Positions 1 through 64,000 of a DNA stretch of 64,000 nucleotides are shown here, in pieces. Location of the stretch: contig JAIUPO010000019.1 of NCBI GenBank assembly GCA_020160805.1, positions 1-64,000 of the forward strand, in the 5' to 3' direction. Each line of letters starts with the position of its first letter. The stretch's first letter is position 1. The translations under genes were made by a program, and so were the position numbers. Source of the stretch: Actinomycetota bacterium (GTDB lineage: Bacteria > Actinomycetota > Actinomycetes > Actinomycetales > Dermatophilaceae). The notes under the pieces are model-generated. The model searched no databases. It saw nothing but the letters and a program-made list of their open reading frames with translations, and was not told the origin of the DNA.

Positions 1-77
1 ACTTGAAATCCGTCATCGTTCCGTCCGTCCAATCTCCGCCAAGCATGCTCAAGCTTCACGATTTTTGCAACAGAGCC
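1..77 (-). mobile_element. End of an IS6-family insertion sequence (IS6100-like)
   Basis: On the minus strand the segment begins with the terminal repeat GGCTCTGTTGCAAA (positions 77 to 64), the known end of IS6100-type IS6-family elements. An ATG at 16-14 follows and reads M-T-D-F-K at the window edge, the usual start of IS6-family transposases. The rest of the element lies outside the window. IS6 elements move replicatively, form cointegrates and often flank resistance cargo on actinobacterial plasmids, so this is a likely rearrangement point. The family call rests on recalled terminal-repeat and N-terminal sequences. The exact element cannot be named from 77 bases. Confidence 0.75.
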
Positions 78-499
78 TGTCTGCGTAACCGGCTCAAACG
101 CGTCCACGCACAGCCCCGGGCGCCTTACCGCTGCTCGACATCGTGTACGGAGAGGCATCTGCGCAGGTCAGAGCCCTCGCCAGACGTCTCGCAGCACCAT
201 GTCGCCCGGGGGACCGTGGTGATTCATCTGATGCAATACGCAGACTAGTACTTGACATAAGCTACATTATCGGTGAACAAAAAGTGCTGGTCAGAAGCAC
301 TTTATAGCACCATGAGCGATTCGACATCCAACTGCTCGGATGCGGCGTTTTGACCGTTCCGATCCCCATCAGGGTAGACAGTTTCGTGCGTTCTCAACCA
401 TAACGGCGGTTATCGGCGATCATTTTGGGTCGGCCAAGAGGGGCAAAGTGGCCCACGTTTGCTGCACTTTGGAAGCGCGCAGGGCAGGACCGGCCAGAG
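78..499. other. Non-coding stretch beside the IS end, with one hairpin
   Basis: No convincing gene is seen. The reading frames here have no recognisable domain and are poor in codon quality. At 281-303 there is a perfect 8-bp inverted repeat, AAAGTGCT with a 7-base loop to AGCACTTT. A TTGACA hexamer at 252-257 has no well-spaced -10 partner. A 13-codon ORF starts at 312. The stretch may be residue of the recombination that brought in the IS. Confidence 0.4.
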
Positions 500-760
500 C
501 GGCCGGCGAACTACGGACTAGAGCCGGACGGTGATGCCCGGCTCACCGCGTGGATGCACAGCACTCTCACCCTGGCCGTGTGGCCAATGCCGGCGGCGCT
601 GCCTCTGTCGCAACTTGAGTCCGTCGAGACCGACGTCATCAGGGCATGGACCCTGCCGCGGAACTTCCGCCGGAACTCGGGACGGCTCCGCCTGCTCAGT
701 GTCGCTCGGCAGGCCCTCGCCGATGACGCGCGTACGTGGATCGCTGCGGCTGGCGAAGCA
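500..760 (+). pseudogene. 3' remnant of a GIY-YIG nuclease-family gene
   Basis: One plus-strand frame reads L-T-A-W-M-H, then L-A-V-W-P-M-P, an acidic L-E-S-V-E-T block and an A-D-D-A-R-T-W tail. By recall this matches the C-terminal half of small actinobacterial GIY-YIG nuclease-family proteins, where the L-(S/T)-x-W-M-x-x-H/T-L segment precedes an E-x-x-(V/L)-I region and a P-L-N-like motif, here R-N-F. No GIY-YIG N-terminal half is seen upstream. The frame runs without a stop into the convergent RES gene, so the 3' end is unclear. Most likely a truncated relic at the IS-proximal edge. Confidence 0.45.
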
Positions 761-789
761 GGCTGGCGGTCAGTTCCGAGCGGGCTGTA

Positions 790-1308
790 TTACCCATTGT
801 CCGTATCGAAGAGAACCTCGAACGAGACGCGCTCGATCTCCGCCTCACCGCCTGGACCGATCAGGATGACCATGTTTGCGCCGGCGTGTCGTGCGCTGGG
901 CACGAGGATCCCGCCGCGGCCGATCCACGCGATCGCGCCGCCGACCTTCCGGCACGCCGAATGGTCGTCAGCGTCGACGTCCGCCATGGTCAGCCCTGCA
1001 GCCGACAGCGCTTCGGGCGCGGTCAGGTCGACCAGGTCGTCGACGTCGACCGCGAGTTCGTACAGCACCCGCCGTCGGAAGATTCGCCTCGGCTGAACGT
1101 CGATCGCGTGCTGCCCCTCCGCGATCGCCGTTTCTCGGTCCAGTGCCGTATAGATGGCGCCCACCCCGGGCGGGTTCCACCTCGCTCCCCCGGTGTTGAT
1201 CCGTTCCGGGGCGTACTCGTTGAACATGTGCCGCCACACGTGACCCTGCCAACTCCGCACAGGCAGAGCCTCGACGGCATCGAGGAAAGCAGGGTCGAAC
1301 GTGGCCAT
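790..1308 (-). CDS. RES-domain toxin of a RES/Xre toxin-antitoxin pair
   Basis: This 172-residue protein has the RES signature around residues 40-63 (G-A-R-W-N-P-P-G-V-G-A-I-Y, then E-T-A-I-A-E). RES toxins such as MbcT and ParT are fold relatives of ADP-ribosyltransferases that attack NAD+ or modify a host enzyme. The conserved Arg and the downstream Glu are present and the length is normal, so it looks intact. Its start lies 2 bp after the stop of the Xre-type antitoxin gene, the standard antitoxin-first arrangement. Expected role: plasmid stabilisation or abortive defence. Which biochemical activity it has (NADase or transferase) cannot be read from the sequence. Confidence 0.88.
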   Translation of the reverse strand: MATFDPAFLDAVEALPVRSWQGHVWRHMFNEYAPERINTGGARWNPPGVGAIYTALDRETAIAEGQHAIDVQPRRIFRRRVLYELAVDVDDLVDLTAPEALSAAGLTMADVDADDHSACRKVGGAIAWIGRGGILVPSARHAGANMVILIGPGGEAEIERVSFEVLFDTDNG

Positions 1309-1310
1309 GA

Positions 1311-1649
1311 TTAGACGAAGGCCCCATCTCGAAGCTGATCGATCAGCGCCAACACATCGTCAGCATTACCGGACTGGATACGGTCGGCCGGCGACTCACC
1401 ATTCAACAGACGGTGCCGACTGAACAACCACAACCGTGCCTCCTCGGGACCGTAAAACTCTCCCAACTGATCGGTGAGCCACTCCAACGTCAGCAGCTGC
1501 TGCAGCTTCGCCGAGTGTGGATCGACCTTCCCCTGTTGCCACCGTGAAATCGTCTGCGGAGTGGTATCCAGCAGCTGCGCGATTTCCCTGCTCTGCACAC
1601 CGGCATTGGCCTTGATCGAGTCCAGGCGTGCCGCGACTGCGCTAGCCAT
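1311..1649 (-). CDS. Xre/MbcA/ParS-type antitoxin (DUF2384)
   Basis: The 112-residue protein has an N-terminal helix-turn-helix (about residues 20-42, reading I-A-Q-L-L-D-T-T-P-Q-T-I-S-R-W) and a C-terminal DUF2384-like toxin-binding region (about 65-112, E-E-A-R-L-W-L-F-S through L-I-D-Q-L-R-D-G-A-F). This is the antitoxin architecture paired with RES toxins. It neutralises the toxin and usually represses its own operon. It sits between a 424-residue barrel-like gene 34 bp upstream and the RES gene 2 bp downstream, so all three could be one transcript. Confidence 0.88.
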   Translation of the reverse strand: MASAVAARLDSIKANAGVQSREIAQLLDTTPQTISRWQQGKVDPHSAKLQQLLTLEWLTDQLGEFYGPEEARLWLFSRHRLLNGESPADRIQSGNADDVLALIDQLRDGAFV

Positions 1650-1683
1650 GATTTCCTTCTCTCCTTGTTCCTTCCATCTTCGT

Positions 1684-2958
1684 TCAGGCGCTCGGACGCA
1701 CTCGGATGCGGCGGCCGGCCGCCGGCGGGCTGATCGTGAAGCTGGAATGCTCCTCGAGATCGGCCCCCAGCGTCCCGCGCCAGGAGTCGAGCCGTTTTCG
1801 CACGCGCGCCAGCGAGGGCTCCTGGTCCGCCGAGCGCATCGCGCGATCCGACGCGGGACGCAAGAAGTTCTCCATGTAGTGCCCCGGTCGCAACGACTCC
1901 GGCATGGCGGTCAGCTCGGCCACCTCGCGGGCCCGCTGGCGCAGGAAGTGCCGGCGCGGGTTTCCCACCATGTCCGACCATCCCCGCGGGCAGCAGTTCG
2001 TGTCTTGGCAGCCGTGCAGCGCCTTCATGCCTCGCTTGGCGAAGAACTCGCGCGCCACAGACGCCTCAACGAACGCGCCCAGCTGGTGCAGGTAGACCCG
2101 TGGCGGCGGTGAAAACGGCTTGTTGTCCGGGCGGGGCTGCCGCAGCAGCCCGTCGAGGTTGACGGTATCCGTGAAGGTGACGCCTGACTCGATGCCGCCT
2201 ACTGCACCGAAGGCGAGCAGCGCGACCCCGACGCTTCCACTGTGCTCGGCGACCACTGGAATGCCCAGCGCGTGCAACTGGCGAGCCAGCTGCAGATAGC
2301 GCTTTAGGACCAGCGGCCCGCTGTTCCCTGTGCCGAAGGGGTGCAGCCGCAGCCACACCGCGTCAACCGGGACGCTCTGCAACTGCGACATCAGCCGGGT
2401 CATCATCGCCGGATTCGTCAGCGACGACGCCTTCACCATGACCGGGTAGTAGATGGGCGCCTGCGTCAGTTCGAGCTCATCCAACATCCCCCGTAAGGAC
2501 CGGGTGAGCGTGGCGTCGATGTCCCACCACGGCGACGTCGGACTGTTCAGGAAATGGGTCGGGGCCAGCACCGCGCTCATCTGCGCCTCGGCTGCGTACT
2601 CGGCCAGGCTTCGCACCGACCGCGCTCCTGCCGCGTTGGCGAGGTTCAACGGCGAATGCATGCCGCCCTCCGCCGCCCACGGCAGGTCCGAGATTCCCCG
2701 GAGCACGTACCCGCTCGGGCTGGACAGCTCCAGACTCTTCGAATCAAGGATGGTCTCGACGCCCGCGGTATTCGCCTCGACGACCAGAGGCATCTGGCGC
2801 TCGGAGTGAACAGGATTGATGATCAGGCCCGACCCGCTCCCTCGCCCCTCAGTCAACGCCTGCGCGAGCACGGTGTGGTCGTTGTATCCCGGACGAATGA
2901 AATTGCCGAGTGGCTCCGGTGCTGGCCGGAGGGTGCGGGGTTGAAGCGTGGTCGCCAT
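1684..2958 (-). CDS. Uncharacterised barrel-like protein upstream of RES/Xre
   Basis: The function of this 424-residue protein is not recognised. Alternating hydrophobic strands and helices with phrases such as A-V-W-L-R-L-H-P-F-G-T-G and I-P-V-V-A-E-H-S-G suggest a TIM-barrel-like fold. Residues about 315-325 hold G-C-Q-D-T-N-C-C-P-R-G, a tight Cys cluster that could bind a metal, followed by a basic helical tail. It loosely recalls tRNA-guanine transglycosylase-like enzymes, but no family signature was confirmed. It lies 34 bp upstream of the antitoxin on the same strand, so a third component of the TA or defence locus is possible. The 97 bp between 2958 and 3056 is a divergent promoter region. 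Confidence 0.7.
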   Translation of the reverse strand: MATTLQPRTLRPAPEPLGNFIRPGYNDHTVLAQALTEGRGSGSGLIINPVHSERQMPLVVEANTAGVETILDSKSLELSSPSGYVLRGISDLPWAAEGGMHSPLNLANAAGARSVRSLAEYAAEAQMSAVLAPTHFLNSPTSPWWDIDATLTRSLRGMLDELELTQAPIYYPVMVKASSLTNPAMMTRLMSQLQSVPVDAVWLRLHPFGTGNSGPLVLKRYLQLARQLHALGIPVVAEHSGSVGVALLAFGAVGGIESGVTFTDTVNLDGLLRQPRPDNKPFSPPPRVYLHQLGAFVEASVAREFFAKRGMKALHGCQDTNCCPRGWSDMVGNPRRHFLRQRAREVAELTAMPESLRPGHYMENFLRPASDRAMRSADQEPSLARVRKRLDSWRGTLGADLEEHSSFTISPPAAGRRIRVRPSA

Positions 2959-3055
2959 AGCGCCTCCTCTATCCCGAAAAGATTACCACATTGATACACA
3001 CAACAATGAACATTTTGATAAACACGGGGTAGGCTGTGACTGATAAGGAGCCAAT

Positions 3056-3301
3056 ATGCCCAACAACAACCGCCGCGACGTCTCACCCAATAGCGGCGAC
3101 GGATGGAAAGTCACCCGGCCAGGTGCGAAGACGCCCACCGCGAAAGCACCCACTCAGAGCGGCGCCGAGAAGATCGCGAAAAAGCAGGTCTCCGATGCCG
3201 GCGGCGGGCAGGTCTACATCCGGACGCCGAAGGGCGTCATCCGCGACGCCGACACCGTCAAGCCAGGCAACGAATCGCCCAAACGCGACACGAGGCACTG
3301 A
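3056..3301 (+). CDS. DUF2188-family small protein
   Basis: The 81-residue protein matches by eye the DUF2188 pattern: an N-terminal D-G-W-K-V-x-R-P-G-A block, a basic A-E-K-I-A-K-K segment, G-G-G-x-V-Y-I-R-T-P-K-G-x-I-R-D-A-D-T, and a closing P-G-N-x-x-P-x-R-D. The family is small, basic and of unknown function, and is common in actinobacteria and on plasmids. A strong ribosome-binding site (AAGGAG) lies 7 bases before the ATG, which fixes the start. It is transcribed divergently from the barrel-like gene. Confidence 0.8.
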   Translation: MPNNNRRDVSPNSGDGWKVTRPGAKTPTAKAPTQSGAEKIAKKQVSDAGGGQVYIRTPKGVIRDADTVKPGNESPKRDTRH

Positions 3302-3361
3302 ACGCTCGCGGGGGGCGGGGGGGAAACCGAACCGCCTCTTCCCGCCGCCGCTCAACCGGGC

Positions 3362-3646
3362 TTACGTTGCTGCGACGGGGATCCCGAACAGGCGCTCGGC
3401 CCGGTTCAGCAGGTGCTGCCCAGGGTGCCAGCGGAACGAATACCCGGCCTCGAGAAGGAACTGCAGTCCCTCAAGCGCGACCACGCCAATGTCGAGGTCT
3501 AGCGTGCGGCTCTCGGCGTTGCCGCCGCGCGCGGCAGTTGCCTCATGGCCGGCGCTGGTGAGCGACGCACGCAGCGCTTCCGCTTGGCGTTGATCGGCCG
3601 CCCAGACCCACGTGGCCCTGGGGCTCGTCGACACCTCTAGCTGCAT
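3362..3646 (-). CDS. Hypothetical protein, 94 residues
   Basis: No family is recognised. The protein has mixed alpha/beta character, with an N-terminal strand-like stretch (M-Q-L-E-V-S), a helix rich in A/L/R around residues 18-33 and a central strand L-D-L-D-I-G-V-V-A-L. There is no signal peptide or membrane segment. The reading frame has high third-position GC and lies 18 bp upstream of the helicase remnant on the same strand. It may be a leftover of the region that carried the helicase. Confidence 0.5.
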   Translation of the reverse strand: MQLEVSTSPRATWVWAADQRQAEALRASLTSAGHEATAARGGNAESRTLDLDIGVVALEGLQFLLEAGYSFRWHPGQHLLNRAERLFGIPVAAT

Positions 3647-3664
3647 GGCTCAATCCGGCGCGAT

Positions 3665-5415
3665 TCAGGGGTGGGCATGCCCGACCCTCGTCATCCACGC
3701 GAGATCGTCGTAGGCGGACTCCGTCGCGTGGTCGTGTGTGCACACGAAGTGGTTGGCGCGGATGTCGTCGGCGACCGCGTCGACCTTCGCCTTGATCGCC
3801 GCGACCAGCGCCGGATTAACGGGATCGTTTGTGCTCTTGCCCTGGTCGTCGAGGTTGAGGATCTGGATGCGGTCGGCGTTGTCACCGGTGAGTTGCTCGT
3901 ACCCGAGTGCGTAGATGGAGAGCTGGTCCTTCGTGACCAGCTCTGCCTGGGATGCCTGTGTCGACTTGAAATCAACGATCGCGGTTTCGCCGGTCTCCAG
4001 CGACTTGATGAGGTCGATGCGACCGTTCACTGTGACTCCGGGGGAGATTTCGACCTCGATCACCTTCTCCGAGTGGATTGTGCGCGTGAGGTCGTCGCCG
4101 TGGCGGTCGAAGTATCGGTCGATTGCCTTGATCGCTGACTCCCGCAGCTGTTCGCGCAGCGTCGGGTAGGCGTAGGGGGTGTGCAGGTGCCGGTCGACGA
4201 GTGATTCGATCTCAGACTTCGTCGGCACGTCTCCGGCAAGGGCGCGCTTGTGCATCTCAGAAAGCACATCGTGCAGACCTTTTCCGTAGCCGAGTGCCTC
4301 ATGGATGGGCGGGTTGAAGCCGTACATGAATCGCAGCTTGAACTGGTAAGGACACTCGATCAGGTACTTGAGCTCGCTGAACGAGATGGCGATGTTCGGC
4401 GTCTCCAGCTTTGGTGTCGGAGTGAGTCGGGCAGCAGCTGGGAGCCCTTCGTCTGTGGTCGACATCCACGTTGAGGCGGTGCAGTGCAGGTAGAAGTCGG
4501 ACGGCTTCTTGTACAGCTTTGAGTCCCCGGGGGCGTAAGACACATACAGGTACTTCTGCGCCCGGGTGACTGCGACATAGAAAAGCCGGGTCTCGTCGGA
4601 CCGGTTCACCTTGTACCGGGCGCCGTTCGGCACGGCGATCTCGGGCACGAGGTGCGGATGGTCTGCGTGCCACCCGGCGCCTTGATCGGGAACCGATTCG
4701 CACGCAGGAATGGGACAAACACTGCCGGCCACTGCAGGCCCTTTGACCGGTGCACGGTCGAAATCACGACAGCATCGGGTGCGACGTAGCCGGCGTCGTC
4801 GTCCGCTTCCTCGTAGACGCCGGGCGCCTGGAACGTGAGGAAGCCGGCGAAGGCTTCGTACTTGGATTTCGGGCTGGACGAGAAGTGGATGGTCTCGAAG
4901 TCGGAGATCACTTGCGAGAACTTGCCCAGCTGGTACATCACGAGCTCGCCGCGGCGCGGGTCGCCGGGGATCGTGTCTTCCCGCAGGTCGAGCGCTTCGA
5001 GAACTCTGAGGAAGAGCCGCTGGATGTTGTACACGCCCCACCGCGTGCTCGCAGTGAAGTCTGCACCATCGTCAAGTGCGCGCATCGCGGCTGACCACTT
5101 CGACACGTCAGGAATCAGCTTCGCCGCATCCCACAGCTCGCGGAGATCCGTCGCAGTGATCTCGCCAAGCATGTAGCGGAACAACCCAACACATGCCTGA
5201 ATCTCGACCGCGTCGAAGAGCCGCGCGAGGCCCTTGACGATGAATGGGATGTCCCGCCGCTTCAGCTCGTCGACAAGGTCGTCCGCGTCCTTGACCGAGC
5301 GGAACAGCACCGCGCAATCGGACCAAGACAGACCCCGCGGTTCCGATCCTGGACGGTCGGTGAACGGTAGGCCTTGCAGCTCAACGATTCGCTCAACGAT
5401 CCAGTCAAGGATGCC
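3665..5415 (-). pseudogene. 5'-truncated, frameshifted UvrD-like helicase with PD-(D/E)XK nuclease domain
   Basis: Two frames join to give the C-terminal part of a superfamily 1 UvrD/PcrA-like helicase. The 5' frame contains W-S-D-C-A-V-L-F-R-S and, further on, S-T-V-H-R-S-K-G-L-Q-W (motif V region). The 3' frame has R-L-F-Y-V-A-V-T-R-A (motif VI) and then a RecB/AddB-like nuclease domain with I-V-D-F-K-S-T. The frames change at C4673-C4675: one extra G on the coding strand (GGG to GGGG) would restore A-P-G-W-H-A-D. The N-terminal half with Walker A is missing, because an in-frame stop at 5416-5418 precedes the conserved start of the fragment. It is probably non-functional even if the indel is an error. 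Confidence 0.8.
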
Positions 5416-5424
5416 TCAGAAGGG

Positions 5425-5724
5425 ATGACGCATCCCCATCAACCCTCGAAAGCCACCGACATACTTGCCGGGGCGCTTTTCATGCTCGGGTTCGTGTACC
5501 AGTTCTCGGAGCGTGAGCAGGAGGCGGAGAATGCGTTCAATCGCGTCTTGACCTTGTACCAAGATCAACTCGAGGATCATTCCGACACAAGCCTCCTTGG
5601 GAGGACGCTCGACGCGCTCAACGAGTTGTACCGAATGCAGGGGCGAAACGAAGAACTAGAGAAGTCGCTACTCCTTCGACAGAGAATGATCGGCCAAGGC
5701 GGCGACGAGCCCGCAGGCTTCTGA
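5425..5724 (+). CDS. Small TPR-like protein (possible gene fragment)
   Basis: The 99-residue frame has two tetratricopeptide-like helical pairs: residues about 14-45 (A-L-F-M-L-G-F-V-Y-Q-F, then A-E-N-A-F-N-R-V-L-T-L-Y) and 56-90 (L-G-R-T-L-D-A-L-N-E-L-Y-R-M-Q-G-R). TPR repeats mediate protein contacts. An ATG at 5425 follows an AGAAGGG ribosome-binding-like stretch. The gene begins at the break point of the helicase remnant, so it may itself be the 3' piece of a longer TPR protein cut by the same rearrangement. The partner is unknown. Confidence 0.5.
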   Translation: MTHPHQPSKATDILAGALFMLGFVYQFSEREQEAENAFNRVLTLYQDQLEDHSDTSLLGRTLDALNELYRMQGRNEELEKSLLLRQRMIGQGGDEPAGF

Positions 5725-5757
5725 CGCCCAGGCGCCGCATCAACTCGGGAAGTCTGG

Positions 5758-6189
5758 CTAGCTCGGCAGCAGCCGCACGTCAACGAACATGCCGACAGGG
5801 GGTGCCGCGTACGGCAGCGGCTCGCCCTGGGCGTTGGTATCGCGGGAATCCGCGAACGGTCCGTCGGACGACATCAACATCCGCATGTGGTGGTCGGCGT
5901 GGTCACGCCACCAGACGCTCATTCCGAAAGTCGGCTCGAGGCGCAGCGCCTCCCAGGAGCGCCAGAGCGCGTCGAGACGACTGATCGCCTCCGGGGACTT
6001 CCACCACTCGGCCGACCACCGGTTCGGCCCCTGCGGGCCAACCCGGCGGGTGTAGGTGTAGCGCAGCCGTTCGCGCACGAACTCGTCGACCGAGCCAAAA
6101 AACAGGGTCGGCTCGGCCGCGGCGCCCGGTGCCGGCGGAGGAACCTCAGGAGTCGCCTCTTCATCCCATTCTTTGACGTCGCTGGTCAC
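5758..6189 (-). CDS. DUF4913-family protein of the conjugation cluster
   Basis: The 143-residue protein matches DUF4913 by pattern: F-V-x-E-x-L-R-x-x-Y-x-R, W-S-A-E-W-W-K-S-P-E-A-I-x-R-L-D-A-L-W-R-S-W-E, W-W-R-D-H-A-D-H-H-M. This small Trp-rich soluble family recurs at the end of actinobacterial T4SS operons next to the VirD4-like coupling protein. Its start overlaps that gene's stop by 4 bp, so they are translationally coupled. Its role is unknown. The context suggests an accessory of the coupling protein. Confidence 0.85.
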   Translation of the reverse strand: MTSDVKEWDEEATPEVPPPAPGAAAEPTLFFGSVDEFVRERLRYTYTRRVGPQGPNRWSAEWWKSPEAISRLDALWRSWEALRLEPTFGMSVWWRDHADHHMRMLMSSDGPFADSRDTNAQGEPLPYAAPPVGMFVDVRLLPS

Positions 6190-7991
6190 TTTTCGCTGTC
6201 CTGATCGCTCTCAGGGGGAATCGTGGTCACCGGAACGGCGATTTGCTGGGTGCTGGTGGTCCCAGCCGTCCCAGACGGATCGTGCGCTGCGATCGACGCA
6301 CGCACCGCCGCGGCGTGCTTGCCCTTCATCCAGGGCACCGTCTCGATGAGAGCGGCCGGCGTTCCTGAAGACAACATCACTGCGCGGCCGCGTGGCAGCG
6401 CCGAGAGTTCGGCCGCGTCCAGGATGCGCTCACGGCGCAGCTGATGGTTTGTCGACCTGATCCCGCGGTTGTAGCTCACGGAAGCCGTCGACTTGTCGTA
6501 GTCCCCTACGAGCTCGGACAGCTCGCGCAGAAACTCAGCCTCAGCCACTCCCCCGAGGTACAGCTTCACGTTCGACGCCGACCAAAGCTTTCGCATGCCC
6601 TCTCGACCGAAGACAACCTGCCCCTGCGCCCAGGACTGGAACAGCGACATGATCGGGATCCCACGCGAACCGTAATGCGAGTAGAGGTCGGGCAGATTCT
6701 TCCACCGGCACACATTCGCGGCCTCGTCCAAGACGACCAACATCGGTACCGTGAGGCGTCCGCCAGCCTGACCGGTGGCGAACTCCTCCGCAGCCTCGAC
6801 AACTGCCGCGGTGAGTGCAGTGACCAGAGCGCCAGCGCTGCCCTGGCCCTCCTTTGAGAGCGAGTAGAGGGTGCCGGTACCGCGCACGAAGGCATCCGGA
6901 TCAAACTGCGGCCGGCGATCGCCGGAGAAGTTGCTTCCCAGCGGTGCGACCCAGCGCTCGATCGCCCGGATCTTCAAACAAGACGCCATCTGCCGTGCAG
7001 TGCCGTACACACCACCACGTTGCTTCTCCGGCGACATGATGACGCCCTGCACGTCGGCGGCGATCAGGTCGTAGTCGTGGGCGCGCAGCACATCGACAGG
7101 TTCCTGATTGGTCGGCTCGGACAGCCAGGTGAACACCTGAGTGATCGGTCGGTTCTGCAGCGCGGCCGCGAGCAGCATGCCTGCGAGCAGGTCTTGGCCC
7201 GCGGGCTCGAAAAACGCATCCTGCACCGCACCGTCCGCCCTCGCGGAGGAGGCGAAGTGCTCGGCGAGCTTGAACGCCTTCACGTCGTCCTTGACATAGG
7301 ACAGCGGGTTCCACCACCACGTGGGCTGTTCGAGCGCGATCGCCTGCGGGTCGAAGATCCACACTTGGCCAAGCTGCGCCCGGGGGTCGCGCGTCGCATC
7401 GACCGTGTCGCGCTTGTTCGACGTCGTCACGACAGCGCCGGGGGCTTCGAGAATTGCTGGGATCACCAAGGTCGTTGTCTTGCCGACGCGAGGGCCGGCC
7501 AGAGCGATCATGACGTACTCCCAGAGCGCATAGAGCTGTTGGCCGCCGGGGATCGAGCGTCCGAGCGGGATCCCCGGCGCGCCCTGCACGCCCAGCCGCT
7601 GTGCCGTACGGCTTGCGCCCTTGCGGCCCAGCTCGGAAAGGTCGCGACCCCGAGCCAGATAAGCAGCCGACCGGTCGACCCGGGTGCGCTTGCCCCGGAC
7701 ACGACCGATCAGGATGCCGAGACCGGTGGCGATCGCCAGAAGGATGACGGCGAAGACGACGGTCAGCCAGGTCGACGAAGCGGGCCAGACAACTCGGCCC
7801 CGGATGAGGCCGAAGACGACCTCGAGCGGGTTGCGGGTCAGAGACGGGTTCACACCGTCAAGCCGTGAGCCGATCGTCACTGATCCCCACAGCACGCCGA
7901 CGATGCACAGAGCGAGCACGACGACAATGCCGATCAGGATCGTCGTGGAGTCCACGCGTCCCGGCTCGGGTCGACGATTCGTCTGGCTCAC
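6186..7991 (-). CDS. VirD4/TraG-type type IV coupling protein
   Basis: The 601-residue membrane ATPase links the relaxase-DNA complex to the secretion channel. Residues about 17-40 and 70-98 form two membrane segments. Walker A is G-P-R-V-G-K-T-T (166-173). A TraM-recognition/TraG-D region follows, with L-V-V-L-D-E-A-A-N-V-C as Walker B and a downstream S-R-G-I-P-I-M-S-L-F-Q-S-W-A-Q segment. Length and order are normal for actinobacterial coupling proteins. It overlaps the VirB4-like gene upstream and the DUF4913 gene downstream by 4 bp each. Its expected partner is the relaxase at 33.6-35.2 kb. Confidence 0.93.
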   Translation of the reverse strand: MSQTNRRPEPGRVDSTTILIGIVVVLALCIVGVLWGSVTIGSRLDGVNPSLTRNPLEVVFGLIRGRVVWPASSTWLTVVFAVILLAIATGLGILIGRVRGKRTRVDRSAAYLARGRDLSELGRKGASRTAQRLGVQGAPGIPLGRSIPGGQQLYALWEYVMIALAGPRVGKTTTLVIPAILEAPGAVVTTSNKRDTVDATRDPRAQLGQVWIFDPQAIALEQPTWWWNPLSYVKDDVKAFKLAEHFASSARADGAVQDAFFEPAGQDLLAGMLLAAALQNRPITQVFTWLSEPTNQEPVDVLRAHDYDLIAADVQGVIMSPEKQRGGVYGTARQMASCLKIRAIERWVAPLGSNFSGDRRPQFDPDAFVRGTGTLYSLSKEGQGSAGALVTALTAAVVEAAEEFATGQAGGRLTVPMLVVLDEAANVCRWKNLPDLYSHYGSRGIPIMSLFQSWAQGQVVFGREGMRKLWSASNVKLYLGGVAEAEFLRELSELVGDYDKSTASVSYNRGIRSTNHQLRRERILDAAELSALPRGRAVMLSSGTPAALIETVPWMKGKHAAAVRASIAAHDPSGTAGTTSTQQIAVPVTTIPPESDQDSEK

Positions 7992-9601
7992 GCCGCACCC
8001 TCCGCGCGGTGCGGATCCCGCACCGCGATCAGCTCCGGCTCTTCAGGAAGGACGGGTGGTAGACGGTCCCCGGCGTGCCACATCCGGTTGGTGTCGTTCA
8101 CTGCCAGCTCCATGGCCATGAGCTGCACCTTCAGAGGCGTGCCGGGGTGCCCACCCACCTTGACCAAGAATTTGCCGCGGCCGGGAGGTTCCGCCTCCCT
8201 CCCGGTCGACGAGTCCCACGCTGGTGGGTCCTGCCAAGAGATGAGGAGATCCTGTTCCGCTTTCGACAGCGGAATGGCGGAGGTGAGCATCGACATTTCG
8301 GCACTCGGAAGCCCGCCGGCGACGACCATGCCGGCGCGTTCCACGAAGCCGCGAGCCTTCATCCGCTCCTCCTCCGTGGGGAGGGCGAGAAGGTCGCTCA
8401 TCGTGTGGGAAATCATCGCCAAACCGACGCCGCGCTGGCGGTTGAGGCGAGTCAGCGCATCGACTCGGTCGACCATGCCGCGTCCGGCGCGCAGGGCACG
8501 CCACAGCTCGTCGAGGATGACGAAGTAGTGGCGCCGCGGCTCAAGCCCGGCATCCGCCAAGGCGTTCGCAACCGTAACCGTGCCGAAGCCGGCCGACCAG
8601 CACGCCAAGAGCATCGCCGCCTGCAGGTCAGTGTCCGAGTCGTCGATGGAGGAGACGTCATAGACCACGGGCCGGTCACGAAGCATCGGTACGTCCGTCT
8701 TGCCAGCGAACGTCTCCCCCAGCCGACCACCGGAGGTGAGGCTGATGAGGGACGCTTCGAGGTTCTCGGTGATCTTCTTGTAGCGGGCGTCGTCACCGCG
8801 GTCGAGAGCGACGTCCCGCACCTCCTGCGGTGCCTCTTGGATCACCTTCAACAGGTCGCCCAGCACTGGCACGCCCTCGTTGCGCTCGTCGAGGACTTTC
8901 AGCGCGCGGTCGATGATCGACTCTTCACGGTCGGTGGGAGGCTCCTTGCGCAGGATCGTCAACAACGCCGACACCATCGTGTGGCGACGGCCGTGAGCGT
9001 CAGCCAAAACCTGCTGGCGCTCCTTCTCTTTGCCTGCTGCCCGCAACCGTTCGGCCGCCTCGATCGCCTCGCCGGGATCCAACACATTCAGGTGCCCGCG
9101 CCCGCGACCGAGAGTGATGACCTGCCCACCGAGCGCCTTGATCAGGTCGACATAGTCCGGCTTCAGGTCGCCCAGCACCAACGGCAACGCACCGAACCCG
9201 GCACCGCCGGCAGCCATGCGGCGGATGATCGTGGACTTGCCCAGCCCCGGCAGGCCCAGCACGAACACGGAAGGGTTGCCGATGAGGTTCTGCTGGAACC
9301 AGGAGATCGGGTCGCCGCAGACCGTTGACCCGTTGATGAGGTTCAAGCCCAGTGGCACGCCCACCATCGGCGTGCCGGCCCCCACAACGTATGGCCACAG
9401 CCCGCAGACCTGAACTGTCGTGCCGCGGTACTCGTCGACGGGCTGGAGGATGTTGGCCCCGCCGGCTGCGACCTGCCACCACCCTCTCGAGGAGGGACGG
9501 CGCAGTTGCTGCAGCCGCTTGGCTGTCGCCTCCTCGCGCTGCAGCCGCGCAAGAGCCTGACGTTCCTTGCGACCCTTGGTGCGGGTGCGGTCGAGACTCA
9601 C
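7988..9601 (-). CDS. VirB4-like conjugation ATPase
   Basis: The 537-residue cytoplasmic ATPase powers assembly of the conjugation channel. It has Walker A G-L-P-G-L-G-K-S-T (116-124) and a later Y-F-V-I-L-D-E-L-W-R-A (Walker B), in the arrangement of VirB4/TraC-like ATPases of actinobacterial T4SS, which are shorter than the roughly 800-residue Gram-negative VirB4. It overlaps the genes on both sides by 4 bp (SCO6880-like upstream, VirD4-like downstream), which argues for one polycistronic unit. Confidence 0.9.
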   Translation of the reverse strand: MSLDRTRTKGRKERQALARLQREEATAKRLQQLRRPSSRGWWQVAAGGANILQPVDEYRGTTVQVCGLWPYVVGAGTPMVGVPLGLNLINGSTVCGDPISWFQQNLIGNPSVFVLGLPGLGKSTIIRRMAAGGAGFGALPLVLGDLKPDYVDLIKALGGQVITLGRGRGHLNVLDPGEAIEAAERLRAAGKEKERQQVLADAHGRRHTMVSALLTILRKEPPTDREESIIDRALKVLDERNEGVPVLGDLLKVIQEAPQEVRDVALDRGDDARYKKITENLEASLISLTSGGRLGETFAGKTDVPMLRDRPVVYDVSSIDDSDTDLQAAMLLACWSAGFGTVTVANALADAGLEPRRHYFVILDELWRALRAGRGMVDRVDALTRLNRQRGVGLAMISHTMSDLLALPTEEERMKARGFVERAGMVVAGGLPSAEMSMLTSAIPLSKAEQDLLISWQDPPAWDSSTGREAEPPGRGKFLVKVGGHPGTPLKVQLMAMELAVNDTNRMWHAGDRLPPVLPEEPELIAVRDPHRAEGAA

Positions 9602-11121
9602 AGCTGCCCCCTAACTTCGGCGGGCACCTGTAGATGCTTGGGCAGCACCAAGCCGAGAGGAAGCGCGGCCGCGAACGCGGAATCCTGCGAACCGTGCACG
9701 AGGCGCACCCGCAGGCGCGCCGTGGCGGAGAGATTGTCGATCGCAGCCCTAGCGTCCTGCTCACGCTCGCGATCGGTGACCGTCGCGGTGATCAGCATCC
9801 CGAAGTTCACCAAACCAGCACCGCCCGCTTCTTCGGCCGCCGTGGCAAACGCCGCCCGCGTGCTGGCCACATTCCGGGCCGACGGCCGGTCGGATGCGGA
9901 CAGATTGAAGCTGGCCGCTCGCACGTCTGCCTCCACAATCGCCGCCGCTCGCGCAGCGTCGATCGGCCGGTACAGCAGCGTGACGCGCTTGCGCGCGATG
10001 TCACGGTGGGGCGCGAGAAGCCTCGCCAAGATTGTCGACGGTACGTTGCCTCGAGGGGCTGTGCTCATCATCCACGTCACCGACGTCGCCGAATCGTGTC
10101 GGTAAGAATCCCACCCCGCCTGATGGGCGGTCGGGCCGACCTCTGGCCACGAGAGCTCCGGCGGTTCGCCCGCAGCATTCGCTTCATCGATCAGGACCGC
10201 TGCGGCGGGGTCGTAGGCAACCCGGATCACCTCACACAGCTCCTGCGCGCTCAAAGGGTGCACGGCGCCCGCGCCGGTCGAGGACAGGCCCAAGGTCAGG
10301 CCGGGTACGCGGGACGCAAGCTCACGTCCCATCTCGTCCGCGGTGCGCTTGCGGCCGCCAGCTCGGGCTGCAGCGTTGAAGGTGAGCGCGATGTACGCAC
10401 GCACCACCGCCGCCCCCGACGGGTAGGCACCAACAATGTCGTGAAGGAGTTGCTTGGAGAACTCCGGAGCGTCGTCAGCGATGCTGTTGCTCACCATGCG
10501 CTGCAGTCGCAGCCCCGTGTCGGGTGCAGTCTCGATCGTCACCGATACGGCCTCGAGCCCCGGCTCGTCGGCCACGTTCGCAAGCCACATGCCCCACTCG
10601 GCAACCCAAATGTCCACCTGCTCACGGTCGACCAGCGAGGAGCCGTCCGGTTCCGACCCGATCACGATCGTGAAGTCCCCGGTCGACGGAACCTGGATCA
10701 TCGCGAACGGTCGGTTATAGGAATCCTTGTACTCGACGAGACGAGATCCGGCAGCAAGACCGGGAAGCTGCGCGGTGCCCCAGTCGGCCCGACCCAGCGG
10801 CCCCGACCGGTAGATGTTCTTGCGGCGAGCACGAGTGTTCACCCAACCGAATCGGGTGGCCGTCCGCGCGAGAGTGCTCTGCCCATGCTTGTCGCGTACT
10901 GCGATCAGCAGCAGGAACCCCAACGTGAGGACGGCGACCACAAAGCCCGCCAGAAGCCCGCCGATGATGGACACCACAATCGTGATGCCCGCCCCGACAA
11001 ACAGGACACCGGTGCCGATCGCCCCCAGCCCGAGCAGGCCCGGCGACTTCGGCCGCGTCCAGTTGCCGTAGGTCCGCGGGCCGTTGTGAGCTGGCTGGCT
11101 CGTCGTGGTTGTGGCGCTCAT
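9598..11121 (-). CDS. SCO6880-family T4SS membrane protein
   Basis: The 507-residue protein begins with a short cytoplasmic stretch (Y-G-N-W-T-R-P-K-S-P-G) and two membrane helices (about residues 28-75). A large soluble domain follows, with I-V-I-G-S-E-P-D-G near 165 and R-V-T-L-L-Y-R-P-I-D-A-A-R-A-A near 380. This fits the SCO6880 family, which in actinobacterial conjugation clusters combines PrgI-like anchor features with a domain upstream of VirB4. It probably anchors the ATPase. Its start lies 8 bp after the TrbL-like gene stop, and its stop overlaps the VirB4-like start by 4 bp. Confidence 0.82.
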   Translation of the reverse strand: MSATTTTSQPAHNGPRTYGNWTRPKSPGLLGLGAIGTGVLFVGAGITIVVSIIGGLLAGFVVAVLTLGFLLLIAVRDKHGQSTLARTATRFGWVNTRARRKNIYRSGPLGRADWGTAQLPGLAAGSRLVEYKDSYNRPFAMIQVPSTGDFTIVIGSEPDGSSLVDREQVDIWVAEWGMWLANVADEPGLEAVSVTIETAPDTGLRLQRMVSNSIADDAPEFSKQLLHDIVGAYPSGAAVVRAYIALTFNAAARAGGRKRTADEMGRELASRVPGLTLGLSSTGAGAVHPLSAQELCEVIRVAYDPAAAVLIDEANAAGEPPELSWPEVGPTAHQAGWDSYRHDSATSVTWMMSTAPRGNVPSTILARLLAPHRDIARKRVTLLYRPIDAARAAAIVEADVRAASFNLSASDRPSARNVASTRAAFATAAEEAGGAGLVNFGMLITATVTDREREQDARAAIDNLSATARLRVRLVHGSQDSAFAAALPLGLVLPKHLQVPAEVRGQL

Positions 11122-11129
11122 GATTCCCC

Positions 11130-12650
11130 TTACGCTCCGCTTGGTTCGCCGACAGAATCCGCAGCTGCGGATTGGATGCCGGTTTTCATCTGTCCGCCGA
11201 CTTTCGCCGCCCCTTGGGCGACCGCGATCCCTGCGGCAACCGGGATCCCGACCCCCGTTGCTGCGGATGCCGCAGCGGCACCCCCTGCCGCTGCGCCACC
11301 GCCGGCGGCGGCTCCCCCACCTGCGGCCGCAGCGCCACCACCGGTACCCGCCGCCGAGCCCCCAGAAGCCGACGCTCCTGAGGGCGCCAACGAGGTGGCA
11401 GGAGCACCAACCGAGGAGGAACTCGTGCGGCTGATCGCACCGGTGGCCGCTTCAACTCCCATCGCTGCGCCCATGGCGCCCATCGCGAGGCCGCCGCTAC
11501 CGCCGCCGATCGCCGCGCTCGTCATCGGAGCGACGAAGCGCAGCAGGGCAGGCAGGGCGAACAGGGCGAGGATCATCAGGCCGATGCCGGTAAGGATCGA
11601 CACGATCCCCACACCGTTCGCGCCGAACGCGTCGGAGCCAGTGAGCCGGAATGCGGCCGCGTAGATCAGTGCCGCCGCCGGCTTGTACAAGATGAACGCC
11701 AGCGTCCAGCCGATCGCCTTCTGGAACCACTGCCGACCCATCTGGGTGTTGGTGAAGCTGGCAGTGATCGGCAGCACGCCGGCGAGAACCACCAGGAGGC
11801 CTCCGCGCACGATCATGAGCGCGACCTGCACCCATGACATCAACATCGCCAACAGGGCGAGGATCAGGATGGCCAGCAGGGCCAGCGGGGAGGTAGAGCT
11901 GAGTCCGATCATTGCGGCAACGTTCGTGCCGAAGCAGTTGGACTCCCCCGCGGCTGAGACGTCGCATTGCGTCGCGCCGTTTAGTACCCAGACGGAGAAG
12001 GCGTCTGCCGCCGTGACTGCAAGACCGATGATGGTCAGGCCGGCCCCTGACACGACGATCAAAGTCAGGAGCGATTGAAGAAGCTCCTTGCCCGGGTTCG
12101 CGCGTTGCTCCCACGCCATGCGGATGCCGGCGACGATCACGGACACGACCGCCATGGCACCCACGTACCACCACAGCGAGTTCTGCAGGAATCCGACCGC
12201 CGACGCTGATCCACCCGGTGCCTGGTTAGGCAAAAGACCCGCCACGAGGGCAGTCGCACCGGAAATGAGGATCACCGCCCCGAACACGATGCCGAGGCGA
12301 CCAAGGAGTTGCTCACCGTCGCCGCGGCGGACTCGCATCGCGAGCATTGCGCCGATGGCGATGATGGAGAGAACGCAGATTGACAGCGCAATCCACATCA
12401 CATAGCCGAGAATCGTCGTCACGCCGTCAGAGCCCGGAGGCGTCCCACCACCGGCCTGGCCAGTGCCGGCAGTGAGCACAGGCGACGGCAAGTAAACCCA
12501 CATCGTGCCGAGACTTCCCACCGCCTGACCGAACCCCTCAAGAGCCTGGTTCGTCAGCTCCTGCAAAGTGTTGTTGGCGGCTGTCGATACGACGTCCCCG
12601 ATGCCGTCTGTAATGCAGCCGAACGGATCACCGATCGGATCGCAAGCCAC
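11130..12650 (-). CDS. TrbL/VirB6-like polytopic conjugation protein
   Basis: The 506-residue protein has at least six membrane segments (about residues 88-108, 128-150, 165-185, 200-222, 260-310 and 345-390) and an Ala/Gly/Ser/Pro-rich low-complexity tail from about 410. The N-terminus holds three Cys (D-P-I-G-D-P-F-G-C). This is the TrbL/VirB6-type inner-membrane channel component in actinobacterial T4SS clusters. It is placed between a bitopic protein gene and the SCO6880 gene. The family call rests on topology and position more than on sequence motifs. Confidence 0.75.
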   Translation of the reverse strand: MACDPIGDPFGCITDGIGDVVSTAANNTLQELTNQALEGFGQAVGSLGTMWVYLPSPVLTAGTGQAGGGTPPGSDGVTTILGYVMWIALSICVLSIIAIGAMLAMRVRRGDGEQLLGRLGIVFGAVILISGATALVAGLLPNQAPGGSASAVGFLQNSLWWYVGAMAVVSVIVAGIRMAWEQRANPGKELLQSLLTLIVVSGAGLTIIGLAVTAADAFSVWVLNGATQCDVSAAGESNCFGTNVAAMIGLSSTSPLALLAILILALLAMLMSWVQVALMIVRGGLLVVLAGVLPITASFTNTQMGRQWFQKAIGWTLAFILYKPAAALIYAAAFRLTGSDAFGANGVGIVSILTGIGLMILALFALPALLRFVAPMTSAAIGGGSGGLAMGAMGAAMGVEAATGAISRTSSSSVGAPATSLAPSGASASGGSAAGTGGGAAAAGGGAAAGGGAAAGGAAAASAATGVGIPVAAGIAVAQGAAKVGGQMKTGIQSAAADSVGEPSGA

Positions 12651-12652
12651 AG

Positions 12653-13378
12653 TCAGACCCCTGCCCAGGGGATGTAGCCGCCGAGGCTGGAAAGAGGTGA
12701 CGACGAGAACGGGGGTTGGCCCGCATCTGTCAGCGACACCATCCAGTCACCGTCGATCCAGTGCATGACCATTGGGTAGCTCACAAGTTTGTTCCCGGAC
12801 GAGGTGACGGTCCACGCGATGTCGATCACTGCCTCTGCCCCTGTGTACGAATTCACCTTGAACCCCGCCACTTGCAGCCGAGCGTTTGAGGGCGACGCAT
12901 CGGGTGAGGAGGCCGCCTCTGCTGCATCACGGCCAGGCCCAGGCTCGATGAGCTGCGCAAGATATGGGAGGGTCCGAGCATCCGAACCGAGCGCGATGTA
13001 GTTGACAGACGCGAACAGGGCACCTTGAGCTGTGTGAGCGAAACAGGTGCGCAGCCCATCACTATCGACCTTGCCGGGCCCGACCTTCGCGTCGGTGGGA
13101 GCTGCGACGGTTCCAACGAGCTCCCACTTCGTTTCCGGCGCCGCAGTCAAGCTGCTCTCTGCCTCGAAGCCCTCGAGCCCGCAGATGCTCCTGTCGTCAC
13201 CGGATGCGACGGGCCCGCTCGGCGTCGACGTCGGCTGCGCGATGGGATCGCGTGGGGCGCTGAGCGAGGTCACGAGCACGATGATCGCTGCAAGGATGAT
13301 GACCCCAACGACTACTGCGGCCGCGATGAAGCCACGGCTGGTGAAGGGGTTGCTCGGCGGTGTGTTGTCGTCGGACAC
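12653..13378 (-). CDS. Membrane-anchored conjugation-cluster protein
   Basis: The 241-residue bitopic protein has a short polar N-terminus, one strong membrane helix (residues 15-38, F-I-A-A-A-V-V-V-G-V-I-I-L-A-A-I) and an extracytoplasmic domain of about 200 residues with F-K-V-N-S-Y-T-G-A-E-A-V-I-D-I-A-W-T-V near the end. Position and topology recall VirB8/TrbF-like or TcpC-like subunits, but no signature was confirmed. It sits 2 bp before the TrbL-like gene and 18 bp after the pilin-like gene, so it is a T4SS structural subunit by context. Confidence 0.7.
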   Translation of the reverse strand: MSDDNTPPSNPFTSRGFIAAAVVVGVIILAAIIVLVTSLSAPRDPIAQPTSTPSGPVASGDDRSICGLEGFEAESSLTAAPETKWELVGTVAAPTDAKVGPGKVDSDGLRTCFAHTAQGALFASVNYIALGSDARTLPYLAQLIEPGPGRDAAEAASSPDASPSNARLQVAGFKVNSYTGAEAVIDIAWTVTSSGNKLVSYPMVMHWIDGDWMVSLTDAGQPPFSSSPLSSLGGYIPWAGV

Positions 13379-13396
13379 GATTGCTCCTTTGCTGGG

Positions 13397-13693
13397 TCAG
13401 CTGCCGGAGAGGAAGCCGACGAGTGAGACGGCCGCACCGATGAGGATGCAGCCAAGGCCCACGTACAGGAGGCCGCCCAGTTCACCGGCTGCCTCCCCGC
13501 GGCGCACGTTGATCGCGAGCTTGGCTCCGATGATGATGACGCCGAGCACGGCGACGATCAGTCCGATCCACTTCACCCAGCCGAGAATGATGCCGACCGG
13601 TCCCTCGAAGCCCGGAGGCGCGACCGGTCCCGGATCCGGGATGGCAAATGGGAGCGAGCTGAGCAGGTCGAACGAGTGGGCGATTAGCGACAT
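13397..13693 (-). CDS. Small two-helix protein, VirB2/TrbC pilin-like
   Basis: The 98-residue protein has a hydrophobic helix at about residues 36-60, a short basic loop N-V-R-R-G-E-A-A-G-E-L-G-G, and a second helix at 74-95. Two closely spaced helices with a basic loop is the topology of VirB2/TrbC pilins. The ATG at 13693 is chosen over the longer frame extending to 14137, because the extension runs antisense-like through the next gene and is rich in R/S/P. It lies between the DUF6668 gene and the bitopic T4SS gene. Confidence 0.75.
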   Translation of the reverse strand: MSLIAHSFDLLSSLPFAIPDPGPVAPPGFEGPVGIILGWVKWIGLIVAVLGVIIIGAKLAINVRRGEAAGELGGLLYVGLGCILIGAAVSLVGFLSGS

Positions 13694-13713
13694 GCGGGTG
13701 AACCTTTCAGGGC

Positions 13714-14319
13714 TTACGGAGCGGTGGTGTTGAGGTGAAGGGCGGCTAGAAATAGGTGGAACTCTTTTGGCATGTCCCCTGTGGGGTCGAGCGGGCCGAA
13801 GCGCCATGCGTCCACCCACGGCAGCGTCCACGTGTTGGGAAGGCCCCCGGCCACAACCTGCGCGAGGTGGCGCAGCTCCTTGGGCATACGACCCGGCATA
13901 TCCGGAATCAGTACGAGGCCATCGACGCGCACTGCGTCGCCGAATAGTCCCGAGGCCCATTCGATGGCCGCGTGCTGCGCTGCGGTGAGGCCCGCGAAGT
14001 TGGTCCGGGCCACGAGAACGACCCGGCTGGCCGAGCCTCGATTCTCTGGGATCGGCCACTCGTGGCCCGCTGCGCGTGAGCCGCGTGCGAGAGCGGCGAG
14101 CGTGGACTCTCCCGCTCCCCCGGTGACGCCGAGCCACCAGATCGTGGCGCTGTGCGGAGTCGTCCTTCTGGGTAGTCGGTCCGCTTGGTCGGGCACCGGC
14201 ACGCCATCCTGCGGGGATGCCGCTCGAGGCTGGTTCAGACCCTTTTCGGCTGGTATCTCGGCAACCACCGGGGCCGGCTCAGATGCCGGCGACTTCTGTA
14301 CCCACGGATTGTCCGCCAC
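13714..14319 (-). CDS. DUF6668-family P-loop-like protein with altered Walker A
   Basis: The 201-residue protein has a proline-rich N-terminal 60 residues and then W-W-L-G-V-T-G-G-A-G-E-S-T-L at about 61-74. In this P-loop the catalytic Lys is replaced by Glu. Strand-helix alternation with V-V-L-V-A-R-T-N and L-V-L-I-P-D follows, like a degenerate ParA/MinD fold. DUF6668 proteins occur at the head of actinobacterial T4SS operons. ATP hydrolysis looks unlikely from the motif, so a structural or regulatory role is inferred. It is the first gene of the minus-strand transfer operon. Confidence 0.75.
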   Translation of the reverse strand: MADNPWVQKSPASEPAPVVAEIPAEKGLNQPRAASPQDGVPVPDQADRLPRRTTPHSATIWWLGVTGGAGESTLAALARGSRAAGHEWPIPENRGSASRVVLVARTNFAGLTAAQHAAIEWASGLFGDAVRVDGLVLIPDMPGRMPKELRHLAQVVAGGLPNTWTLPWVDAWRFGPLDPTGDMPKEFHLFLAALHLNTTAP

Positions 14320-14484
14320 TGCGCCCCCTCATGTTGCTCGCTAGTCACAGTCTCCGTCAGAAATGTTCTACCCTCGAACGGGGGTTAGACGGAGCGTGGT
14401 TCCACTTGCAGGGAATCATACCCTTTGGCAGTGAAATAATACGCAAGGGTTCAAAAGCACCCCTACAACAGTTACCATCTCACC
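14320..14484. promoter_or_regulatory. Divergent promoter region of the two transfer operons
   Basis: These 165 bp separate the minus-strand T4SS operon from the plus-strand lipoprotein/wall-hydrolase operon. The stretch is noticeably richer in A+T than its flanks (GAAATAATACGCAAGG near 14430). It holds a spaced inverted repeat ACCCTT...AAGGGT around 14419-14450. No single well-spaced -35/-10 pair stands out, so promoter positions are not assigned. Shared control of both operons from here is likely from the layout. Confidence 0.4.
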
Positions 14485-14568
14485 ATGAGTGCGACGAACA
14501 GGCAGCACCAGGTCGCACGCGATGCCCCTGCCCCGCAGAACCACATCGAGGGCGGTCGCGATGCGTAG
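14485..14568 (+). CDS. 27-codon micro-ORF coupled to the lipoprotein gene
   Basis: The ORF (M-S-A-T-N-R-Q-H-Q-V-A-R...) ends at TAG 14566-14568, overlapping the lipoprotein ATG at 14561. The arrangement would allow translational coupling. There is no membrane helix or recognisable domain. It may be a leader peptide, or chance. Confidence 0.3.
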   Translation: MSATNRQHQVARDAPAPQNHIEGGRDA

Positions 14569-15055
14569 GACCGCGGCCGCTGTCCTCGTCACCATCGCCG
14601 TCGTCAGCGCACTCTCCGGCTGCGTCGAGCAGAGCGGGCCCGACCCAACAACGTCGAGCTCGAGCTACTTGCCCTCAACTGCTCCGACATCGCCCATCGA
14701 TGACGGCGAGATTGCCGCGGCACCTGAAGCGGGCCCCGACAGCCAGCAAGACGCAATCGAAGCGGCGACAGAGGCGATGAAAACGTTCGCCCAGCCACAG
14801 CTCAGCGCCGACGATTGGTGGGCCCAGATGCTCCCCTTACTTAGCCAACAGGGAGGTGTGGCCTACGAGGGCACCGACCCCGCGCAAATCCCCGCGCACC
14901 AGGTCACCGGGGCTGCAATCGTGCTCGCAGACAGCACCGATGTCAGCCTGATCGTCCAAGTGCCGACCGACGTCGGACCCTACAACATCACCCTCACCAG
15001 ACCCAACGCCTCAGCGCCGTGGCTGGCTGATCGCATCCGACCGGCCCAAGGCTAA
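14561..15055 (+). CDS. Conjugation-cluster lipoprotein
   Basis: Starting at ATG 14561, the 164-residue protein has a basic N-terminus (M-R-R-T), a hydrophobic core and the lipobox L-S-G-C at about residues 19-22, so it is a predicted lipoprotein. A Ser/Thr/Pro linker leads to a domain of about 100 residues with D-D-W-W-A-Q-M-L-P-L-L and V-G-P-Y-N-I-T-L-T. The earlier GTG at 14489 gives a long Arg-rich extension ahead of the signal and is rejected. It sits 2 bp before the wall-hydrolase gene and may be a surface part of the conjugation apparatus. Family not recognised. Confidence 0.75.
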   Translation: MRRTAAAVLVTIAVVSALSGCVEQSGPDPTTSSSSYLPSTAPTSPIDDGEIAAAPEAGPDSQQDAIEAATEAMKTFAQPQLSADDWWAQMLPLLSQQGGVAYEGTDPAQIPAHQVTGAAIVLADSTDVSLIVQVPTDVGPYNITLTRPNASAPWLADRIRPAQG

Positions 15056-15057
15056 CA

Positions 15058-16132
15058 ATGGCAAAGCAGGGGGGACTAGGCGTGGCGGCTGTCGTTGCCG
15101 TGCCGCTAATCCTCGTCGGTACCCTCGTAGCCGGCATCCTCCTGGTCTTCGGGCCCGCGCAACAGGCCGGGGCGTGCGGACCCGGGCAAACTGTCGACCT
15201 CACCCAGTTGCCCGAGGATGCGGTCGCCGGTTACAGCGGCGCCCAGCTCACCAACGCGGCTTACGTCATGAACGCGGCCAGCGCCCTTGGCCTTGATCGC
15301 GCTGCGCAGATCATCGGAGTCATGACGGCCATGGGCGAGTCCAGCCTGTACGTTGGTCGACCACGGCGACACCGCCGGCCCGGACAGTCGGGGACTCTTC
15401 CAACAGCGCGACAACGGGGCTTGGGGGTCAGTCGCTGACCGTATGGACCCGACCATCAGCGCCACCAACTTCTTCACGGCGCTTCAACGGGTGGACGGCT
15501 GGGAAAGCCTGCCCCCCACGATCGCCGCCCACCGCGTGCAAGGCAACACCGACCCGTACCACTACGAGCAGTTCTACGCCGATGCCGCCACCGTCGTCGG
15601 CACCCTCGCCGGCAAAGGCGTCACGGTCTGCCAGAGCGGCTACCTCGTATTCCCGCTCGGCCCCGGTTACCAGATGACCAGCAACTACGGCCCTCGCGGA
15701 TTCGTCACCGAGGGCGCCAGCCTCTGGCACGCCGCCGATGACCTACAGCACTACCCAAACCCGTGCCACGACCCCGTGTTCGCCATCACCGACGGAACGG
15801 TGACCCTGCTCGAGGGCTACCAACTGTCAATCAAAAGCCCCGACGGCTACACCGTCTCCTACCTCCACATGTACCTCAACGAAGTGCTAGTAAAGGTCGG
15901 CGACCAGGTGACCGCTGGCCAGCAGGTAGGCGCGACCGGCTCCAACGGCCCCTCGACCGGCTGCCATCTGCATCTTGCGATCAGCGTGGCAGGAAACACC
16001 AATCCCGCGATCGCCGAACTGCCGCGATCGGAATCCATCGGTGGCCCCGCCGGATTCGTCGACCCCGAACAGTTCTACGAGGCATTTGGTCTCACGCTGT
16101 GCGCCTCGGACAGTTGCAGAAGGACCTACTGA
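15058..16132 (+). CDS. Frameshifted lytic transglycosylase/M23 peptidase wall hydrolase
   Basis: The first frame gives a membrane anchor (residues 8-34) and the start of a lysozyme-like domain (A-A-Q-I-I-G-V-M-T-A-M-G-E-S-S-L). The second frame, from 15353, continues with D-S-R-G-L-F-Q-Q-R and then an M23 peptidase domain with H-A-A-D-D, S-Y-L-H-M and the catalytic T-G-C-H-L-H-L-A-I. One extra T at 15353-15354 causes the switch. Without it the joint reads L-Y-V-V-D-H-G-D, as expected for the family. Such bifunctional hydrolases open the cell wall for the conjugation channel. It is either a sequencing error or a disrupted gene, and the M23 part alone lacks an anchor. It overlaps the FHA gene by 1 bp. 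Confidence 0.8.
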
Positions 16133-16929
16133 TGAACGACCCAAGAATCCCCAGCTACCCGGTCGTGCACGTCACCGTGCATCGGGACGGCAGCGCCCAC
16201 GTCAACGTTGCCGGGGACCACCGGAACTACCCGGCCGGCGACCTCCAAGAGACCCGCGCCCAGGTCACGGCCTACGCGATCGCGGTGGCCGCGCGCCTCG
16301 GCCGCGGCGTGCGGATGACCACCACCGACCCAGATGGGGAGTGGAAGCTCGGCGTCTACCCAGACGGCGAGGTCGTCGACCTGGAACCCGCACCCGTGAA
16401 AGGGCGTCCAGCGCCGAAGACCGGCATCGGTCAGCGACGGCCCGGGTTCCTCACGGCCACCAAGCCAGAACAGGCGACAGGCTCGACAACCGCCTTGATT
16501 GATCAGCTCGCGGAGCCCGCGACAGCACTTCCGCGCGACGCCAGCGCGCACCTGCCTGTGGCAGGCACGCGAGTCGCCCTGCTCAAGTTCTCAACCGGCG
16601 ACACCGCGATGATCGGTCCCCCCGCAATCGTCGGGCGGAACCCCAGCTCAGTGGTTCCCGACCCGGGCGGATCCCAGCTTGTGGTCGTCTCCGATCACAG
16701 CCGCACCGTGTCTCGCGCGCACGCCGACATCGGTTGGAAAGGCGAGGCGCTCACCATCAGCGATCGAGGCGCCGGCAACGGCACAGCCGTCACTCGTCCA
16801 TCTCAAGGACGGTTCGAGCTCACGACCGGTGAGCCCTACCAACTGCTCGACGGCGACCTGCTGCACCTTGGCACCGATGTCACCTGCACCGTGGCAATCC
16901 CCGCAGAACCAATCCGACGGGAGCGATGA
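16132..16929 (+). CDS. FHA-domain protein of the transfer region
   Basis: The 265-residue soluble protein has an N-terminal region of about 90 residues with V-H-V-T-V-H-R-D-G-S-A-H-V-N-V. A forkhead-associated domain follows at about 160-260: I-V-G-R-N-P, S-R-T-V-S-R-A-H-A-D-I and N-G-T-A-V. The R, S-R-x-H and N-G-T residues that bind phosphothreonine are all present. FHA proteins dock to Thr-phosphorylated partners made by Ser/Thr kinases, so transfer may be tied to host phospho-signalling. The ATG overlaps the TGA of the wall-hydrolase gene (TGATG). Confidence 0.85.
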   Translation: MNDPRIPSYPVVHVTVHRDGSAHVNVAGDHRNYPAGDLQETRAQVTAYAIAVAARLGRGVRMTTTDPDGEWKLGVYPDGEVVDLEPAPVKGRPAPKTGIGQRRPGFLTATKPEQATGSTTALIDQLAEPATALPRDASAHLPVAGTRVALLKFSTGDTAMIGPPAIVGRNPSSVVPDPGGSQLVVVSDHSRTVSRAHADIGWKGEALTISDRGAGNGTAVTRPSQGRFELTTGEPYQLLDGDLLHLGTDVTCTVAIPAEPIRRER

Positions 16930-17058
16930 TGCAAGCTCCACCCCCGAATATCCGGAGCTTGCGATCGATTCGACGGGATAATGACCCATGCAGTTCCTAC
17001 CCGAACCGTTGGGCGCTCAGCGCTGCGCGCCCCAACACCACTGCACGAAAGCACGCTG

Positions 17059-17472
17059 ATGGACGACGAGTACTGGTCCAACTTCTCGGACCCGCTTCCG
17101 CTCTCAGAGCTCGCACTGATCTTGCGGCTCAGCGAGACAACTGTGCTCCGCAGACTTCAAGATGCCACCATCCCCGGGCACTTCATCGGCGGATCCTGGA
17201 TCGTCTTCCAAAGCGAATTCCGTGCGTGGCTTGCCAGCCGACGCAACCTGCCCATGGACGAACTGCCCAACCCGGACCCCCTGATCGCCTGCGAGGATCA
17301 ACTCGGAATGGCCGAGCTCATGGAGATCTTCGGCAAGACCAAACAGACAATCCGGCGCTGGCTCACGGAGCAACAGATCCCGGGTTACGTCATCAATGGC
17401 CGATGGGTGGTCTATACCCACGAACTCCGACTAGCGCTGAACACCAACGCGAACACCGCAAGGATCAACTAG
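17059..17472 (+). CDS. Protein with two tandem excisionase-like helix-turn-helix domains
   Basis: From ATG 17059 the 137-residue protein contains two similar modules. The first (about 12-55) reads L-P-L-S-E-L-A-L-I-L-R-L-S-E-T-T-V-L-R-R-L with I-P-G-H-F-I-G-G-S-W. The second (about 78-125) reads M-A-E-L-M-E-I-F-G-K-T-K-Q-T-I-R-R-W-L with I-P-G-Y-V-I-N-G-R-W. Each matches an excisionase/MerR-like winged helix (helix-turn-helix, then G-x-x-W/V wing). It probably binds DNA as a transfer or replication regulator. An ATG at 16981 would add 26 residues of poor quality and is not preferred. Confidence 0.7.
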   Translation: MDDEYWSNFSDPLPLSELALILRLSETTVLRRLQDATIPGHFIGGSWIVFQSEFRAWLASRRNLPMDELPNPDPLIACEDQLGMAELMEIFGKTKQTIRRWLTEQQIPGYVINGRWVVYTHELRLALNTNANTARIN

Positions 17473-17564
17473 ACCTCCGGAGATCGAAGGTTCTTCAGCC
17501 TGGGACCCGCGACACGCCCGCGCGCCTCCGATTAAAGCCCCCTTTAACTCGGAATGATTGCCCC

Positions 17565-17816
17565 ATGAGTCAGGGAAGCAACGCAGGCGTCAAACGCAAC
17601 CGTCGTCCCACCGGAACAAAGTCAGTCGAGCGGAAGATCCACCTGGATCCCGCTACAGCTGCCGCTATCGCCGCAGCATCGAAGGCATCCGGCCAGATGT
17701 CTTTTTCCCTATACCTCGAGCGCCTTATCAGTCAGCTCGAAGCCGAACTAGGAGCGCTGCCCGTGCTCTCCCCCACGCTCGATGGCACGGAGGTAATAAC
17801 AAAACGCGCCGCATAA
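17565..17816 (+). CDS. Small ribbon-helix-helix-like plasmid protein
   Basis: The 83-residue basic protein begins with an Arg/Lys-rich segment, followed by E-R-K-I-H-L-D-P-A-T-A-A-A-I-A-A-A-S-K and then S-F-S-L-Y-L-E-R-L-I-S-Q-L-E-A-E-L. A beta strand and two helices in this order fit a ribbon-helix-helix DNA binder, a common copy-number or transfer regulator. The ATG at 17565 gives the best-looking protein. A hairpin follows 8 bp after the stop. It lies just ahead of the replication gene, so a copy-control role is plausible but unproven. Confidence 0.6.
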   Translation: MSQGSNAGVKRNRRPTGTKSVERKIHLDPATAAAIAAASKASGQMSFSLYLERLISQLEAELGALPVLSPTLDGTEVITKRAA

Positions 17817-17824
17817 CCAGAAAA

Positions 17825-17848
17825 GGCCCGCCACTTGCGTGGCGGGCC
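17825..17848. terminator. Perfect 10-bp hairpin, likely terminator
   Basis: GGCCCGCCAC, a 4-base loop and GTGGCGGGCC form a perfect stem 8 bp after the stop of the 83-residue gene. On the minus strand the stem is followed by TTTTC, so it may also block transcription from the right. It resembles the hairpin at 18190-18211. Confidence 0.75.
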
Positions 17849-17938
17849 ATCCGAAGTATTGCAGTTCCAACCCTCTCGCTTGCCGGCACTGGGGTTCGAA
17901 CTGAGGAAGATCATCCAACCCTCACGGGAGGTTTCTCT

Positions 17939-18181
17939 ATGTCTCGCAGTTTATTGCTACCCCGACGGCTTTCACCATCAGTGGTCCTCGGCGTGTCGCT
18001 CGTGAAAGCAGGGACGCTCGCAGAGTCCGTGGGTGGTCGCGCATCAGTTTTGAGCCAGTTTGGTCGACGCCTTTTCACAGCGACAAACGAATTCCCCAGG
18101 CATTGGGGTGTCCTATTTGGCATCCCTGCAGCCACTGGGCCCCGCGCTCGAGGCGAGGAGCTGCCTATCAGACCCGCTTAA
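17939..18181 (+). CDS. Candidate 80-residue basic protein ahead of the replication gene
   Basis: An ATG at 17939 has a good ribosome-binding site (GGGAGG, 8 bases upstream) and opens an 80-codon frame ending just before a hairpin at 18190. The product is rich in Leu, Val, Arg and Pro, with no known domain and no clear membrane helix. Framing by a ribosome-binding site and a hairpin supports a small gene. The third-position GC is weaker than in neighbours, so it could instead be leader or origin DNA upstream of the replication gene. Confidence 0.35.
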   Translation: MSRSLLLPRRLSPSVVLGVSLVKAGTLAESVGGRASVLSQFGRRLFTATNEFPRHWGVLFGIPAATGPRARGEELPIRPA

Positions 18182-18189
18182 AAGAGAAG

Positions 18190-18211
18190 GCCCGCCGCAA
18201 GCGACGGGCCG
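18190..18211. terminator. Hairpin before the replication gene
   Basis: GGCCCG and CGGGCC close a stem with an inner CGC/GCG pairing. It lies 9 bp after the 80-codon ORF and 48 bp before the replication-gene start. It shares sequence (AAGGCCCGCC..., GGGCC..GAAGT) with the hairpin at 17825-17848. Confidence 0.6.
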
Positions 18212-18259
18212 AAGTCTCACAGCCTCACACCTAGAGAAGTTTGGCGACAGATCAGGTGT

Positions 18260-20299
18260 ATGGCCGATTTGGTAAAGAGCCGGAAGAGATCCGGGCCTTT
18301 GTTGTACCCACAATCCGAGGAAGGTGTTGGGTTGATAGTAACCGATCTGCACAGATACGACCTCGTTGCGCGCACCCACACGACCAGCGTGTCGCTTCCC
18401 CTGGATGCAGCGTGGGAGCTGACCCGGCGCATTAGCCCGCGCGATGACGTTCGCGTGATGGTCCGGGAAGCCGATGGTCAGCTCCATGCGAACGCCTACC
18501 CGCGCCTCTACAGGCTCGGCCCTACGGTCCCACAAACGCCGTGGTGTATCCGCCTGGCTGACACTCGTGGGCAGTTCCGCCTGCTGTGCTTTGACTTCGA
18601 CGCCAAGGACGGCGAGGACGCTGCTGAACGAGCTGTCGATGACTGCGAGGCACTCTCCAAAATTCTTGGCGGACTGTCGATCGCCCACGTTGTCTGCCAG
18701 TCCTCAGCCGGCGGCGGCCGACACCTCTGGGTTGGTATTCGCGGCTCCGCAGCCAGTGACATCATCGGGCGACTCGCGATCGCCGCCCGCGCCAACTACC
18801 GCACCCTTGACCACGGAATGCTGCTGAACCCGAGAGAAGGAGCCGCCCGGCCTCCCGGCGCACCCCACCGCGATGGCAGTGCCTCGCGTATTCTTCGCGG
18901 TCGCATCGAATCGTTGACCAACCCGACCACGACCACCGAGGACCTCTCACAGGTGATCTCGGCGCTCATCAGTGCGGCACCCTCGATCCGGGCAGAGGAA
19001 AGCTCCCCGTCCGGACCGATCGATACCTCTCACACGGCCCACCGGCGCCTGAGCAAGTCCGGCGAAGCGCACATGGCAACCATTCGAGGTGGCAGCAACC
19101 CCAGCTGGACCGGTTTCATGTGCCTACTCGCTGCCGCCACCGCCGGCTGGGCATTACGCGATGTCGAGCATGCCGCACGCACTGCTCCGGGTATGGAGCA
19201 CTACCGGACGAAGAACACCGGCCGCGGCACCCGCCGCCCCCGCACGGCCGCAGAAGCCGCCACACGCCTTGAGCGGCAATGGGCCAAAGCCCAGCAAATC
19301 GCCGCCCTGCACACCGTCCTGCCGCCGGCACGAGAGCCACGGGACCTCACCGAGCTGGACGCGATCGTCACCGACGTCGAGGACCTCCTGCAGCGCTTCA
19401 CGGTCAATGCCGGTCGTTGGGGCAACACGGAGGCCGCCGTGTCTCAGCGCACCATCCTCACCGCCGTGGCATACCTGACACTGCACACTGGCAAACGCGT
19501 CGTCGCAGCTTCAATCCGCGACCTGGCACTGCTTTCCGGCCTCGGCCGCACCACCGCCGCAACCGCCCTCCACGCCCTCACAGCCGCAGGTTTCCTCCAG
19601 CCGGTGCGTGGCCACGACGGCGCCAACGCTGCCGAATGGAAGCTAACCCCGCACTTTTCCACAAGCCCTGACAGACTCCGGTCACAACCACTTAAGAACC
19701 CCCGCCCCCCCACCGAACTCTTTACTGTTAGAGCTGCGGTTGTCGACGTTCTCGAGCGGCGACTGCTGGATCAGCGGCATGACCTCTTCACCCGCGCGGG
19801 TCTGGGACATCTAGCCGGTCAGCTCTACGCCTACCTGGGTGGTCGGCAGTCAGTAACGGTTGATTCGGCGGCCCAGATGCTCGGTGTTTCTCCTCGACAT
19901 GCGGCGACAGTTCTGAGCCGACTGAGGCATTCGAAGCTGCTCGTCCGAGCAGGAAATGGTTGGGCGAGGGCGAAGCAAGACCTTCGCGATAAGGCAGCGA
20001 GGGTACTTGGGGTTCTGGGAGTGCTTCGCGACAGAGCCGCTCGGTACGCGGACGAGCGCGAACTGTGGGCGTGGTGGCAGGCCGAAGTATCAACGATGAT
20101 GGCTCGTCCTGGAGCTCGTCCGCGTCGAGCCCATGTCACCAGCCGCCCGGTGTTTGAGAGCGGTCGTCCTGGAGAGCGGATTTGGCCTCGCTACCCTCGC
20201 AGCAGTGATGCTCGAGCCGACCACCGACAGGCCAGGCAATATGTGAATGACGGCGTCCTGTCCCCCACCAACCGGTGGCAGCTGTCAGATGCCGCATAA
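18260..20299 (+). CDS. Plasmid replication protein with primase-polymerase (AEP-like) domain
   Basis: The 679-residue protein carries archaeo-eukaryotic-primase signatures: F-R-L-L-C-F-D-F-D-A (Asp112 and Asp114, metal ligands), S-S-A-G-G-G-R-H-L-W (His155) and a third acidic position near T-L-D-H-G (Asp184), followed by R-P-P-G-A-P-H-R. After a linker, two helix-turn-helix-like regions appear (about 425-470 and 545-600, V-D-S-A-A-Q-M-L-G-V-S-P-R-H-A-A-T-V-L-S). This prim-pol plus winged-helix layout is typical of actinobacterial plasmid replication initiators. The ATG at 18260 has only a weak AGGTG ahead, so the start is uncertain. Most likely the essential Rep protein; the origin is probably nearby. 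Confidence 0.78.
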   Translation: MADLVKSRKRSGPLLYPQSEEGVGLIVTDLHRYDLVARTHTTSVSLPLDAAWELTRRISPRDDVRVMVREADGQLHANAYPRLYRLGPTVPQTPWCIRLADTRGQFRLLCFDFDAKDGEDAAERAVDDCEALSKILGGLSIAHVVCQSSAGGGRHLWVGIRGSAASDIIGRLAIAARANYRTLDHGMLLNPREGAARPPGAPHRDGSASRILRGRIESLTNPTTTTEDLSQVISALISAAPSIRAEESSPSGPIDTSHTAHRRLSKSGEAHMATIRGGSNPSWTGFMCLLAAATAGWALRDVEHAARTAPGMEHYRTKNTGRGTRRPRTAAEAATRLERQWAKAQQIAALHTVLPPAREPRDLTELDAIVTDVEDLLQRFTVNAGRWGNTEAAVSQRTILTAVAYLTLHTGKRVVAASIRDLALLSGLGRTTAATALHALTAAGFLQPVRGHDGANAAEWKLTPHFSTSPDRLRSQPLKNPRPPTELFTVRAAVVDVLERRLLDQRHDLFTRAGLGHLAGQLYAYLGGRQSVTVDSAAQMLGVSPRHAATVLSRLRHSKLLVRAGNGWARAKQDLRDKAARVLGVLGVLRDRAARYADERELWAWWQAEVSTMMARPGARPRRAHVTSRPVFESGRPGERIWPRYPRSSDARADHRQARQYVNDGVLSPTNRWQLSDAA

Positions 20300-20336
20300 G
20301 CGAGCTGCGTCGCCCCAGCAAGGTGTGGTACCGTTT

Positions 20337-20346
20337 CTTGTACAAG
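20337..20346. promoter_or_regulatory. Candidate YefM operator (CTTGTACAAG palindrome)
   Basis: A 10-bp perfect palindrome with TGTACA core lies 18 bp before the antitoxin ATG. TGTACA-centred palindromes are the known binding sites of E. coli YefM, so autoregulation here is plausible. Confidence 0.55.
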
Positions 20347-20363
20347 TAACTCGGAGGTGGGTC

Positions 20364-20615
20364 ATGACGACTGTCACGGCAAGCGATGCGCGTAAGTCCC
20401 TATTCCCCCTGCTGGGGCAGGTCAATGACGACCACAGCGTGGTGACCATCACCTCTAAGGCCGGTAACGGAGTTCTGATCTCTGAAGAAGACTACGAAGC
20501 GTGGCAGACGACTCTTCACCTGTTCTCTACTCCCGCCAATGCCCGCCGCCTCTCCGAAGCGCTCGAGCGTTCCGACGCCGGCAGCTACACCGCTCGGGAA
20601 CTCGACCGGGAGTGA
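20364..20615 (+). CDS. yefM: YefM/Phd-family antitoxin
   Basis: The 83-residue protein opens with T-V-T-A-S-D-A-R-K-S-L-F-P-L-L-G-Q-V and continues V-V-T-I-T-S-K-A-G-N-G-V-L-I-S-E-E-D-Y-E-A-W, the canonical YefM/Phd DNA-binding fold. The C-terminal part (S-E-A-L-E-R-S) wraps the toxin. A GGAGG ribosome-binding site lies 6 bases before the ATG. Its TGA overlaps the toxin GTG (GTGA), coupling the two genes. It neutralises the YoeB-like toxin and represses the operon, probably through the TGTACA palindrome upstream. Confidence 0.93.
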   Translation: MTTVTASDARKSLFPLLGQVNDDHSVVTITSKAGNGVLISEEDYEAWQTTLHLFSTPANARRLSEALERSDAGSYTARELDRE

Positions 20616-20872
20616 GACTCGTCTTCGATCAGGCCGGTTGGGAAGACTACCAATGGTGGCAGCTCAATGACCGTCGGCTCCTGAAGCGCATCAATACTCT
20701 GATCGACGACGCGCTTCGCACGCCTGGTGAAGGACGTGGACAACCCGAGCGGCTCAAACACCGGGCCAATGATGTTTGGTCCCGGCGCATCACTCAAGAA
20801 CACCGACTTGTGTACCGAATTGTCGGAACCGATCTCGTAGTCTTGCAGGCTCGTTTTCACTACGACGACTGA
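20612..20872 (+). CDS. yoeB: YoeB/Txe-family ribosome-dependent mRNA endonuclease toxin
   Basis: The 86-residue RelE-superfamily toxin starts at GTG 20612. It shows W-E-D-Y-Q-W-W, L-K-R-I-N-T-L-I-D-D, G-E-G-R-G-Q-P-E-R-L-K-H, W-S-R-R-I-T-Q-E-H-R-L-V-Y and the terminal F-H-Y, which carry the conserved Glu, Arg, His and Tyr of YoeB. It cuts mRNA in the ribosomal A site when free of antitoxin. Length and motifs are complete, so it should be active. The 4-bp overlap with yefM is typical. Function here: plasmid stabilisation. Confidence 0.93.
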   Translation: MRLVFDQAGWEDYQWWQLNDRRLLKRINTLIDDALRTPGEGRGQPERLKHRANDVWSRRITQEHRLVYRIVGTDLVVLQARFHYDD

Positions 20873-21290
20873 TCGTCTCTCTCCCGCGATTGCGGCGACG
20901 CGGGCGTAAGGAACCCACCGGCCTCACCCTTTTCGCGCAAAACGATCGACCCGACTACCGGCGCTATCCCCGAGCTCGAGCTGGACGTTTCGACCACGGA
21001 GCTGCGGCTGGGCTGGTAGCCGCAGGCATCCTGCGCACAGAGAAGATCACGGCCGCTCAAGCGGCCTGACGGAGCCCGCAAGCGGGCCAGGTGCCCAAAC
21101 AGCTAATTGCCCTTCCGGCTCGCCGACCGTAGCTCGCTCCCGACCCTGCGTGCCCTCCGGGCGCTATTTGCAGACTCCGGCTACGCCTGCGCTTAGCAAC
21201 CGCACCCCTCAAGCACTCCAGGCCGTCCGCTCTCAATCGATCTCTGTTGCCGGAAAGGCAAAAGAAACAGTTGATCAAGGGGAAAAAACC
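20873..21290 (+). promoter_or_regulatory. Leader region A upstream of ssb (repeated element)
   Basis: This 418-bp gene-free stretch holds the first copy of an element also found upstream of the parB-like and LPD29 genes. Block 1 is 21108-21132 (CCGGCTCGCCGACCGTAG), block 2 is 21161-21203 (CGCTATTTGCAGACTCCGGC then TAGCAACCGC), and block 3 is 21230-21268, containing CTCTG followed by the hairpin TTGCC-GGAAA-GGCAA. An AAGGGG ribosome-binding site follows. The first 200 bp hold nothing recognised. Conservation in non-coding DNA suggests a shared promoter or origin-like signal. Confidence 0.7.
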
Positions 21291-21689
21291 ATGACGGACA
21301 TCATCACCCTCAGAGGATTGGTCGCCACCACCCCGCGCCACGTCGTCACCAGCGACGGACTGCCGATCACATCCTTCCGCCTCGCAAGCACCACGCGCCG
21401 GTTCGACCGCACCGAGAACCGATGGCTCGACGGCGAAACCAACTGGTACACCATCACCGCGTTCCGCCAGCTGGCCGTCAACGCAGCGCAGTCCATCACC
21501 AAAGGGCAGCGCATCATCCTCACCGGAGTCGTCCGCATCCGCGAATGGGAAAGCGACGAGCGGACCGGAACCAACGTCGAGGTCGAAAGCGAATCGATCG
21601 GACACGACCTCGCATGGGGCACCGCCGTATTCAGCCGAAGCGTGAGCACCCCGAGCGAGCAGGAGCCCGCCGAAGCCGTCAGCGCCTAA
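21291..21689 (+). CDS. ssb: Single-stranded DNA-binding protein
   Basis: The 132-residue protein has the OB-fold pattern of SSB: I-T-L-R-G-L-V-A-T-T-P, I-T-S-F-R-L-A-S-T-T-R-R-F-D-R, W-Y-T-I-T-A-F-R-Q-L-A-V-N-A-A, K-G-Q-R-I-I-L-T-G-V-V-R-I-R-E-W. The tail is short and lacks the usual acidic D-D-x-P-F end that recruits host proteins, so it may coat DNA without replisome contacts. A plasmid SSB protects single-stranded DNA entering a recipient. It lies first in the repeated-leader block and is followed by a strong hairpin terminator. Confidence 0.9.
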   Translation: MTDIITLRGLVATTPRHVVTSDGLPITSFRLASTTRRFDRTENRWLDGETNWYTITAFRQLAVNAAQSITKGQRIILTGVVRIREWESDERTGTNVEVESESIGHDLAWGTAVFSRSVSTPSEQEPAEAVSA

Positions 21690-21707
21690 GCGTCGCCGTC
21701 AACCACC

Positions 21708-21740
21708 GTGGGCCGACCTGAAACAGGCAGGTCGGCCCAC
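21708..21740 (+). terminator. 13-bp hairpin terminator after ssb
   Basis: GTGGGCCGACCTG, a short loop and CAGGTCGGCCCAC form a perfect 13-bp stem 18 bp after the ssb stop. There is no clear T tail, as is common in high-GC actinobacteria. Confidence 0.85.
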
Positions 21741-21784
21741 TCCCCCAAACATCAGCAAGCACAACTCACAACTTGGAGAACGCA

Positions 21785-22699
21785 ATGACCACCACGACCA
21801 GCACCCTCGACAGCATCCACCAGCAGCACCACGGCCTCACCGCCGACCAGATAGCGCGCGTCATCCTGTCCTGCGTGCTCGAGCCCGGCGACTCCGAAGC
21901 CGGAAAGCTCGTCGCAACCATCGGCGCATACGCGACCGTTCAGGCCATCTTCGACACCGAGGACGACCCGAGCACCGCGCAGCTACGAGAGCGCACAGTC
22001 CCCCGGTTCAGCAGCGGCAACATCGCACAAGCACTCCGCGCCGCGACCCGGCACGGTGCAACCCTCATCACGCCCGAGCACCCGCACTGGCCCACCCGTA
22101 TGAACGATCTCGCGGACATCGCCCCGGTGGCCCTGTGGGTCCGTGGCAACAGTGAGATCCTCACCGACGAGAAAACCACCGCCATCGTCGGCGCCCGAGC
22201 GGCCACCGGCTACGGAGAGCACATCACCATGGAAATCGCCGCAGGACTCGTCGACCGCGGACACACCATCGCTTCAGGAGCCGCCTACGGCATCGACGGC
22301 ATGGCACACCGGGCGGCTCTCGCGTCAGGAGGGCGCACCATCGCCTACCTCGCCGGGGGTGTCGACCGGTTCTACCCGGCAGGGCACGACGCATTGCTGA
22401 CCCGCATCGCTGAGGCCGGAGCAGTCGTTTCCGAACTCCCCTGCGGCGCAGCCCCGACCCGCTGGCGCTTCCTGCAACGAAACCGGCTCATCGCAGCCAA
22501 CAGCTCCTCCGTACTGGTCACCGAAGCAGGATGGCGCTCCGGCTCACTAGGGACCGCAAGTCACGCCGCTACCCTCGGCCGACCCGTAGGAGCAGTGCCC
22601 GGACCGGTGACCAGCGCGGCATCCGCCGGAACACACCGCCTCATCCGAGACCACGCCGCAACCCTCGTCACCAACTCAGAGGAGGCCGCCGAGCTGTAG
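21785..22699 (+). CDS. dprA: DprA/Smf-family DNA-processing protein
   Basis: The 304-residue protein has the DprA Rossmann domain: A-I-V-G-A-R-A-A-T-G-Y-G (about 131-142), I-A-S-G-A-A-Y-G-I-D-G-M-A-H-R (about 162-176), A-Y-L-A-G-G-V-D, E-A-G-A-V-V-S-E-L-P, F-L-Q-R-N-R-L-I-A and G-P-V-T-S-A-A-S-A-G. DprA binds single-stranded DNA and loads RecA. On a plasmid beside ssb it may act on incoming DNA. The start is ATG 21785 after a GGAG site. The upstream region is only the ssb terminator plus 44 bp, so it alone in this block lacks its own repeated leader. A hairpin terminator follows. Confidence 0.9.
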   Translation: MTTTTSTLDSIHQQHHGLTADQIARVILSCVLEPGDSEAGKLVATIGAYATVQAIFDTEDDPSTAQLRERTVPRFSSGNIAQALRAATRHGATLITPEHPHWPTRMNDLADIAPVALWVRGNSEILTDEKTTAIVGARAATGYGEHITMEIAAGLVDRGHTIASGAAYGIDGMAHRAALASGGRTIAYLAGGVDRFYPAGHDALLTRIAEAGAVVSELPCGAAPTRWRFLQRNRLIAANSSSVLVTEAGWRSGSLGTASHAATLGRPVGAVPGPVTSAASAGTHRLIRDHAATLVTNSEEAAEL

Positions 22700-22703
22700 G
22701 CCA

Positions 22704-22736
22704 CGACAGGCCGGCCCTGCCGGGGCCGGCCTGTCG
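22704..22736 (+). terminator. 13-bp hairpin terminator after dprA
   Basis: CGACAGGCCGGCC, a 7-base loop and GGCCGGCCTGTCG make a perfect stem 4 bp after the stop codon. Confidence 0.85.
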
Positions 22737-22996
22737 CTCCCCGGCTTGTCCCTCACCAAGAAGCGCATCGGAACCGCCGTACACGGCGGTGCAGCAGCAG
22801 TGACAACCTGCCAGGTTGCCCTTCCGGCGCGCCGACCGTAGTTCGCTCCGGCCGCTTCGTTCCTGGCTTTCGCGGCATATCCTCGCTCGCTTCGCTCACT
22901 GCGGTATTCCACGACCAGGCACTGCGCAGCCTCCACTCCCAAACGATCTCTGTGCCGGAACGGCAACAAAAACAGTCGATCAAGGAGACAAGAACC
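22737..22996 (+). promoter_or_regulatory. Leader region B upstream of the parB-like gene (repeated element)
   Basis: The second copy of the element. Block 1 is at 22816-22847 (CTTCCGGCGCGCCGACCGTAGTTCGC). Block 3 is at 22934-22974, with ACGATCTCTG and the hairpin TGCCG-GAA-CGGCA, then a GATCAAGGAG ribosome-binding region matching copy A. Block 2 is replaced by a different segment (22865-22915, CTTTCGCGGCATATCCTCGC then GCGGTATTCCACGACC), which recurs inverted at 32859-32900. A separate hairpin, ACCGCCGT-AC-ACGGCGGT, lies near 22770. Confidence 0.7.
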
Positions 22997-24418
22997 ATGA
23001 CAGACACCATCACGCTCGGCACCATCGAGCACATCGACCCCGCGCAGATCGAGGTCGAAACGAACGTGCGAACGATCGTGAAAGTCGACACCGCTCTCGT
23101 AGCCAGCATCCGCGAGTTCGGAGTCCTCGAACCTGTCGTCTGCCGCCGCAGCACCGAGGGCACGGTCAGCGTTCGGATGGGGCAGCGTCGAGTGCTCGCC
23201 GCCAGAGAAGCCGGACGGACCACCATCCCGGCCTACATCGTGGAGGGCGACGATTCGACCGTGACCCGGCTCGTGGAACAGTTCGCCGAGAACGAGCACC
23301 GTGCCGACCTGACCGAACCCGAACGCGCCGCCGTGTTCCAGCAGCTGGCGTTCGAAGGCCTCAGCGTTCCTCAAATCGCCAAGCAGACGGGCGTCAAGAA
23401 GGCCGTAGTCGAGGCGGGAATCAAGGTCGCCGATAGCCAGTTCGCCGGTCAGCTCGCCAGCAAGCACGAAGTGACCCTCGATCAGGCAGCCGCACTGATC
23501 GAATTCGAAGATGACAAAGAGGCAGTGAGCCGACTCGTCCAGTATGCCGAAGAGAGCCCCGACCAGTTCGCCCACGAGCTGCAGCGCCAGCGCGATAACC
23601 GGGTGCGCGCCGACGCCGTCGCCGCCGAGCGCACCACTCTGATCGAGATGGGCTACACCATCCTCGAATCACGCCCGGACTCCTACTACGACAAAGAGCA
23701 CACCAGCATCCGCGATCTGGTCACAGCCGAAGGCGAACCGGTCACCGTCGAGCACCTGACCGACGTCACCCCGAAGTTCGCCCACGTCCGCTCGTTCTAC
23801 ACCGGCGACGTCGACGTGGCCTACTACGTCACCGACCCCAAGGCGCACGGCTTCAGGAAGGTCAGCGCCAGCGGGAACGTCAGCGGACCCATGAGCGAGG
23901 AGCAGAAGGCCGAGCGAAAGACGCTCATCGCCAACAACAAGGCGTGGGCATCGGCGGAAGTTGTCCGACGCGAGTGGCTGGCAACGCTCCTGTCCCGCAA
24001 GACCCTCCCGAAGGATGCCAGCCCCTTCATCGCACAGGCGCTCACGGCACACCGCAACACCATCGCGGCAGCCATCGGCAACGGCAACAGGCTCGCGGCA
24101 TCACTGCTGAGCCTCGACGCCCCCGACTCGTACTGGGCAGCCAGCCCACTCGACACCCTCGCCGCAAGCCAGCCCGGCAAAGCCGGGCACATCGCCCTCG
24201 CCGTGGTGATCGGCGGGTATGAGGCGAGCACCGGAAAGCACACATGGCGAAACCCCGGACGTGACGCGTTCGCCTACTTCACACAACTCGCTGCATGGGG
24301 TTACCCGTTGTCAGAGGTGGAGCAGATCGTCGCCGACGCCACCCCCGCTGAGCGTCCGGCACCTGAGCCTGACCCCGACGACGCTGATGAGGTCGACCCG
24401 GACGAGTTCGAGGGCTAA
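22997..24418 (+). CDS. ParB/RepB/Spo0J-family protein (leading-region type)
   Basis: The 473-residue protein starts with a ParB N-terminal nuclease-like domain: I-D-P-A-Q-I, S-I-R-E-F-G-V-L-E-P-V-V, M-G-Q-R-R-V-L-A-A-R-E-A-G, and F-A-E-N-E-H-R-A-D-L-T-E. A helix-turn-helix follows (L-S-V-P-Q-I-A-K-Q-T-G-V-K-K-A-V-V), then a long unique C-terminal region with an acidic tail (D-P-D-D-A-D-E-V-D-P-D-E-F). It is separate from the parA locus 1.3 kb downstream and resembles the ParB-like proteins of conjugative leading regions more than a partition CTPase. A DNA-binding or regulatory role on entering DNA is inferred. Confidence 0.82.
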   Translation: MTDTITLGTIEHIDPAQIEVETNVRTIVKVDTALVASIREFGVLEPVVCRRSTEGTVSVRMGQRRVLAAREAGRTTIPAYIVEGDDSTVTRLVEQFAENEHRADLTEPERAAVFQQLAFEGLSVPQIAKQTGVKKAVVEAGIKVADSQFAGQLASKHEVTLDQAAALIEFEDDKEAVSRLVQYAEESPDQFAHELQRQRDNRVRADAVAAERTTLIEMGYTILESRPDSYYDKEHTSIRDLVTAEGEPVTVEHLTDVTPKFAHVRSFYTGDVDVAYYVTDPKAHGFRKVSASGNVSGPMSEEQKAERKTLIANNKAWASAEVVRREWLATLLSRKTLPKDASPFIAQALTAHRNTIAAAIGNGNRLAASLLSLDAPDSYWAASPLDTLAASQPGKAGHIALAVVIGGYEASTGKHTWRNPGRDAFAYFTQLAAWGYPLSEVEQIVADATPAERPAPEPDPDDADEVDPDEFEG

Positions 24419-24425
24419 CGAGCAT

Positions 24426-24451
24426 CTGGCCCCGGCAATCGTCGGGGCCAG
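24426..24451 (+). terminator. Hairpin terminator after the parB-like gene
   Basis: CTGGCCCCG, an 8-base loop and CGGGGCCAG form a perfect 9-bp stem 8 bp after the stop codon. Confidence 0.8.
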
Positions 24452-24723
24452 ACCGCCCGCCGAACGGAGCCGCCTGGTCGGCGGCGCTCAGCTGACCAAG
24501 CCGAGCCGGCACGGAGGCCGGCGCTGACAATTCCTCTGGCCTCTGGCCTGTCCGGCTCGCCGACCGTAGTTCGCTACGCCGCTCCCGTGCCCCGCCATTC
24601 GCTATTTGCAGACTCCGGCTCACGCCTTCGCGTAGCAACCGCTCAGACGGATCACTCACGCGCCTCCCGCTCTCAAACGATCTCTGTGCCGGAAAGGCCA
24701 AAGAAACGACGAGGGAGAAAACG
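24452..24723 (+). promoter_or_regulatory. Leader region C upstream of the LPD29 gene (repeated element)
   Basis: The third copy of the element. Block 1 is at 24549-24575 (TCCGGCTCGCCGACCGTAGT), block 2 at 24599-24641 (CGCTATTTGCAGACTCCGGC then GTAGCAACCGC) and block 3 at 24668-24706 (CTCTCAAACGATCTCTGTGC then the GGAAAGGC hairpin). A GAGGGAG ribosome-binding site precedes the ATG. Spacing between blocks is the same as in copy A within a few bases. Confidence 0.7.
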
Positions 24724-25263
24724 ATGACAACCCAGTACATCAGCACCAAGGAGACCGCCGCGATGCTGCGAAAGGATCTCGCGAAAGCATGGCCCGGAGT
24801 GAAGTTCAGCGTCCGCATGGGCACCGGCACCGGATCCGCGTGGCTCAGCGTGACCTACATCGACGGCCCCACCTACTCGGACCTCGCGCTGTTCTGCGGC
24901 AACTACGAAGGGCGCAGCTTCAACGGCATGACCGACGGTTACGACAGCAAGGGAACCCTCCTTCTCGTCACCTCAGGTGACGAGCTGCCCGCCGAAGTCG
25001 CATTCATGTGTGACGGGATCAACAGCCATCGGAACTACTCCCCCGCCGCCCGAATTCACGCTCAGAAGATGATCGACGAGGCCGGGCACACCGAACTTCG
25101 AACCTGCACCGACAGTGGAGAACCAATCCACAACGGCCCCGTGCCGACTGAGATTGTCATCGGCGGGCACTACTTCGACTACCTGTACTCCCCCGCAGGC
25201 CTCGCCGAGCGCATCCTGTCCGGCATCGACCTGTCCATGGTGACCGGCGCGACCAAGCACTGA
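24724..25263 (+). CDS. Stand-alone LPD29-domain protein
   Basis: The 179-residue protein begins Q-Y-I-S-T-K-E-T-A-A-M-L-R-K-D-L-A-K-A-W-P-G-V-K-F-S-V-R, the recognisable start of LPD29 (large polyvalent protein associated domain 29). I-D-G-P-T and N-Y-E-G-R-S-F-N-G-M-T-D-G-Y-D follow. The domain is usually found inside giant phage or conjugative-element proteins thought to be delivered into or made early in a new host. Here it is a free protein in the block with ssb, dprA and the parB-like gene. Its biochemical role is unknown. Confidence 0.75.
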   Translation: MTTQYISTKETAAMLRKDLAKAWPGVKFSVRMGTGTGSAWLSVTYIDGPTYSDLALFCGNYEGRSFNGMTDGYDSKGTLLLVTSGDELPAEVAFMCDGINSHRNYSPAARIHAQKMIDEAGHTELRTCTDSGEPIHNGPVPTEIVIGGHYFDYLYSPAGLAERILSGIDLSMVTGATKH

Positions 25264-25283
25264 CGTCGCGGCGTTTCTCGCCG

Positions 25284-25308
25284 GTGAGGGGGCTCGCTGC
25301 CCCCTCAC
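25284..25308 (+). terminator. 10-bp hairpin terminator after the LPD29 gene
   Basis: GTGAGGGGGC, a 5-base loop and GCCCCCTCAC form a perfect stem 20 bp after the stop. Confidence 0.8.
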
Positions 25309-25439
25309 GCTCCCCCGCGGGCATGCAGCGCGTCATAAGACCCCCGGAAACGCCCCTGTGCGCCTCCAGGAGCCGCGTTTAGGCCAATCCCGCCCCTCTG
25401 CTCACCCCGGTGAGCTCAAGCCGTCTGGGCGGCGGATTC

Positions 25440-25735
25440 GGTAGAAGGGCGGAACTTACAGACTTCGGAACTTACAGACTCTGTAAGTTCGCGGGAAACA
25501 ACTTACAGAGTCCGGAAGTCTGTTACTGTCGGAGTCTGTAAGTAACAGACTTTGGTAGTTCCAAACTTACAGACTCTGTAAGTGGCGAGGGCTTAGGGCG
25601 TCTTACCACTCACAGACTCTGTAACTAACAGAGTTACAGAGTCCCGAACTTACAGAGTTGAACCTCCGCAGAGGGCAAAGAAAGCTCGACACCCCGACTT
25701 ACAGACTCCGGAACTTACAGACTTACAGATTGGAT
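25440..25735. repeat. Iteron-like centromere (parS) and parA promoter region
   Basis: About 300 bp carry at least eight direct copies of a core ACTTACAGA (for example at 25455, 25470, 25501, 25565, 25649, 25697, 25713 and 25723) and at least three inverted copies TCTGTAAGT. At 25470-25488 and 25565-25583 they meet head-to-head as ACTTACAG-ACT-CTGTAAGT. Degenerate copies (CACAGACTCTGTAAC, AACAGAGTTACAGAGTC) fill the gap. The array ends about 12 bp before the parA ATG. Repeats in this position next to parA and a small DNA-binding partner are typical centromere and autoregulation sites. It could also contain origin iterons. Confidence 0.85.
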
Positions 25736-25741
25736 AGAGAC

Positions 25742-26407
25742 ATGCGCATCGTCACGATCGCCAACCAAAAGGGCGGGGCCGGGAAGACCACCACGGTCAT
25801 GAACCTCGCCAGCATCCTTTCCGAAAACTCACGAGTCCTGGTCGCGGACGTCGACCCGCAGAAGTCGTCCGCATGGTGGGCCGACCGGGCCGGCAACGAC
25901 CTGCCGTTCGATGTCGTTGACGACACCAACCCCTCGAACCTGTCTCGCCTCCGGGAGCTGCAGTACGACGTAGTGCTCGTGGACACTCCCGGCTCGCTGG
26001 AGGGACGCGACGTCCTAGCCACCGTGCTCACCGAGTCAGACTTCGTGATTCTCCCGACCGAACCCTCACCGCTCGCATTCGCGCCTCTGATCGCGACGAT
26101 CAACGAGATCGTCCTGCCCTCCAAAGTGACCTACCGAGTGATGCTGAACAAGATCGACCCGCGCGTTCCGGTCGAGCTCACCGATGCCGAAGCACTGCTC
26201 GACGGCGCCGGCCTGCTCCGGTTCAAGTCGGCGATCCGTGACTACAAGATCCACAAGATGGCGCCGGTCGAAGGCAAGGTCGTCACCCAATATGCCGACG
26301 GCGACTCCCGCATCGCCGCCAAGGCCCGCGAGGACTATCGCAGGGTCGCCCTGGAGCTGACATCGCTCTGGGCTCACACCGGAACACGAGCAGGCGTAGG
26401 AGCATAA
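25742..26407 (+). CDS. parA: ParA partition ATPase
   Basis: The 221-residue protein has the deviant Walker A K-G-G-A-G-K-T-T (residues 10-17), D-V-D-P-Q-K-S-S-A-W-W and V-V-L-V-D-T-P-G (Walker B region). It is the short type Ib ParA without an N-terminal DNA-binding domain. It moves plasmid copies along the nucleoid when stimulated by a centromere-bound partner. The start is ATG 25742; a longer frame from 25658 is translated centromere repeat and is rejected. The partner gene begins 2 bp downstream and the repeats lie immediately upstream. Confidence 0.93.
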   Translation: MRIVTIANQKGGAGKTTTVMNLASILSENSRVLVADVDPQKSSAWWADRAGNDLPFDVVDDTNPSNLSRLRELQYDVVLVDTPGSLEGRDVLATVLTESDFVILPTEPSPLAFAPLIATINEIVLPSKVTYRVMLNKIDPRVPVELTDAEALLDGAGLLRFKSAIRDYKIHKMAPVEGKVVTQYADGDSRIAAKAREDYRRVALELTSLWAHTGTRAGVGA

Positions 26408-26409
26408 CC

Positions 26410-26835
26410 ATGGCGAGACCACAACTGAGCTCTCTGCTCGAGCCGCGAGGCAACGAAGAGGACACCGTGAAGGTGGGGGAGGCCCCCACCCCGATCCTCG
26501 AAGTCGAACCTGCCCGACCGGCCGAGCCTGCCGTGCCAGCGGCACAGGCCATTGTTGATCGACCCAAGCGGGAAGCGCGGGCCAAGGCACCAAAGGCACC
26601 GGTCGAGTCGGTACCCCCATACCTCCGCTACGAACGGAAGGAATCGCGGCTTCGCACCGACCAGCTGACGGACCTGACGCTTCGAGCCCGCCAGCTCAAC
26701 AAGACCAAGGACACCGACTCGGACAGGATCACGGACAACACCTTGATTCGAATCGCAGTCGACCTGCTGCTGTCCCGCGCCGATGAACTCACCGGCGGCG
26801 ACGAGGCGGCGCTACGCAAGTCTCTCGGCATCTGA
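26410..26835 (+). CDS. Small DNA-binding ParB-type partner of ParA
   Basis: The 141-residue protein has a flexible Pro/Ala/Lys-rich N-terminal half (about 1-70) that would hold the ParA-activating Arg/Lys residues. The C-terminal part reads E-S-R-L-R-T-D-Q-L-T-D-L-T-L-R-A-R-Q-L-N-K, then I-T-D-N-T-L-I-R-I-A-V-D-L-L-L, a ribbon-helix-helix pattern. This is the normal type Ib partition adaptor. It likely binds the ACTTACAGA repeats and represses the operon. It is 2 bp after parA, hence co-translated. Confidence 0.82.
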   Translation: MARPQLSSLLEPRGNEEDTVKVGEAPTPILEVEPARPAEPAVPAAQAIVDRPKREARAKAPKAPVESVPPYLRYERKESRLRTDQLTDLTLRARQLNKTKDTDSDRITDNTLIRIAVDLLLSRADELTGGDEAALRKSLGI

Positions 26836-27063
26836 GAGTCGATCTATTGAGTTCGTCTTGCGTTGGCGGATGTGCGAGCACGCTGTCCCAGCGGAACAGG
26901 AGGCCCCTCAATGGCCCATCGACCTCCTGCAACCAGGTGTGACTCGCAACTCGACACCGGATGCCGCCAGTAGCGTCGAACGCCTGTGCGGTAGCTGGTC
27001 GCCGAACAACGCTCTGAACATTGGTCGGTCGTTACGACAGGGTGTCTTCTTGGGCATCCAAAA

Positions 27064-27105
27064 ATAGTCAGCACGCGCTGTATGATCAGTGCATGCTGAC
27101 TATTG
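27064..27105. promoter_or_regulatory. CmtR operator/promoter with inverted repeat over the start codon
   Basis: AATAGTCAGCA (27064-27074) and TGCTGACTATT (27095-27105) form a perfect 11-bp inverted repeat spaced by 20 bp. A -10-like TATGAT sits inside it at 27081-27086, only 6 bases before the ATG, and no ribosome-binding site is present, so the transcript is probably leaderless. The right arm overlaps the first codons. This is a plausible self-repression site for the ArsR-family sensor. Confidence 0.65.
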
Positions 27106-27452
27106 CTCCGCGCCTCGACGTCATGAACCGGCTCGGCCGGGCGATGGCGGATCCGACGCGCTCTCGGATTCTGATGACCCTGCTCAGGGGGCCGAGCTAC
27201 CCGGCTGTCCTTTCGCGTGAGCTGGAACTCACCCGTTCGAACGTGTCGAACCATCTGACGTGTTTGCGTGACTGTGGGATCGTCGTTTCCGAGCCGGAGG
27301 GGAGGCAGACTCGCTACGAGATCGCGGACCCGCATCTCGCGGAGGCGTTGAATGCGCTCGTGGATGTGACGCTGGCCGTCGACGAGAACGAGCCGTGCGT
27401 GGATGCCTCCTGCACCGTGCCGGGATGCTGCGGTACCAGGGCTGACGCGTGA
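27093..27452 (+). CDS. cmtR: CmtR-type Cd(II)/Pb(II)-sensing ArsR-family repressor
   Basis: The 119-residue winged-helix repressor matches Mycobacterium CmtR closely. Cys57 and Cys61 lie in the recognition helix (N-H-L-T-C-L-R-D-C-G) and Cys102 in the C-terminal tail (P-C-V-D-A-S-C), the three known metal ligands. Extra cysteines follow (C-T-V-P-G-C-C-G). Metal binding should release the operator and induce the efflux operon. The ATG at 27093 is chosen because the sequence upstream is promoter-like. Its stop overlaps the ATPase GTG by 4 bp. Confidence 0.92.
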   Translation: MLTIAPRLDVMNRLGRAMADPTRSRILMTLLRGPSYPAVLSRELELTRSNVSNHLTCLRDCGIVVSEPEGRQTRYEIADPHLAEALNALVDVTLAVDENEPCVDASCTVPGCCGTRADA

Positions 27453-29359
27453 GCGCGGTGACGAAGTCTCAGGTGGAGGGTTCTGCGGTCGACGATGATG
27501 ATGACGACGACCATGACGGGCCGTGGTGGAAGGATCGCGGGATCATGGTCCCGGTGTTCTCGGGTATCGCATTCCTCGCGGGCCTGGTCTGTGAGTGGTC
27601 GGGTGCGGGGATCCCGGCACTGGTGCTGTTCTGGATCGGATTGCTGCTGGGCGCGTCGACGTTCACGCCTGGGGCGATCTGGAAGCTATTCAAGGGAAAA
27701 CTTGGTATCGGTCTTCTGATGACGATCAGCGCGGTTGGCGCGGTCATCCTCGGCTACGTAGAGGAAGCGGCCGCGCTGGCGTTCCTCTATTCGATCGCTG
27801 AAGCGCTCGAGGACAAGGCGATGGACCGCGCCCGCGGCGGCCTGCGCGCACTGTTGAAGCTCGTCCCGGAGACCGTGACAGTGCGCCGCGACGGGGCCTC
27901 GGTCGAGATCGCGGCGAAGGCTCTCACCGTCGGCCAGATCATGCTTGTTCGTCCGGGGGAGCGGGTCGCGACGGACGGGATCGTCCGCTCGGGGCGTTCC
28001 AGCCTGGATACCTCCGCGATCACTGGCGAGTCGATTCCGGTCGAGGTCGAGCCTGGTGACGCGGTGTCCGCCGGTTCGATCAACACCTCTGGGGCGCTTG
28101 AGATCGAGGCTTCCGCAGCGGGCGCGGACAACTCGCTGACCACGATCGTGGAGCTGGTCGAGCAGGCACAGGCGGAGAAGGGTGACCGTGCGCGTCTCGC
28201 GGACCGGATCGCTCGCCCCCTGGTTCCCGGCGTGCTGATCCTTGCCGCGCTGGTCGCGCTCATCGGGTCGCTGTTCGGCGACCCGGAGCTGTGGATCACC
28301 CGGGCTCTCGTCGTGCTCGTCGCCGCCTCGCCGTGTGCACTGGCAATCTCTGTGCCGCTCACGGTCGTCGCCGCGATCGGCGCGGCCAGCAAGTTCGGCG
28401 TGATCATCAAGTCCGGCGCAGCCTTCGAACGATTCGGGACGATCCGCCACGTCGCCGTCGACAAGACCGGCACCCTCACCCGCAACCAGCCGGCCGTCAC
28501 CGCGGTCCTCACCGTCGACGGAGTGACCGAGCGACAGGCCCTCGACTGGGCGGCCGCGCTGGAGCAACACAGTACACACCCGCTCGCTGCCGCGATCACC
28601 GCCGCTGCCCCCGGCATCCCTGCGGCGGTTGACGTGACCGAGCAGGCCGGGAACGGCATCGAAGGCACCGTCGACGGGACACGGATCACAGTCGGCAGTC
28701 CCCGCTGGCTCGACGCCGACAGGCTCGGGAGCCAGGTCACGAGCCTGGAGGAGCAGGGTATGACCGTCGTGATCGTGCACCGCGACGGAACACCGGTCGC
28801 CGCGATCGGCGTCCGCGACGAGCTGCGCCCCGAGGTCCCGGAGGTCGTTCGCACCCTCGCAGACCAGGGTGTCGGGGTAACCATGCTGACCGGCGACAAC
28901 GCCCGCACCGCGCGCGCTCTCGCCGCGCAAGCCGGGATCAGCGACGTGCGCGCCGAGCTGCGCCCAGAGGACAAGGCCGCGGCGATCGGCGAGCTGTCTC
29001 AGGCGGGATCGGTCGCGATGATCGGCGACGGCATCAACGACGCCCCCGCCCTCGCCGCCGCGGATATCGGCATCGCGATGGGAGCCACTGGCTCCGACGC
29101 CGCGATCGAGTCCGCGGATGTCGCTTTCACCGGGCATGACCTGCGCCTCATCCCGCGCGCGTTCGACCACGCCCGCCGGGGACGCCGCATCATCAACCAG
29201 AACATCATCCTGTCGCTGCTGATCATCACCGCCCTGCTCCCGCTTGCGCTATTCGGCGTCCTCGGGCTCGCGGCCGTCGTCCTGGTCCACGAGATCGCGG
29301 AAGTCATCGTGATCCTCAACGGGCTCCGCGCGGCGCGCACCCGAAAGGCGGTCTCGTGA
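27449..29359 (+). CDS. cadA: CadA-type heavy-metal P-type ATPase (Cd/Zn/Pb efflux)
   Basis: The 636-residue membrane ATPase has an acidic stretch (D-D-D-D-D-D-D-H-D, residues 15-23) in place of an N-terminal metal-binding domain. Then come membrane helices, T-G-E-S (about 191-194), the metal-site motif S-P-C (A-A-S-P-C-A-L-A-I), D-K-T-G-T-L-T, the H-P locus (T-H-P-L-A-A-A), M-L-T-G-D-N and G-D-G-I-N-D-A-P-A-L. S-P-C and the P1B-type layout fit the Zn/Cd/Pb group. It exports metal from the cytoplasm. It is coupled to cmtR upstream and overlaps the lspA start by 4 bp. Confidence 0.93.
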   Translation: MSAVTKSQVEGSAVDDDDDDDHDGPWWKDRGIMVPVFSGIAFLAGLVCEWSGAGIPALVLFWIGLLLGASTFTPGAIWKLFKGKLGIGLLMTISAVGAVILGYVEEAAALAFLYSIAEALEDKAMDRARGGLRALLKLVPETVTVRRDGASVEIAAKALTVGQIMLVRPGERVATDGIVRSGRSSLDTSAITGESIPVEVEPGDAVSAGSINTSGALEIEASAAGADNSLTTIVELVEQAQAEKGDRARLADRIARPLVPGVLILAALVALIGSLFGDPELWITRALVVLVAASPCALAISVPLTVVAAIGAASKFGVIIKSGAAFERFGTIRHVAVDKTGTLTRNQPAVTAVLTVDGVTERQALDWAAALEQHSTHPLAAAITAAAPGIPAAVDVTEQAGNGIEGTVDGTRITVGSPRWLDADRLGSQVTSLEEQGMTVVIVHRDGTPVAAIGVRDELRPEVPEVVRTLADQGVGVTMLTGDNARTARALAAQAGISDVRAELRPEDKAAAIGELSQAGSVAMIGDGINDAPALAAADIGIAMGATGSDAAIESADVAFTGHDLRLIPRAFDHARRGRRIINQNIILSLLIITALLPLALFGVLGLAAVVLVHEIAEVIVILNGLRAARTRKAVS

Positions 29360-29983
29360 TTGCCCAGGGTGCCGGGTCACCCGCCGAGGCGGCCGCGGAA
29401 GGAGTCGAGGAGTCCTTGTCCGGTCGCGAGATCAGAAAGAGTTCTCCTTCGTGCTCTCGGGGTCGCCCTCGCCGTCGCGGCACTCGGGCTGATCCTCGAC
29501 CAGGTCACGAAGATGTTCGCAATCGCACAGCTGACACCAGGCAGCCGTGTCCCGCTCATCGCAGACGTTCTCTCATTGTTGCTCGTTCGCAACCCCGGAG
29601 CGGCGTTCTCCATCGGCTCAGGGGCAGCGTGGGTGTTCACCGTCATCGGGGCACTCGCCGCGGCGGCGATAATCGGCGTCGCCGTGCGACTGCGGGGCAT
29701 CCGTTGGGGCATCGCGCTCGGCCTCATACTCGGTGGCGCGGTCGGCAACCTCGCAGATCGGCTCCTGAAACCGCCGTCATTCGGGCAAGGGCATGTCACG
29801 GACTTCATCGCCTACGGCGACCTCTTCATCGGCAATATCGCCGACATTCTCGTCGTCAGCGGCGTCCTGCTCTGTCTGATCTTCGTCGTCTCGGGTCGCC
29901 AGCTGAAGCCGCACGCGCCCGAGAAAGTGGATTCAACGCGCGCTTGGAGAGACAGATCGGGCGACTTCGGCGGTAACAACTGA
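29356..29983 (+). CDS. lspA: Signal peptidase II (prolipoprotein), probable 1-base frameshift near the N-terminus
   Basis: The main frame carries a full lipoprotein signal peptidase: L-D-Q-V-T-K, L-L-V-R-N-P-G-A-A-F-S, G-N-L-A-D-R (catalytic Asp) and G-D-L-F-I-G-N-I-A-D (second Asp), with four membrane helices. Its in-frame start would be TTG 29360 with a poor Pro/Arg-rich leader. The other frame, GTG 29356, overlaps the cadA stop as GTGA and encodes a normal-looking leader (M-I-A-Q-G-A-G-S-P-A-E). One fewer A in AAA at 29436-29438 would join it to R-V-L-L-R-A-L-G. LspA cleaves lipoprotein signals, and a copy in cadmium operons is known in actinobacteria. Confidence 0.85.
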
Positions 29984-30020
29984 ACCGCCGATACCCGCAC
30001 TCTGTTGAACAGAAACATTG

Positions 30021-30758
30021 ATGGTTAGCACCGGCAGTGTGATCGCTCAGGCCGCTCTGCTGGTGTCTTTCCCCGTCGCGGCAGCAATCATCGGTTCAGT
30101 GGTCTCGGTTCTTCGACCTCCGGGCCCCAAACTCACGAGCGCGGTCCAACACTTCGCCGCCGGCGTCGTGCTCGCAGCGTTAGCGGGCGAGATCCTTCCC
30201 GACCTCCGCCACGAGGGCAATCTCGGCTGGGCAGTCGCCGGCTTCGCAGGCGGAACTGCAGTCATGCTTACCCTCGGCGCCATCGGACGCAAACTCGAAA
30301 GCAAACCCCAGGACGCCACCGCGTCCGTCGTCCCACTCGGCTTGATCATCGCCGTAGGGATTGACCTGCTCCTCGATGGACTCCTGGTCGGGGTCAGCTC
30401 AACTCTCGGAAGCAAACAGGGGCTGATCATCACCATCGCTCTCACGATAGAGATCCTCTTCATCGGCCTCTCCGTCACCACATCGCTCAATCAAACTGGG
30501 CTCAGTCGTCGTCGTTCTGTGGTCATTAGCAGCAGCCTCGGCCTAACCACCGCCCTCGGCGCAATCGTGGGAGCAGCGCTTCTCGCAGGTGCTTCCTCCG
30601 CGATCCTGGCGACGGTGCTCGCATTCGGCGCCGCAGCCCTGCTCTACCTCGTCGTCGAAGAACTCCTCACCGAAGCCCACGAACAAGAAGAAACCACTCT
30701 TCTTGGCGCCATGTTCTTCCTCGGTTTCCTCACGATCTACGTTCTTGGCGAACTCTGA
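30021..30758 (+). CDS. ZIP-family divalent metal transporter
   Basis: The 245-residue protein has about eight membrane segments. V-Q-H-F-A-A-G-V-V-L-A-A-L-A-G-E-I-L-P-D-L near residue 40 and I-A-V-G-I-D-L-L-L-D-G-L-L-V-G near 110 recall ZIP helices, in which His/Glu/Asp residues line the path. ZIP carriers usually import Zn(II) or related ions, so its place behind a Cd/Zn exporter may balance zinc loss. The direction of transport is not certain. It lies 37 bp after lspA with no obvious terminator, so it likely belongs to the same operon. Confidence 0.78.
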   Translation: MVSTGSVIAQAALLVSFPVAAAIIGSVVSVLRPPGPKLTSAVQHFAAGVVLAALAGEILPDLRHEGNLGWAVAGFAGGTAVMLTLGAIGRKLESKPQDATASVVPLGLIIAVGIDLLLDGLLVGVSSTLGSKQGLIITIALTIEILFIGLSVTTSLNQTGLSRRRSVVISSSLGLTTALGAIVGAALLAGASSAILATVLAFGAAALLYLVVEELLTEAHEQEETTLLGAMFFLGFLTIYVLGEL

Positions 30759-30977
30759 TGCCCAAGAGCTGCGATCCTGATCGACCCTCCGTGTGGACGA
30801 ACGCCCGCCAGATACGCAATGACGACTCGCTGGAGGAACGCAGAGCGCGCACCGCTTGTGTCGGTGGCGCTGCTCGTCGCGGCCCACTGCTGCCCCGCGC
30901 CGCGAAGTGTGGACTCGTTCACCGCCGCCCAGGCGAGAAGTCAGGAGTGCCTCGATTCCCGTAGATCGGACTCTGCA

Positions 30978-31055
30978 CCCCTCACTCAATCGGCCCAGCA
31001 CCTTACCGCTGACAGCAGTCACCGGTAGACTGGTACCAGGCCGATTGAGTGAGGG
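30978..31055. promoter_or_regulatory. Two 17-bp inverted operator arms around the Fic-operon promoter
   Basis: CCCTCACTCAATCGGCC (30978-30994) and its exact complement (31039-31055) are separated by 44 bp. Between them lies a promoter-like pair, TTACCG (31003-31008) and TAGACT (31026-31031), with 17-bp spacing. The right arm ends 7 bp before the antitoxin ATG and includes a GAGGGAG ribosome-binding site. Identical arms on both sides of a promoter suggest cooperative repression or DNA looping. The preceding 220 bp (30759-30977) hold nothing recognised. Confidence 0.7.
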
Positions 31056-31062
31056 AGTGAGC

Positions 31063-31266
31063 ATGTCGAACACGATTCAGACGGGTGCAGCCCTCGCGGG
31101 TGTAGCCCCGGTCGACCGCCTGATGGCTGAGGTTGAGAAGGGCCAGCAGCTTGCGGGCCACTTCCCGGACGCGGAAGCGCTCGACCGCGGCCGCCGCGTG
31201 TACCGCAGCGAACTCACCATCGAGGAAGCCCGCGCCGAAATCGACGCCAAGTACTCGAGGGGATGA
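31063..31266 (+). CDS. VbhA-like Fic antitoxin, first copy
   Basis: The 67-residue protein has the VbhA-type C-terminal pattern A-L-D-R-G-R-R-V-Y-R-S-E-L-T-I-E-E-A-R-A-E-I. VbhA-type antitoxins block Fic AMPylation by inserting a Glu of an (S/T)xxxE(G/N) helix into the ATP site. At the aligned position this protein reads G-Q-Q-L-A-G, so the inhibitory Glu is not visible. It may act mainly as a repressor or may be inactive as an inhibitor. Its stop overlaps the fic ATG by 4 bp. Confidence 0.75.
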   Translation: MSNTIQTGAALAGVAPVDRLMAEVEKGQQLAGHFPDAEALDRGRRVYRSELTIEEARAEIDAKYSRG

Positions 31267-32015
31267 CCCTCGACGACAAGTACACCTATCCTGGGTCGGG
31301 TGGTGTGCTTGTCAATCGGTTCGGCATCCGCGATGCTGACCGACTCGACCAGGCGCTCAACGACTACGCCACTGTCGGATGGGTTCACCTGCGGCGGCGG
31401 GCCCCTGCTGAGCCACCAGGTTTCGACTACCTGCAGACCATCCACCGCGAGATGTTCGGGTCGCTGTTGGACTGGGCTGGCGAGCTGCGTGAAACGGACG
31501 CGCAGGCGACCGGAACGGGCATCGCCTACGCTCGACCCGAGTACATCCCGGAGTCGCTTCGCTCCTTGTTCGACAAGCTGCAGCGCGAGGACTTCTTGAC
31601 CGGCCTCGACTCCGCGACCTTTGCGGATCGCCTCGCGGACCGGTGGGGAGAGCTCTCGGCCATTCACCCTTTCAGGGACGGGAACACTAGAAGTCAGAGC
31701 GCCTACGTCAGCTCGCTCGCAGAACGCGCCGGGCACCCGATCGACTGGGCCGCGATCGACGTGCCAACGTTGCGCAACTTGCGGCTCGTGGCCGTCGCCG
31801 GCCGGCACGAGCCACTAGCGGGGTACCTGCGCGATCACCTGGTGTCGTCGACCGATTCGTCTCTTGACCGCGGATGGTCAGCGGCCCGCCTTGCCGGCCT
31901 CGACACTCCCTTTAAGCCCGGCGCCGACAGATCGAGTGCCGCCGGACTGGATGCCTTCGGCACCACCATGTACCGAGCCGATCCTGGCCTGGGCCGATCC
32001 GGGCATGGCCGATAG
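31263..32015 (+). CDS. Fic-domain toxin (VbhT-like AMP-transferase)
   Basis: The 250-residue protein has the Fic core: M-F-G-S-L-L-D-W-A-G-E-L-R, then the catalytic loop H-P-F-R-D-G-N-T-R-S (about 140-149), with the catalytic His, phosphate-binding Asp/Gly/Asn and the Arg. Fic enzymes of this class transfer AMP to host proteins such as topoisomerases and stop growth. No N-terminal inhibitory helix is fused, so inhibition must come from a partner. Small antitoxin-like genes lie on both sides, with a 4-bp overlap upstream and 1 bp downstream. Confidence 0.9.
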   Translation: MTLDDKYTYPGSGGVLVNRFGIRDADRLDQALNDYATVGWVHLRRRAPAEPPGFDYLQTIHREMFGSLLDWAGELRETDAQATGTGIAYARPEYIPESLRSLFDKLQREDFLTGLDSATFADRLADRWGELSAIHPFRDGNTRSQSAYVSSLAERAGHPIDWAAIDVPTLRNLRLVAVAGRHEPLAGYLRDHLVSSTDSSLDRGWSAARLAGLDTPFKPGADRSSAAGLDAFGTTMYRADPGLGRSGHGR

Positions 32016-32221
32016 TGAGCGCGTCGAAGCGCTCCGCGAGCCCGACCCCATCCTCCGAGGCTCAGCGTTGGTTCGCGCTCGAGCAGGCCGAGCACAGCGG
32101 CGAGATGGAGGGCCTGCACGTTGACCCGGCTACTCGTGCCGACGCCGCGGAATGGGTAGCAGGCCGCATCGACGTCGACGAGCTCGTGGCGCGCGGCCGC
32201 GCACGCTACGGCTTGCAGTGA
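32015..32221 (+). CDS. VbhA-like antitoxin, second copy, with canonical inhibitory motif
   Basis: The 68-residue frame (GTG 32015, overlapping the fic stop as TAGTG) contains S-G-E-M-E-G, an exact (S/T)xxxE(G/N) motif. A-A-E-W-V-A-G-R-I-D-V-D-E-L-V-A-R-G-R follows, as in VbhA-type antitoxins. Its first 16 residues look poor. A better N-terminus (ATG 32005, M-A-D-S-E-R-V-E-A-L-R-E-P-D) sits in the frame one base off, and dropping one C at 32055-32056 would join them as D-P-I-L-E-A-Q-R-W-F. It therefore may be a frameshifted gene starting at 32005. Confidence 0.7.
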   Translation: MSASKRSASPTPSSEAQRWFALEQAEHSGEMEGLHVDPATRADAAEWVAGRIDVDELVARGRARYGLQ

Positions 32222-32222
32222 T

Positions 32223-32477
32223 CTAGCGACCTTCGCCCAGCGATCGCCGTTCCGGGATCTCGATGCCGTGCGGGTGCTTGGCCCGCCACTCGTTGACGTC
32301 GGTTTGCAGGTAGCGGATCGTCGAGCCGATTGTGAAGTACGCGGGACCTTGGCCGGCGTCCCGGAGCCGTTTGAGGTTGCCGCGGCTGATGCGCAGCGCG
32401 GCGCTGACTTCATCCGGGATCAGGAACAGTTCGGTTGCCGGCGGCTCTTCGAGCACGCTCGGCTGCAGGTTCGTCAT
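32223..32477 (-). CDS. Excisionase-like helix-turn-helix protein
   Basis: The 84-residue protein has an AlpA/excisionase-type winged helix: F-L-I-P-D-E-V-S-A-A-L-R-I-S-R-G-N-L-K-R-L-R-D-A-G, then G-P-A-Y-F-T-I-G-S-T-I-R-Y. This protein type binds specific DNA as a recombination directionality factor or regulator. No integrase is seen in the window. Its ATG overlaps the stop of the 70-residue gene by 4 bp, making it the last gene of a three-gene minus-strand operon convergent with the Fic operon. Confidence 0.78.
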   Translation of the reverse strand: MTNLQPSVLEEPPATELFLIPDEVSAALRISRGNLKRLRDAGQGPAYFTIGSTIRYLQTDVNEWRAKHPHGIEIPERRSLGEGR

Positions 32478-32686
32478 TGTTGGATTTCCTCTCGCTCGAG
32501 CGTGTCGACGATCATCACGTAATCGCCGTTCGGGATGGCAACCGTTGTGCACACCCGGTAGCCGGAATGGCCGTGTGCTCTCAGGTCCTTGTCGCGGGCA
32601 GCGAGCTTGGCCATTCGCCGCCCGGCCTCGTCGTCCCCGGTGGGGACGTTCGTCGTGAGCGTCGTCACGTCGACCAGGACTCTCAT
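32474..32686 (-). CDS. Hypothetical protein, 70 residues, middle gene of a small operon
   Basis: The protein starts with strand-like M-R-V-L-V-D-V-T-T-L-T-T-N-V-P-T-G and continues D-D-E-A-G-R-R-M-A-K-L-A-A-R-D-K-D, then C-T-T-V-A-I-P-N-G-D-Y-V-M-I-V-D-T-L. A small alpha/beta fold is likely. The family is not recognised. The ATG overlaps the stop of the 31-residue ORF upstream (ATGA), and its stop overlaps the Xis-like gene start by 4 bp, so all three are coupled. It lies between the Fic module and the oriT-like region. Confidence 0.6.
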   Translation of the reverse strand: MRVLVDVTTLTTNVPTGDDEAGRRMAKLAARDKDLRAHGHSGYRVCTTVAIPNGDYVMIVDTLEREEIQQ

Positions 32687-32778
32687 TGGCAGCTGTCGCA
32701 TTGCAGTTCGTCCATGGGGTCGACGGGCACTTCGTATTCGCCCACGGTCGCCGAGTCCAACGTTCGGTTCCTGTCCAT
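32683..32778 (-). CDS. 31-residue Cys-containing microprotein
   Basis: The ORF encodes an acidic peptide ending D-E-L-Q-C-D-S-C-Q, with a C-x-x-C pair that could bind metal. A GAGAGAGGGG ribosome-binding stretch lies before the ATG. Its TGA overlaps the next ATG. Translational coupling and the repeated leader upstream support a real gene. No homologue is known to me. Confidence 0.5.
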   Translation of the reverse strand: MDRNRTLDSATVGEYEVPVDPMDELQCDSCQ

Positions 32779-33060
32779 CACAGACCCCTCTCTCACATCT
32801 CCCATTGCCTTTCGGCACACGCCGAAAACAGCGCCAGGAGTCGAGCGTCAAGGGACCGTGGAATACCGGAGCGCAGCGAGGATATGCCGCGAAAGCCCTT
32901 GATGGTCGGGGAGTGGTGCGTACCCTTCCCGGTGCGAAAGGCAACGGAGTTGCCGTGCCGGCGCAGCCGGCCAACAACATCGCGGAGCTTTGCTCCGGCT
33001 CTCTGGGCTTTTCGATCCGAGGACACTGCTGCGCACTGTCTGGATGGCGTTCCAAACGGA
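32779..33060 (-). promoter_or_regulatory. Leader region D, inverted partial copy of the repeated element
   Basis: On the minus strand this stretch carries GTGTGCCGAAAGGCA (about 32818-32804), the same hairpin as in leaders A-C, ahead of the small operon start at 32778. It also carries CTTTCGCGGCATATCCTCGC followed by CCGGTATTCCACGG (about 32898-32861), the segment seen in leader B. Other GC-rich hairpins (GCCGGC...) lie at 32955-32972. It links the small operon to the ssb/parB-like/LPD29 set. No gene is seen on either strand. Confidence 0.6.
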
Positions 33061-33065
33061 GCAAG

Positions 33066-33165
33066 CTATAAGTTTATGTTCCATAAACCGGCTTGGAGGC
33101 TAGACGCGGGGCGTCCTGCCTCGGCATACTTGTCGTATGACGCCCCGCCAGGAGGCGGGGTCGCT
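33066..33165. other. Candidate oriT: cluster of nested inverted repeats upstream of mobC
   Basis: Four perfect inverted repeats fall within about 90 bp: GTTTATG-TTC-CATAAAC (33072-33088); GCGGGGCGTC (33106-33115) with GACGCCCCGC (33139-33148); CATAC-TTGTC-GTATG (33125-33139) nested inside it; and CCCCGCC-AGGA-GGCGGGG (33143-33160), which competes with the second. They end 30 bp before mobC. Nested or competing hairpins next to MobC and relaxase genes are the usual sign of a transfer origin. The nick site cannot be named. Confidence 0.65.
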
Positions 33166-33189
33166 GCGCTGGGCCAGGGGGGAGGGACC

Positions 33190-33588
33190 GTGACTGAGAG
33201 CCATGATCGCGGTGTCTTCGGTCGCCGCCGGCGTGCGAATGCGACGCCGGGGGAGAAGCGCTCGAAGCGCTACCCGGTGACCGTGACGCCGGCCGAGGCG
33301 GCCGAGCTCGAGGCGAAGGCTGCGGCCGCTGGCATGAGCGTGCCGCGGCTGCTGCACGAGTCCGCGAAGAGCGCGCACGTCGAGACGAGCACCGAGCGGA
33401 AGGCGGCGATCGCGGAGCTGTTCAGCGTCCGTCGCGAGGTCGCCGGCATTGCCACGAACCTGAACCAGCTGGCCCGGTACGCGAACACGGAGGGAACCTT
33501 CCCGGCCGAGGCCGAGGCGGTCACTGCCGAGTTCCGTGCACTGTTCCCGAGGGTCACCGCGGCGGTTGATCGGCTGGCCGACTCGTGA
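33190..33588 (+). CDS. mobC: MobC-family relaxosome accessory protein
   Basis: From GTG 33190 (ribosome-binding GGGGGGAGGG) the 132-residue basic protein shows K-R-Y-P-V-T-V-T-P-A-E-A-A-E-L-E-A-K-A-A-A-A-G-M-S-V-P-R-L-L (ribbon-helix-helix) and E-V-A-G-I-A-T-N-L-N-Q-L-A-R-Y-A-N, the MobC domain core. MobC opens or bends oriT to help the relaxase nick. The candidate oriT lies immediately upstream and the relaxase gene overlaps its stop by 1 bp. Longer upstream frames read through the oriT repeats and are rejected. Confidence 0.88.
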   Translation: MTESHDRGVFGRRRRANATPGEKRSKRYPVTVTPAEAAELEAKAAAAGMSVPRLLHESAKSAHVETSTERKAAIAELFSVRREVAGIATNLNQLARYANTEGTFPAEAEAVTAEFRALFPRVTAAVDRLADS

Positions 33589-35168
33589 TGCCGAACGTGA
33601 CGCGAGGCGACCGCATGGGCGGTCTGCTGAGCTACCTCGCGGGGGAGGGGCGCTCGAACGAGCACACCGAGCCGCACCTGGTGAACGGCGACTCTGCGAC
33701 GTTCACCTTCTTCGGTGATAGCGAGCTTGCACCGTCAACGGCGTTGGCGATCGCCAAGCACCTCGACGAGCCCCGGACGGCGTTCGGGGTCGAGGTCAAC
33801 GGCGGCCACGTCTGGCACGCCAGCCTCAGCCTCCGTGCTGAGGAGGGGCAGCTGACCGACGAGCACTGGGCGACGATCGCGGAGCAGTTCGTCGACCGGA
33901 TGGGATTCACGGAAGGCTCCGGCAAGGCCGGCTGCCGGTGGGTGGCCGTTCGGCACGGCCTGTCGAAGGCCGGCAACGACCACATCCACATCGCGGTCAA
34001 CCTGGTGCGCGAGGACGGCACGAAGGCGTCGATCCATCACGACTACTCGCGGGCTCAGTCGATCGCCCGCGAGCTGGAGCAGGAGCACGGACTGCAGCTG
34101 CTCGAGTCGCGCGGGTCGGACATGGCCATGCGCGGGGAGCGACCAGGGGAGCGGGAGATAGCGAACCGCCGCGGCGATGACACGTTGGCGTCCGTGCGCC
34201 TCGAGCGGAGCGTGCGAGCGGCCGCTGCAGCCTCACTCGACGAGGGCGAGTTCGTGCGCCGGCTGCACCAGGCCGGCGTGCTCGTGCGGCCACGCTTCGC
34301 CGCCGATCGCGACGATGTTGTGGCCGGCTACTCCGTCGCGCTTCGACCCGGGAACCGGGACGAGACGATTGTCTGGCATGGGGGAGGGCGACTCGCCCGT
34401 GACCTGACCTTGCCGCGGCTTCGGGACGGCTGGCCGGACACCCCACAGGCGGCGCAGGCCGGCGTCGACGAGTGGCGAGCGACCTGGCGAAACCCGATGC
34501 GGTACACGCCGGTCGCCCCCGGCCGGGAGCAGCACGAGCCCGGCCCCGAGTTGTGGCGCGAGTACACCGACCAGGTGACGCAGTTGCGCGACCAGCTCAG
34601 CGCCGTGGACCCGACCGACCGTGCGACGTGGGCGCGGGTGGCTCGCGAAACCAGCGGCGCGTTCGCCGCATGGTCGCAGCGTGTCGAGGCGACACCCGGC
34701 CCCCTGGCGGATGCTTCGCGGACGCTCGCCCGCACGGCTCAGATCCGAGCCCGCGACGTGCGGCCGAAGAACACGGCCGGCCCTCGCTCGATCGCCGGCG
34801 CGGCGAACCTCCTGGCCATGGCGACCACCCATGGCCAGGGCACGCAGGCTGAGGCCATGCTGTTCCGTCAGCTGATGCGCACAGCGCAGGCGATCTACTC
34901 CATGCACCAAGCCGTCGACGAGTCACGACGTGCGGCGGAGATCCGCAACGCGCTCGGCGCGCGACTGGATGCCGTGCGAGCCCGGATGCCCGAACTCGCG
35001 GGGTTTGCTACAGGCGAGGTCGCGGCGGAAAGTCCGATGACCGAGAGGCTGCGCCAGGCCACCGGAGGGCAGGCGCCGGCACGACCGGCAGCCAGCCCAC
35101 TCCCGACGCCGCTCACGTCGCGGCCCCAGGTACCGACTACGCCGCCCGATCGCGGCGCCGAGAGATAG
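33588..35168 (+). CDS. MOBP-type relaxase (MobA/VirD2 family)
   Basis: The 526-residue relaxase carries its catalytic domain in residues 1-190. L-L-S-Y-L-A-G-E-G-R near the start may hold the active Tyr. H-V-W-H-A-S-L-S-L follows, then the metal-binding motif N-D-H-I-H-I-A-V-N-L-V (about 127-137) with two His. The C-terminal two thirds are helical and Pro/Arg-rich at the end, with no helicase or primase signature. It nicks oriT and is carried as a protein-DNA complex through the VirD4-like coupling protein. It overlaps mobC by 1 bp (TGATG). Confidence 0.88.
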   Translation: MPNVTRGDRMGGLLSYLAGEGRSNEHTEPHLVNGDSATFTFFGDSELAPSTALAIAKHLDEPRTAFGVEVNGGHVWHASLSLRAEEGQLTDEHWATIAEQFVDRMGFTEGSGKAGCRWVAVRHGLSKAGNDHIHIAVNLVREDGTKASIHHDYSRAQSIARELEQEHGLQLLESRGSDMAMRGERPGEREIANRRGDDTLASVRLERSVRAAAAASLDEGEFVRRLHQAGVLVRPRFAADRDDVVAGYSVALRPGNRDETIVWHGGGRLARDLTLPRLRDGWPDTPQAAQAGVDEWRATWRNPMRYTPVAPGREQHEPGPELWREYTDQVTQLRDQLSAVDPTDRATWARVARETSGAFAAWSQRVEATPGPLADASRTLARTAQIRARDVRPKNTAGPRSIAGAANLLAMATTHGQGTQAEAMLFRQLMRTAQAIYSMHQAVDESRRAAEIRNALGARLDAVRARMPELAGFATGEVAAESPMTERLRQATGGQAPARPAASPLPTPLTSRPQVPTTPPDRGAER

Positions 35169-35177
35169 GGGAGAGCC

Positions 35178-35981
35178 ATGGCAGAACTGCAGGCCGATGG
35201 AGTGTTGGAAGAGGCCGAGGGGAACATCCGCCAGCAGCTCATGGCTGCGGCGCAGCTGGCCCGCTCAGCGGTCCAGGCGCGACAGGACGCCGCCCAGCGG
35301 GCGACGCGGCGGGACCTCGAGGAAGCACGTCAGCTGCAGGCGCAGCTCGACGCGCAGAGGGTCGCCGCCCGGGCCGAGCTTGCCCCCGTGCACAATGCGT
35401 CGTGGTGGGATCAGGCGCAGACGCGCGACGTCGCCCGCGCCTATGAGACAGCCGTCACGTTCCGCGACGAAGACCAGGCCGCCCGCGACGCCGAGGCTCG
35501 CATTCGCCAAGAGCTGCGCGACCGGTACGACGTCGAGGTGTTGGAGACGGGTGCCGATCCCGCCGTGGTGCGCGCCACGCTCGTCGACCGCGACACCGAG
35601 CGGGCCGAGCGCGACGCGCGCGAAGCGCAGGCACGCGACGACCAGGACCTCGCCGCGGGCCTCGTGGTCGGCGCCGAAGTGCTCGAAGCTCCCGCGGATC
35701 TCGTCGACGCGGAGGAAGCGCAGGACCTCCGCGACCTCGCCGCCGACGTCGACCACGACGCGGAGTTGTCGTGGGACTCGGCCGAGCGGCGCGAGCTGCA
35801 CGTCGAGGGCATCAAGGCCGGCCCCGACCAGGCCGCCGCCGCGACCGCATGGAAGCAGGCCGACGTCGACCAGGCGCGCCACCCGCGCGAGGCCGTGCAG
35901 GGTAGCCGCAAGGGCAAGTCGCCGCGTACCCGAGTTCCCGCGTCGACGCCGGATCGCCAGATCGGCCGCGACGGCCGATGA
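35178..35981 (+). CDS. Coiled-coil mobilisation-region protein
   Basis: The 267-residue protein is almost entirely charged and helical: repeated A-R-x-D, Q-L-x-A-Q-L and D-A-E-A-R-I-R-Q-E-L stretches give a long coiled coil (about 15-200), and the tail is basic (S-R-K-G-K-S-P-R-T-R). There is no membrane segment or known domain. It starts 9 bp after the relaxase with a GGGAGAG site, and its stop overlaps the GIY-YIG gene by 4 bp. A relaxosome scaffold is a reasonable guess from position only. Confidence 0.65.
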   Translation: MAELQADGVLEEAEGNIRQQLMAAAQLARSAVQARQDAAQRATRRDLEEARQLQAQLDAQRVAARAELAPVHNASWWDQAQTRDVARAYETAVTFRDEDQAARDAEARIRQELRDRYDVEVLETGADPAVVRATLVDRDTERAERDAREAQARDDQDLAAGLVVGAEVLEAPADLVDAEEAQDLRDLAADVDHDAELSWDSAERRELHVEGIKAGPDQAAAATAWKQADVDQARHPREAVQGSRKGKSPRTRVPASTPDRQIGRDGR

Positions 35982-36418
35982 CGTCTGCCGGCGGTCCGCC
36001 GACCGCGGGGGAGTGGGGCGCCCTCCTGTCGGCGCCCACGATCCCCGTCCGCGAGCTCGCGCGTGCGCAGGTGCCCGACGAGCCCGGCGTGTACCTATGG
36101 CGGCATCAGGGTCGGGCCGTCTATGTCGGCATGGCTACGAGCCTGCGCGGCCGCGCATGGAGCAAGCACCTGGGACGCGGGCTCAGCGTCGCCGGATCGT
36201 CGCTGCGACGAAACGTCTGCGAGCTGCTGTTCGGGATCCCGCCGAGCGTGACCAGAAACCCGAACCAGCAGAAGGTGACCGCTGAGCAAGCGGCGGCGAT
36301 CCACGACTGGCTGCGCAGCTGCAACCTGTCGTGGCAGGAGTGCTCGACGGTCGACGCGGCCGACCAGCTCGAGCGACGGCTGCGGCGCGAGTTCATGCCG
36401 CCGCTCAACCGCCTCTAG
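35978..36418 (+). CDS. GIY-YIG nuclease-family protein
   Basis: The 146-residue protein has a GIY-YIG domain: P-G-V-Y-L-W-R-H-Q-G-R-A-V-Y-V-G-M-A (about 33-50) supplies the G-V-Y and Y-V-G halves, followed by R-G-R and a late catalytic Glu (Q-L-E-R-R-L-R-R-E-F), then P-P-L-N-R-L. Such small proteins may be homing-type or repair nucleases. It is the last gene of the mobilisation operon, overlapping the coiled-coil gene by 4 bp, so a role in processing transferred DNA is possible. Confidence 0.82.
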   Translation: MTSAGGPPTAGEWGALLSAPTIPVRELARAQVPDEPGVYLWRHQGRAVYVGMATSLRGRAWSKHLGRGLSVAGSSLRRNVCELLFGIPPSVTRNPNQQKVTAEQAAAIHDWLRSCNLSWQECSTVDAADQLERRLRREFMPPLNRL

Positions 36419-36548
36419 CCTTCAGTTCCGGTTGAGCCCATGGGATGATTCCATCGCCACCGGTAGCACAGGGCACCGCGTGCCGCGGCAGTCAAGTCAG
36501 GCCATACGGATTCTCACCAGAGCCTCAACACAGGCTTACCTTGGGTTC

Positions 36549-36857
36549 ATGACATTAGAAGTGCTCCACATCGAGGACTGCCCGAATTGGCAGGAGGCGG
36601 GAGTCAGAGCGTCGAACGCACTCCTGGCTCTGGGCCGGCCCGACGTGGGCGTCGAATACCGGCTTGTGAGCACTCCCGATGATGCGGAGCTCACCGGATT
36701 CGCCGGCTCACCGACACTCACTCTTGCCGGTAAGGACATATTCGCCTCAGACGGTCGGACAGCCGACCTTGCCTGTCGTATCTATTTCACCCCGCACGGG
36801 CTTGCAGGGCTCCCGACGGAAGAGCAAATCGCCGAGGCGCTGCGGGCCAGGTTGTGA
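36549..36857 (+). CDS. Thioredoxin-fold small protein (mercury/metal-locus type)
   Basis: The 102-residue protein has the order L-E-V-L-H-I-E-D-C-P-N-W, helix, V-E-Y-R-L-V-S, G-F-A-G-S-P-T-L (cis-Pro) and L-A-C-R-I-Y, which fits a thioredoxin fold. Only one Cys remains in the usual C-x-x-C place (D-C-P-N-W), so classic disulfide exchange is unlikely. Relatives sit beside mercury and organometal resistance genes in actinobacteria. Start ATG 36549. It is followed closely by the rhodanese lipoprotein. Confidence 0.7.
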   Translation: MTLEVLHIEDCPNWQEAGVRASNALLALGRPDVGVEYRLVSTPDDAELTGFAGSPTLTLAGKDIFASDGRTADLACRIYFTPHGLAGLPTEEQIAEALRARL

Positions 36858-36961
36858 GCGACACAGAGAACAATGGATCCAGACGGATGGCCATAGTCGA
36901 TCACGACAAATTTGGACGGGCCCACTTGAGCAAAAGTTCTGATGTCAGGGAAGGTTCAGCA

Positions 36962-37441
36962 GTGAGAGATAGCGTCCATCTGACGTTCACGCGCCTCATT
37001 TCTGTCGGTGTCATTCTCCTAGCCTCGGCCATTTTGTTGACCGGATGTGGATCGGCACACTCACAATCAAGCGGCACGAGGCAGACCCCTGATGTGGTCC
37101 CCTCCGCACCCGCGACCACGAGTCGTTTGCTCCTTCCCACTCAGTTCGCGGCAGCGATGGCAGAGCCGGACCGGGTGACCATCAATGTTCATCTCCCATT
37201 CGCTGGCGAGATCTCCGCAACGGACCGAATGGTTCCCTACGATCAGATCGGCGAGGAAGCCAACGTGCTGCCAGCCGACCTGAACACGCCGCTGGCGATC
37301 TACTGCCGCACCGGCCGGATGAGCGCGATCGCCGGCCGGACCTTCACCGGTCTCGGATACACCAATGTCGTCGAATTAGAGGGCGGAATGGACGCATGGG
37401 TGAACTCCGGCCGACCGCTGTTGACCACACCCCCGGAGTAG
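36962..37441 (+). CDS. Rhodanese-domain lipoprotein
   Basis: The 159-residue protein (GTG 36962 after AGGGAAGG) has a signal with lipobox L-L-T-G-C at about residue 26. A rhodanese domain follows: M-V-P-Y-D-Q-I, then the active loop I-Y-C-R-T-G-R-M-S with the catalytic Cys, and L-E-G-G-M-D-A-W. It would transfer sulfur or sense thiols outside the membrane, anchored by lipid. The longer frame from 36854 adds a hydrophilic leader ahead of the signal and is not preferred. Confidence 0.82.
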   Translation: MRDSVHLTFTRLISVGVILLASAILLTGCGSAHSQSSGTRQTPDVVPSAPATTSRLLLPTQFAAAMAEPDRVTINVHLPFAGEISATDRMVPYDQIGEEANVLPADLNTPLAIYCRTGRMSAIAGRTFTGLGYTNVVELEGGMDAWVNSGRPLLTTPPE

Positions 37442-37898
37442 AGGACGTTTCGGGAGAGTCCTTGCTTTAGTGCCGGTTGCCGATCTCGACTACGGGGGCC
37501 GTGGCGCGATGGCCACGTGCATCCATGAGAGCGCTGTCGTGCAATCCACATTATCGCGCACGCCCGTGGCGCTGATCGACTCAAACGTGGACGAGCGGGC
37601 GATCGGGCGGCAGCGGTTTCTGCACCGGCGAGCCTATCGTTGCGCTCGATCAGCACCTTGAATTTCGGATCCTGCGCAGGTGCGAGATAGATCCTTCCCC
37701 CTAGAGTCCAGGCGATTCCGGCCCGCGAGGGTGTACTCATGTGCCCGACGAGCCCGGCGTCTATAACTCCTGCCGCTACCCAGCAGTGTCTGGACCTTGA
37801 ACTGGGCCGCGGGACTAATGGCCTTAGTGTCGGGCCGCGCGTTCGACGAAGCTGGAAGGGCAAGCGCAGATCGCGCCCGCACGGAGAGAGGCACCATC
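37442..37898. other. Gene-poor stretch of 457 bp
   Basis: No intact gene is supported on either strand. A minus-strand frame with G-R-I-Y-L-A-P-A-Q-D-P-K-F-K-V-L-I-E-R-N-D (around 37735-37640) looks coding in style and may be a relic, but no family is recognised. At 37741-37760 there is a 20-bp exact match to the start of the GIY-YIG core at 36071-36090. Confidence 0.4.
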
Positions 37899-38141
37899 AT
37901 GATGTGGGGATACGGATACAACGGGTGGGGATGGATGTTGCTCGTCGGCGCACTCGTCGCTATCGGGATCGTGGTCTTAATCGTTTTCTTGATCCGCAAC
38001 TCGACCGTTTCGGCGCGGCGGGTCGGTGCTGACAAGGGTACCCCCCGGCCGCGACAGATCCTTGATGAACGGTATGCGCGCGGTGAACTGACCACCGAGG
38101 AATATCACGAACGCATCGCCATTTTGGGCGGGAAGCAGTAG
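37899..38141 (+). CDS. SHOCT-domain small membrane protein
   Basis: The 80-residue protein starts M-M-W-G-Y-G-Y-N-G-W-G-W, has one membrane helix (residues 13-32) and ends with a SHOCT motif: I-L-D-E-R-Y-A-R-G-E-L-T-T-E-E-Y-H-E-R. Such proteins are common in copper and other metal-resistance loci and on actinobacterial plasmids, and their function is poorly known. A GGAGAGAGG ribosome-binding stretch precedes the ATG. Confidence 0.88.
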   Translation: MMWGYGYNGWGWMLLVGALVAIGIVVLIVFLIRNSTVSARRVGADKGTPRPRQILDERYARGELTTEEYHERIAILGGKQ

Positions 38142-38153
38142 CTGCCTCGAGCC

Positions 38154-38300
38154 TCAGAAACGGGTGAGGCGTTGCGAGGTCGGGGAGTTGCCAGTCTGCG
38201 GCAGTTGCGCTTCGCGGTGCGGCCCGTTCTTGGCTTGGTGCCCGGGCAGCGACGTGATGCCCACACAGATCAACCAGGCTAACCACGGAAAGATCCATAC
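38154..38300 (-). pseudogene. 3' remnant of a small membrane-protein gene
   Basis: A minus-strand frame reads S-L-V-W-I-F-P-W-L-A-W-L-I-C-V-G-I-T-S-L-P-G-H followed by a polar tail and stop. It looks like the last membrane helix and tail of a protein, but a stop codon and no start lie just upstream. Probably a relic; the family is not known. Confidence 0.3.
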
Positions 38301-38368
38301 GAGCGACGGCTAGAGTCCAGCCCGAGCCCGAGCCCGAGCATCACGATCCACAACAAAGAGGAAGACTC

Positions 38369-39028
38369 ATGAGCAAGGCGCCAGATGCCCCGATCGCGTC
38401 CGCGCAGGCGGCTTCCGTGCATTACATGGCCGACCAAGGCAGGATCGGGCTCTTGGGCTTGCTCGCTGTTCAGGCGATCATCGGCTACGAATGGCTTGTC
38501 TCGGGGCTCGCGAAGATCTTCGGCGACTTCGTCACTCAATTCGCGACAAACTTGCCGGACTCATCCCAAGGCGCCCCCGAGTGGTTCAAGGGAATCCTGA
38601 ATGTCGTAGTCGCTCCGGCACCAACTTTCTGGGCCGTCGTGATCATGCTCGGTGAGACCCTGATCGGCGTCGCACTCATCGGAACCGCGGGGCTCTGGGC
38701 GTGGCGGCTGAATCGGCTGCCCCGGGTCGCCCATATGCTCCTCGTGGCTGTTACAGCGCTAGCCGCGATTTCGGCAACCGTGCTCGCGATCACCCTCCAC
38801 GTGATGAACGGAGGGACTCACCCATGGATACTGCCCGCCAATGCCTTTGACGAGGGAGTCGATCTCGACAGCCTGCTTCCGGCCATCCAACTTGTTCTCT
38901 TCATCGTCAGCATTCGTTTACTGAGTCAGATGCGAAAGGGTGCGCCAGATGCGCACTCGATGATCGAAGGCACGAACGTTCGGGACATTGGCGGCGGCGT
39001 TGGAGCGCCGGCGCATCCATCTACATGA
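38369..39028 (+). CDS. DoxX-like membrane protein
   Basis: The 219-residue protein has four membrane helices (about 28-50, 86-112, 118-142 and 168-190). Y-E-W-L-V-S-G-L-A-K-I-F-G in the first helix region, P-T-F-W-A-V-V-I-M-L-G-E-T-L-I-G and A-M-like packing residues follow the DoxX/thiosulfate-quinone-oxidoreductase small-subunit pattern. Members often couple to redox or sulfur metabolism, in keeping with the rhodanese gene upstream. A hexamer repeat (GCCCGA, three to four units) lies 40 bp upstream. Its stop overlaps the GH65 gene start by 4 bp. Confidence 0.75.
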   Translation: MSKAPDAPIASAQAASVHYMADQGRIGLLGLLAVQAIIGYEWLVSGLAKIFGDFVTQFATNLPDSSQGAPEWFKGILNVVVAPAPTFWAVVIMLGETLIGVALIGTAGLWAWRLNRLPRVAHMLLVAVTALAAISATVLAITLHVMNGGTHPWILPANAFDEGVDLDSLLPAIQLVLFIVSIRLLSQMRKGAPDAHSMIEGTNVRDIGGGVGAPAHPST

Positions 39029-42000
39029 CTGTGACACGTCGCACGGCATCGACGCAGGGCACTCAGCCGCTGCACCACCTACCGAGCGCATACGGCATCC
39101 GAACTGGCTACGACGCTGTGCTCTTCGACATGGATGGGGTCGTCACAAACACCGCCTCGATTCACGCCGCTGCCTGGAAGGCTCTGTTCGACTCGGTGCT
39201 CCAAGATCCACGCGCTCACCCGACGGACCCCGATCTCAGCTTCGATCAAGACCGTGACTATCGTTTTTTCGTCGACGGACGGTCGCGCGAGGATGGTGTC
39301 GCAGCCTATCTGACCTCGCGCGGAGTGAAGCTTGACGCTGGTGAGGCAACAGACGCGGCAGACACATGGACGATCGCCGGGCTCGCGGCACGAAAGAATG
39401 ACCTGTTCCTTACTGAACTTGCTGCCCGGGGACTTCGTACCTACCCCGGGACCACGGCGCTGGTCAACCGCCTGCGAACAGCCGGGGTACGGATCGGATT
39501 GGTCACCGCAAGTCGGAACGCGCGCGAAATGTTGAACGCGGCAGACCTCGTCAGCGCTTTTGATGTCATCGTCGACGGGCAGGATGCCCTCAATCTTGGG
39601 TTGCCCGGCAAGCCTGACCCGGCGATGTTCCTCGAAGCGGCGACTCGATTGGGAGCCGCCCCCGAGCGCACGGTCGTTGTCGAGGATGCGGTCGCCGGAG
39701 TGGAGGCAGGCCATCGAGGCGGCTTCGGCCTCGTCGTGGGCGTTGACCGCGCGGGCCATCGCGCCGAGCTCGAGGCGGCCGGAGCCGACATCGTCGTTGA
39801 CGACGTGGGTGAGCTCGACATCGGCGCGTCCGCGGCCGACCCGTGGCTACTGGTCTACGAGGATTTCGACCCGGCCCACGAGGGCCACCGCGAGGCCCTA
39901 ACCGTGTTGGGCAACGGTTACTTCGCGAGCAGGGGCGCCCGTCCAGAGCACGTTGATGACGGCGTGCACTATCCAGGGACTTACCTCGCGGGGGTCTACA
40001 ACCGGTTGCGGAGCCGCATTCACGGTCGACGGATCGAGGAGGAGCACCTCGTCAACGCTCCGAATTGGCTGCCATTGGACGTCCGCATCGGCGATGGCCC
40101 GTGGTGGTCGAGCGGCGACCTGGAAACGTTAGACGAGCGCCGGGAGCTGGACCTCCGTACCGGCGTCTCGCGTCGCACAGTGACTCTTCTGGCAGCGGGC
40201 GGGGAGATCTTGAACGTCGAGCAGTGGTCCTTTGTGTCCATGGATGATCCCCACCTCGCCGCGCTAGAAACCGCGGTGACCGCTGTCGGCTGGCGCGGCA
40301 GAGCGACCTTGCGAGCTGGGATCGATGCGGGGGTGCGGAACACGAATGTTTCGGCGTACATCGGCTCCGACACGCGACACCTTTCCGCTCCGAACTTCCG
40401 CTCCCGGGATGACACCATCCTGTGCATTGTCCGCACTCGACAAAGTCAGGTGACTATCGCCACCGCGACTCACCTCCAGGTGTCGGGTGCCGACGCCAAC
40501 TGGCGGAGTGACAGCGGTGGGGACAGGAGAAGCTACTCACGCGAGGCGGAGGTCCTGCTCGTCGATGGCGTCCCGGTCACCTTGACCAAGACGGCCGCGG
40601 TCTTCACCTCTCGTGATGCGGCCACTGCATCACCAGGACAAGCCGCTTTCGCCCGCGCCCGGGCAGGATCCACAGACCTCGCCGACGCGCTTCGGAGACA
40701 TCAGGCTGCATGGCGGCGGCTATGGGATCGGTTCTCTGTCGCCATCGATGCGGATCCGCTCAGCCAGCAGGTGCTCAATCTGCACGTGTTCCATGTGCTG
40801 CAGTCGATCTCACCGCACACGACCGGGCGTGACGCCGGCGTTTCGGCGCGAGGTTTGCACGGTGAGGGATACCGCGGGCACGTGTTCTGGGACGAGCTGT
40901 TCGTCATGCGGGTAATGAACCTTCGCGAGCCGCAGATCGCGCGCTCGTTGCTCGACTACCGCTGGCATCGCCTCGACGCCGCACGGACGGCGGCCACGCA
41001 AGCCGGCCTGACAGGGGCTCTGTTCCCGTGGCAGAGCGGAAGCGACGGTCGCGAGGAGACTCCGACGACTCTGTACAACCCCAGGTCCGAGCGATGGATG
41101 GCGGACAATTCTCATCGACAACGTCACGTCGGTCTGGCTGTGGCGTACAACGCTTGGCAGCACTTCGAAGCAACCGGAGACCTCGACTGGCTGGCCCAAC
41201 GCGGCGCTGAACTCATCATCGAGGTCACGCGCATGTTCACCTCGTCCGCCTACTGGGATGCCGCGACCGACCGCTTCCACATCGCTGGCGTGATGGGGCC
41301 CGACGAGTATCACGACGGGTACCCCTCTGCTCCGGGCATTGGCGTGCGTGACAACGCCTACACCAACGTCCTCGCCGCATGGGTGTGCACTCGCGCGGCG
41401 AAAGCGCTCGATGCGCTCGCCGGATATCCGACTTCCGACCTCGTCGAGCGACTGCAGATCACCGAGGACGAAATGCTGAAATGGTCGCAACTGGCGAATC
41501 GTCTCGCTGTGCCCTTCCACGTGGATGGCGTGATCAGCCAGTTCGACGGATACGAGGACCTCGCAGAGTTCGACTTCGCCGCCTACCGCGATCGCTACGG
41601 CAATATCGGCCGCCTGGACCTCATCCTCGAATCCGAGAACGATTCCACGAACAAGTACCGAGTGTCGAAACAACCCGACGTCGTCATGCTCGTCTACCTT
41701 CTGGGGCCGGAAGGAGTGCGACAGCAGCTCGATCAGCTCGGTTATCCGATCTCGCTGGCCGACCTCGAGCGCACCGTTTCGTACTATCTTGACCGAACCT
41801 CAGACGGGTCAACGCTCAGTAGGGTGGTCAACGCGTCGGTTCTCGCCCGCCTGGATGACGGCCGCGCATGGCCTCTGTTTCGTGAGGCCCTGATCGCGGA
41901 CCTCGACGACACTCAGGGCGGAACGACCCGAGAGGGCATCCATCTCGGTGCCATGAGCGGCACTCTGGATCTGGTCATCCGCTGCTTCGCGGGCGTTGAC

Positions 42001-42258
42001 TTCAGCGCGGGCGAGCTTCGCTTCACGCCGAAACTGCCCACCCAGCTCACAAGCTTGCGCTTCCAAATCGCCTTCAGAGATCATCGGATCGACGCAGCGT
42101 TGGACCAGAAGGGTCTCCGCCTGAGCGCGCGGCCAACTCGGGCGGCAGACATCCCAATCCGGGTCGGAACAACGGCGGTACTTCTCGCAGGAGGCGAGAC
42201 TCGGGACTTCCCGAACGGCACTGCAGAAGCCGATGACAACGAAAGGAAGAGAACATGA
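39025..42258 (+). CDS. Beta-phosphoglucomutase/GH65 disaccharide phosphorylase fusion
   Basis: The 1077-residue protein is two enzymes in one chain. Residues about 30-265 form a HAD phosphatase fold: L-F-D-M-D-G-V with nucleophile Asp35, G-K-P-D-P-A-M-F and V-V-E-D-A-V-A-G. Residues about 275-1060 form a GH65 phosphorylase: F-W-D-E-L-F, W-Q-S-G-S-D-G-R-E-E-T, the catalytic acid in V-M-G-P-D-E-Y-H-D-G, and K-Q-P-D-V-V-M-L. GH65 enzymes split maltose, trehalose or kojibiose with phosphate to beta-glucose-1-phosphate, which the HAD part would turn into glucose-6-phosphate. The substrate cannot be told. It is coupled to type II GAPDH downstream (4-bp overlap). Confidence 0.9.
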   Translation: MTVTRRTASTQGTQPLHHLPSAYGIRTGYDAVLFDMDGVVTNTASIHAAAWKALFDSVLQDPRAHPTDPDLSFDQDRDYRFFVDGRSREDGVAAYLTSRGVKLDAGEATDAADTWTIAGLAARKNDLFLTELAARGLRTYPGTTALVNRLRTAGVRIGLVTASRNAREMLNAADLVSAFDVIVDGQDALNLGLPGKPDPAMFLEAATRLGAAPERTVVVEDAVAGVEAGHRGGFGLVVGVDRAGHRAELEAAGADIVVDDVGELDIGASAADPWLLVYEDFDPAHEGHREALTVLGNGYFASRGARPEHVDDGVHYPGTYLAGVYNRLRSRIHGRRIEEEHLVNAPNWLPLDVRIGDGPWWSSGDLETLDERRELDLRTGVSRRTVTLLAAGGEILNVEQWSFVSMDDPHLAALETAVTAVGWRGRATLRAGIDAGVRNTNVSAYIGSDTRHLSAPNFRSRDDTILCIVRTRQSQVTIATATHLQVSGADANWRSDSGGDRRSYSREAEVLLVDGVPVTLTKTAAVFTSRDAATASPGQAAFARARAGSTDLADALRRHQAAWRRLWDRFSVAIDADPLSQQVLNLHVFHVLQSISPHTTGRDAGVSARGLHGEGYRGHVFWDELFVMRVMNLREPQIARSLLDYRWHRLDAARTAATQAGLTGALFPWQSGSDGREETPTTLYNPRSERWMADNSHRQRHVGLAVAYNAWQHFEATGDLDWLAQRGAELIIEVTRMFTSSAYWDAATDRFHIAGVMGPDEYHDGYPSAPGIGVRDNAYTNVLAAWVCTRAAKALDALAGYPTSDLVERLQITEDEMLKWSQLANRLAVPFHVDGVISQFDGYEDLAEFDFAAYRDRYGNIGRLDLILESENDSTNKYRVSKQPDVVMLVYLLGPEGVRQQLDQLGYPISLADLERTVSYYLDRTSDGSTLSRVVNASVLARLDDGRAWPLFREALIADLDDTQGGTTREGIHLGAMSGTLDLVIRCFAGVDFSAGELRFTPKLPTQLTSLRFQIAFRDHRIDAALDQKGLRLSARPTRAADIPIRVGTTAVLLAGGETRDFPNGTAEADDNERKRT

Positions 42259-43298
42259 TTGCACGAGTGGCGGTGAACGGCTACGGAGTTATCGGAAAGC
42301 GGGTGGCGGATGCCGTTCTGCTTCAGCCAGACATGGAGTTGATGGGAATCGCCGACGTTGCGACGGACTGGCGGATCAAGGCGGTGGCTGACCGCCTGCC
42401 GGTCTATGCCTCCACGGAGGAGTCCGCAACAGCGATGCGAGCCGCCAACTTGCAGCCCCGGGGCTCCCTCGACGAGTTGCTTGCTGGATCTGACATCGTG
42501 ATCGACACGACCCCCAAGCACGTCGCTGCCGGCAACCTCGAGCGGTACCGGTCCGCCGGAGTGAAGGTTGTGTTTCAGGGTGGAGAGTCCCACTCGACCA
42601 CGGGTCACTCGTTCGTGGCCCAGGCGAACTACGCGAGTGCGCTCGGGCGGGAGATGACTCGTGTCGTGTCGTGCAACACGACTAGCATTGTGCGGGTACT
42701 GGGTGCTTTTGATGATTCTGGGCTGCTAGCGCGCGCTAGAGGGGTCTTGATCCGCCGTGCGACCGACCCGTGGGAGTCCCATCTCGGCGGAATCATGAAC
42801 ACCATGGTTCCGGAGCCGACAATTCCGTCGCATCAGGGCCCCGATGCCCAGACAATCCTCCCCGGTCTCGACCTCGTCACCATTGCGGCGAAGGGAGCTC
42901 ACACTCAAACCCACAACCACTTCTGGACCCTGCAGCTGACCCGTGCCGCCTCCCGCGAGGAGGTAGTCGACGCGTTGCGGGTCGCACCGAGAATCGCATT
43001 CATCCGGATGTCGGACGGCCTCGTCGCGCTGAACTCGACGCTTGAGCTGATGAGGGATCTGGGTCGCCCCCGTGGGGACATGTGGGAGGTGGCGGTATGG
43101 GAGGATCTCATCACCGTTCAAGGCGACGAGGCGTTCCTGACATACCAGGTCTACAACGAGGCGATCGTCGTCCCTGAGACGATCGACGCGATCCGCGCCC
43201 TCCTGCGTCTGGCACCCGACGCGCACACCTCAATGGCGATCACCGATTCGACCCTGGGCATCCGCAAGGAGTTCTTCGCATCTAACTCGCCGTTGTGA
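42255..43298 (+). CDS. Type II (archaeal-type) glyceraldehyde-3-phosphate dehydrogenase
   Basis: The 347-residue protein has a Rossmann start A-V-N-G-Y-G-V-I-G-K-R and D-T-T-P-K in the cofactor region. The catalytic segment is V-V-S-C-N-T-T-S-I, with the active Cys about residue 140, and H-N-H-F-W follows. Length and motifs fit type II GAPDH (known from archaea), which oxidises glyceraldehyde-3-phosphate with phosphate using NAD(P)+. It differs from the usual bacterial Gap. With phosphoketolase and the GH65 fusion nearby it could form an alternative sugar route. It is coupled to the GH65 gene and followed 10 bp later by the EamA gene. Confidence 0.87.
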   Translation: MIARVAVNGYGVIGKRVADAVLLQPDMELMGIADVATDWRIKAVADRLPVYASTEESATAMRAANLQPRGSLDELLAGSDIVIDTTPKHVAAGNLERYRSAGVKVVFQGGESHSTTGHSFVAQANYASALGREMTRVVSCNTTSIVRVLGAFDDSGLLARARGVLIRRATDPWESHLGGIMNTMVPEPTIPSHQGPDAQTILPGLDLVTIAAKGAHTQTHNHFWTLQLTRAASREEVVDALRVAPRIAFIRMSDGLVALNSTLELMRDLGRPRGDMWEVAVWEDLITVQGDEAFLTYQVYNEAIVVPETIDAIRALLRLAPDAHTSMAITDSTLGIRKEFFASNSPL

Positions 43299-43308
43299 AG
43301 GCCTGGTC

Positions 43309-44271
43309 ATGAGATCGCCCCGGCCGTGGCGCATGCTGTGGGTGACCTTCGCCTGGGGATCCTGCTACCTCGCCATCTCGATCGGGCTGCAAGACGCGCC
43401 CGTGCTGTGGCTCGCTGCGCTGCGCACTTTGGTCGCCGCCGCTGTCTTGCTGACCGTGGCGGGAGTCCAGCGGGTAGCCCGTCCGCGCGGCCAGAGAACC
43501 TGGCTGCTTGTCGCGGTGATGGGGCTCGTCAATGTCGCCCTAGCCTACGGGGCCATGTTCAGCGGGATCATCGGGCTGTCCACGGGCGCCGCGTCAGTGC
43601 TCGCCAATGCACAGCCGCTTCTCATTCTTTTCCCCGCTTGGTTGTTCTTCCGAGAGGCGCCGACTCCACCCGTCCTTGCGGCGATGCTCGTGGGCGTGAT
43701 CGGTCTGCTTCTCGTGGCGATCCCGACCGGCTTCGGCACCGGAGCCTGGCTGGCACTGACTGCATCACTCGCCGTGACAGCTGGAACCCTGATCTCGAGA
43801 ATCATCGACGCTGAGCCCCTGACGGTCGCCGCCTGGCAGTTCGTGATCGGAGGGGTGGTTCTTGCAGTGGTCGCCCTGGCCGTCGAAGGGATTCCCCAGA
43901 TCACCTGGAGCCCACGATTCGTGGTCGCGCTGCTCTACATGTCCGTGCTGGGCACCGCCGCCACGAATGTCGCGTGGATCACCGAGGCGCGCGCCGCGAG
44001 GCTCGACCAACTCACGACCTGGACGCTTCTGGTCCCGGTCTTCGGCGTCATCCTGTCGACAGTCGTGCTCCGCGAGGCACAAAGCGTGTGGGCCTGGATC
44101 GGGACCGGAGTCGTTGTGGCGGCACTCATCCTTCTCATCCTTACAGCCGGCCGGCCCCGATCCTCGGACTTCGGAATCCAAGCGCCCAAGCTGCAACTTC
44201 AGAAGGAGACCGACATTCCATCTAGCCCGGACGGGCGGATCGCCGGTGTGCTGCGCCGTCACGGTCACTGA
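43309..44271 (+). CDS. EamA/DMT-family transporter
   Basis: The 320-residue membrane protein has ten predicted helices in two EamA repeats (about residues 10-140 and 150-285). It contains W-G-S-C-Y-L-A-I-S, N-V-A-L-A-Y-G-A-M-F, A-S-V-L-A-N-A-Q-P-L and the second-half V-L-G-T-A-A-T-N-V. The tail is polar. DMT carriers export metabolites or amino acids, and the substrate is unknown. It lies at the end of the carbon-metabolism operon, convergent with phosphoketolase. The 75 bp between them hold no obvious strong hairpin. Confidence 0.85.
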   Translation: MRSPRPWRMLWVTFAWGSCYLAISIGLQDAPVLWLAALRTLVAAAVLLTVAGVQRVARPRGQRTWLLVAVMGLVNVALAYGAMFSGIIGLSTGAASVLANAQPLLILFPAWLFFREAPTPPVLAAMLVGVIGLLLVAIPTGFGTGAWLALTASLAVTAGTLISRIIDAEPLTVAAWQFVIGGVVLAVVALAVEGIPQITWSPRFVVALLYMSVLGTAATNVAWITEARAARLDQLTTWTLLVPVFGVILSTVVLREAQSVWAWIGTGVVVAALILLILTAGRPRSSDFGIQAPKLQLQKETDIPSSPDGRIAGVLRRHGH

Positions 44272-44346
44272 TAGCGTGCGACCTATCGGGCCGTCGGCCC
44301 CAGACGGCCTCGATTCTGTGAGGGCCGTGGACAGCCGGCTGCGTGC

Positions 44347-46758
44347 TCATCTGGACGCCGATGTGCTCTGCTCAGTCGCATCCGTCGTTCGGTCGTTCCA
44401 GGTCCACTCGCGGATCTCGGGTTGGTCTTCGCCGTGCTCGCGGATGTAGACGCGATGGTCGATCAGCGCGTTGCGCAGTTCTTCCCGGACGTGCGCGGAC
44501 ACGTCGCGTAACCGAGGCACACGGTCGATGACGTCGATGGCCAGGTGGTAGCGGTCGAGTTCGTTGAGCACGCACATGTCGAAGGGGGTGGTGGTGGTGC
44601 CCTCTTCTTGGTAGCCGTGGACGTGCAGGTTGGCGTGATTCGCCCGGCGGTAGGTGAGCCGATGGATCAGGGTCGGGTAGCCGTGGTATGCGAACACGAC
44701 GGGTGTGTGCGTTGTGAACAGCGCGTCGAAGTCCTCGTCGGAGAGGCCGTGCGGGTGTGCCTTCTGGTCCTTCAACCGCATCAAGTCGACGACGTTGACC
44801 ACCCGGATGCGCAGGTCGGGAAAATGGGATTTCAGGATCATCACTGCGGCGAGAGTCTCCATCGTCGGCACGTCACCAGCGCAGGCCATCACGACGTCGG
44901 GTTCCTGCCCATTGTCGCTACTAGCCCACTCCCAGATGCCGATGCCCTTGGTGCAGTGCTCGACCGCTTGGTCCATGGTGAGGAACTGCAGCTGAGGCTG
45001 CTTGCCGGCGACGATCACGTTGACGTACTGCCGACTGCGAAGGCAATGGTCGGCGACCGACAGCAGAGTGTTCGTGTCCGGCGGCAAGTACACCCGAATC
45101 ACGTCGGGCTTCTTGTTCACGACGTGATCGATGAAGCCGGGGTCCTGGTGGGAGAAGCCGTTGTTGTCCTGGCGCCACACATGGGAGGTGAGCAGGTAAT
45201 TCAGGGAGGCCACCGGGCGCCGCCACGGGATTCCGTTGGTGGTGGTCAACCATTTGGCGTGCTGGTTGAACATCGAGTCGACGATGTGAATGAAACCCTC
45301 GTAGCAGGAGAAGAATCCGTGCCGGCCGGTGAGCAAGTAGCCCTCCAGCCAACCCTGCAGGGTGTGCTCGGAGAGGATCTCCATCACCCGGCCGTCGACG
45401 GCCAGGTGATCGTCGTCGGCGACGGTGGCGGCATTCCAGGCACGGTCGGTGGCCTCGAGGACGGCGTCGAGCCGGTTGGAGTTGTTCTCGTCGGGGGCGA
45501 AGACCCGGAAATTGTCCATGTTGTCGAACATCACGTCGCGCAGAAGTCCGCCGAGCACCCGCGTGGACTCGCCGGTGACCGTCCCGGGGGTGGGGACCGG
45601 CACGGCATGGTCGCGGAAGTTGGGCATCCGCAGATCGCGCAGCAGACTGCCGCCGTTGCTGTGCGGGTTGGCGCTCATCCGCCGATTCCCGGCCGGATGC
45701 AGGGTCGCGATCGCCTCGATCGGTGCCCCTGCGTCGTCGAAGAGCTCCTCGGGACGGTAGCTGCGCATCCAGGACTCCAGAACGGCCCGGTGCTCGGCAT
45801 TCTCCCGGGCCCGGGTAAACGGCACTTGGTGCGAGCGCCAATTGCCCTCGACCTTCTTGCCGTCGACCTCCTTCGGGCCGGTCCAGCCCTTCGGGGAGCG
45901 CAGCACGATCATCGGCCACAGCGGACGGCGCGTGTCCCCGTTGCGGGCGCGGTCCTTGATCTTGCGGATCTCGTCCATGCAGGCGTCCAGGGCGCGGGCG
46001 AAGTCCTGGTGCATCTGCGCGGGGGCGTCCCCTTCGACGTAGAACGGGGTATGCCCGTAGCCGCGCAGCAGATGGTCCAACTCTTCGGGGCTGATCCGCG
46101 CCAGCACGGTGGGGTTGGCGATCTTGTACCCGTTCAGGTGCAGGATCGGCAGCACCGTCCCGTCCCGGGCGGGGTTGACGAACTTGTTGGACTGCCAACT
46201 GGCCGCCAGCGGACCGGTTTCCGCCTCCCCGTCGCCGACCACCGCGGCGACGATCAGGTCGGGGTTGTCGAACGCCGCGCCGTAGGCGTGCGACAGGGCG
46301 TACCCCAATTCGCCGCCCTCGTGGATGGACCCGGGAGTCTCAGGGGCGACGTGACTGGGAATTCCGCCGGGGAAGGAGAACTGCCGGAACAGGCGGCGCA
46401 TGCCGACGGCATCCTGGGTGATGTCCGGGTAGGTCTCGGTGTAGCTGCCCTCCAACCACGCCGCCGCGACCGGGCCGGGCCCGCCGTGACCTGGGCCCAT
46501 GACGTAGATGGTGTCGAGATCGCGCTGCATGATTGCCCGGTTCAGATGCGCGTAGATGAAGTTCAAACCCGGCGTGGTACCCCAATGCCCGAGCAGACGA
46601 GGTTTGATGTGCTCGGGCAGTAGCGGCTCGCGCAGCAGAGGATTGTCCAACAGATAGATCTGGCCCACTGAGAGGTAGTTGGCGGCCCTCCACCAGGCGT
46701 CGATCAGCTCGAGCTGAGACGCATCGAGAATGTCGGGGCCCAGCAACGTTTCGGTCAT
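44347..46758 (-). CDS. xfp: Xylulose-5-phosphate/fructose-6-phosphate phosphoketolase
   Basis: The 803-residue thiamine-diphosphate enzyme cleaves xylulose-5-P or fructose-6-P to acetyl-phosphate. Motifs include G-H-G-G-P (about 90-94), [20 protein letters not shown], the cofactor motif [14 protein letters not shown] and Y-H-G-Y-P near the end. Length is normal. Its start overlaps the copper ATPase stop by 1 bp, so it is oddly the last gene of the copper operon while standing convergent to the GH65/GAPDH operon. The long antisense frame opposite it is a codon shadow. Confidence 0.95.
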
Positions 46759-49298
46759 CAGATGCCCTGTTCTACTTCTGCCGCGGTTGGCTCGCGTGGG
46801 GTGTCGACCGGGTGGCTGGCGGACTGTTTGGGCTGTGCGGGCAGGCGCAGCCGCCGAAGGAGAAGCGCATTGATGGCGACGATCGCGCTGGACCCCGACA
46901 TGGAGATAGCGGCGATCTCGGGGCTGAGCATGAGTCCGACGCCTGCGAAGACTCCGGCGGCGATGGGCAGCGCGATGGCGTTGTAGCCTATCGCCCAGCC
47001 CAAGTTTTGCCGCATCTTTCGCACAGTTCCTTTGCCGATGCGCAATGCGATCGCAACATCCAACGGATCGGAGCGCATCAGGACGACATCGGCGGTCTCG
47101 ATCGCGACATCGGTTCCTGCACCGATGGCGATGCCGAGGTCAGCTTGTGCGAGAGCCGGTGCGTCGTTGACTCCGTCGCCCACCATCGCCACCTTCTTGC
47201 CAGCAGCCTGCAGCTCCGCGACCTTGGCAGATTTGTCCTGCGGGAGCACCTCGGCGATGACCGTGTCGATGCCCAGCATCGTGGCGATCCGTTGGGCTGT
47301 CGCCTCGTTGTCGCCGGTCAGCATGGCAACCTCGATGCCGGCGCCGTGGAGAGCAGTGATCGCCGCTTGGGCGGTATCCCGGGCAGCATCGGCTAGCGCG
47401 ATCACACCTGCTGCTTTCCCGTCAACGGCGACGAGCACCGCGGTGCGTCCGGTAGACGCCAACTTCTCGCGCTGGTCGGCGATCGCGCTGATGTCGACAC
47501 TTTCGGCTGCCATGAGTTTCCGGTTGCCGACTAGCACCCGCCGACCGCGGACTGTGGCGCCGGCACCATGTCCAGGGACGTTGCGGAACTCGGTGGCCGC
47601 GATCTTCTCGGCGCCTTGGGCTTCGGCGTAGGTGACGACCGCTGCGGCGAGGGGATGCTCGGATTCCCGCTCAACCGCTGCCACTAACGCCAGGAGTTCT
47701 TGGCGGGGGATGCCTACTTCGATGAAGTCCGTCACCTCCGGCTCGCCTTTGGTGAGGGTGCCGGTCTTGTCCATGACGACCGTGTCAATATGGGCCGCCG
47801 ATTCCAGCGCTGCGGCGTTCTTGAACAGCACGCCACGTTTGGCGCCGAGGCCGGTTCCCACCATGATCGCGGTCGGGGTTGCCAGGCCGAGGGCGTCAGG
47901 ACAGGTGATGACCACCACGGTGATGGCGAACAGGAGTGCGGCCTGGGGTGTTGCGCCGAGGAGCAGCCACGCGGCAAAGGTGAGGCTGCCGCCGATGAGG
48001 GCGACGAGCACCAGCCAGAACGCGGCACGGTCAGCGAGGCGTTGGCCGGGAGCTTTGGAGTTTTGCGCTTCCTGGACCAAGGCGACGATCTGCGCCAAAG
48101 CGGTGTCGGCTCCGACCTTGGTGGCTCGAACCCGCAGGGTTCCGGTGGTGTTCACTGTCGCGCCGATGACCGCAGACCCGGTCGACTTCGCCACCGGCAG
48201 GCTCTCGCCGGTGACCATTGATTCGTCGACATCCGAGTCGCCCTCCTCGACCGTTCCGTCGGTCGGGATCTTCGCGCCCGGGCGCACGAGCAGCAGATCC
48301 CCGGGCACCACCTCGGCGGTGGGGACTTCGACCGGCTCGCCGTCGCGGAGGACGATGGCTCGCGCGGGTGCGAGTTCGAGCAGGGTGCGGATGGCGTCGT
48401 TCGCACCGCCGCGGGCACGCATCTCAACCCAGTGCCCCAACAGCACGAACGAGGTCAGCACGGTGGCGGCTTCGTAGAACACTTCGCCGCCGCCGGTGAG
48501 GGTCACGGCGAGGCTGTAGATCCAGCCGGCTCCGACACCGACGGCGACCAGCACCATCATGTCCAGGGTCCGTGCACGCAAGGCCCGGAACGCACCGTCG
48601 AAGAAGATCCAGGCTGAGTAGAAGATCACCGGTAGCGACAGGATCAGTGAGAAGACGTCGTCGCGCAGCCCGAAGGGGGCGGGCACGGTGAACCCGAATA
48701 CCTGGCGGCCGATGGGTGACCACAGGATGATGGCAGCGGAGAGGATTGAGGCCACCAGGAAGCGGTTGCGCATGTCGCGAATCATGGAGGCCATCGACAT
48801 TCCCGCGTGGCCGCCGCCGTGGCCCATGACGTCTTGGCTAGTCCGGGAGGGTGCTGGGTGTCCCGCGTGGGAGTCGCCGGTCGCCGGCCCGCCTGCCGCA
48901 GTCATCGGGCCCGAATGCTGCATGGCAGCGTGCGCCTTGGGGTCCATGTGCGCGTGGTCCACGTTCGTCGGTCGGGCGGCGGATCCCGGAGTCGCGGCTG
49001 CGTCCGCGCCGGGTTCGGTGGCGGCCGACTTGAGTGCTCTGTCCAAGGCGGGGTCGCAGATATGTTGGGGAACCGATTGCCCGGCGCAGTGGTAACCGCA
49101 CTCGAGGATCCACCTACGCAGGTGGGCTTGTGATGTCGTTTCGGGGTCGTACGTAACGTTGGCGGTTTGGGCGACCGGGTTGGCCTCCACCGAGACGACC
49201 CCGGGTTGGCGGCGAAGGGTCGCCTCGACGACGGCTTTCGAGGAGGCCCACTGGACGCCGGAAACTTCCAGGACGACGGTTCGATTGTCGGTGCTCAT
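46758..49298 (-). CDS. Copper-translocating P-type ATPase with C-P-D motif
   Basis: The 846-residue P1B ATPase begins with an HMA-like fold whose metal Cys pair is missing (G-V-Q-W-A-S-S in place of G-M-x-C-x-x-C). Residues about 110-170 are rich in His and Met ([20 protein letters not shown]). The membrane site is [11 protein letters not shown] (466-468), C-P-D instead of the usual C-P-C or C-P-H. T-G-E-S, D-K-T-G-T-L-T (510-516), E-H-P-L and G-D-G-V-N-D-A-P complete it. It probably exports copper or silver, with specificity open. The start ATG 49298 is chosen over 49526, which overlaps the oxidase gene. Confidence 0.9.
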
Positions 49299-49324
49299 CT
49301 GCGACTTCTCTCTCGCGGGTTGGG

Positions 49325-50821
49325 TTAGGAGGCCAGGTAGCCGAGGATGGTCATCATCCCGGACTCGGCGTGGTAGATGTTGTGGCAGTGTGCTGCCCAC
49401 AGACCCGGGTTGTCGGCATCGAACTCGACGGTCAGGGTTCTGCCCGGCAGGACGATCGAGGTGTCCTTCCGCGGGCCGCCGCCGACATGCTGGTATGTGT
49501 GCCCGTGCAGGTGGAATGGATGCCACATCGTGGTCGTGTTTTCTACTCGCAGGCGCACCCGCTCACCCTGCAGCACGTTGAGCGCCCCAGCCATGGGGTT
49601 GCTCGGGTCAAAGCGGTGACCGTTGATTCCCCAGTCGTAGGCCATCATCGACCCGGTCAGCGCAGCGGTCAGTTCGCGGTCAGCGCTCTTCTTGACCAGG
49701 GAGACGCTTTCGGGAGCGGAGAGCATTGCTGCCGTCAACACCGTCCCGGACAGTTCTGGGATCGACGCCCCTGCCACCGGCTGCGCGCCGGTACCGGTGC
49801 GGACGATCGCTAGGGCAGTGGCGCTCTTGCCTTCTGCGGAGGCGATGAGCGGGAACGCCCCATCGGCTAGTGTCACGATGGCGTCGTAGCGTTCGCCCAT
49901 GCCGATCAGGATTGCATCGGTGTCGACGGGGTTCACCGGGTACCCGTCGCTGTGGGTCACGCTCAGGCGGTGACCGCCGAGAGCGACACGGAAAGCAGTG
50001 TCGCTGGCTGCGTTGATGATGCGCAGGCGGACCCGTTTGCCTGGAGTGCTAGTGAACGTCTCGGGGTCGGCGGAAGGGTGCCCATTGATGAGGAAGTACG
50101 GGTAGGCGACGTCTCCGGAGTCGCCGCCGAGCAGGTCGGAGCGGGTGCCCATCATCATGTGGCTGCTCGAACCACTCATCATCCCGCCCATCCCGCCGCT
50201 GAGCTCTTTGAGTACGTCGTCTGGGGTGCCGGTGACGCCGTCGAGCCAGTCATCAAGAACGACGACCCATTCGTCGTCGTAGCTGAGGGGCTCATGCGGG
50301 TCTTCGACGATCAGGACGCCGTAGAGGCCTCGATCCAGCTGCGGCCCGACGTGGGGGTGGAACCAGTAGGTCCCAGGCTGGTCGGCGATGAAGTCGTAGA
50401 CGAAGTCGCTGCCGGCCGCGACGGGGTCTTGGGTTGCTCCGGGCACCCCATCCATGTCATTGCGCAACTGGAGGCCGTGCCAGTGCACGGAAGTGTCGGT
50501 CGGAAGTTTGTTGTGCAGTGTCGCCCGGAGGGTGTCGCCGGCGCCCAGCCGGATTGTGGGCCCCGGGATGGTGCCGTAGCTCCAGGTGTTCGCGGTGGTT
50601 CCGGCAAGATCGATCTGAGAAGGGGCAGCAGTCAGGTCAAGGGTGGTGATCCGACCGGTGCCGCCACGAGCTGCTTCGGCGCTGCGCACGGCAGCGCCGG
50701 CCGGGGTGAGGTAGCGCGGCGGGGCTGCGCACGACGCCAGCGTCATGGCAGCGAGTGCGCCGGTGCCGACGGCGAGGAAGCCGCGGCGGGTGAGGCTAGC
50801 GTTGGAGAATGCTGAGTCCAT
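49325..50821 (-). CDS. Tat-exported multicopper oxidase
   Basis: The 498-residue protein has a twin-arginine signal ([10 protein letters not shown]) that also contains a lipobox-like L-A-S-C, so it may be lipid-anchored after folding in the cytoplasm. All four copper motifs are present: [18 protein letters not shown] and [12 protein letters not shown]. It is a laccase/CueO-like oxidase that turns Cu(I) into less toxic Cu(II) outside the membrane. A Met/His patch ([14 protein letters not shown], about 210-225) may bind substrate copper. It lies 26 bp ahead of the copper ATPase gene. Confidence 0.95.
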
Positions 50822-51097
50822 GAGTGTCCCATCGTTTGTAAATCAATGCTCGTCTAGTCGACGCGGTTGCGGGAGGGTCGAAAGTCCCCACACTTTCGCC
50901 AAGACCGAGTCGATACTCGCCGCATCGAGTGTTGACTCGATCATCGGCTAGTGTGAGCGCGCGTGGTGACCAGTGGCGCTGTTCAAATCGGCATCCGTGA
51001 ACTCGACTACGGCCAGCCAAGCTGCCCATGTGCCGTGCCATTCGCGGGGCAGCTTTGGGGCGAAGGGATGCGGCGAAAGTCACCAACAACATGAAGG
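50822..51097. other. Upstream region of the copper oxidase operon, no gene
   Basis: About 276 bp between the oxidase start and the decayed thioredoxin gene. No coding frame has recognisable content. It is probably the promoter region for the oxidase/ATPase/phosphoketolase operon. No convincing CsoR box or -35/-10 pair was picked by eye. Confidence 0.4.
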
Positions 51098-51374
51098 TCG
51101 CGCCGGGGGACATCTGCGCAGCGAGGGCAAGCTGAGTCACCCCGCCTGGAGTGTCGAGAATCGACGGGTTGGTGGTTACATTGAGCGCCCTGAGCCATTC
51201 ATCCGAGTTGGCCATGTCGCCGGTGTCGAGCTCCCCGGAGAACGGGACGGGAGCGCCTCGGTCGCTCGAGGGGATTTCCGTGATTCTGCCGCCCCAGGAA
51301 GGGATGTCGTGGCCAAGAGGAGGGGTCGCGGCCGTGCCTGCCGTCCGCCCGTGAGGAGGGTACGCCGAATTCAC
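51098..51374 (-). pseudogene. Decayed TlpA/ResA-type thioredoxin gene with the active site deleted
   Basis: The frame reads I-T-E-I-P-S-S-D-R-G-A-P-V-P-F-S-G-E-L-D-T-G, then S-D-E-W-L, matching the two intact TlpA genes in the window. It then jumps to N-P-S-I-L-D-T-P-G-G-V-T-Q-L-A-L-A-A-Q-M-S-P-G-A, which in the others comes about 50 residues later. The missing part includes the V-V-V-N-F-W-Y-A and C-x-x-C region. The signal peptide is also absent. Its GTG overlaps the M23 stop. This is a third, internally deleted TlpA copy. Confidence 0.7.
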
Positions 51375-52150
51375 GATCCGACCGCCTCCTTTAGCCAGGC
51401 GTAAGGGTCAACGGCATCCGTTCCGTTGAGCCGGACTTCGAAGTGAAGGTGAGCGCCTGTACTGAGCCCGGTGCTTCCGACGAGACCGACCGTCTGGGCA
51501 ACCGTCACCCTATCCCCCACATTGAGCGTCCGTGAGCCGGCGAGCATGTGCGCGTACAGACTGCTGACCTTCTGCCCGCCGATGACATGGTCGATCACCA
51601 CGTAAACCCCGTAGGAAGTGCCCCCGTCGCTGGCCTCGGAGACGACGCCGTCGGCCATCGCCTGAACCGGCGTCCCAACGCCAGGGTTCATGTCGAGTCC
51701 GGTGTGGAACCCTGGCCACGGATCAGTTCGATACCCAAACCCGCTACTTATCGGCACTCCCAAAATGAATGGCCACTGAACGGGCGAACTGGGATCGTTG
51801 ATGAAAGTGTCGGCAGTTGTCGAATAGGGCTGAAGTCCTCCCTGGAGAACCCTGGTCACCATGTAGTTGTCCCGGTCGACGGTGACACTCGAAATATCCG
51901 AGCCGGCTGTGAATGTTTGAGGCGTCCCGCCCGCCGGTGCCGATGGTGCTGATTGGTCGTCGTCGCTAAGGCCATACGCGGGGAGCCCGAAGGTGAGCAC
52001 CAAAAGAGCAGCAGAGACCGCGGCAGTGGTGCTGCGCAGCATGCTGGCGAACTCACGAACGCCCACTCGAGCCTTCTGCTTCCGCGGCCCGGCTCGGCGG
52101 AGATCGCGGCGCCGGCGAGCGGCGTTGCTGTGGAGTTTGGAATTACTCAA
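51371..52150 (-). CDS. M23-family cell-wall peptidase (secreted)
   Basis: The 259-residue protein has a basic N-terminus, an export helix (about 40-60) and a C-terminal LytM/M23 domain with G-Y-R-T-D-P, F-H-T-G-L-D-M (zinc His and Asp), S-L-Y-A-H-M and G-A-H-L-H-F-E-V-R. It probably cuts peptidoglycan cross-links outside the membrane. No wall-binding domain is seen. It lies in the copper island between the decayed tlpA copy and ccdA; its link to copper is not obvious. Confidence 0.9.
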   Translation of the reverse strand: MSNSKLHSNAARRRRDLRRAGPRKQKARVGVREFASMLRSTTAAVSAALLVLTFGLPAYGLSDDDQSAPSAPAGGTPQTFTAGSDISSVTVDRDNYMVTRVLQGGLQPYSTTADTFINDPSSPVQWPFILGVPISSGFGYRTDPWPGFHTGLDMNPGVGTPVQAMADGVVSEASDGGTSYGVYVVIDHVIGGQKVSSLYAHMLAGSRTLNVGDRVTVAQTVGLVGSTGLSTGAHLHFEVRLNGTDAVDPYAWLKEAVGS

Positions 52151-52493
52151 GATTCACTCCCTGTCGCCCGCGAACGCCGGTCTGGTGACGTGAGGAACGA
52201 TGAGGCCGTAGGGCTCTCGACGTCGATGGGGCATCGCCCGAGAGGGTTGCGCTGGGAGAACACGAGGCATTGCGCGCCGATGTCGTGCCGTTCGTTGCGG
52301 AAGACTTGGACTGCACTCGCTGGCGCCTCGCGGCTGGGTTAGTAGTCGTTGGTGCGAACTCACGATCGGTCTCAGTGCTGCGCGGACCGGCGAGCGTCAC
52401 GGTCTGGAGAGCGCTGAACAGGATTGGGGGGTCAGCGAGGGCGAGTATCAGCGGCCAGTGGGGTCCTTTCGGCAGTCCGGCGGGTGAGCTCAT
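52143..52493 (-). CDS. Doubtful 116-codon frame coupled to ccdA
   Basis: An ATG at 52493 overlaps the ccdA stop as ATGA. The first 40 residues look plausible ([18 protein letters not shown]), but the rest is rich in Ser, Thr, Arg and Asn and runs 8 bp into the M23 gene. It may be the degenerate start of a lost downstream gene. Otherwise the 340 bp between ccdA and the M23 gene hold nothing recognised. Confidence 0.25.
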
Positions 52494-53212
52494 ATCGGCA
52501 GCACCGTCCCGCCGATGAGGTTTTGCATGGAGTAGATGATCTCGGTCCACACGCCGGTGACCATGAGGGCTCCAATCGCGATCATTGTCACACCACCCGC
52601 GACGTTGATCGCGCGAATATGGCGACGGAGGATGGCGACCGCGGTGGTGGCCCACCCGAGTCCGGCGGCGAGCACAAGGAACGGTACACCGAGCCCGACA
52701 CAGTAGATGGCGGTGAGGAGAGCACCGCGGGCAGCCGAGCCGGTTCCGATGCTCAAGGCGGAGATTGCTGCGAGAGTGGGGCCAAGGCAGGGGGTCCAGC
52801 CGAGCCCGAACACGATCCCGAGAAGTGGTGCGCCAGCGATACCAGTTCGCGGACTGACGGAGAGTTTCGCGGTGCGCTGGAAGACCCTGAACATGCCGAT
52901 GAATACCAGACCCATGAGGATGACGACGACTCCGAGGATTCGGGTAAGGAGGTCTTGCCAGCGGAACAGCCAGCCTCCCAACGATCCGAATGCGGCCCCG
53001 TAGGCGACGAACACTAAGGTGAAGCCGAGGATGAACAGCGCGACGCCGATCATGGGCCGCCACCGCGAGGTGGCGGCTGACGACCCGGTGACATAGCCCA
53101 GATAGCCGGGCACCAAGGGGAGCACGCACGGGGAGGCGAAGGACACCAGCCCGGCGAGCAATGCGAGCGGGATGGCAATCCACAGTTGCCCGTCAGCGAT
53201 CACTCCACCCAT
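52490..53212 (-). CDS. ccdA: CcdA/DsbD-like thiol-reductant membrane transporter
   Basis: The 240-residue protein has six membrane helices with the two functional Cys in [14 protein letters not shown] and [12 protein letters not shown]. CcdA carries electrons from cytoplasmic thioredoxin to extracytoplasmic thioredoxin-like proteins such as the TlpA encoded immediately upstream in the operon (adjacent start/stop). It serves cytochrome c maturation or repair of oxidised, copper-damaged thiols. Confidence 0.93.
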
Positions 53213-53800
53213 CTACTTGGCACCTTCGGCTAAGGCGTCCTCGATGAGAGTCGCCAGGGTGATGCGTGAGGGGATCCGGCCAACGATCCGCGCGGTGGCG
53301 CGCCCCTCCCTGTCGAGGACGATTGTGGTTGGAACGGCGTTGGGTGCGATCTGCCCGGCGAAGGCGAGCTGCACGCTGCTCCCGTTTGCGTCGATGATCG
53401 AGGGGTAGGTGATGCCGAACTTGTTCGCAAATGCGGTCGCGGTAGCGGCGCTGTCGCGGACGTTGACGCCGATGAAGACCACACCGTCAGGCGCGAACTG
53501 CTCATACAGTGCCTCAAGGTCCGGGGCCTCGGCCCGGCAGGGCGGGCAGGCGGCGTACCAGAAGTTGACCACGACCACCGACCCCAACCAGTCGGTCGAG
53601 TTCGCTGCAGCGTCATCTTCCAACTTTCCCGCGAACACGATCGGGTCGCCCCGATCAGCGGCCGCGATCTCGGTGATTGTGTCATCTGCGCTCGAGGTCG
53701 AGCCCGCCGGCCCAATGTTCGATGCCGCCGTGCAGCCGGCTAAAAGAACCGCGAGCAGAGCGGCTGCCGCAACCGAGGTGGCAGTGCGCTGGCGGATCAT
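53213..53800 (-). CDS. TlpA/ResA-type thiol-disulfide lipoprotein, copy 1
   Basis: The 195-residue protein has a lipobox L-L-A-G-C (about residue 22) and a thioredoxin-like domain with V-V-V-V-N-F-W-Y-A-A-C-P-P-C-R-A-E-A-P-D-L (active Cys pair). I-G-V-N-V-R-D and cis-Pro V-P-T-T-I-V-L-D follow. Lipid-anchored outside the membrane, it would reduce thiols in apocytochrome c or copper proteins, using electrons from CcdA downstream. Its start overlaps the Asp-box lipoprotein stop by 4 bp. Confidence 0.93.
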   Translation of the reverse strand: MIRQRTATSVAAAALLAVLLAGCTAASNIGPAGSTSSADDTITEIAAADRGDPIVFAGKLEDDAAANSTDWLGSVVVVNFWYAACPPCRAEAPDLEALYEQFAPDGVVFIGVNVRDSAATATAFANKFGITYPSIIDANGSSVQLAFAGQIAPNAVPTTIVLDREGRATARIVGRIPSRITLATLIEDALAEGAK

Positions 53801-54690
53801 TTGTGCACCTTGAGCACAACCCAGGTCGCGCCGCTGTCGTCGGTATAGGCGATGCCGCGATCGTCAGCAACGTAGAGGCGGGCGCCGGCGACGGCGAGCG
53901 CCTGCGGTGTCCCCTCGACGGTGTGGCCGTGAACCCAGTCCTGGCCCGCCGGACGGGTCCAGATCGTGCCGCTGGTGTCGATGCCGGCAAGCGTGCCGTC
54001 GCCGTCGCCCGCGATCAGATAGAGGCCGGGTGCGTCCAGGTCGATCGTGAACGTGTCACCGTCATCATCGCTGATCGCAAGCCCCTCCGCGGTGGTGGCA
54101 TAGAGCTGATCATTAACCGCGAGCATGTCGCGGGCGCTCAATGCGGCACCTGCGCTCCAAGTGACACCACCGTCGAGGCTGCGCTTTACTCGCCCCTCGG
54201 ATGCGTCGTACCCGAACACGCGAGGATCACCTTCGCCCGAGGTGGTCACAGTTAGGCCATGGAAGTCGACCTGGCCTGTGAGCGAGACATTGCTCCAAGT
54301 CTCCCCAACGTCAGTGCTGGTGATCAGCCCGAGGTTCGGGCTACCGAAGGTTGCCGGGGTTGTGGGTCCGGGGTGACCTGATGCGTAGGTGATCCCGTTG
54401 GCGAGGGTGAACCCCATGGGGTCGAAGTCGAGGCCGCCGATCGGCCCGGCTGCTGCAGTTGCGCCGCCGGAGCCGATGGTGAGCCGGTACAGGCCTTCGT
54501 GGGTGGCGATCAGCAGGGTCCCGTCGCTTGCGTCCGGAACGAGCTCGTGGATGTGCTGAAAGGCCGAGGTTGGCGCTTCGCTCGGACCCGCAGTCGGAGT
54601 GGCAGCTGGGGAGCAGCCAGTGAGGAACAGCGTCGCCGCAATGACTGCTCCGACGGCGGAACTGAGGGCGATGACTCGTGTGGCATTCAT
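53797..54690 (-). CDS. Asp-box (F510_1955-type) beta-propeller lipoprotein
   Basis: From ATG 54690 the 297-residue lipoprotein (lipobox L-T-G-C near residue 26) carries repeated BNR/Asp-box elements (S-x-D-x-G-x-T-W at about 128-140 and 172-180; T-D-D-S-G-A-T-W at the end). H-I-H-E-L-V-P-D near the start is typical of the F510_1955 family found in actinobacterial copper islands. Its role is unknown; metal or protein binding is possible. It is coupled to a 33-codon membrane peptide gene upstream and tlpA downstream. A truncated copy exists at 60.3-60.5 kb. Confidence 0.82.
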   Translation of the reverse strand: MNATRVIALSSAVGAVIAATLFLTGCSPAATPTAGPSEAPTSAFQHIHELVPDASDGTLLIATHEGLYRLTIGSGGATAAAGPIGGLDFDPMGFTLANGITYASGHPGPTTPATFGSPNLGLITSTDVGETWSNVSLTGQVDFHGLTVTTSGEGDPRVFGYDASEGRVKRSLDGGVTWSAGAALSARDMLAVNDQLYATTAEGLAISDDDGDTFTIDLDAPGLYLIAGDGDGTLAGIDTSGTIWTRPAGQDWVHGHTVEGTPQALAVAGARLYVADDRGIAYTDDSGATWVVLKVHK

Positions 54691-54788
54691 CGTGTTCCCA
54701 TCGAGCCGAAACCAATGAGTGCTGCCCCCAGCGCGACCGCGAGGAGCACTAGGCAAGTAAGAAAGATGGCGATGGTGCGTGTTTCCAA
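54687..54788 (-). CDS. 33-codon single-helix membrane peptide, copy 1
   Basis: The frame T-R-T-I-A-I-F-L-T-C-L-V-L-L-A-V-A-L-G-A-A-L-I is one membrane helix. Its stop overlaps the next ATG (ATGA). Copy 2 at 60551-60643 encodes a close relative (S-I-A-I-F-L-V-C-L-V-L-L-A-V-V-L-G-S-A-L-I) at the same place before the related lipoprotein. Start TTG 54788 is taken by comparison; a longer start at 54890 is possible. Conservation in two copies argues that it is real. Confidence 0.65.
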   Translation of the reverse strand: METRTIAIFLTCLVLLAVALGAALIGFGSMGTR

Positions 54789-54996
54789 AGGGGTAAATCC
54801 AATCCAGGTCGGAGTTAGACGAGGGGGCGGTAGCCTGGCATCCAGGAAAGGATGCAGGGCGACGTGAAGCAGACCTCCAAAGGGTGGCATTCGTTGTGGT
54901 CGCTATGGATGATCGACCGATGACGAACCAGACGGTCAGTCCGAGGAGCGCCGCTCGGAGCGAGTGACCACAATGCGTTGGGCCAGAATTCTTCGA

Positions 54997-55269
54997 TCAT
55001 GTTCGAGTGTTCGATGTGGGGCGCTTGCGTCCTGCGAGGATCGCACCGAAGATCAGCAGAACGCCGCCCATGGGGTAGCCCGCCGCGAGGTCCATCCAGC
55101 CGGGAGGCTGTCCCGGGCCAAAAGCCTCGAGATGCGCCAGCCAGTGCGTAATTGCGACGACGGCCCCGGCCAGCATGAGAGCCTGACCGACTCGCACCAA
55201 CCGACGGTGCAGGCGCCAACTCTTCTCTGGGTCGTACGGCGCAGGAGTGTTCTTGTTCGGGGGGTTCAT
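54997..55269 (-). CDS. Small two-helix membrane protein behind resB
   Basis: The 90-residue protein has a basic N-terminal 30 residues, one helix at about 30-48 (A-L-M-L-A-G-A-V-V-A-I-T-H-W-L), a loop with P-G-Q-P-P-G-W-M-D, and a second helix at 65-82. Its ATG overlaps the resB stop by 4 bp. Relatives are seen in actinobacterial copper loci, function unknown. It occupies the place where ccsA/resC would usually follow resB. Confidence 0.65.
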   Translation of the reverse strand: MNPPNKNTPAPYDPEKSWRLHRRLVRVGQALMLAGAVVAITHWLAHLEAFGPGQPPGWMDLAAGYPMGGVLLIFGAILAGRKRPTSNTRT

Positions 55270-56969
55270 GATGCAGCGGTACCTTTCTTTTGGAGCGAAC
55301 GGGACTGTTGGTGAAGTGAGTTCTCATGCTGGATTGTGAAAGACCCAATGGCCGCCTCAAGGGCAGGGTCGTCTCCGCGCGATAGACCTCCGTATTCGAC
55401 AGTGAGGCACTGGGGATTCTTGCTAGCGCGCACCCAGATGCGACGGCGGGGAACGAAGAAGGCGGCTCCGAGACCAGCAATGACCGTGATCGCGAAGAAC
55501 AACATGAAACCCTTGGTCGGATCGTGTGAGATGTCAAACGACGCGAACCGCTTCGTGTCTAGGAATTCCACGCTGCCGAGTCCATCGGGAAGCTGTGCTG
55601 ATTCGCCGGGTCGAATCTCGATGGCAGAATTTGCGGTACCGCGCCCTGCGATCTGAGTCATCATGGAGGTATCGAGTGCGTAGACCGACTTGGGATTTCC
55701 GGTACTGAGCCCAAGATCGCCCGTGTAGACGTTGAGGGTGAGCACCGGGTTTTGCAAGTCCGGATAGATAGAAGCGAACGCTCCGTTCGTCGAGGCGGCC
55801 TTTGTCGGGTAGAAGAAGCCGATCATTCCCACCTGCTCGGCGAGGCCGTCGGGCACTTTGATGACGCCGAGGCTTGTGAGGTTTGCATCCTGAGGGAGGA
55901 AGGGGACGGTGTCCGTGAACACGACGTCGCCTGCGGGGTTCTTCACGACTATCTCGGGGGCATATCCGTTGCCCAAGAGATACACCTCGGTTGAATCGAT
56001 CGTGAGCGGCTCGTTAACCTGAATTCTTGAGCGCACGGCCTGCGGTGCGTTCTGTTCTTGTGTGCTGACGGACGCCGTGTAGTCGGTGATGAATCCGAGG
56101 GTCGAAGGGTTGTTCTCAACGTAGGTGACGGAGAACGCGTTCAGGGTCAGGGAGTACGGCTCGAGCTGAGAGTCGCTGAAGAATCGTCCCGGAGTGAAGG
56201 AGTCGTAGGCGGACCGGGTGTTGACAAAGGTTTGGCCCTCGACCACCACGCGTTGACCGGTATAGGTGAATCCGCCCCCGATGGCGACGGTCAGCAGGAT
56301 TCCTATAAGAGCCAAGTGAAAGACCAGATTTCCGGTCTCACGCAGATACCCGCGCTCTGCTGAGACGGACGCTGTGTCAACCTCGTCGACCGGGTTGTCG
56401 TTTTCATACAGACGGGTTCGGTACCGCTGGGCTCGGAGGACGCCCTCAGCCGCGCGAATGGCTGTGATCGGCTCGACTGCGTTCTCGGCGAGCGTGAAGA
56501 TGCGACGCTCGTAAACGGGAAGCCGCGCCATGTTTCTGGGGGTTCGTGGAGGGGACTGCCGCAAAGCGATCCAATGATGCCGAGTGCGGGGTATGACGCA
56601 CCCGATCAGGGAGATGAACAGCAGGAGGTAGATCGCCGAGAACCACACTGAGGTGTAGACGTTGAAGAGCTGCAATGCATCTATCGTCTTCGCGCCTGAT
56701 GGGTTGGATTTGAAGTATTGAATTACACCGTTCGGGTCTGACGAACGCTGGGGGAACAGCGATCCGGGGACCGCCGCTAGTGCGAGAAGCAGAAGCAGAA
56801 GCAGCGCGGTTCGCATACTCGTGAGTTGGCGCCACGACCAGCGAGCCCACCCGAGGACGCCCAGCGGCGAGGATACGACCGTCGACGTTGCGCCGCGATC
56901 GAAGTGGTCGTCGGGTCGGCCACTCGTCTCGCCTGCTTCCTCATCGACCCTGCCCGTGCGGAGCATCAT
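55266..56969 (-). CDS. resB: ResB/Ccs1-type cytochrome c biogenesis protein
   Basis: The 567-residue protein has a helix at about 45-70 (R-T-A-L-L-L-L-L-L-L-A-L-A-A-V-P-G-S), a pair at 100-130, one at 205-230, a large outer domain (about 240-500) and a last helix at 512-532 (G-F-M-L-F-F-A-I-T-V-I-A-G-L-G-A). This is the ResB layout: with CcsA/ResC it brings heme and reduced apocytochrome together. No CcsA is in the window. The start is ATG 56969 overlapping the lgt stop; longer frames run through lgt. Confidence 0.9.
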   Translation of the reverse strand: MMLRTGRVDEEAGETSGRPDDHFDRGATSTVVSSPLGVLGWARWSWRQLTSMRTALLLLLLLALAAVPGSLFPQRSSDPNGVIQYFKSNPSGAKTIDALQLFNVYTSVWFSAIYLLLFISLIGCVIPRTRHHWIALRQSPPRTPRNMARLPVYERRIFTLAENAVEPITAIRAAEGVLRAQRYRTRLYENDNPVDEVDTASVSAERGYLRETGNLVFHLALIGILLTVAIGGGFTYTGQRVVVEGQTFVNTRSAYDSFTPGRFFSDSQLEPYSLTLNAFSVTYVENNPSTLGFITDYTASVSTQEQNAPQAVRSRIQVNEPLTIDSTEVYLLGNGYAPEIVVKNPAGDVVFTDTVPFLPQDANLTSLGVIKVPDGLAEQVGMIGFFYPTKAASTNGAFASIYPDLQNPVLTLNVYTGDLGLSTGNPKSVYALDTSMMTQIAGRGTANSAIEIRPGESAQLPDGLGSVEFLDTKRFASFDISHDPTKGFMLFFAITVIAGLGAAFFVPRRRIWVRASKNPQCLTVEYGGLSRGDDPALEAAIGSFTIQHENSLHQQSRSLQKKGTAAS

Positions 56970-57832
56970 TGTTGGTTGACCTTCGAGGGTATGTCGAGGG
57001 TCTGATCCTTGACCGTATCGGACGGGCTGTTGCTGCGATTCAGGTAGATGGCGAGGATGCAGGCACCGACAACAGCGGCCCCGCCTGCGGTGATGATGTT
57101 GATCTTCACGCCGAGAAGCTCCAGCTCGGTGGGGTCCAGGCGGAAGGATTCGAACCAGGCCCGGCCGATGCCGTACCAGATGAAATAGGTGCCTATGGCG
57201 AATCCGCGACGACGTCGGGTGAGCCGTTCTATTCCGAGGATCACAAGAATGCCCGCGAGGTTCCACAGCATCTCGTAGAGAAACAGGGGGTGGAAAAGGG
57301 TGCCTGTCGGCAACCCGTCCGGGAAGGCTGGGCTGTTCGGGTTGATCTCCAGGCCCCACGGGAGGGTTGTCGGGGTTCCGTACAGCTCCTGGTTGAAATA
57401 ATTGCCGATACGCCCGATGGCCTGAGCCAAGAGGAGACCGGGCGCGAGAGCATCGGCGAATACAACGAACGGCACTCCGCGGCGCCTCGCGCCAATCCAT
57501 GCCCCTAACGCGCCGAAGGTGATCGATCCGAAGATGGCCAGCCCACCTTCCCATACGTAGAGCACCCTCCAGAGATCCGCGCCCGCGTAGAAATAGTCAT
57601 TTGGGTGCGTGAACACGTGGTACAGGCGTCCGCCAAGTATTCCGATCGGCACGGCCCAGATTGCGATGTCCAGGGCAGCGCCGCTGGGAAAATCCAATCG
57701 GCGCATGCGCCGTCCGGTGATGGCTGTTGCCGCGGCGATCGCGGCAAGCATAAAGAGCGCGTAGAAGTGGATCCGCAACGGCCCAATGTCAATGAAGCTA
57801 ATGTCGGGACTGGGGATGGCTATCGGGAGCAT
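56966..57832 (-). CDS. lgt: Prolipoprotein diacylglyceryl transferase
   Basis: The 288-residue membrane enzyme attaches diacylglycerol to the lipobox Cys of prolipoproteins. It has seven predicted helices and the family signature G-R-I-G-N-Y-F-N-Q-E-L-Y-G (about 140-152), plus H-P-L-F-L-Y-E and G-R-A-W-F-E-S-F-R. The ATG at 57832 gives a normal start (P-I-A-I-P-S-P-D); a frame from 57904 adds an unlikely leader. It is coupled to resB (4-bp overlap). Together with lspA at 29.4 kb, the plasmid encodes both key steps of lipoprotein maturation. Confidence 0.95.
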   Translation of the reverse strand: MLPIAIPSPDISFIDIGPLRIHFYALFMLAAIAAATAITGRRMRRLDFPSGAALDIAIWAVPIGILGGRLYHVFTHPNDYFYAGADLWRVLYVWEGGLAIFGSITFGALGAWIGARRRGVPFVVFADALAPGLLLAQAIGRIGNYFNQELYGTPTTLPWGLEINPNSPAFPDGLPTGTLFHPLFLYEMLWNLAGILVILGIERLTRRRRGFAIGTYFIWYGIGRAWFESFRLDPTELELLGVKINIITAGGAAVVGACILAIYLNRSNSPSDTVKDQTLDIPSKVNQQ

Positions 57833-57884
57833 GGAACGGTTCCCGCCTCTCGGATGGCTGCGGTGCGTAGTCCGGGCGCAGGTG

Positions 57885-58556
57885 TCATTGCTCGGCGACC
57901 GCATCGCTTATCAGCGTGTTCAAAATGGACCTGTCCAGCCTTCCGACGATGCGCGCGGCGACACGCCCTTGCCGGTCAACCACCAGGGTGGTCGGCACCG
58001 CATCAGGAGCAATCTCGCCAGCGAAGGCCAGCTGAATCTCGCCGCCGTCAGCGTCCAAGAAGGACGGATACGTGATCCCGAACTTGTCAGCGAAAGACCG
58101 CGCGGTCCCGGCTTGATCCCTTACGTTTACTCCGACAAACTGCACGCCGTCAGGCTGGTACTTGATGTTGAGAGCCTCAAGATCGGGTGCTTCATCGCGA
58201 CACGGGCCGCACCCGGCGTACCAGAAGTTGACTACGACAACGCCGCCTAGCCAGTCTTCGGACGACCCGCTGGTGCCGGTGTCAAATGTCCCCGAGAAGG
58301 GGATCGGCTCACCGCGCTCAGCTGCGCGGATCTCCGTCACCGGGCTGACCGAGGAGTAGCCCGAACCGGCACTGCCTGCGAGAGAGGGGGTTTCCATGCA
58401 CGCACTCAGACCGAGCAGAAGTACTGCTGATATTGCTGCGGTTCGCAGGATCGCTTTCGCTCGAACGGATTGCCGCGGCCTTCTCGCAACCCGATCTTCG
58501 CTTTCATGCAGGCATGCGGCTTCGTCGGAGTTGCCTGGGTAGGAGCGGGGATTCAT
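57885..58556 (-). CDS. TlpA/ResA-type thiol-disulfide lipoprotein, copy 2
   Basis: The 223-residue protein has a long basic N-terminus of about 35 residues, then an export helix and lipobox L-S-A-C. The thioredoxin domain has V-V-V-V-N-F-W-Y-A-G-C-G-P-C-R-D-E-A-P-D-L and cis-Pro V-P-T-T-L-V-V-D. It differs from copy 1 in the active pair (C-G-P-C against C-P-P-C), so its redox potential may differ. It heads the lgt/resB gene group, 52 bp before lgt. Confidence 0.9.
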   Translation of the reverse strand: MNPRSYPGNSDEAACLHESEDRVARRPRQSVRAKAILRTAAISAVLLLGLSACMETPSLAGSAGSGYSSVSPVTEIRAAERGEPIPFSGTFDTGTSGSSEDWLGGVVVVNFWYAGCGPCRDEAPDLEALNIKYQPDGVQFVGVNVRDQAGTARSFADKFGITYPSFLDADGGEIQLAFAGEIAPDAVPTTLVVDRQGRVAARIVGRLDRSILNTLISDAVAEQ

Positions 58557-58639
58557 GGTTGTCCTAACGACTGAACGAGGAGCGGATGGAGGGCCGCGGT
58601 GGAGCACAGGCCACCGCGGCCCGGACTAGTGCCTGGCAG

Positions 58640-59224
58640 CTACTGCAGGGTGCCGAGGAGGTCCTTCATGCGGGTGATCTCAGCCGTCTGGTCGTTGACA
58701 ATCTTTTGCGCGAGGGCAAGCGCATCAGCGTTCTGGCCGTCCTGCAGTTCTGTCTTGGCCATGTCGATGGCACCCTGATGGTGCACGGTCATCTGCGCGA
58801 GGAACAGCTTGTTGGCTTCCGAGCCGGAGGCAGCCTCCAGAGCAGTCATGTCCGCATCGGACATGGTTCCGCCCATGTCCATACCGTCCATTGAGCCACT
58901 GGTTCCCCAGCTGGTGAGCCAGCCGTTCATTGTGTCGATCTCTGGGCCTTGGGCGTCCTTGATTGTCTGCGCGAGCTCGGTGACGCGCGCATCTACACCG
59001 TCCTTGTCAAGGATCATCTGAGCCATCTCGACAGCCTGCTCATGGTGGGCAACCATTTGCATGGCGAAGGCAATGTCGGCGTTGTTAGCTTTGGAGGAGC
59101 CGGATGAGCTGGAGGTCGAAGGCGAGGAGCCGCCCCCCATGTCCATGCCCTCCATCGAGCATCCGGTAAGGGCTAAAGTCGTTGCGAGAACACCGGAAAT
59201 GAGGGCGATTGTGCGGATTTTCAC
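58640..59224 (-). CDS. DUF305 copper-handling lipoprotein, copy 1
   Basis: The 194-residue protein has lipobox L-T-G-C-S, then a Met/Gly/Ser-rich linker (M-E-G-M-D-M-G-G-G). The DUF305 ferritin-like helices carry two H-H motifs: M-V-A-H-H-E-Q-A-V-E-M-A and M-T-V-H-H-Q-G-A-I-D-M-A, with M-D-G-M-D-M-G-G-T-M between. DUF305 proteins bind copper through His/Met outside the membrane. The next gene upstream encodes a DUF6153 protein, the same order as in the second copy. Confidence 0.93.
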   Translation of the reverse strand: MKIRTIALISGVLATTLALTGCSMEGMDMGGGSSPSTSSSSGSSKANNADIAFAMQMVAHHEQAVEMAQMILDKDGVDARVTELAQTIKDAQGPEIDTMNGWLTSWGTSGSMDGMDMGGTMSDADMTALEAASGSEANKLFLAQMTVHHQGAIDMAKTELQDGQNADALALAQKIVNDQTAEITRMKDLLGTLQ

Positions 59225-59301
59225 TGTGATTCTTTCTACTAGTCGAATGATTTGAGTCGCTCGCCGCGTGCGGCGTTGGCCCGGCTTGACCGGGCAGCGA
59301 A

Positions 59302-59751
59302 TCAGGTTCGACTAATAGAAAGGATGTGTAACGAGGGGGGCGACAGGGGGGGTAACGCGGAAAGTCGGGCACCGATCGCCTGTAGAACTACGGCAGCAGC
59401 GCGGAACCGGAAAAAGAAGACGCGGAAGATGATGAGGATCGCTGAAACTAGCAGTGCAAGCAGGCATGCCATGCCGAGCATGTCGTGTGTTGGTCCGCAC
59501 GTCTCGGCGCACCCTTCGGGCGCCGGCTCGTCGTTGTGCATGTTCACGAGAGTCGGGTAATCCGCGACTGAAGCGCTCATGGAATGAGCCTCTGGGGCTA
59601 GAGACTCCGACGCGAGGAAGTGCATGGCTAGAAGACCGATGAGAATCGCGGGCACTGCGAACAGGGCTATCACCACACGCCGCCAGCTGGAATGTGGACG
59701 TGACGAAAGCGCCATGATGGCATTCATCTCGCCCGCCTTCCACTCCGCCAT
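59302..59751 (-). CDS. DUF6153-family membrane protein, copy 1
   Basis: The 149-residue protein has helix 1 (about 25-45, V-V-I-A-L-F-A-V-P-A-I-L-I-G-L-L-A-M-H), an outer loop with H, C-A-E-T-C and H-D-M-L-G-M, and helix 2 (90-110). The tail ends P-S-L-H-I-L-S-I-S-R-T. The loop Cys, His and Met could bind copper. DUF6153 genes accompany DUF305 genes in actinobacteria. Copy 2 at 61.4 kb shares both helices and the tail. ATG 59716 (M-A-L-S-S) is an alternative start. Confidence 0.8.
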   Translation of the reverse strand: MAEWKAGEMNAIMALSSRPHSSWRRVVIALFAVPAILIGLLAMHFLASESLAPEAHSMSASVADYPTLVNMHNDEPAPEGCAETCGPTHDMLGMACLLALLVSAILIIFRVFFFRFRAAAVVLQAIGARLSALPPLSPPSLHILSISRT

Positions 59752-59826
59752 CCCCCTAGGTTACTTGCTAAAGCGTTCGCCGAACCTGTAAATCAGCCGA
59801 CCGCGGCAGACGCGAGACTTTTCTAC

Positions 59827-60339
59827 TCACCTACGTTGCTCGATGAGCGCGGCAATAAGTGCCGCCGCAGCGTCGAGTGTGAACTGCTCGGATCGTGTTG
59901 CGGCATCCGGATATCCAACAGTGAACAAGCCCGGCACCGGCCGGCCGGTGAAGGCTGGGCCAGCTCGCTCGGACTTGTCGGCACGACGCACCGACAGCTC
60001 GGATGCGAGCCCACTGTTATGCCAGATCGCGTCGTTGGCGACTACGATGTTGCGCGCCGCGATGGTCCCGGCCGATGTGACAAGTGTCAGATCTTCGCCC
60101 TTGGGCCCGTAGCTGATCGACACCACCCGTGGCGTCGCTGCAGGACTGAGATCGCCTTCGCCGGTCGTCTCGATTTCATTGGGGTCGATGATCACGAAGT
60201 CCAGTCCTTCGATGAGGCCAGTGTTCGTGAGTGCGGTGCCGATCGCTGCCGCGACTATGCCTGTTCCCAAGACATGCACGCGCTTATCGCGCAGCGGATC
60301 GCTCGATCGCTGTGCGCGAGCGTCTCGGTCGTCAATCAT
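59827..60339 (-). CDS. Short Rossmann/flavoprotein-like protein, perhaps a remnant
   Basis: The 170-residue frame has V-H-V-L-G-T-G-I-V-A-A-A-I-G (about 22-35, dinucleotide-binding-like), V-I-I-D-P-N-E-I, A-R-N-I-V-V-A-N-D, and a C-terminal P-G-L-F-T-V-G-Y-P-D-A-A-T-R-S-E-Q-F-T-L-D-A-A. The end recalls FAD-dependent oxidoreductases, where P-G-L-x-x-V-G precedes a cofactor contact. At 170 residues it is far shorter than such enzymes (350 or more), so it is probably a shortened relic or a new small family. No partner gene is evident. Confidence 0.45.
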   Translation of the reverse strand: MIDDRDARAQRSSDPLRDKRVHVLGTGIVAAAIGTALTNTGLIEGLDFVIIDPNEIETTGEGDLSPAATPRVVSISYGPKGEDLTLVTSAGTIAARNIVVANDAIWHNSGLASELSVRRADKSERAGPAFTGRPVPGLFTVGYPDAATRSEQFTLDAAAALIAALIEQRR

Positions 60340-60545
60340 CGGTGAGGCAGCGATGGCTGCGAAATCGACGACGGGGTCAGGATCACAGCGACGGCGACAT
60401 CGAAACGATGGAAATTAGAATGCCCGGACGGCTCCGTGAGGTTGCCAGTGTTGTTGTCGTCCGAGGAGCAGCCGGTGAGGAGCATCATCGCGCTGGCGAC
60501 AGCCCCGACGGCGGAAGCGAACGTCGTCACTTTTGTGCGGTTCAT
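60336..60545 (-). pseudogene. Truncated Asp-box lipoprotein gene, copy 2
   Basis: The 69-codon frame begins M-N-R-T-K-V-T-T-F-A-S-A-V-G-A-V, with lipobox L-T-G-C, clearly related to the start of the 297-residue Asp-box lipoprotein (M-N-A-T-R-V-I-A-L-S-S-A-V-G-A-V). The propeller domain is missing. It sits after a copy of the small membrane peptide, as in the intact module. Probably a truncated duplicate. Confidence 0.7.
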
Positions 60546-60550
60546 GCTGG

Positions 60551-60643
60551 TCACATAGTGGCCGTAGCAATTAGAGCTGAGCCGAGTACGACTGCAAGGA
60601 GCACCAAGCACACAAGGAAAATTGCAATTGACGGAGAGTTCAT
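60551..60643 (-). CDS. 30-residue single-helix membrane peptide, copy 2
   Basis: M-N-S-P-S-I-A-I-F-L-V-C-L-V-L-L-A-V-V-L-G-S-A-L-I is one membrane helix with a clean ATG start. It closely resembles the frame at 54687-54788 and keeps the same place 5 bp before the related lipoprotein start. Its survival as an open frame beside a truncated lipoprotein suggests it has its own function. Confidence 0.6.
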   Translation of the reverse strand: MNSPSIAIFLVCLVLLAVVLGSALIATATM

Positions 60644-60724
60644 TACACCTACCCAATCCACGGAGAATTGTCGAGAACGGGGGTGGGCGGGCCGAAGCCA
60701 AGGGGCATCTGCCCGCCCAGCTCG

Positions 60725-61324
60725 CTAGAGCGTGTCGAGAATGCTCTGCATCGTTGCGATCTCCGCCGTCTGGGCATCGAGAATCGCCTTGGCTAGGGTG
60801 AGAGCGGGTGCGTTCATGCCCGCCGACAGCTCCTCGTTGGCCATATCGATTGCACCCTGGTGGTGCTGGATCATCTGCTGAAGGAATAGCTTCGACGAGT
60901 CAGGGCCGGAGGCGTTGGTGAGCGCGTCCATCTCGTCGGGCGACATCATTCCGTTCATCACCATCCCTTCCATTGGCTCCGGCGCGGCCAGACCCCAGGT
61001 CTCTAGCCAAGAGGTCATTGTGGTGATCTCGGGTCCTTGGGCTGCTTTGACTTGTGTGGCTAGTTCAACAACACGGGAGTCGACATCTGTCTTGTCAAGC
61101 AGAATGTCGGCCATCTCGACCGCCTGCTGATGGTGCGGAATCATCTGCATGACAAAGGCTATGTCTGAGTCGTTGAATTGGGGGGCGGCATTTGAAGGCG
61201 AATCCATGCCCGGCATCCCCGGCATGTCCGAGGGCATGGTTGTGGTTGTGGTTGCGCTGCAGCCCGCGAGGACGAGTGCAATAGTGAGGGCGCTCGCAGC
61301 CAGCGCGGCGGTTCGGAAGTTCAT
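60725..61324 (-). CDS. DUF305 copper-handling lipoprotein, copy 2
   Basis: The 199-residue lipoprotein (lipobox L-A-G-C) has an unusually Met-rich linker (M-P-S-D-M-P-G-M-P-G-M-D) and the DUF305 core, with M-I-P-H-H-Q-Q-A-V-E-M-A and M-I-Q-H-H-Q-G-A-I-D-M-A and a Met patch between (P-M-E-G-M-V-M-N-G-M-M). It should bind Cu(I)/Cu(II) outside the membrane. ATG 61324 is chosen because the signal starts there. It lies in the second DUF305/DUF6153 pair. Confidence 0.93.
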   Translation of the reverse strand: MNFRTAALAASALTIALVLAGCSATTTTTMPSDMPGMPGMDSPSNAAPQFNDSDIAFVMQMIPHHQQAVEMADILLDKTDVDSRVVELATQVKAAQGPEITTMTSWLETWGLAAPEPMEGMVMNGMMSPDEMDALTNASGPDSSKLFLQQMIQHHQGAIDMANEELSAGMNAPALTLAKAILDAQTAEIATMQSILDTL

Positions 61325-61408
61325 CAGAGTCCTATCTCTTTCAGTGGAATAACAGAATTCGGGCACCCGGTGGGGTGAATACGGTCTGGGCGGGCCAGAT
61401 CGCACGAA

Positions 61409-61843
61409 TCAGGTCCGGCTGATCGAGAGAACGTGCAGTGATGGGGGATTAGGGGGAGCTAACGCAGCAACCGTCAGGCGGAGTGGTCTGAGTATTCGCG
61501 TGAGAGTCGGCCAGCCGGTAAGTGCCGGATGCAGGGCGAACAGAATCACTCCCGCGAGGAGAGCGAGAACACACAAGATCCCGAGCATGTCATGGCTGGG
61601 CATGCACACCCCGCCGCAGTCATCCGAGACAGGGCTAGGGTCAGGGCTCGGAGCTATCGCCATTTCGTCTACCGCAGCCGCCGCTAGTGAGACGCTGGAG
61701 TGGTGATCGGCGGTGTCGGCCATGTTCCCGGTGGTGAGGACGTGCATGGCCAGAAGCCCAATAAGGATCGCAGGCACCGCGAACAGAGCAAGCGCCAAGC
61801 GGCCACGCGGGGAGGCGCGGAGCGCAACAAGGATCGCTTTCAT
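61409..61843 (-). CDS. DUF6153-family membrane protein, copy 2
   Basis: The 144-residue protein shares with copy 1 the first helix (A-L-A-L-F-A-V-P-A-I-L-I-G-L-L-A-M-H-V-L), a loop with C-G-G-V-C-M-P-S-H-D-M-L-G-I, the second helix and the tail P-S-L-H-V-L-S-I-S-R-T. The conserved Cys/His/Met loop may bind copper. From ATG 61843 the protein is well formed; the longer frame is rejected. It precedes the second DUF305 gene by 84 bp. Confidence 0.82.
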   Translation of the reverse strand: MKAILVALRASPRGRLALALFAVPAILIGLLAMHVLTTGNMADTADHHSSVSLAAAAVDEMAIAPSPDPSPVSDDCGGVCMPSHDMLGILCVLALLAGVILFALHPALTGWPTLTRILRPLRLTVAALAPPNPPSLHVLSISRT

Positions 61844-61982
61844 ATCCGCACCTCCTTCGCGATTGGTGAACTTTCTAAGCCTAATGTCCGCATCAGGGTG
61901 GGTTGCGCCAAGGGTTCGGTCGGTGCTGTGGAGGGTTTCGATTGCTGGTGCTGGTCGCGAGCTCATGGATCGCAATTGGTGG

Positions 61983-63470
61983 CTACCGAGTCGCGGTACG
62001 GACGGTCCGTCTCGATCTTTGCACGGCCGCGATCAACCACCCGACGAGGGCCGCGCTGACGACAAGAAGTAGACCGCCTGCGAGGTACTCCACGAGGGGC
62101 TTGTGTTCGTCGGTGCCGACCGGTTCGTAGAGGGCGCGCTGTTCAGCGCGGGTGGACTCCAAGTCATGCTGCACGGGCAGCCAGATCTCCAGCGACTGTG
62201 TCCCGTCCGTGAACTCCGCGTAGATGAACCACAAGCCGGGACTCGGGAGCTGAATAGAACCGCTGAAGGCTCCGGCTTCGCCGCTCGATCCCAGCGTTCC
62301 GGAGACTGTTTGGCCGGCCCGCCGGGCGATGACACGGTCTGGTTGCAGGTCAACGCTCGCCGTCGTTTCGATCTTCGAAACGCTCACCTCGATTCGTCCC
62401 GATCCGTTCCCGGACAGAACCATGGTCGCAGTCCCAAACGATGGACCCTGACCGGGGTCGTGGGCGAAGGCCGGGCTCGGAGTGGACACGGCTGCGCCTA
62501 GCGCGAAGAGGAGGATAAGGGCAGCACGAGCCGTTGGGCGACGAATGAGAATGGCCAGAGAGATCAGCGCCACGATCACTGCCGGCACGAACGCTGAACG
62601 CAAAACCGAAGCCGGATCCACGCTACTCACTCCCGTGAGGCTCGCGGCCACCTGGAAAGACGAGACGGCACCGATGGCGAGCGGCCACCGCCAGTGGTTA
62701 GCCGAGCGCGGTAGGTCCAATAGCACCAGCCCGAACAGCGCCAGAGGGATGTCAGGTCCAATCCATCCGGGAACCCCGAGGACGATCAGAATCAGTATCC
62801 GGAAGACGACATAGGCCACCACTGCGAACGAGACCGCATACCGGAACCCGGCCGTTTTGATGATCACCCAGGCGGCCCCGAGGCTCGTCACGAGCAGCAG
62901 GGGTAGGTAGAGGACTTCGGAGAACTGCGGAACGTCGGTGTCGTACTCCATCAGACTGATCTGCGTGGCTCCGAGTAGGGCTGCGGAGAGTGCGACACGA
63001 AGTGCACGGCTGCTGCGCTGGTCGAGTCCGATCAGTAGCGCCGCTAGGAGAATCGTGGTAGCTACCACGGAAAGCAGATGTGGCGGCGACCAGAGAACCG
63101 CATCCCGACCGAAGGCCGCGTGCCAGACTGCGTCCGCCGGCGCTGCCGCGGCCGTAGCAGCGGCAGCGGCAGCGGCGAGAAGAAACCCGGGTGCACGGAG
63201 CACGGCGGGGATGGACCGCGTGCTCCCAAACATCCTCACCATCCAGACGGCGAGAACGAGCCCGACCGAGATAATCGAGACGTAGAGAAGAAGGTGCGGG
63301 GGAATGAGCGCGCTGTCCCGACCCAACGTGGTGTGCCACGAATCATCCCAATAGGCCGAGGCAAGTCCCGCGCCGCCCGCTACGACCACTACCCAGGCTT
63401 CACGTTCGCGGATACCGAGTCGAGCGGGCGAAGACGGCATCTGCAATCCCGGGTCGGCGGTCGTAGTCAC
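61983..63470 (-). CDS. Large polytopic membrane protein with outer Ig-like domain, copper island
   Basis: The 495-residue protein has about ten membrane helices in residues 25-340, then an exported-looking boundary (S-T-P-S-P-A-F-A-H-D-P-G-Q-G). A beta-rich domain follows (about 350-450, I-E-V-S-V-S-K-I-E, G-S-I-Q-L-P-S-P-G-L-W-F-I-Y-A-E-F), and a final helix. The beta domain after A-F-A-H recalls CopC/YcnJ-like copper proteins, where the mature N-terminus His binds copper. This is by pattern only. Its ATG overlaps the csoR stop by 4 bp, so it is likely under CsoR control. Confidence 0.65.
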   Translation of the reverse strand: MTTTADPGLQMPSSPARLGIREREAWVVVVAGGAGLASAYWDDSWHTTLGRDSALIPPHLLLYVSIISVGLVLAVWMVRMFGSTRSIPAVLRAPGFLLAAAAAAATAAAAPADAVWHAAFGRDAVLWSPPHLLSVVATTILLAALLIGLDQRSSRALRVALSAALLGATQISLMEYDTDVPQFSEVLYLPLLLVTSLGAAWVIIKTAGFRYAVSFAVVAYVVFRILILIVLGVPGWIGPDIPLALFGLVLLDLPRSANHWRWPLAIGAVSSFQVAASLTGVSSVDPASVLRSAFVPAVIVALISLAILIRRPTARAALILLFALGAAVSTPSPAFAHDPGQGPSFGTATMVLSGNGSGRIEVSVSKIETTASVDLQPDRVIARRAGQTVSGTLGSSGEAGAFSGSIQLPSPGLWFIYAEFTDGTQSLEIWLPVQHDLESTRAEQRALYEPVGTDEHKPLVEYLAGGLLLVVSAALVGWLIAAVQRSRRTVRTATR

Positions 63471-63748
63471 GAGCGGACGAGGCGCGCGATCGCCGCGCTT
63501 GCCTCACGGAGTTTCTCTTCTGCTACGGGGCCGCCCTGTTCGGTGGCTTCAGCGACGCAGTGCATCAAGTGGTCGTCTAGTAGTGCGAGAGCGACCGCTT
63601 CGAGGGCTTTGGTCGTGGCGGACACCTGGGTGAGAACGTCGATGCAGTAGGTGTCGTCTTCGACCATTCGGGCAAGTCCGCGCACCTGTCCTTCTACTCG
63701 CCGCAGACGGGCCAGCAGGGCATCCTTGTTTCCGACATAGCCGTGCAC
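63467..63748 (-). CDS. csoR: CsoR-family copper-sensing repressor
   Basis: The 93-residue all-helical protein has the CsoR/RcnR core: L-L-A-R-L-R-R-V-E-G-Q-V-R-G-L (DNA contact), D-D-T-Y-C-I-D-V-L (first Cys) and D-D-H-L-M-H-C-V (His and second Cys). This is the Cys-His-Cys set that binds Cu(I). Copper binding releases DNA and turns on the copper genes. It sits upstream of the membrane protein with 4-bp overlap and 24 bp after the YHS gene. Its operator was not identified by eye. Confidence 0.93.
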   Translation of the reverse strand: MHGYVGNKDALLARLRRVEGQVRGLARMVEDDTYCIDVLTQVSATTKALEAVALALLDDHLMHCVAEATEQGGPVAEEKLREASAAIARLVRS

Positions 63749-63772
63749 TGATTGTTCTCCTGTTCCGGTGAC

Positions 63773-63970
63773 TCAGTGGGCGTGGGGGTGGCCGTACTTG
63801 TGCGGGTCGGCGTCGAAGCTGGCAGCGCAGCCAGTGGAGCAGAAGTAGAACGTCGTTCCGTCGTGCTCTCGCGTTGCTGCCGCGGTCTTCGGGTCGATGT
63901 TCATGCCGCAGACGGGGTCGGTGACGAGCGCCGTTGCGCTTGCGGGTGCGGTGTCGTGGTCGTGTGTCAT
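63773..63970 (-). CDS. YHS-domain small metal-binding protein
   Basis: The 65-residue protein is His-rich at both ends. Its YHS domain has V-C-G-M-N-I-D-P near residue 20 and F-Y-F-C-S-T-G-C-A-A-S-F, closing P-H-K-Y-G-H-P-H-A-H. YHS domains bind copper or other metals and often act as a metallochaperone or an appendix to copper ATPases. It lies just ahead of csoR. The remaining 30 bp to the window end hold only the upstream region. Confidence 0.9.
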   Translation of the reverse strand: MTHDHDTAPASATALVTDPVCGMNIDPKTAAATREHDGTTFYFCSTGCAASFDADPHKYGHPHAH

Positions 63971-64000
63971 TTCAGTGTCCTTGCTTTCGTGTTGGGTGCC

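Follow-up and report, generated by a model that had tools for sequence, protein, structure and literature searches.

A conserved third gene as a predicted dedicated component of one subgroup of RES-Xre toxin-antitoxin modules

Background

RES-Xre toxin-antitoxin systems are usually, if not by strict definition, two-gene modules. For several members of the family, consumption of NAD+ by the RES toxin as well as neutralisation of the toxin and repression by the Xre antitoxin are reported in the available text of PMC12457610, PMC11535050 and PMC7291234. MbcT-MbcA of Mycobacterium tuberculosis (Rv1989c-Rv1990c), likewise composed of a RES NAD+ phosphorylase and an Xre antitoxin, is described in the available part of PMC7291234 as a two-gene operon, with no barrel partner. 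NatR-NatT, the P. putida RES-Xre pair, ParST and GndRX also consist of RES and Xre, with no third gene described in the accessible sections of PMC11535050 and PMC12457610. Neither did the literature that we searched, as far as the accessible text of PMC2701414, PMC12457610, PMC11535050, PMC8165232 and PMC7291234 goes, describe a third gene with RES-Xre; this search was confined to papers readable without subscription, to which the original MbcTA paper, for example, does not belong. A dedicated third gene is found in another type II toxin-antitoxin system, the M. tuberculosis TAC (available text of PMC9098466). According to the accessible portion of PMC11535050, the physiological role of the RES toxin family is unsettled and none of its members has been implicated in immunity.

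Here we report on a locus in a 64,000-nucleotide stretch of DNA (the window) from an actinomycetotal genome of the Dermatophilaceae. The first base of the window is also that of its contig, which is 95 kb long. New here is a three-gene version of RES-Xre, the two-gene toxin-antitoxin being already known.

Methods

Relatives of the 424-aa third protein were searched with the protein itself among plasmids, MAG contigs, same-phylum genomes, phages and viral contigs; the three same-phylum samples (396, 396 and 394 genomes) overlap. Profiles of the barrel, Xre and RES proteins were built and all loci were scanned in six frames. Twenty-one of the 35 plasmid records with relatives were analysed, the other 14 being siblings of species or strains among those 21. 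L001, L023 and L042 were counted as the window, and the following were counted once: L030=L006, L050=L005, L058=L004, L086=L026, L035=L031, L101=L095 and L102=L098, where L031/L035 and L098/L102 are one G1024 place. L103, whose coordinates are identical to those of L018, is apparently the same record and was retained in the Mycobacterium count. Dropped before counting were L007, L032 and L033, which the barrel profile did not match, and L034 (E 0.003 over 121 positions, short flanks without RES/Xre). The Pfam RES search covered 246 Actinomycetota genomes, of which 52 matched; 30 loci were listed, one of them the window's. With the RES protein of the M. chubuense plasmid as query (E up to 1e-20), 16 of 278 Mycobacterium genomes matched at 17 places. 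The AlphaFold inputs were three alignment rows.

Results and discussion

The window encodes a RES-domain protein of 172 aa at 790..1308 of the minus strand, a predicted NAD+-consuming toxin (Pfam RES, PF08808, E 2e-20; 73.9 bits at a cut-off of 23.2). Separated from it by 2 bp, adjacent and co-directional, lies the gene of a 112-aa Xre/MbcA/ParS-type antitoxin and likely repressor (1311..1649, minus strand; Pfam Xre_MbcA_ParS_C, PF09722, E 8e-8; 32.6 bits at a cut-off of 24.5). The narrower NCBIfam subfamily models NF049844/NF049845 match below their own cut-offs. Both proteins are more distant relatives of the pair in PDB 6fkg, the RES protein matching MbcT (E 1e-11) and the Xre protein MbcA (E 2e-18). 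The window RES protein carries Arg26, Arg43, Glu64 and Ser138, so that with its RES domain, its adjacent co-directional Xre gene and its Arg/Glu/Ser residues the pair has the features by which a RES-Xre type II toxin-antitoxin would be recognised from sequence. Both Arg and the Glu are kept in all 29 trio loci compared and the Ser in 19 of them, with Ala or Asn in the other ten. The Ser position holds Ala in L014, L015, L018, L020, L021, L026, L027, L028 and L040 and Asn in L011; MbcT, as aligned, also has Ala there, and this residue is thus not kept throughout the clade. A PF08808 search found one RES gene in the source genome, the window's.

The third gene, a 424-codon ORF with an ATG start, is located at 1684..2958 of the minus strand and is transcribed ahead of Xre and RES, with 34 bp between its stop and the Xre start. 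These exact coordinates agree with the first-pass annotation, which had placed the gene on the same strand 34 bp upstream of the antitoxin. A GAGGAGG ribosome-binding site precedes the ATG. The intergenic region at 2959..3055 (minus strand), likely the promoter/operator of the trio, contains TGTTCAT and a 5-bp inverted repeat (CATTG/CAATG), and one stretch of it is partly kept in the alignment with two relatives, L002 and L008. Compared with the 74%-identical relative in L002, differences over 331 codons fall mostly on the third codon position (73/44/170 at first, second and third positions). This bias, together with the end-to-end alignment of relatives down to about 20% identity, argues that the ORF is a real gene.

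Upstream of the trio and divergent from it lies a DUF2188 gene (3056-3301, Pfam E 5e-13); DUF2188 genes are found beside or near the trio also in L040 and L036. Further out, ORFs 4606-5310 and 3665-5041 both match UvrD_C and seem to be the parts of a split UvrD-type helicase with PD-(D/E)XK nuclease, which may reflect a frameshift in a RecB-like gene neighbouring the trio. A TraG/TraD-type conjugation coupling protein gene occupies 6186-7991, which suggests that this end of the contig belongs to a conjugative element. ORF 7988-9601 matches PADLOC mad8 (E 2e-9).

The 424-aa protein belongs to no library family above cut-off. At E up to 10, searches of Pfam, PADLOC and PHROGs gave no match for it; NCBIfam gave one model at chance level (E 0.006), well short of its cut-off, and the PDB no relative by sequence and nothing significant by sequence profile. 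Relatives were detected in 35 plasmid records, in one MAG contig labelled Acidobacteria (L002) and in 6 of 396 (the window's own genome included), 3 of 396 and 10 of 394 same-phylum genomes. A phage origin was considered and rejected, as neither 50,697 phage records nor four viral-contig scans held a relative. Among 27 aligned members G241, G251 and G259 are invariant, R22 and P133 near-invariant, and H28, D72, C317, C322 and H337 mostly conserved. No family in Pfam, NCBIfam or PADLOC matched more than one of the 27 (best E 0.001); in PADLOC 2.0.0 two families matched one member each (E 0.015 and 0.05) and none the window protein. The relatives make up a genuine family without a name, spread over Actinomycetota and Alphaproteobacteria. 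A family of about 400 residues is herewith defined which is absent from the four libraries searched (Pfam, NCBIfam, PADLOC, PHROGs).

Xre and RES genes were found adjacent to each other and with the barrel gene in all 30 distinct near-intact barrel loci. In 29 of these both are read in one frame; in the thirtieth, L006, Xre is present, RES is broken into three frames, and the barrel gene, which contains a stop, does not cover the beginning of the model. An assembly gap runs through the barrel gene of L002. The gene order is co-directional in 14 loci and divergent in 16. The 21 plasmid records comprise 18 near-intact trios, one split barrel gene (M. rufum, L019) and two remnants (Rhodococcus). 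In M. rufum, IS256 interrupts the barrel gene, whereas the neighbouring Xre and RES genes are intact; the two Rhodococcus plasmids carry a barrel remnant only, without RES/Xre. The trio is a conserved unit. A widespread occurrence of the gene outside RES/Xre contexts, which would have spoken against the three-part system proposed at first, was not seen among the loci scanned, where the two Rhodococcus remnants and four weak, unconfirmed rows were the only such cases. The association of the barrel gene with RES/Xre far exceeds chance.

Distance matrices of 29 trios correlate closely (barrel-Xre 0.925, barrel-RES 0.921, Xre-RES 0.931), and none of 2000 permutations reached the observed values. 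At the level of sequence distances, this agreement shows long joint inheritance, not contact; it is no proof of interaction, since linked genes on one mobile element agree anyway. Mere mobile-element linkage, with the third gene a passenger that has no functional tie to RES/Xre, might account for such agreement, and many loci are indeed plasmid-borne beside integrases and transposases; repABC and conjugation genes also occur among the mobile-element neighbours. Against this, adjacency is kept over two phyla, in two orientations and down to about 20% identity, the barrel gene co-decays with RES, and other neighbours vary among loci. We regard a passenger gene as very unlikely. The trio occurs both on plasmids and on chromosomes, in two phyla, and the comparison identifies the third gene as a predicted dedicated component of one RES-Xre subgroup, set apart from the usual two-gene module by its conservation there.

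The reverse dependence is weak. Among the 29 other RES loci listed from the Actinomycetota search, a near-intact barrel gene was found in two (L050, L058) and none by profile in 26, within flanks of about 1.5 kb, so that genes farther away are missed. The remaining locus, L056 (2363-2953), encodes a shortened version of 197 aa, which retains the N-terminal region and the Cys/His part and has no barrel core, next to open RES and Xre frames. The expectation that RES/Xre pairs mostly stand alone is thereby borne out. One of the 26, L066, shows by eye an apparent N-terminal barrel remnant. A barrel gene implies RES/Xre; RES/Xre rarely implies a barrel gene.

In mycobacteria this dependence can be followed close to MbcT-MbcA. 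RES and Xre from the trio on the M. chubuense plasmid are close relatives of MbcT and MbcA of M. tuberculosis (6fkg), to which they align along their entire length (E 7e-102 and 2e-63, respectively). At 11 of the 17 Mycobacterium places RES has an open frame that covers 149 to 175 of the 177 model positions, and all 11 have an intact divergent barrel gene, as far as the locus reaches. At all six places with a broken RES gene the barrel gene is broken (five) or absent (one), Xre being intact at four. Several of the broken copies resemble one allele, and the co-decayed loci look like fewer than six independent events. Over all loci compared, the third gene is retained only together with RES and decays along with it, and RES/Xre can persist without an intact barrel gene, as in L019 and L056.

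This pattern bears on the possibility that Xre needs the barrel protein to neutralise RES, as in tripartite toxin-antitoxin-chaperone systems. Such a co-antitoxin or chaperone would fit a dedicated, co-inherited gene which leads the operon in 14 of the 30 loci. A cell with an intact toxin should not, however, survive the loss of an obligatory antitoxin, whereas it should survive that of a sensor or activator, and RES and Xre are intact where the barrel gene is split (M. rufum) or shortened (L056) and stand without any third gene in 26 of the 29 other listed RES loci. A SecB-type Pfam domain was not found in the 27 members; the third protein of TAC is SecB-like and required by its antitoxin, whereas the third gene of the trio can be lost. 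A co-antitoxin is accordingly unlikely, and the loci with open RES/Xre frames and a lost barrel gene (L019, L056 and the 26) favour a sensor/activator or an auxiliary enzyme.

GACAAA is a repeated element of the MbcA operator according to the available text of PMC7291234. An exact copy lies between the Xre and barrel genes in each of three mycobacterial trios (L015, L018 and L040), and Xre may therefore repress both sides. Rv1990A, annotated as a fragment beside mbcA, we take to be a candidate barrel remnant in M. tuberculosis. Its induction at low pH along with Rv1989c and Rv1990c is reported in the accessible part of PMC10178195.

The barrel style seen in the first reading of the protein is plausible from its pattern of strands and helices, the AlphaFold model of its middle part and the Foldseek matches. 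AlphaFold reached a pLDDT of 38.8 and a pTM of 0.39 for the full-length protein and 46.9 and 0.45 for residues 20-355; best modelled is the middle, where strands and helices alternate. The top Foldseek matches are mostly TIM barrels from many unrelated families (PdxJ, TIM, DHDPS, chitinases, TGT) with low TM-scores. VIA-align returned mostly chitinase-type barrels with Z up to 8.5, near the background stated by the tool for models without a clear match. A closer naming of the fold was dropped, as the matches of both tools are spread over unrelated TIM barrels. The fold search advised at the outset thus returned the expected fold class, and these low-confidence models suggest that the third protein is a TIM barrel, without pointing to any one family.

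Behind the final strand of the predicted barrel the window protein has a Cys/His set, C-x4-C-C-x13-H. It comprises the Cys cluster GCQDTNCC (residues 316-323; 1990..2013, minus strand) and the conserved His337 (1948..1950, minus strand), a candidate further metal ligand. At position 317, where 26 members have a residue, 23 have Cys; of 27 members, 22 have C322, 14 have C323 and 23 have H337. The set might form a metal site. In four loci of the Roseobacter group (L012, L013, L017, L039) it is missing and the trio is kept.

tRNA-guanine transglycosylases (TGT, PF01702) carry Cys/His residues after the last strand, with the zinc motif CxCxxC...H. The first-pass annotation had allowed for base modification, and a TGT/DpdA-like protein, with RES punishing the absence of a mark, would agree with the TIM-barrel-like fold, the Cys/His residues behind its last strand and the TGT structures among the weak Foldseek matches. 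The ligand spacing is, however, unlike that of TGT, and the site is lost in the four trio-keeping loci named above. PF01702 did not match any of the 27 members at E up to 1, and hhalign against ten TGTs gave a probability of 0.1% (E 0.49). Nor did a PF01702 search find a TGT gene in the source genome. Base-modification ability is hence unsupported, and we consider it scarcely credible.

An auxiliary enzyme is a further reading. The barrel protein might convert a compound derived from NAD+ (ADP-ribose-1''-phosphate, nicotinamide) or a signal metabolite, and so tune or reverse RES instead of serving as a sensor. The TIM-barrel-like fold with its conserved polar residues (R22, H28, D72) and the joint decay with RES are in keeping with this, as is the inhibition of NatT by nicotinamide (available text of PMC11535050). 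Sequence searches of Pfam, NCBIfam and PDB, on the other hand, matched no NAD-salvage or other enzyme family. We hold such an enzyme possible, if doubtful.

Some neighbours of the trio are defence genes. In Celeribacter (L012, 9639-12145) the end of RES and the beginning of qatA, the Qat ATPase gene, share 4 bp, an overlap that may link the trio to a defence system; a DruA gene lies near the trio in Roseivivax and a restriction endonuclease gene in Pukyongiella. These neighbours hint at a possible defence role.

Conclusions

We propose a three-component RES-Xre module with the third protein as sensor or activator, and give this reading a probability of about 45%. By analogy with the family, RES would deplete NAD+ and stop growth, and Xre would bind RES and repress the locus; the dedicated 424-aa partner, probably a TIM barrel, would respond to some ligand or stress and in this way govern when Xre releases RES. 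Whether as sensor or as enzyme, the role rests on a common fold class, which the poor fold model can only suggest.

More speculatively, the RES-Xre branch that includes the MbcTA ancestor may have been a three-part NAD+-depleting stress or immune device, whose barrel-fold sensor released the toxin and was lost from MbcTA-like pairs. We advance this with considerable reserve. If true, loss of the sensor would explain the obscure trigger of MbcTA and similar two-gene relatives. The third protein, being dedicated and co-inherited, is in any case a concrete candidate control switch for RES toxins, and it sits in the clade of the structurally solved MbcT-MbcA pair.

Follow-up and report, generated by a model that had tools for sequence, protein, structure and literature searches.

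What function might be served by the related non-coding stretches that precede three genes (ssb, a parB-like gene and an LPD29 gene) of a block found on a conjugative plasmid-like contig of an Actinomycetota bacterium? A reading of the sequence alone had taken these leaders for an early-entry promoter of an actinobacterial plasmid, used when the plasmid enters a recipient as a single strand. The window, that is, the whole stretch of 64,000 nucleotides that was analyzed, is part of this contig and encompasses the following genes, gene-end hairpins and candidate transfer origin.

6186-11121, minus strand: conjugation gene set with VirD4-, VirB4- and SCO6880-type ATPases
6186-7991, minus strand: conjugation gene, VirD4-like coupling protein
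7988-9601, minus strand: conjugation gene, VirB4-like ATPase
9598-11121, minus strand: conjugation gene, SCO6880 family
21291-21689, plus strand: ssb (SSB, 132 aa; PF00436, 8e-17)
21708-21740: perfect hairpin of 13 bp, 3' of ssb
21785-22699, plus strand: dprA-like gene (DprA, 304 aa; PF02481, 1e-66), without a leader of its own
22704-22736: perfect hairpin of 14 bp, 3' of dprA
22997-24418, plus strand: parB-like gene with a ParB_N (ParB-N) domain, 473 aa (PF02195, 1e-9)
24425-24452: perfect hairpin of 10 bp, 3' of the parB-like gene
24724-25263, plus strand: LPD29-domain gene, 179 aa (PF18847, 3e-22)
25284-25308: perfect hairpin of 10 bp, 3' of the LPD29 gene
33058-33089, minus strand: oriT candidate, an inverted repeat followed by the conserved ATAGCTTGC (minus strand), with a presumed nic position
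33190-33588, plus strand: mobC/nikA-like accessory gene (PF21983, PF05713)
33585-35168, plus strand: MOBP relaxase gene (PF03432)

The block (20.9-25.3 kb) sits between the rep/partition genes and oriT, and the dprA-like gene was confirmed as a member of it alongside ssb and the parB-like and LPD29 genes. The perfect hairpins previously described at gene ends were also recovered, with dprA followed by one as well; the T-tract of intrinsic terminators is absent at all four trailing hairpins (ssb, dprA, parB, LPD29). The oriT candidate at 33.1 kb proved to be real, since GCAAGCTAT and the inverted repeat at 33058-33089 are conserved 5' of mobC in related loci. Known oriT sites have an inverted repeat on the 5' side of the nick in the cleaved strand. 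Given the inverted repeat 5' of the presumed nic, the minus strand is predicted to be the transferred one, with transfer proceeding leftwards; this would place the 20.9-25.3 kb block in the leading region, and the genes of the block would use the transferred strand as template. The oriT is flanked by mobC and the relaxase gene on the right and by the ssb-to-LPD29 block on the left, and ssb, dprA, the parB-like gene and the LPD29 gene all point to oriT, as they do in related plasmids, with a matching layout in Curtobacterium, Gulosibacter and Burkholderia plasmids and in F. The proposed leading region is hence borne out by the oriT-MobC-relaxase geometry, by gene content and by orientation, as is, given the presumed nic position, the use of the entering strand as template by genes oriented to oriT. 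Heavy-metal cargo occupies the 8 kb from the block to oriT. Although raised against this assignment, it is not a serious objection, because the leading region of F spans more than 10 kb.

Modular leaders with outer arms and an inner core

The leaders, labeled A to C, and a fourth copy, labeled D, comprise the following elements.

21107-21290, plus strand: leader A, 5' of ssb
21107-21119 and 21249-21261: outer arms of leader A, TTGCCCTTCCGGC and GCCGGAAAGGCAA
21162-21203: core of leader A, type II
22816-22996, plus strand: leader B, 5' of the parB-like gene
about 22816-22829 and 22954-22967: outer arms of leader B
22865-22913, plus strand: core of leader B, type I, 49 bp and recurrent across phyla; the minus (transferred) strand is predicted to fold
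24546-24723, plus strand: leader C, 5' of the LPD29 gene
24600-24642: core of leader C, type II
about 32800-32945, minus strand: copy D leader, reading into a 31-aa ORF and two more small minus-strand ORFs
32857-32897, minus strand: type I core of copy D, ~160 bp from the oriT motif and divergent from mobC

Alignment confirmed both the location of the leaders 5' of the ssb, parB-like and LPD29 genes and the existence of the fourth, inverted copy. Their description as near-identical holds for the flanking blocks, which are shared, but not for the leaders as a whole, which are modular, contain two types of core and are 71-81% identical overall. Leaders A and C present 80.5% identity across 159 nt and leaders A and B 71% across about 199 nt, while leaders B and C match in two blocks (91% and 85%). 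The chance expectation for the blocks common to leaders A-C is 0, and these three leaders are the sole places in the whole genome where the shared blocks occur. Every leader presents an outer inverted repeat that closes immediately 5' of the ribosome-binding region, with a core hairpin lying within it. The type I core, present in B and D, reads GGCTTTCGCGGCATATCC ... GGTATTCCACG, and the type II core, present in A and C, reads CGCTATTTGCAGACTCC ... TAGCAACCGC. For the type II core, the window was the sole match among the 150 family genomes searched, and forms of this core are present in four further loci.

Distribution and genomic settings of the core

The type I core yields recurrent matches (81-96% identical) on plasmids of Actinomycetota and of alpha-, beta- and gammaproteobacteria. 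A BLAST search with leader B returned 247 to 289 plasmid records, mostly from Burkholderia/Pseudomonas and almost always intergenic, and the same query gave no match at E 0.01 against 50,697 phage records. Pattern scans identified at least 118 stretches in Actinomycetota, alpha-, beta- and gammaproteobacteria and Bacillota when restricted to one genome per species, and 27 core stretches in IMG/VR contigs. The F plasmid itself carries a core at 54,009-54,056 (54.0 kb), 110 bp 5' of the leading-region DNA methylase gene, oriented like the leading genes and separate in location from Frpo1 and Frpo2. A 116-bp query covering this F segment has homologues in 3,412 of the 5,426 complete E. coli genomes, with 5,120 plasmid locations (99%) and 54 chromosomal ones; since the query includes flanking F sequence and partly overlaps an annotated hypothetical protein, these counts measure an F-type unit and not the core alone. 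The attribution of the leader to an actinobacterial plasmid was therefore far too narrow, the core being found also in proteobacteria, Bacillota, F and phages. Matches to the exact core string in open-access papers were limited to unrelated primers.

Protein matches around 192 copies, used here because neighbor statistics based on ORFs are unreliable in GC-rich loci, define four settings. In the first, an establishment gene (ParB, NrdH, ArdC, SSB, DNA methylase and others) within 200 bp lies on the same strand as the core in 52 of 53 cases and downstream of it in 47 of the 53, at a median distance of 104 bp; in the leading region of a Gulosibacter plasmid, four cores follow one another, two of which immediately precede the annotated ArdC and NrdH genes. 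The second setting, to which copy D belongs, comprises cores adjoining oriT and divergent from mobC and the relaxase gene (17/17). The third consists of contigs with inovirus-type Rep or Zot genes, where the template strand coincides with the coding (viral) strand in all labeled cases. In the fourth, the core lies 6-48 bp 3' of transposase genes, in antisense, in Lachnospiraceae and Geobacillus, the preceding transposases belonging to several families. Furthermore, one exact core was found in a microvirus, in the sense opposite to that in inoviruses, and small MobV plasmids carry the core in both orientations. An oriT function for the core was also considered and rejected, since its neighbors include relaxases of the MOBF, MOBP and MOBV types and it is present on phages.

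That copy D is inverted had been put forward as an objection, and the objection stands: D is a member of the conserved class that diverges from the relaxase gene. Because D-type copies read away from the relaxase, they show their other face on the transferred strand, and a simple early-entry model explains neither these copies nor the association with transposases. D-type copies might function on the strand that the donor retains; alternatively, they might be ordinary divergent promoters.

Covariation, folding strand and competing readings

Both the inner and the outer stems show covariation. Beyond the fixed letters of the core, the inner stem covaries among 68 dissimilar copies (8.3 for own arms versus 4.6 +/- 0.15 for permuted arms, 0/20,000), and so do the outer stems of 29 dissimilar leaders (13.6 with their own partner versus 9.5 +/- 0.4 permuted, 0/20,000), in which arm sequences vary freely and complementarity is kept. 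Mismatches within stems were then used as indicators of the folding strand: folding of the mRNA-like strand should leave G-T mismatches on that strand, and folding of the template strand A-C mismatches. Counting only mismatches with Watson-Crick pairs on both sides and excluding the fixed letters, inner stems contain 40 A-C (template-strand) wobbles versus 3 G-T (mRNA-like strand) wobbles, and the leading class alone contains 13 versus 1. Composition alone predicts an A-C share of 62%, over which the A-C excess remains (p = 5e-6). This composition null was introduced into the wobble test because, for the raw difference in folding energy between strands (78/83), shuffles assigned over half of the value in leading copies to base composition; little weight was given to this difference. 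Leading copies favor the template strand by -4.5 kcal/mol versus a composition expectation of -2.9 (p = 0.003); the template-strand energy excess is clearly larger in inovirus and transposon copies, and D-type copies present no strand bias in folding energy. Folded singly, leaders A, B and C gain no stability over shuffled sequence (z 0.05, -1.2 and -0.7); this weakens the case for A and C in particular, for which support comes from the outer-stem comparison. The proposed folding of each strand thus returned a preference for the template strand in leading copies as a class, but no significant signal for the three leaders taken one by one. Among 125 distinct versions of the apical hairpin, 62 have GCGNAGC on the template strand and a single one has it on the other strand; we take this loop to be the exceptionally stable GNA DNA mini-hairpin. 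RNA loops of the UNCG type and attC-like sites were also weighed as readings of the sequence and discarded.

Computation establishes where the leaders lie, how they are oriented and conserved, that their stems covary and that a strand bias exists. Judging from this comparative evidence on stems and wobbles, folding probably takes place on the strand entering the recipient, and leaders A-C are, in our assessment, somewhat more probably than otherwise single-strand hairpins of the leading region, akin to Frpo/ssi, that would allow the entering strand to be transcribed early and/or primed. Also weighing against this reading are that no -35/-10 pair was recognized in the stems and that the microvirus core has the sense opposite to that in inoviruses. 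For the claimed early-entry promoter, action on single-stranded DNA is backed by the covarying stems, by the template wobble bias and by the occurrence of the core in single-stranded DNA phages; promoter activity as such is a presumption.

An unlikely alternative is that the core is mainly a complementary-strand origin of the ssi/sso type, priming any single-stranded replicon, with gene proximity being secondary. Such an origin should face the packaged or displaced strand of single-stranded replicons as template, and this is the arrangement in the inovirus Rep/Zot contigs, the one microvirus being the exception; the presence of the core on the microvirus and on small MobV plasmids also favors this reading. 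Several copies per leading region, each at a fixed distance 5' of its own gene, nonetheless exceed the needs of an origin, and the two functions are compatible, as Frpo performs both in vitro (PMC7690428).

Ordinary double-strand regulation, whereby the leaders would serve a plasmid regulon as conventional promoters or operators, with palindromes bound by a plasmid or host regulator, appears less probable still. It would accommodate modular leaders with flanking blocks in common, as well as a copy D that reads away from oriT and D-type copies devoid of strand bias. Freely varying yet covarying arms and strand-asymmetric wobbles are however unexpected for a duplex binding site, a single regulator common to several phyla and to single-stranded DNA phages is unlikely, and a double-strand scan of the block for sigma-70 promoters, whose consensus may differ in actinobacteria, found no -35/-10 pair and none in the stems.

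Least probable is a structured RNA, which would be either an untranslated 5' part of the mRNA or a transcript antisense to it, made off the opposite strand: covariation is equally compatible with RNA, and at transposase and inovirus copies the folding strand is the mRNA-like strand, but the wobbles at leading genes fall on the template strand, opposite the mRNA, which disfavors a 5' leader, the antisense version requires an unseen promoter, the recurring GCGNAGC is presumably a stable DNA mini-hairpin, and Rfam covariance models gave no match.

Relation to known single-strand signals

The closest counterparts of the leaders are Frpo (ssiD) of F and ssi2/ssi3 of ColIb-P9, which are described as acting in leading regions as single-strand promoters (Masai and Arai 1997, cited in PMC9849209, PMC11541004, PMC7690428); Frpo supports early transcription by host RNA polymerase and priming of the second strand (PMC9849209, PMC7690428). 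The leaders resemble these elements in lying in a leading region 5' of ssb/parB-type genes, in having the transferred strand as template, in occurring as repeated copies and in hairpins that fold better on the template strand, a property that was computed also for Frpo1/2 of F. They differ from Frpo in belonging to a separate sequence family, with Frpo1/2 of F lacking the core and the core occupying a third place in that leading region, and from Frpo/ssi in lacking recognized -35/-10 boxes and in the far wider phylogenetic range of the core. The best-supported reading is that the leaders work like Frpo without being members of the Frpo sequence family. The Frpo' and Frpo* candidates (Samuel et al. 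2024) are likewise putative single-strand promoters predicted 5' of leading-region genes, and were selected on -35/-10 and UP-element consensus (PMC11541004); the core is set apart from them by that description, although the two sets may overlap. Hairpins that start second-strand synthesis on single strands in an orientation-dependent manner are known as sso in rolling-circle plasmids and as sso1 in ICEBs1 (PMC4595007). The core is set apart from sso, again by description, in being found 5' of genes and across phyla. Small GNA-loop DNA hairpins recognized on single strands serve as promoters for the virion RNA polymerase of phage N4. These hairpins differ in being short, in depending on a phage-encoded polymerase and in their unrelated context.

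Under the Frpo-like reading of leaders A-C, each leader would fold into a long two-part hairpin upon entry of the minus strand into the recipient, with an outer stem ending just 5' of the ribosome-binding region and, inside it, a core hairpin frequently tipped by GCGNAGC. The folded strand would recruit the host transcription machinery, presumably because RNA polymerase recognizes it, and the gene next to the leader (SSB, ParB-like or LPD29) would be transcribed before or during second-strand synthesis, providing what we presume to be early, transient expression; the leader RNA may in addition prime second-strand synthesis. Frpo in F has been demonstrated to express protective genes from incoming single-stranded DNA, and weaker similarities have led to the same proposal elsewhere; the core offers a sequence handle for finding leading regions in several phyla. 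More tentatively, and with slightly less than even confidence, the core could be one sequence-defined single-stranded DNA signal, read by conserved host machinery in at least three phyla and acting as a general start signal for mobile DNA with a single-stranded stage: conjugative plasmids (including F), filamentous phages, small mobilizable plasmids and transposons. If the same signal primes the replication of single-stranded DNA phages, the establishment of plasmids and the synthesis of the second phage strand would have one entry point in common. Within the arm adjoining the core, TTGAC is recurrent in many non-actinobacterial copies.

Core copies on phages and beside transposases

In many inovirus-like contigs the core, the type I 49-bp hairpin element of leader B, is probably the minus-strand origin (loci L131, L133, L134, L136, L138, L147, L149 and L153). 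The microvirus bajarodmic virus 506 carries an exact core at L168:1537-1584, in the orientation opposite to that in the inovirus-like contigs. Among Lachnospiraceae and Geobacillus loci, the core lies 6-48 bp behind transposases (L015, L028, L033, L044, L083, L103 and L125, among others) of various families, namely a 490-aa family, IS256 and ISNCY; in the Lachnospiraceae copies it is followed by an additional conserved non-coding stretch, which begins CCTTCCGGCGAGGACGGG.

Enterobacterial plasmids

The F plasmid copy of the core (NC_002483.1 54009-54056, corresponding to L163:6010-6057) is separate from the single-strand promoters Frpo1/2. In E. coli p67_89, a 335-bp unit surrounding the core is present twice, ahead of DUF1281 and methylase genes. 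A 355-bp leader common to F (L163:8396-8750) and ColIb-P9 (L165:5745-6098), with 95% identity, precedes an antirestriction (ardA-type) gene and represents a third sequence type.

Neighbours of the leading-region block

The ssb-to-LPD29 block is flanked in the window by the following features:

20364-20872, toxin-antitoxin pair Phd/YefM-YoeB, immediately upstream of the block
25440-25740, array of closely packed inverted repeats (CTTACAGACTC/GAGTCTGTAAG), ahead of the ParA gene and a small partner gene
25742-26407, ParA gene
27093-29359, cargo between the block and the candidate oriT: ArsR-type regulator and cadmium/zinc P-type ATPase

The inverted-repeat array is probably a centromere or an operator.
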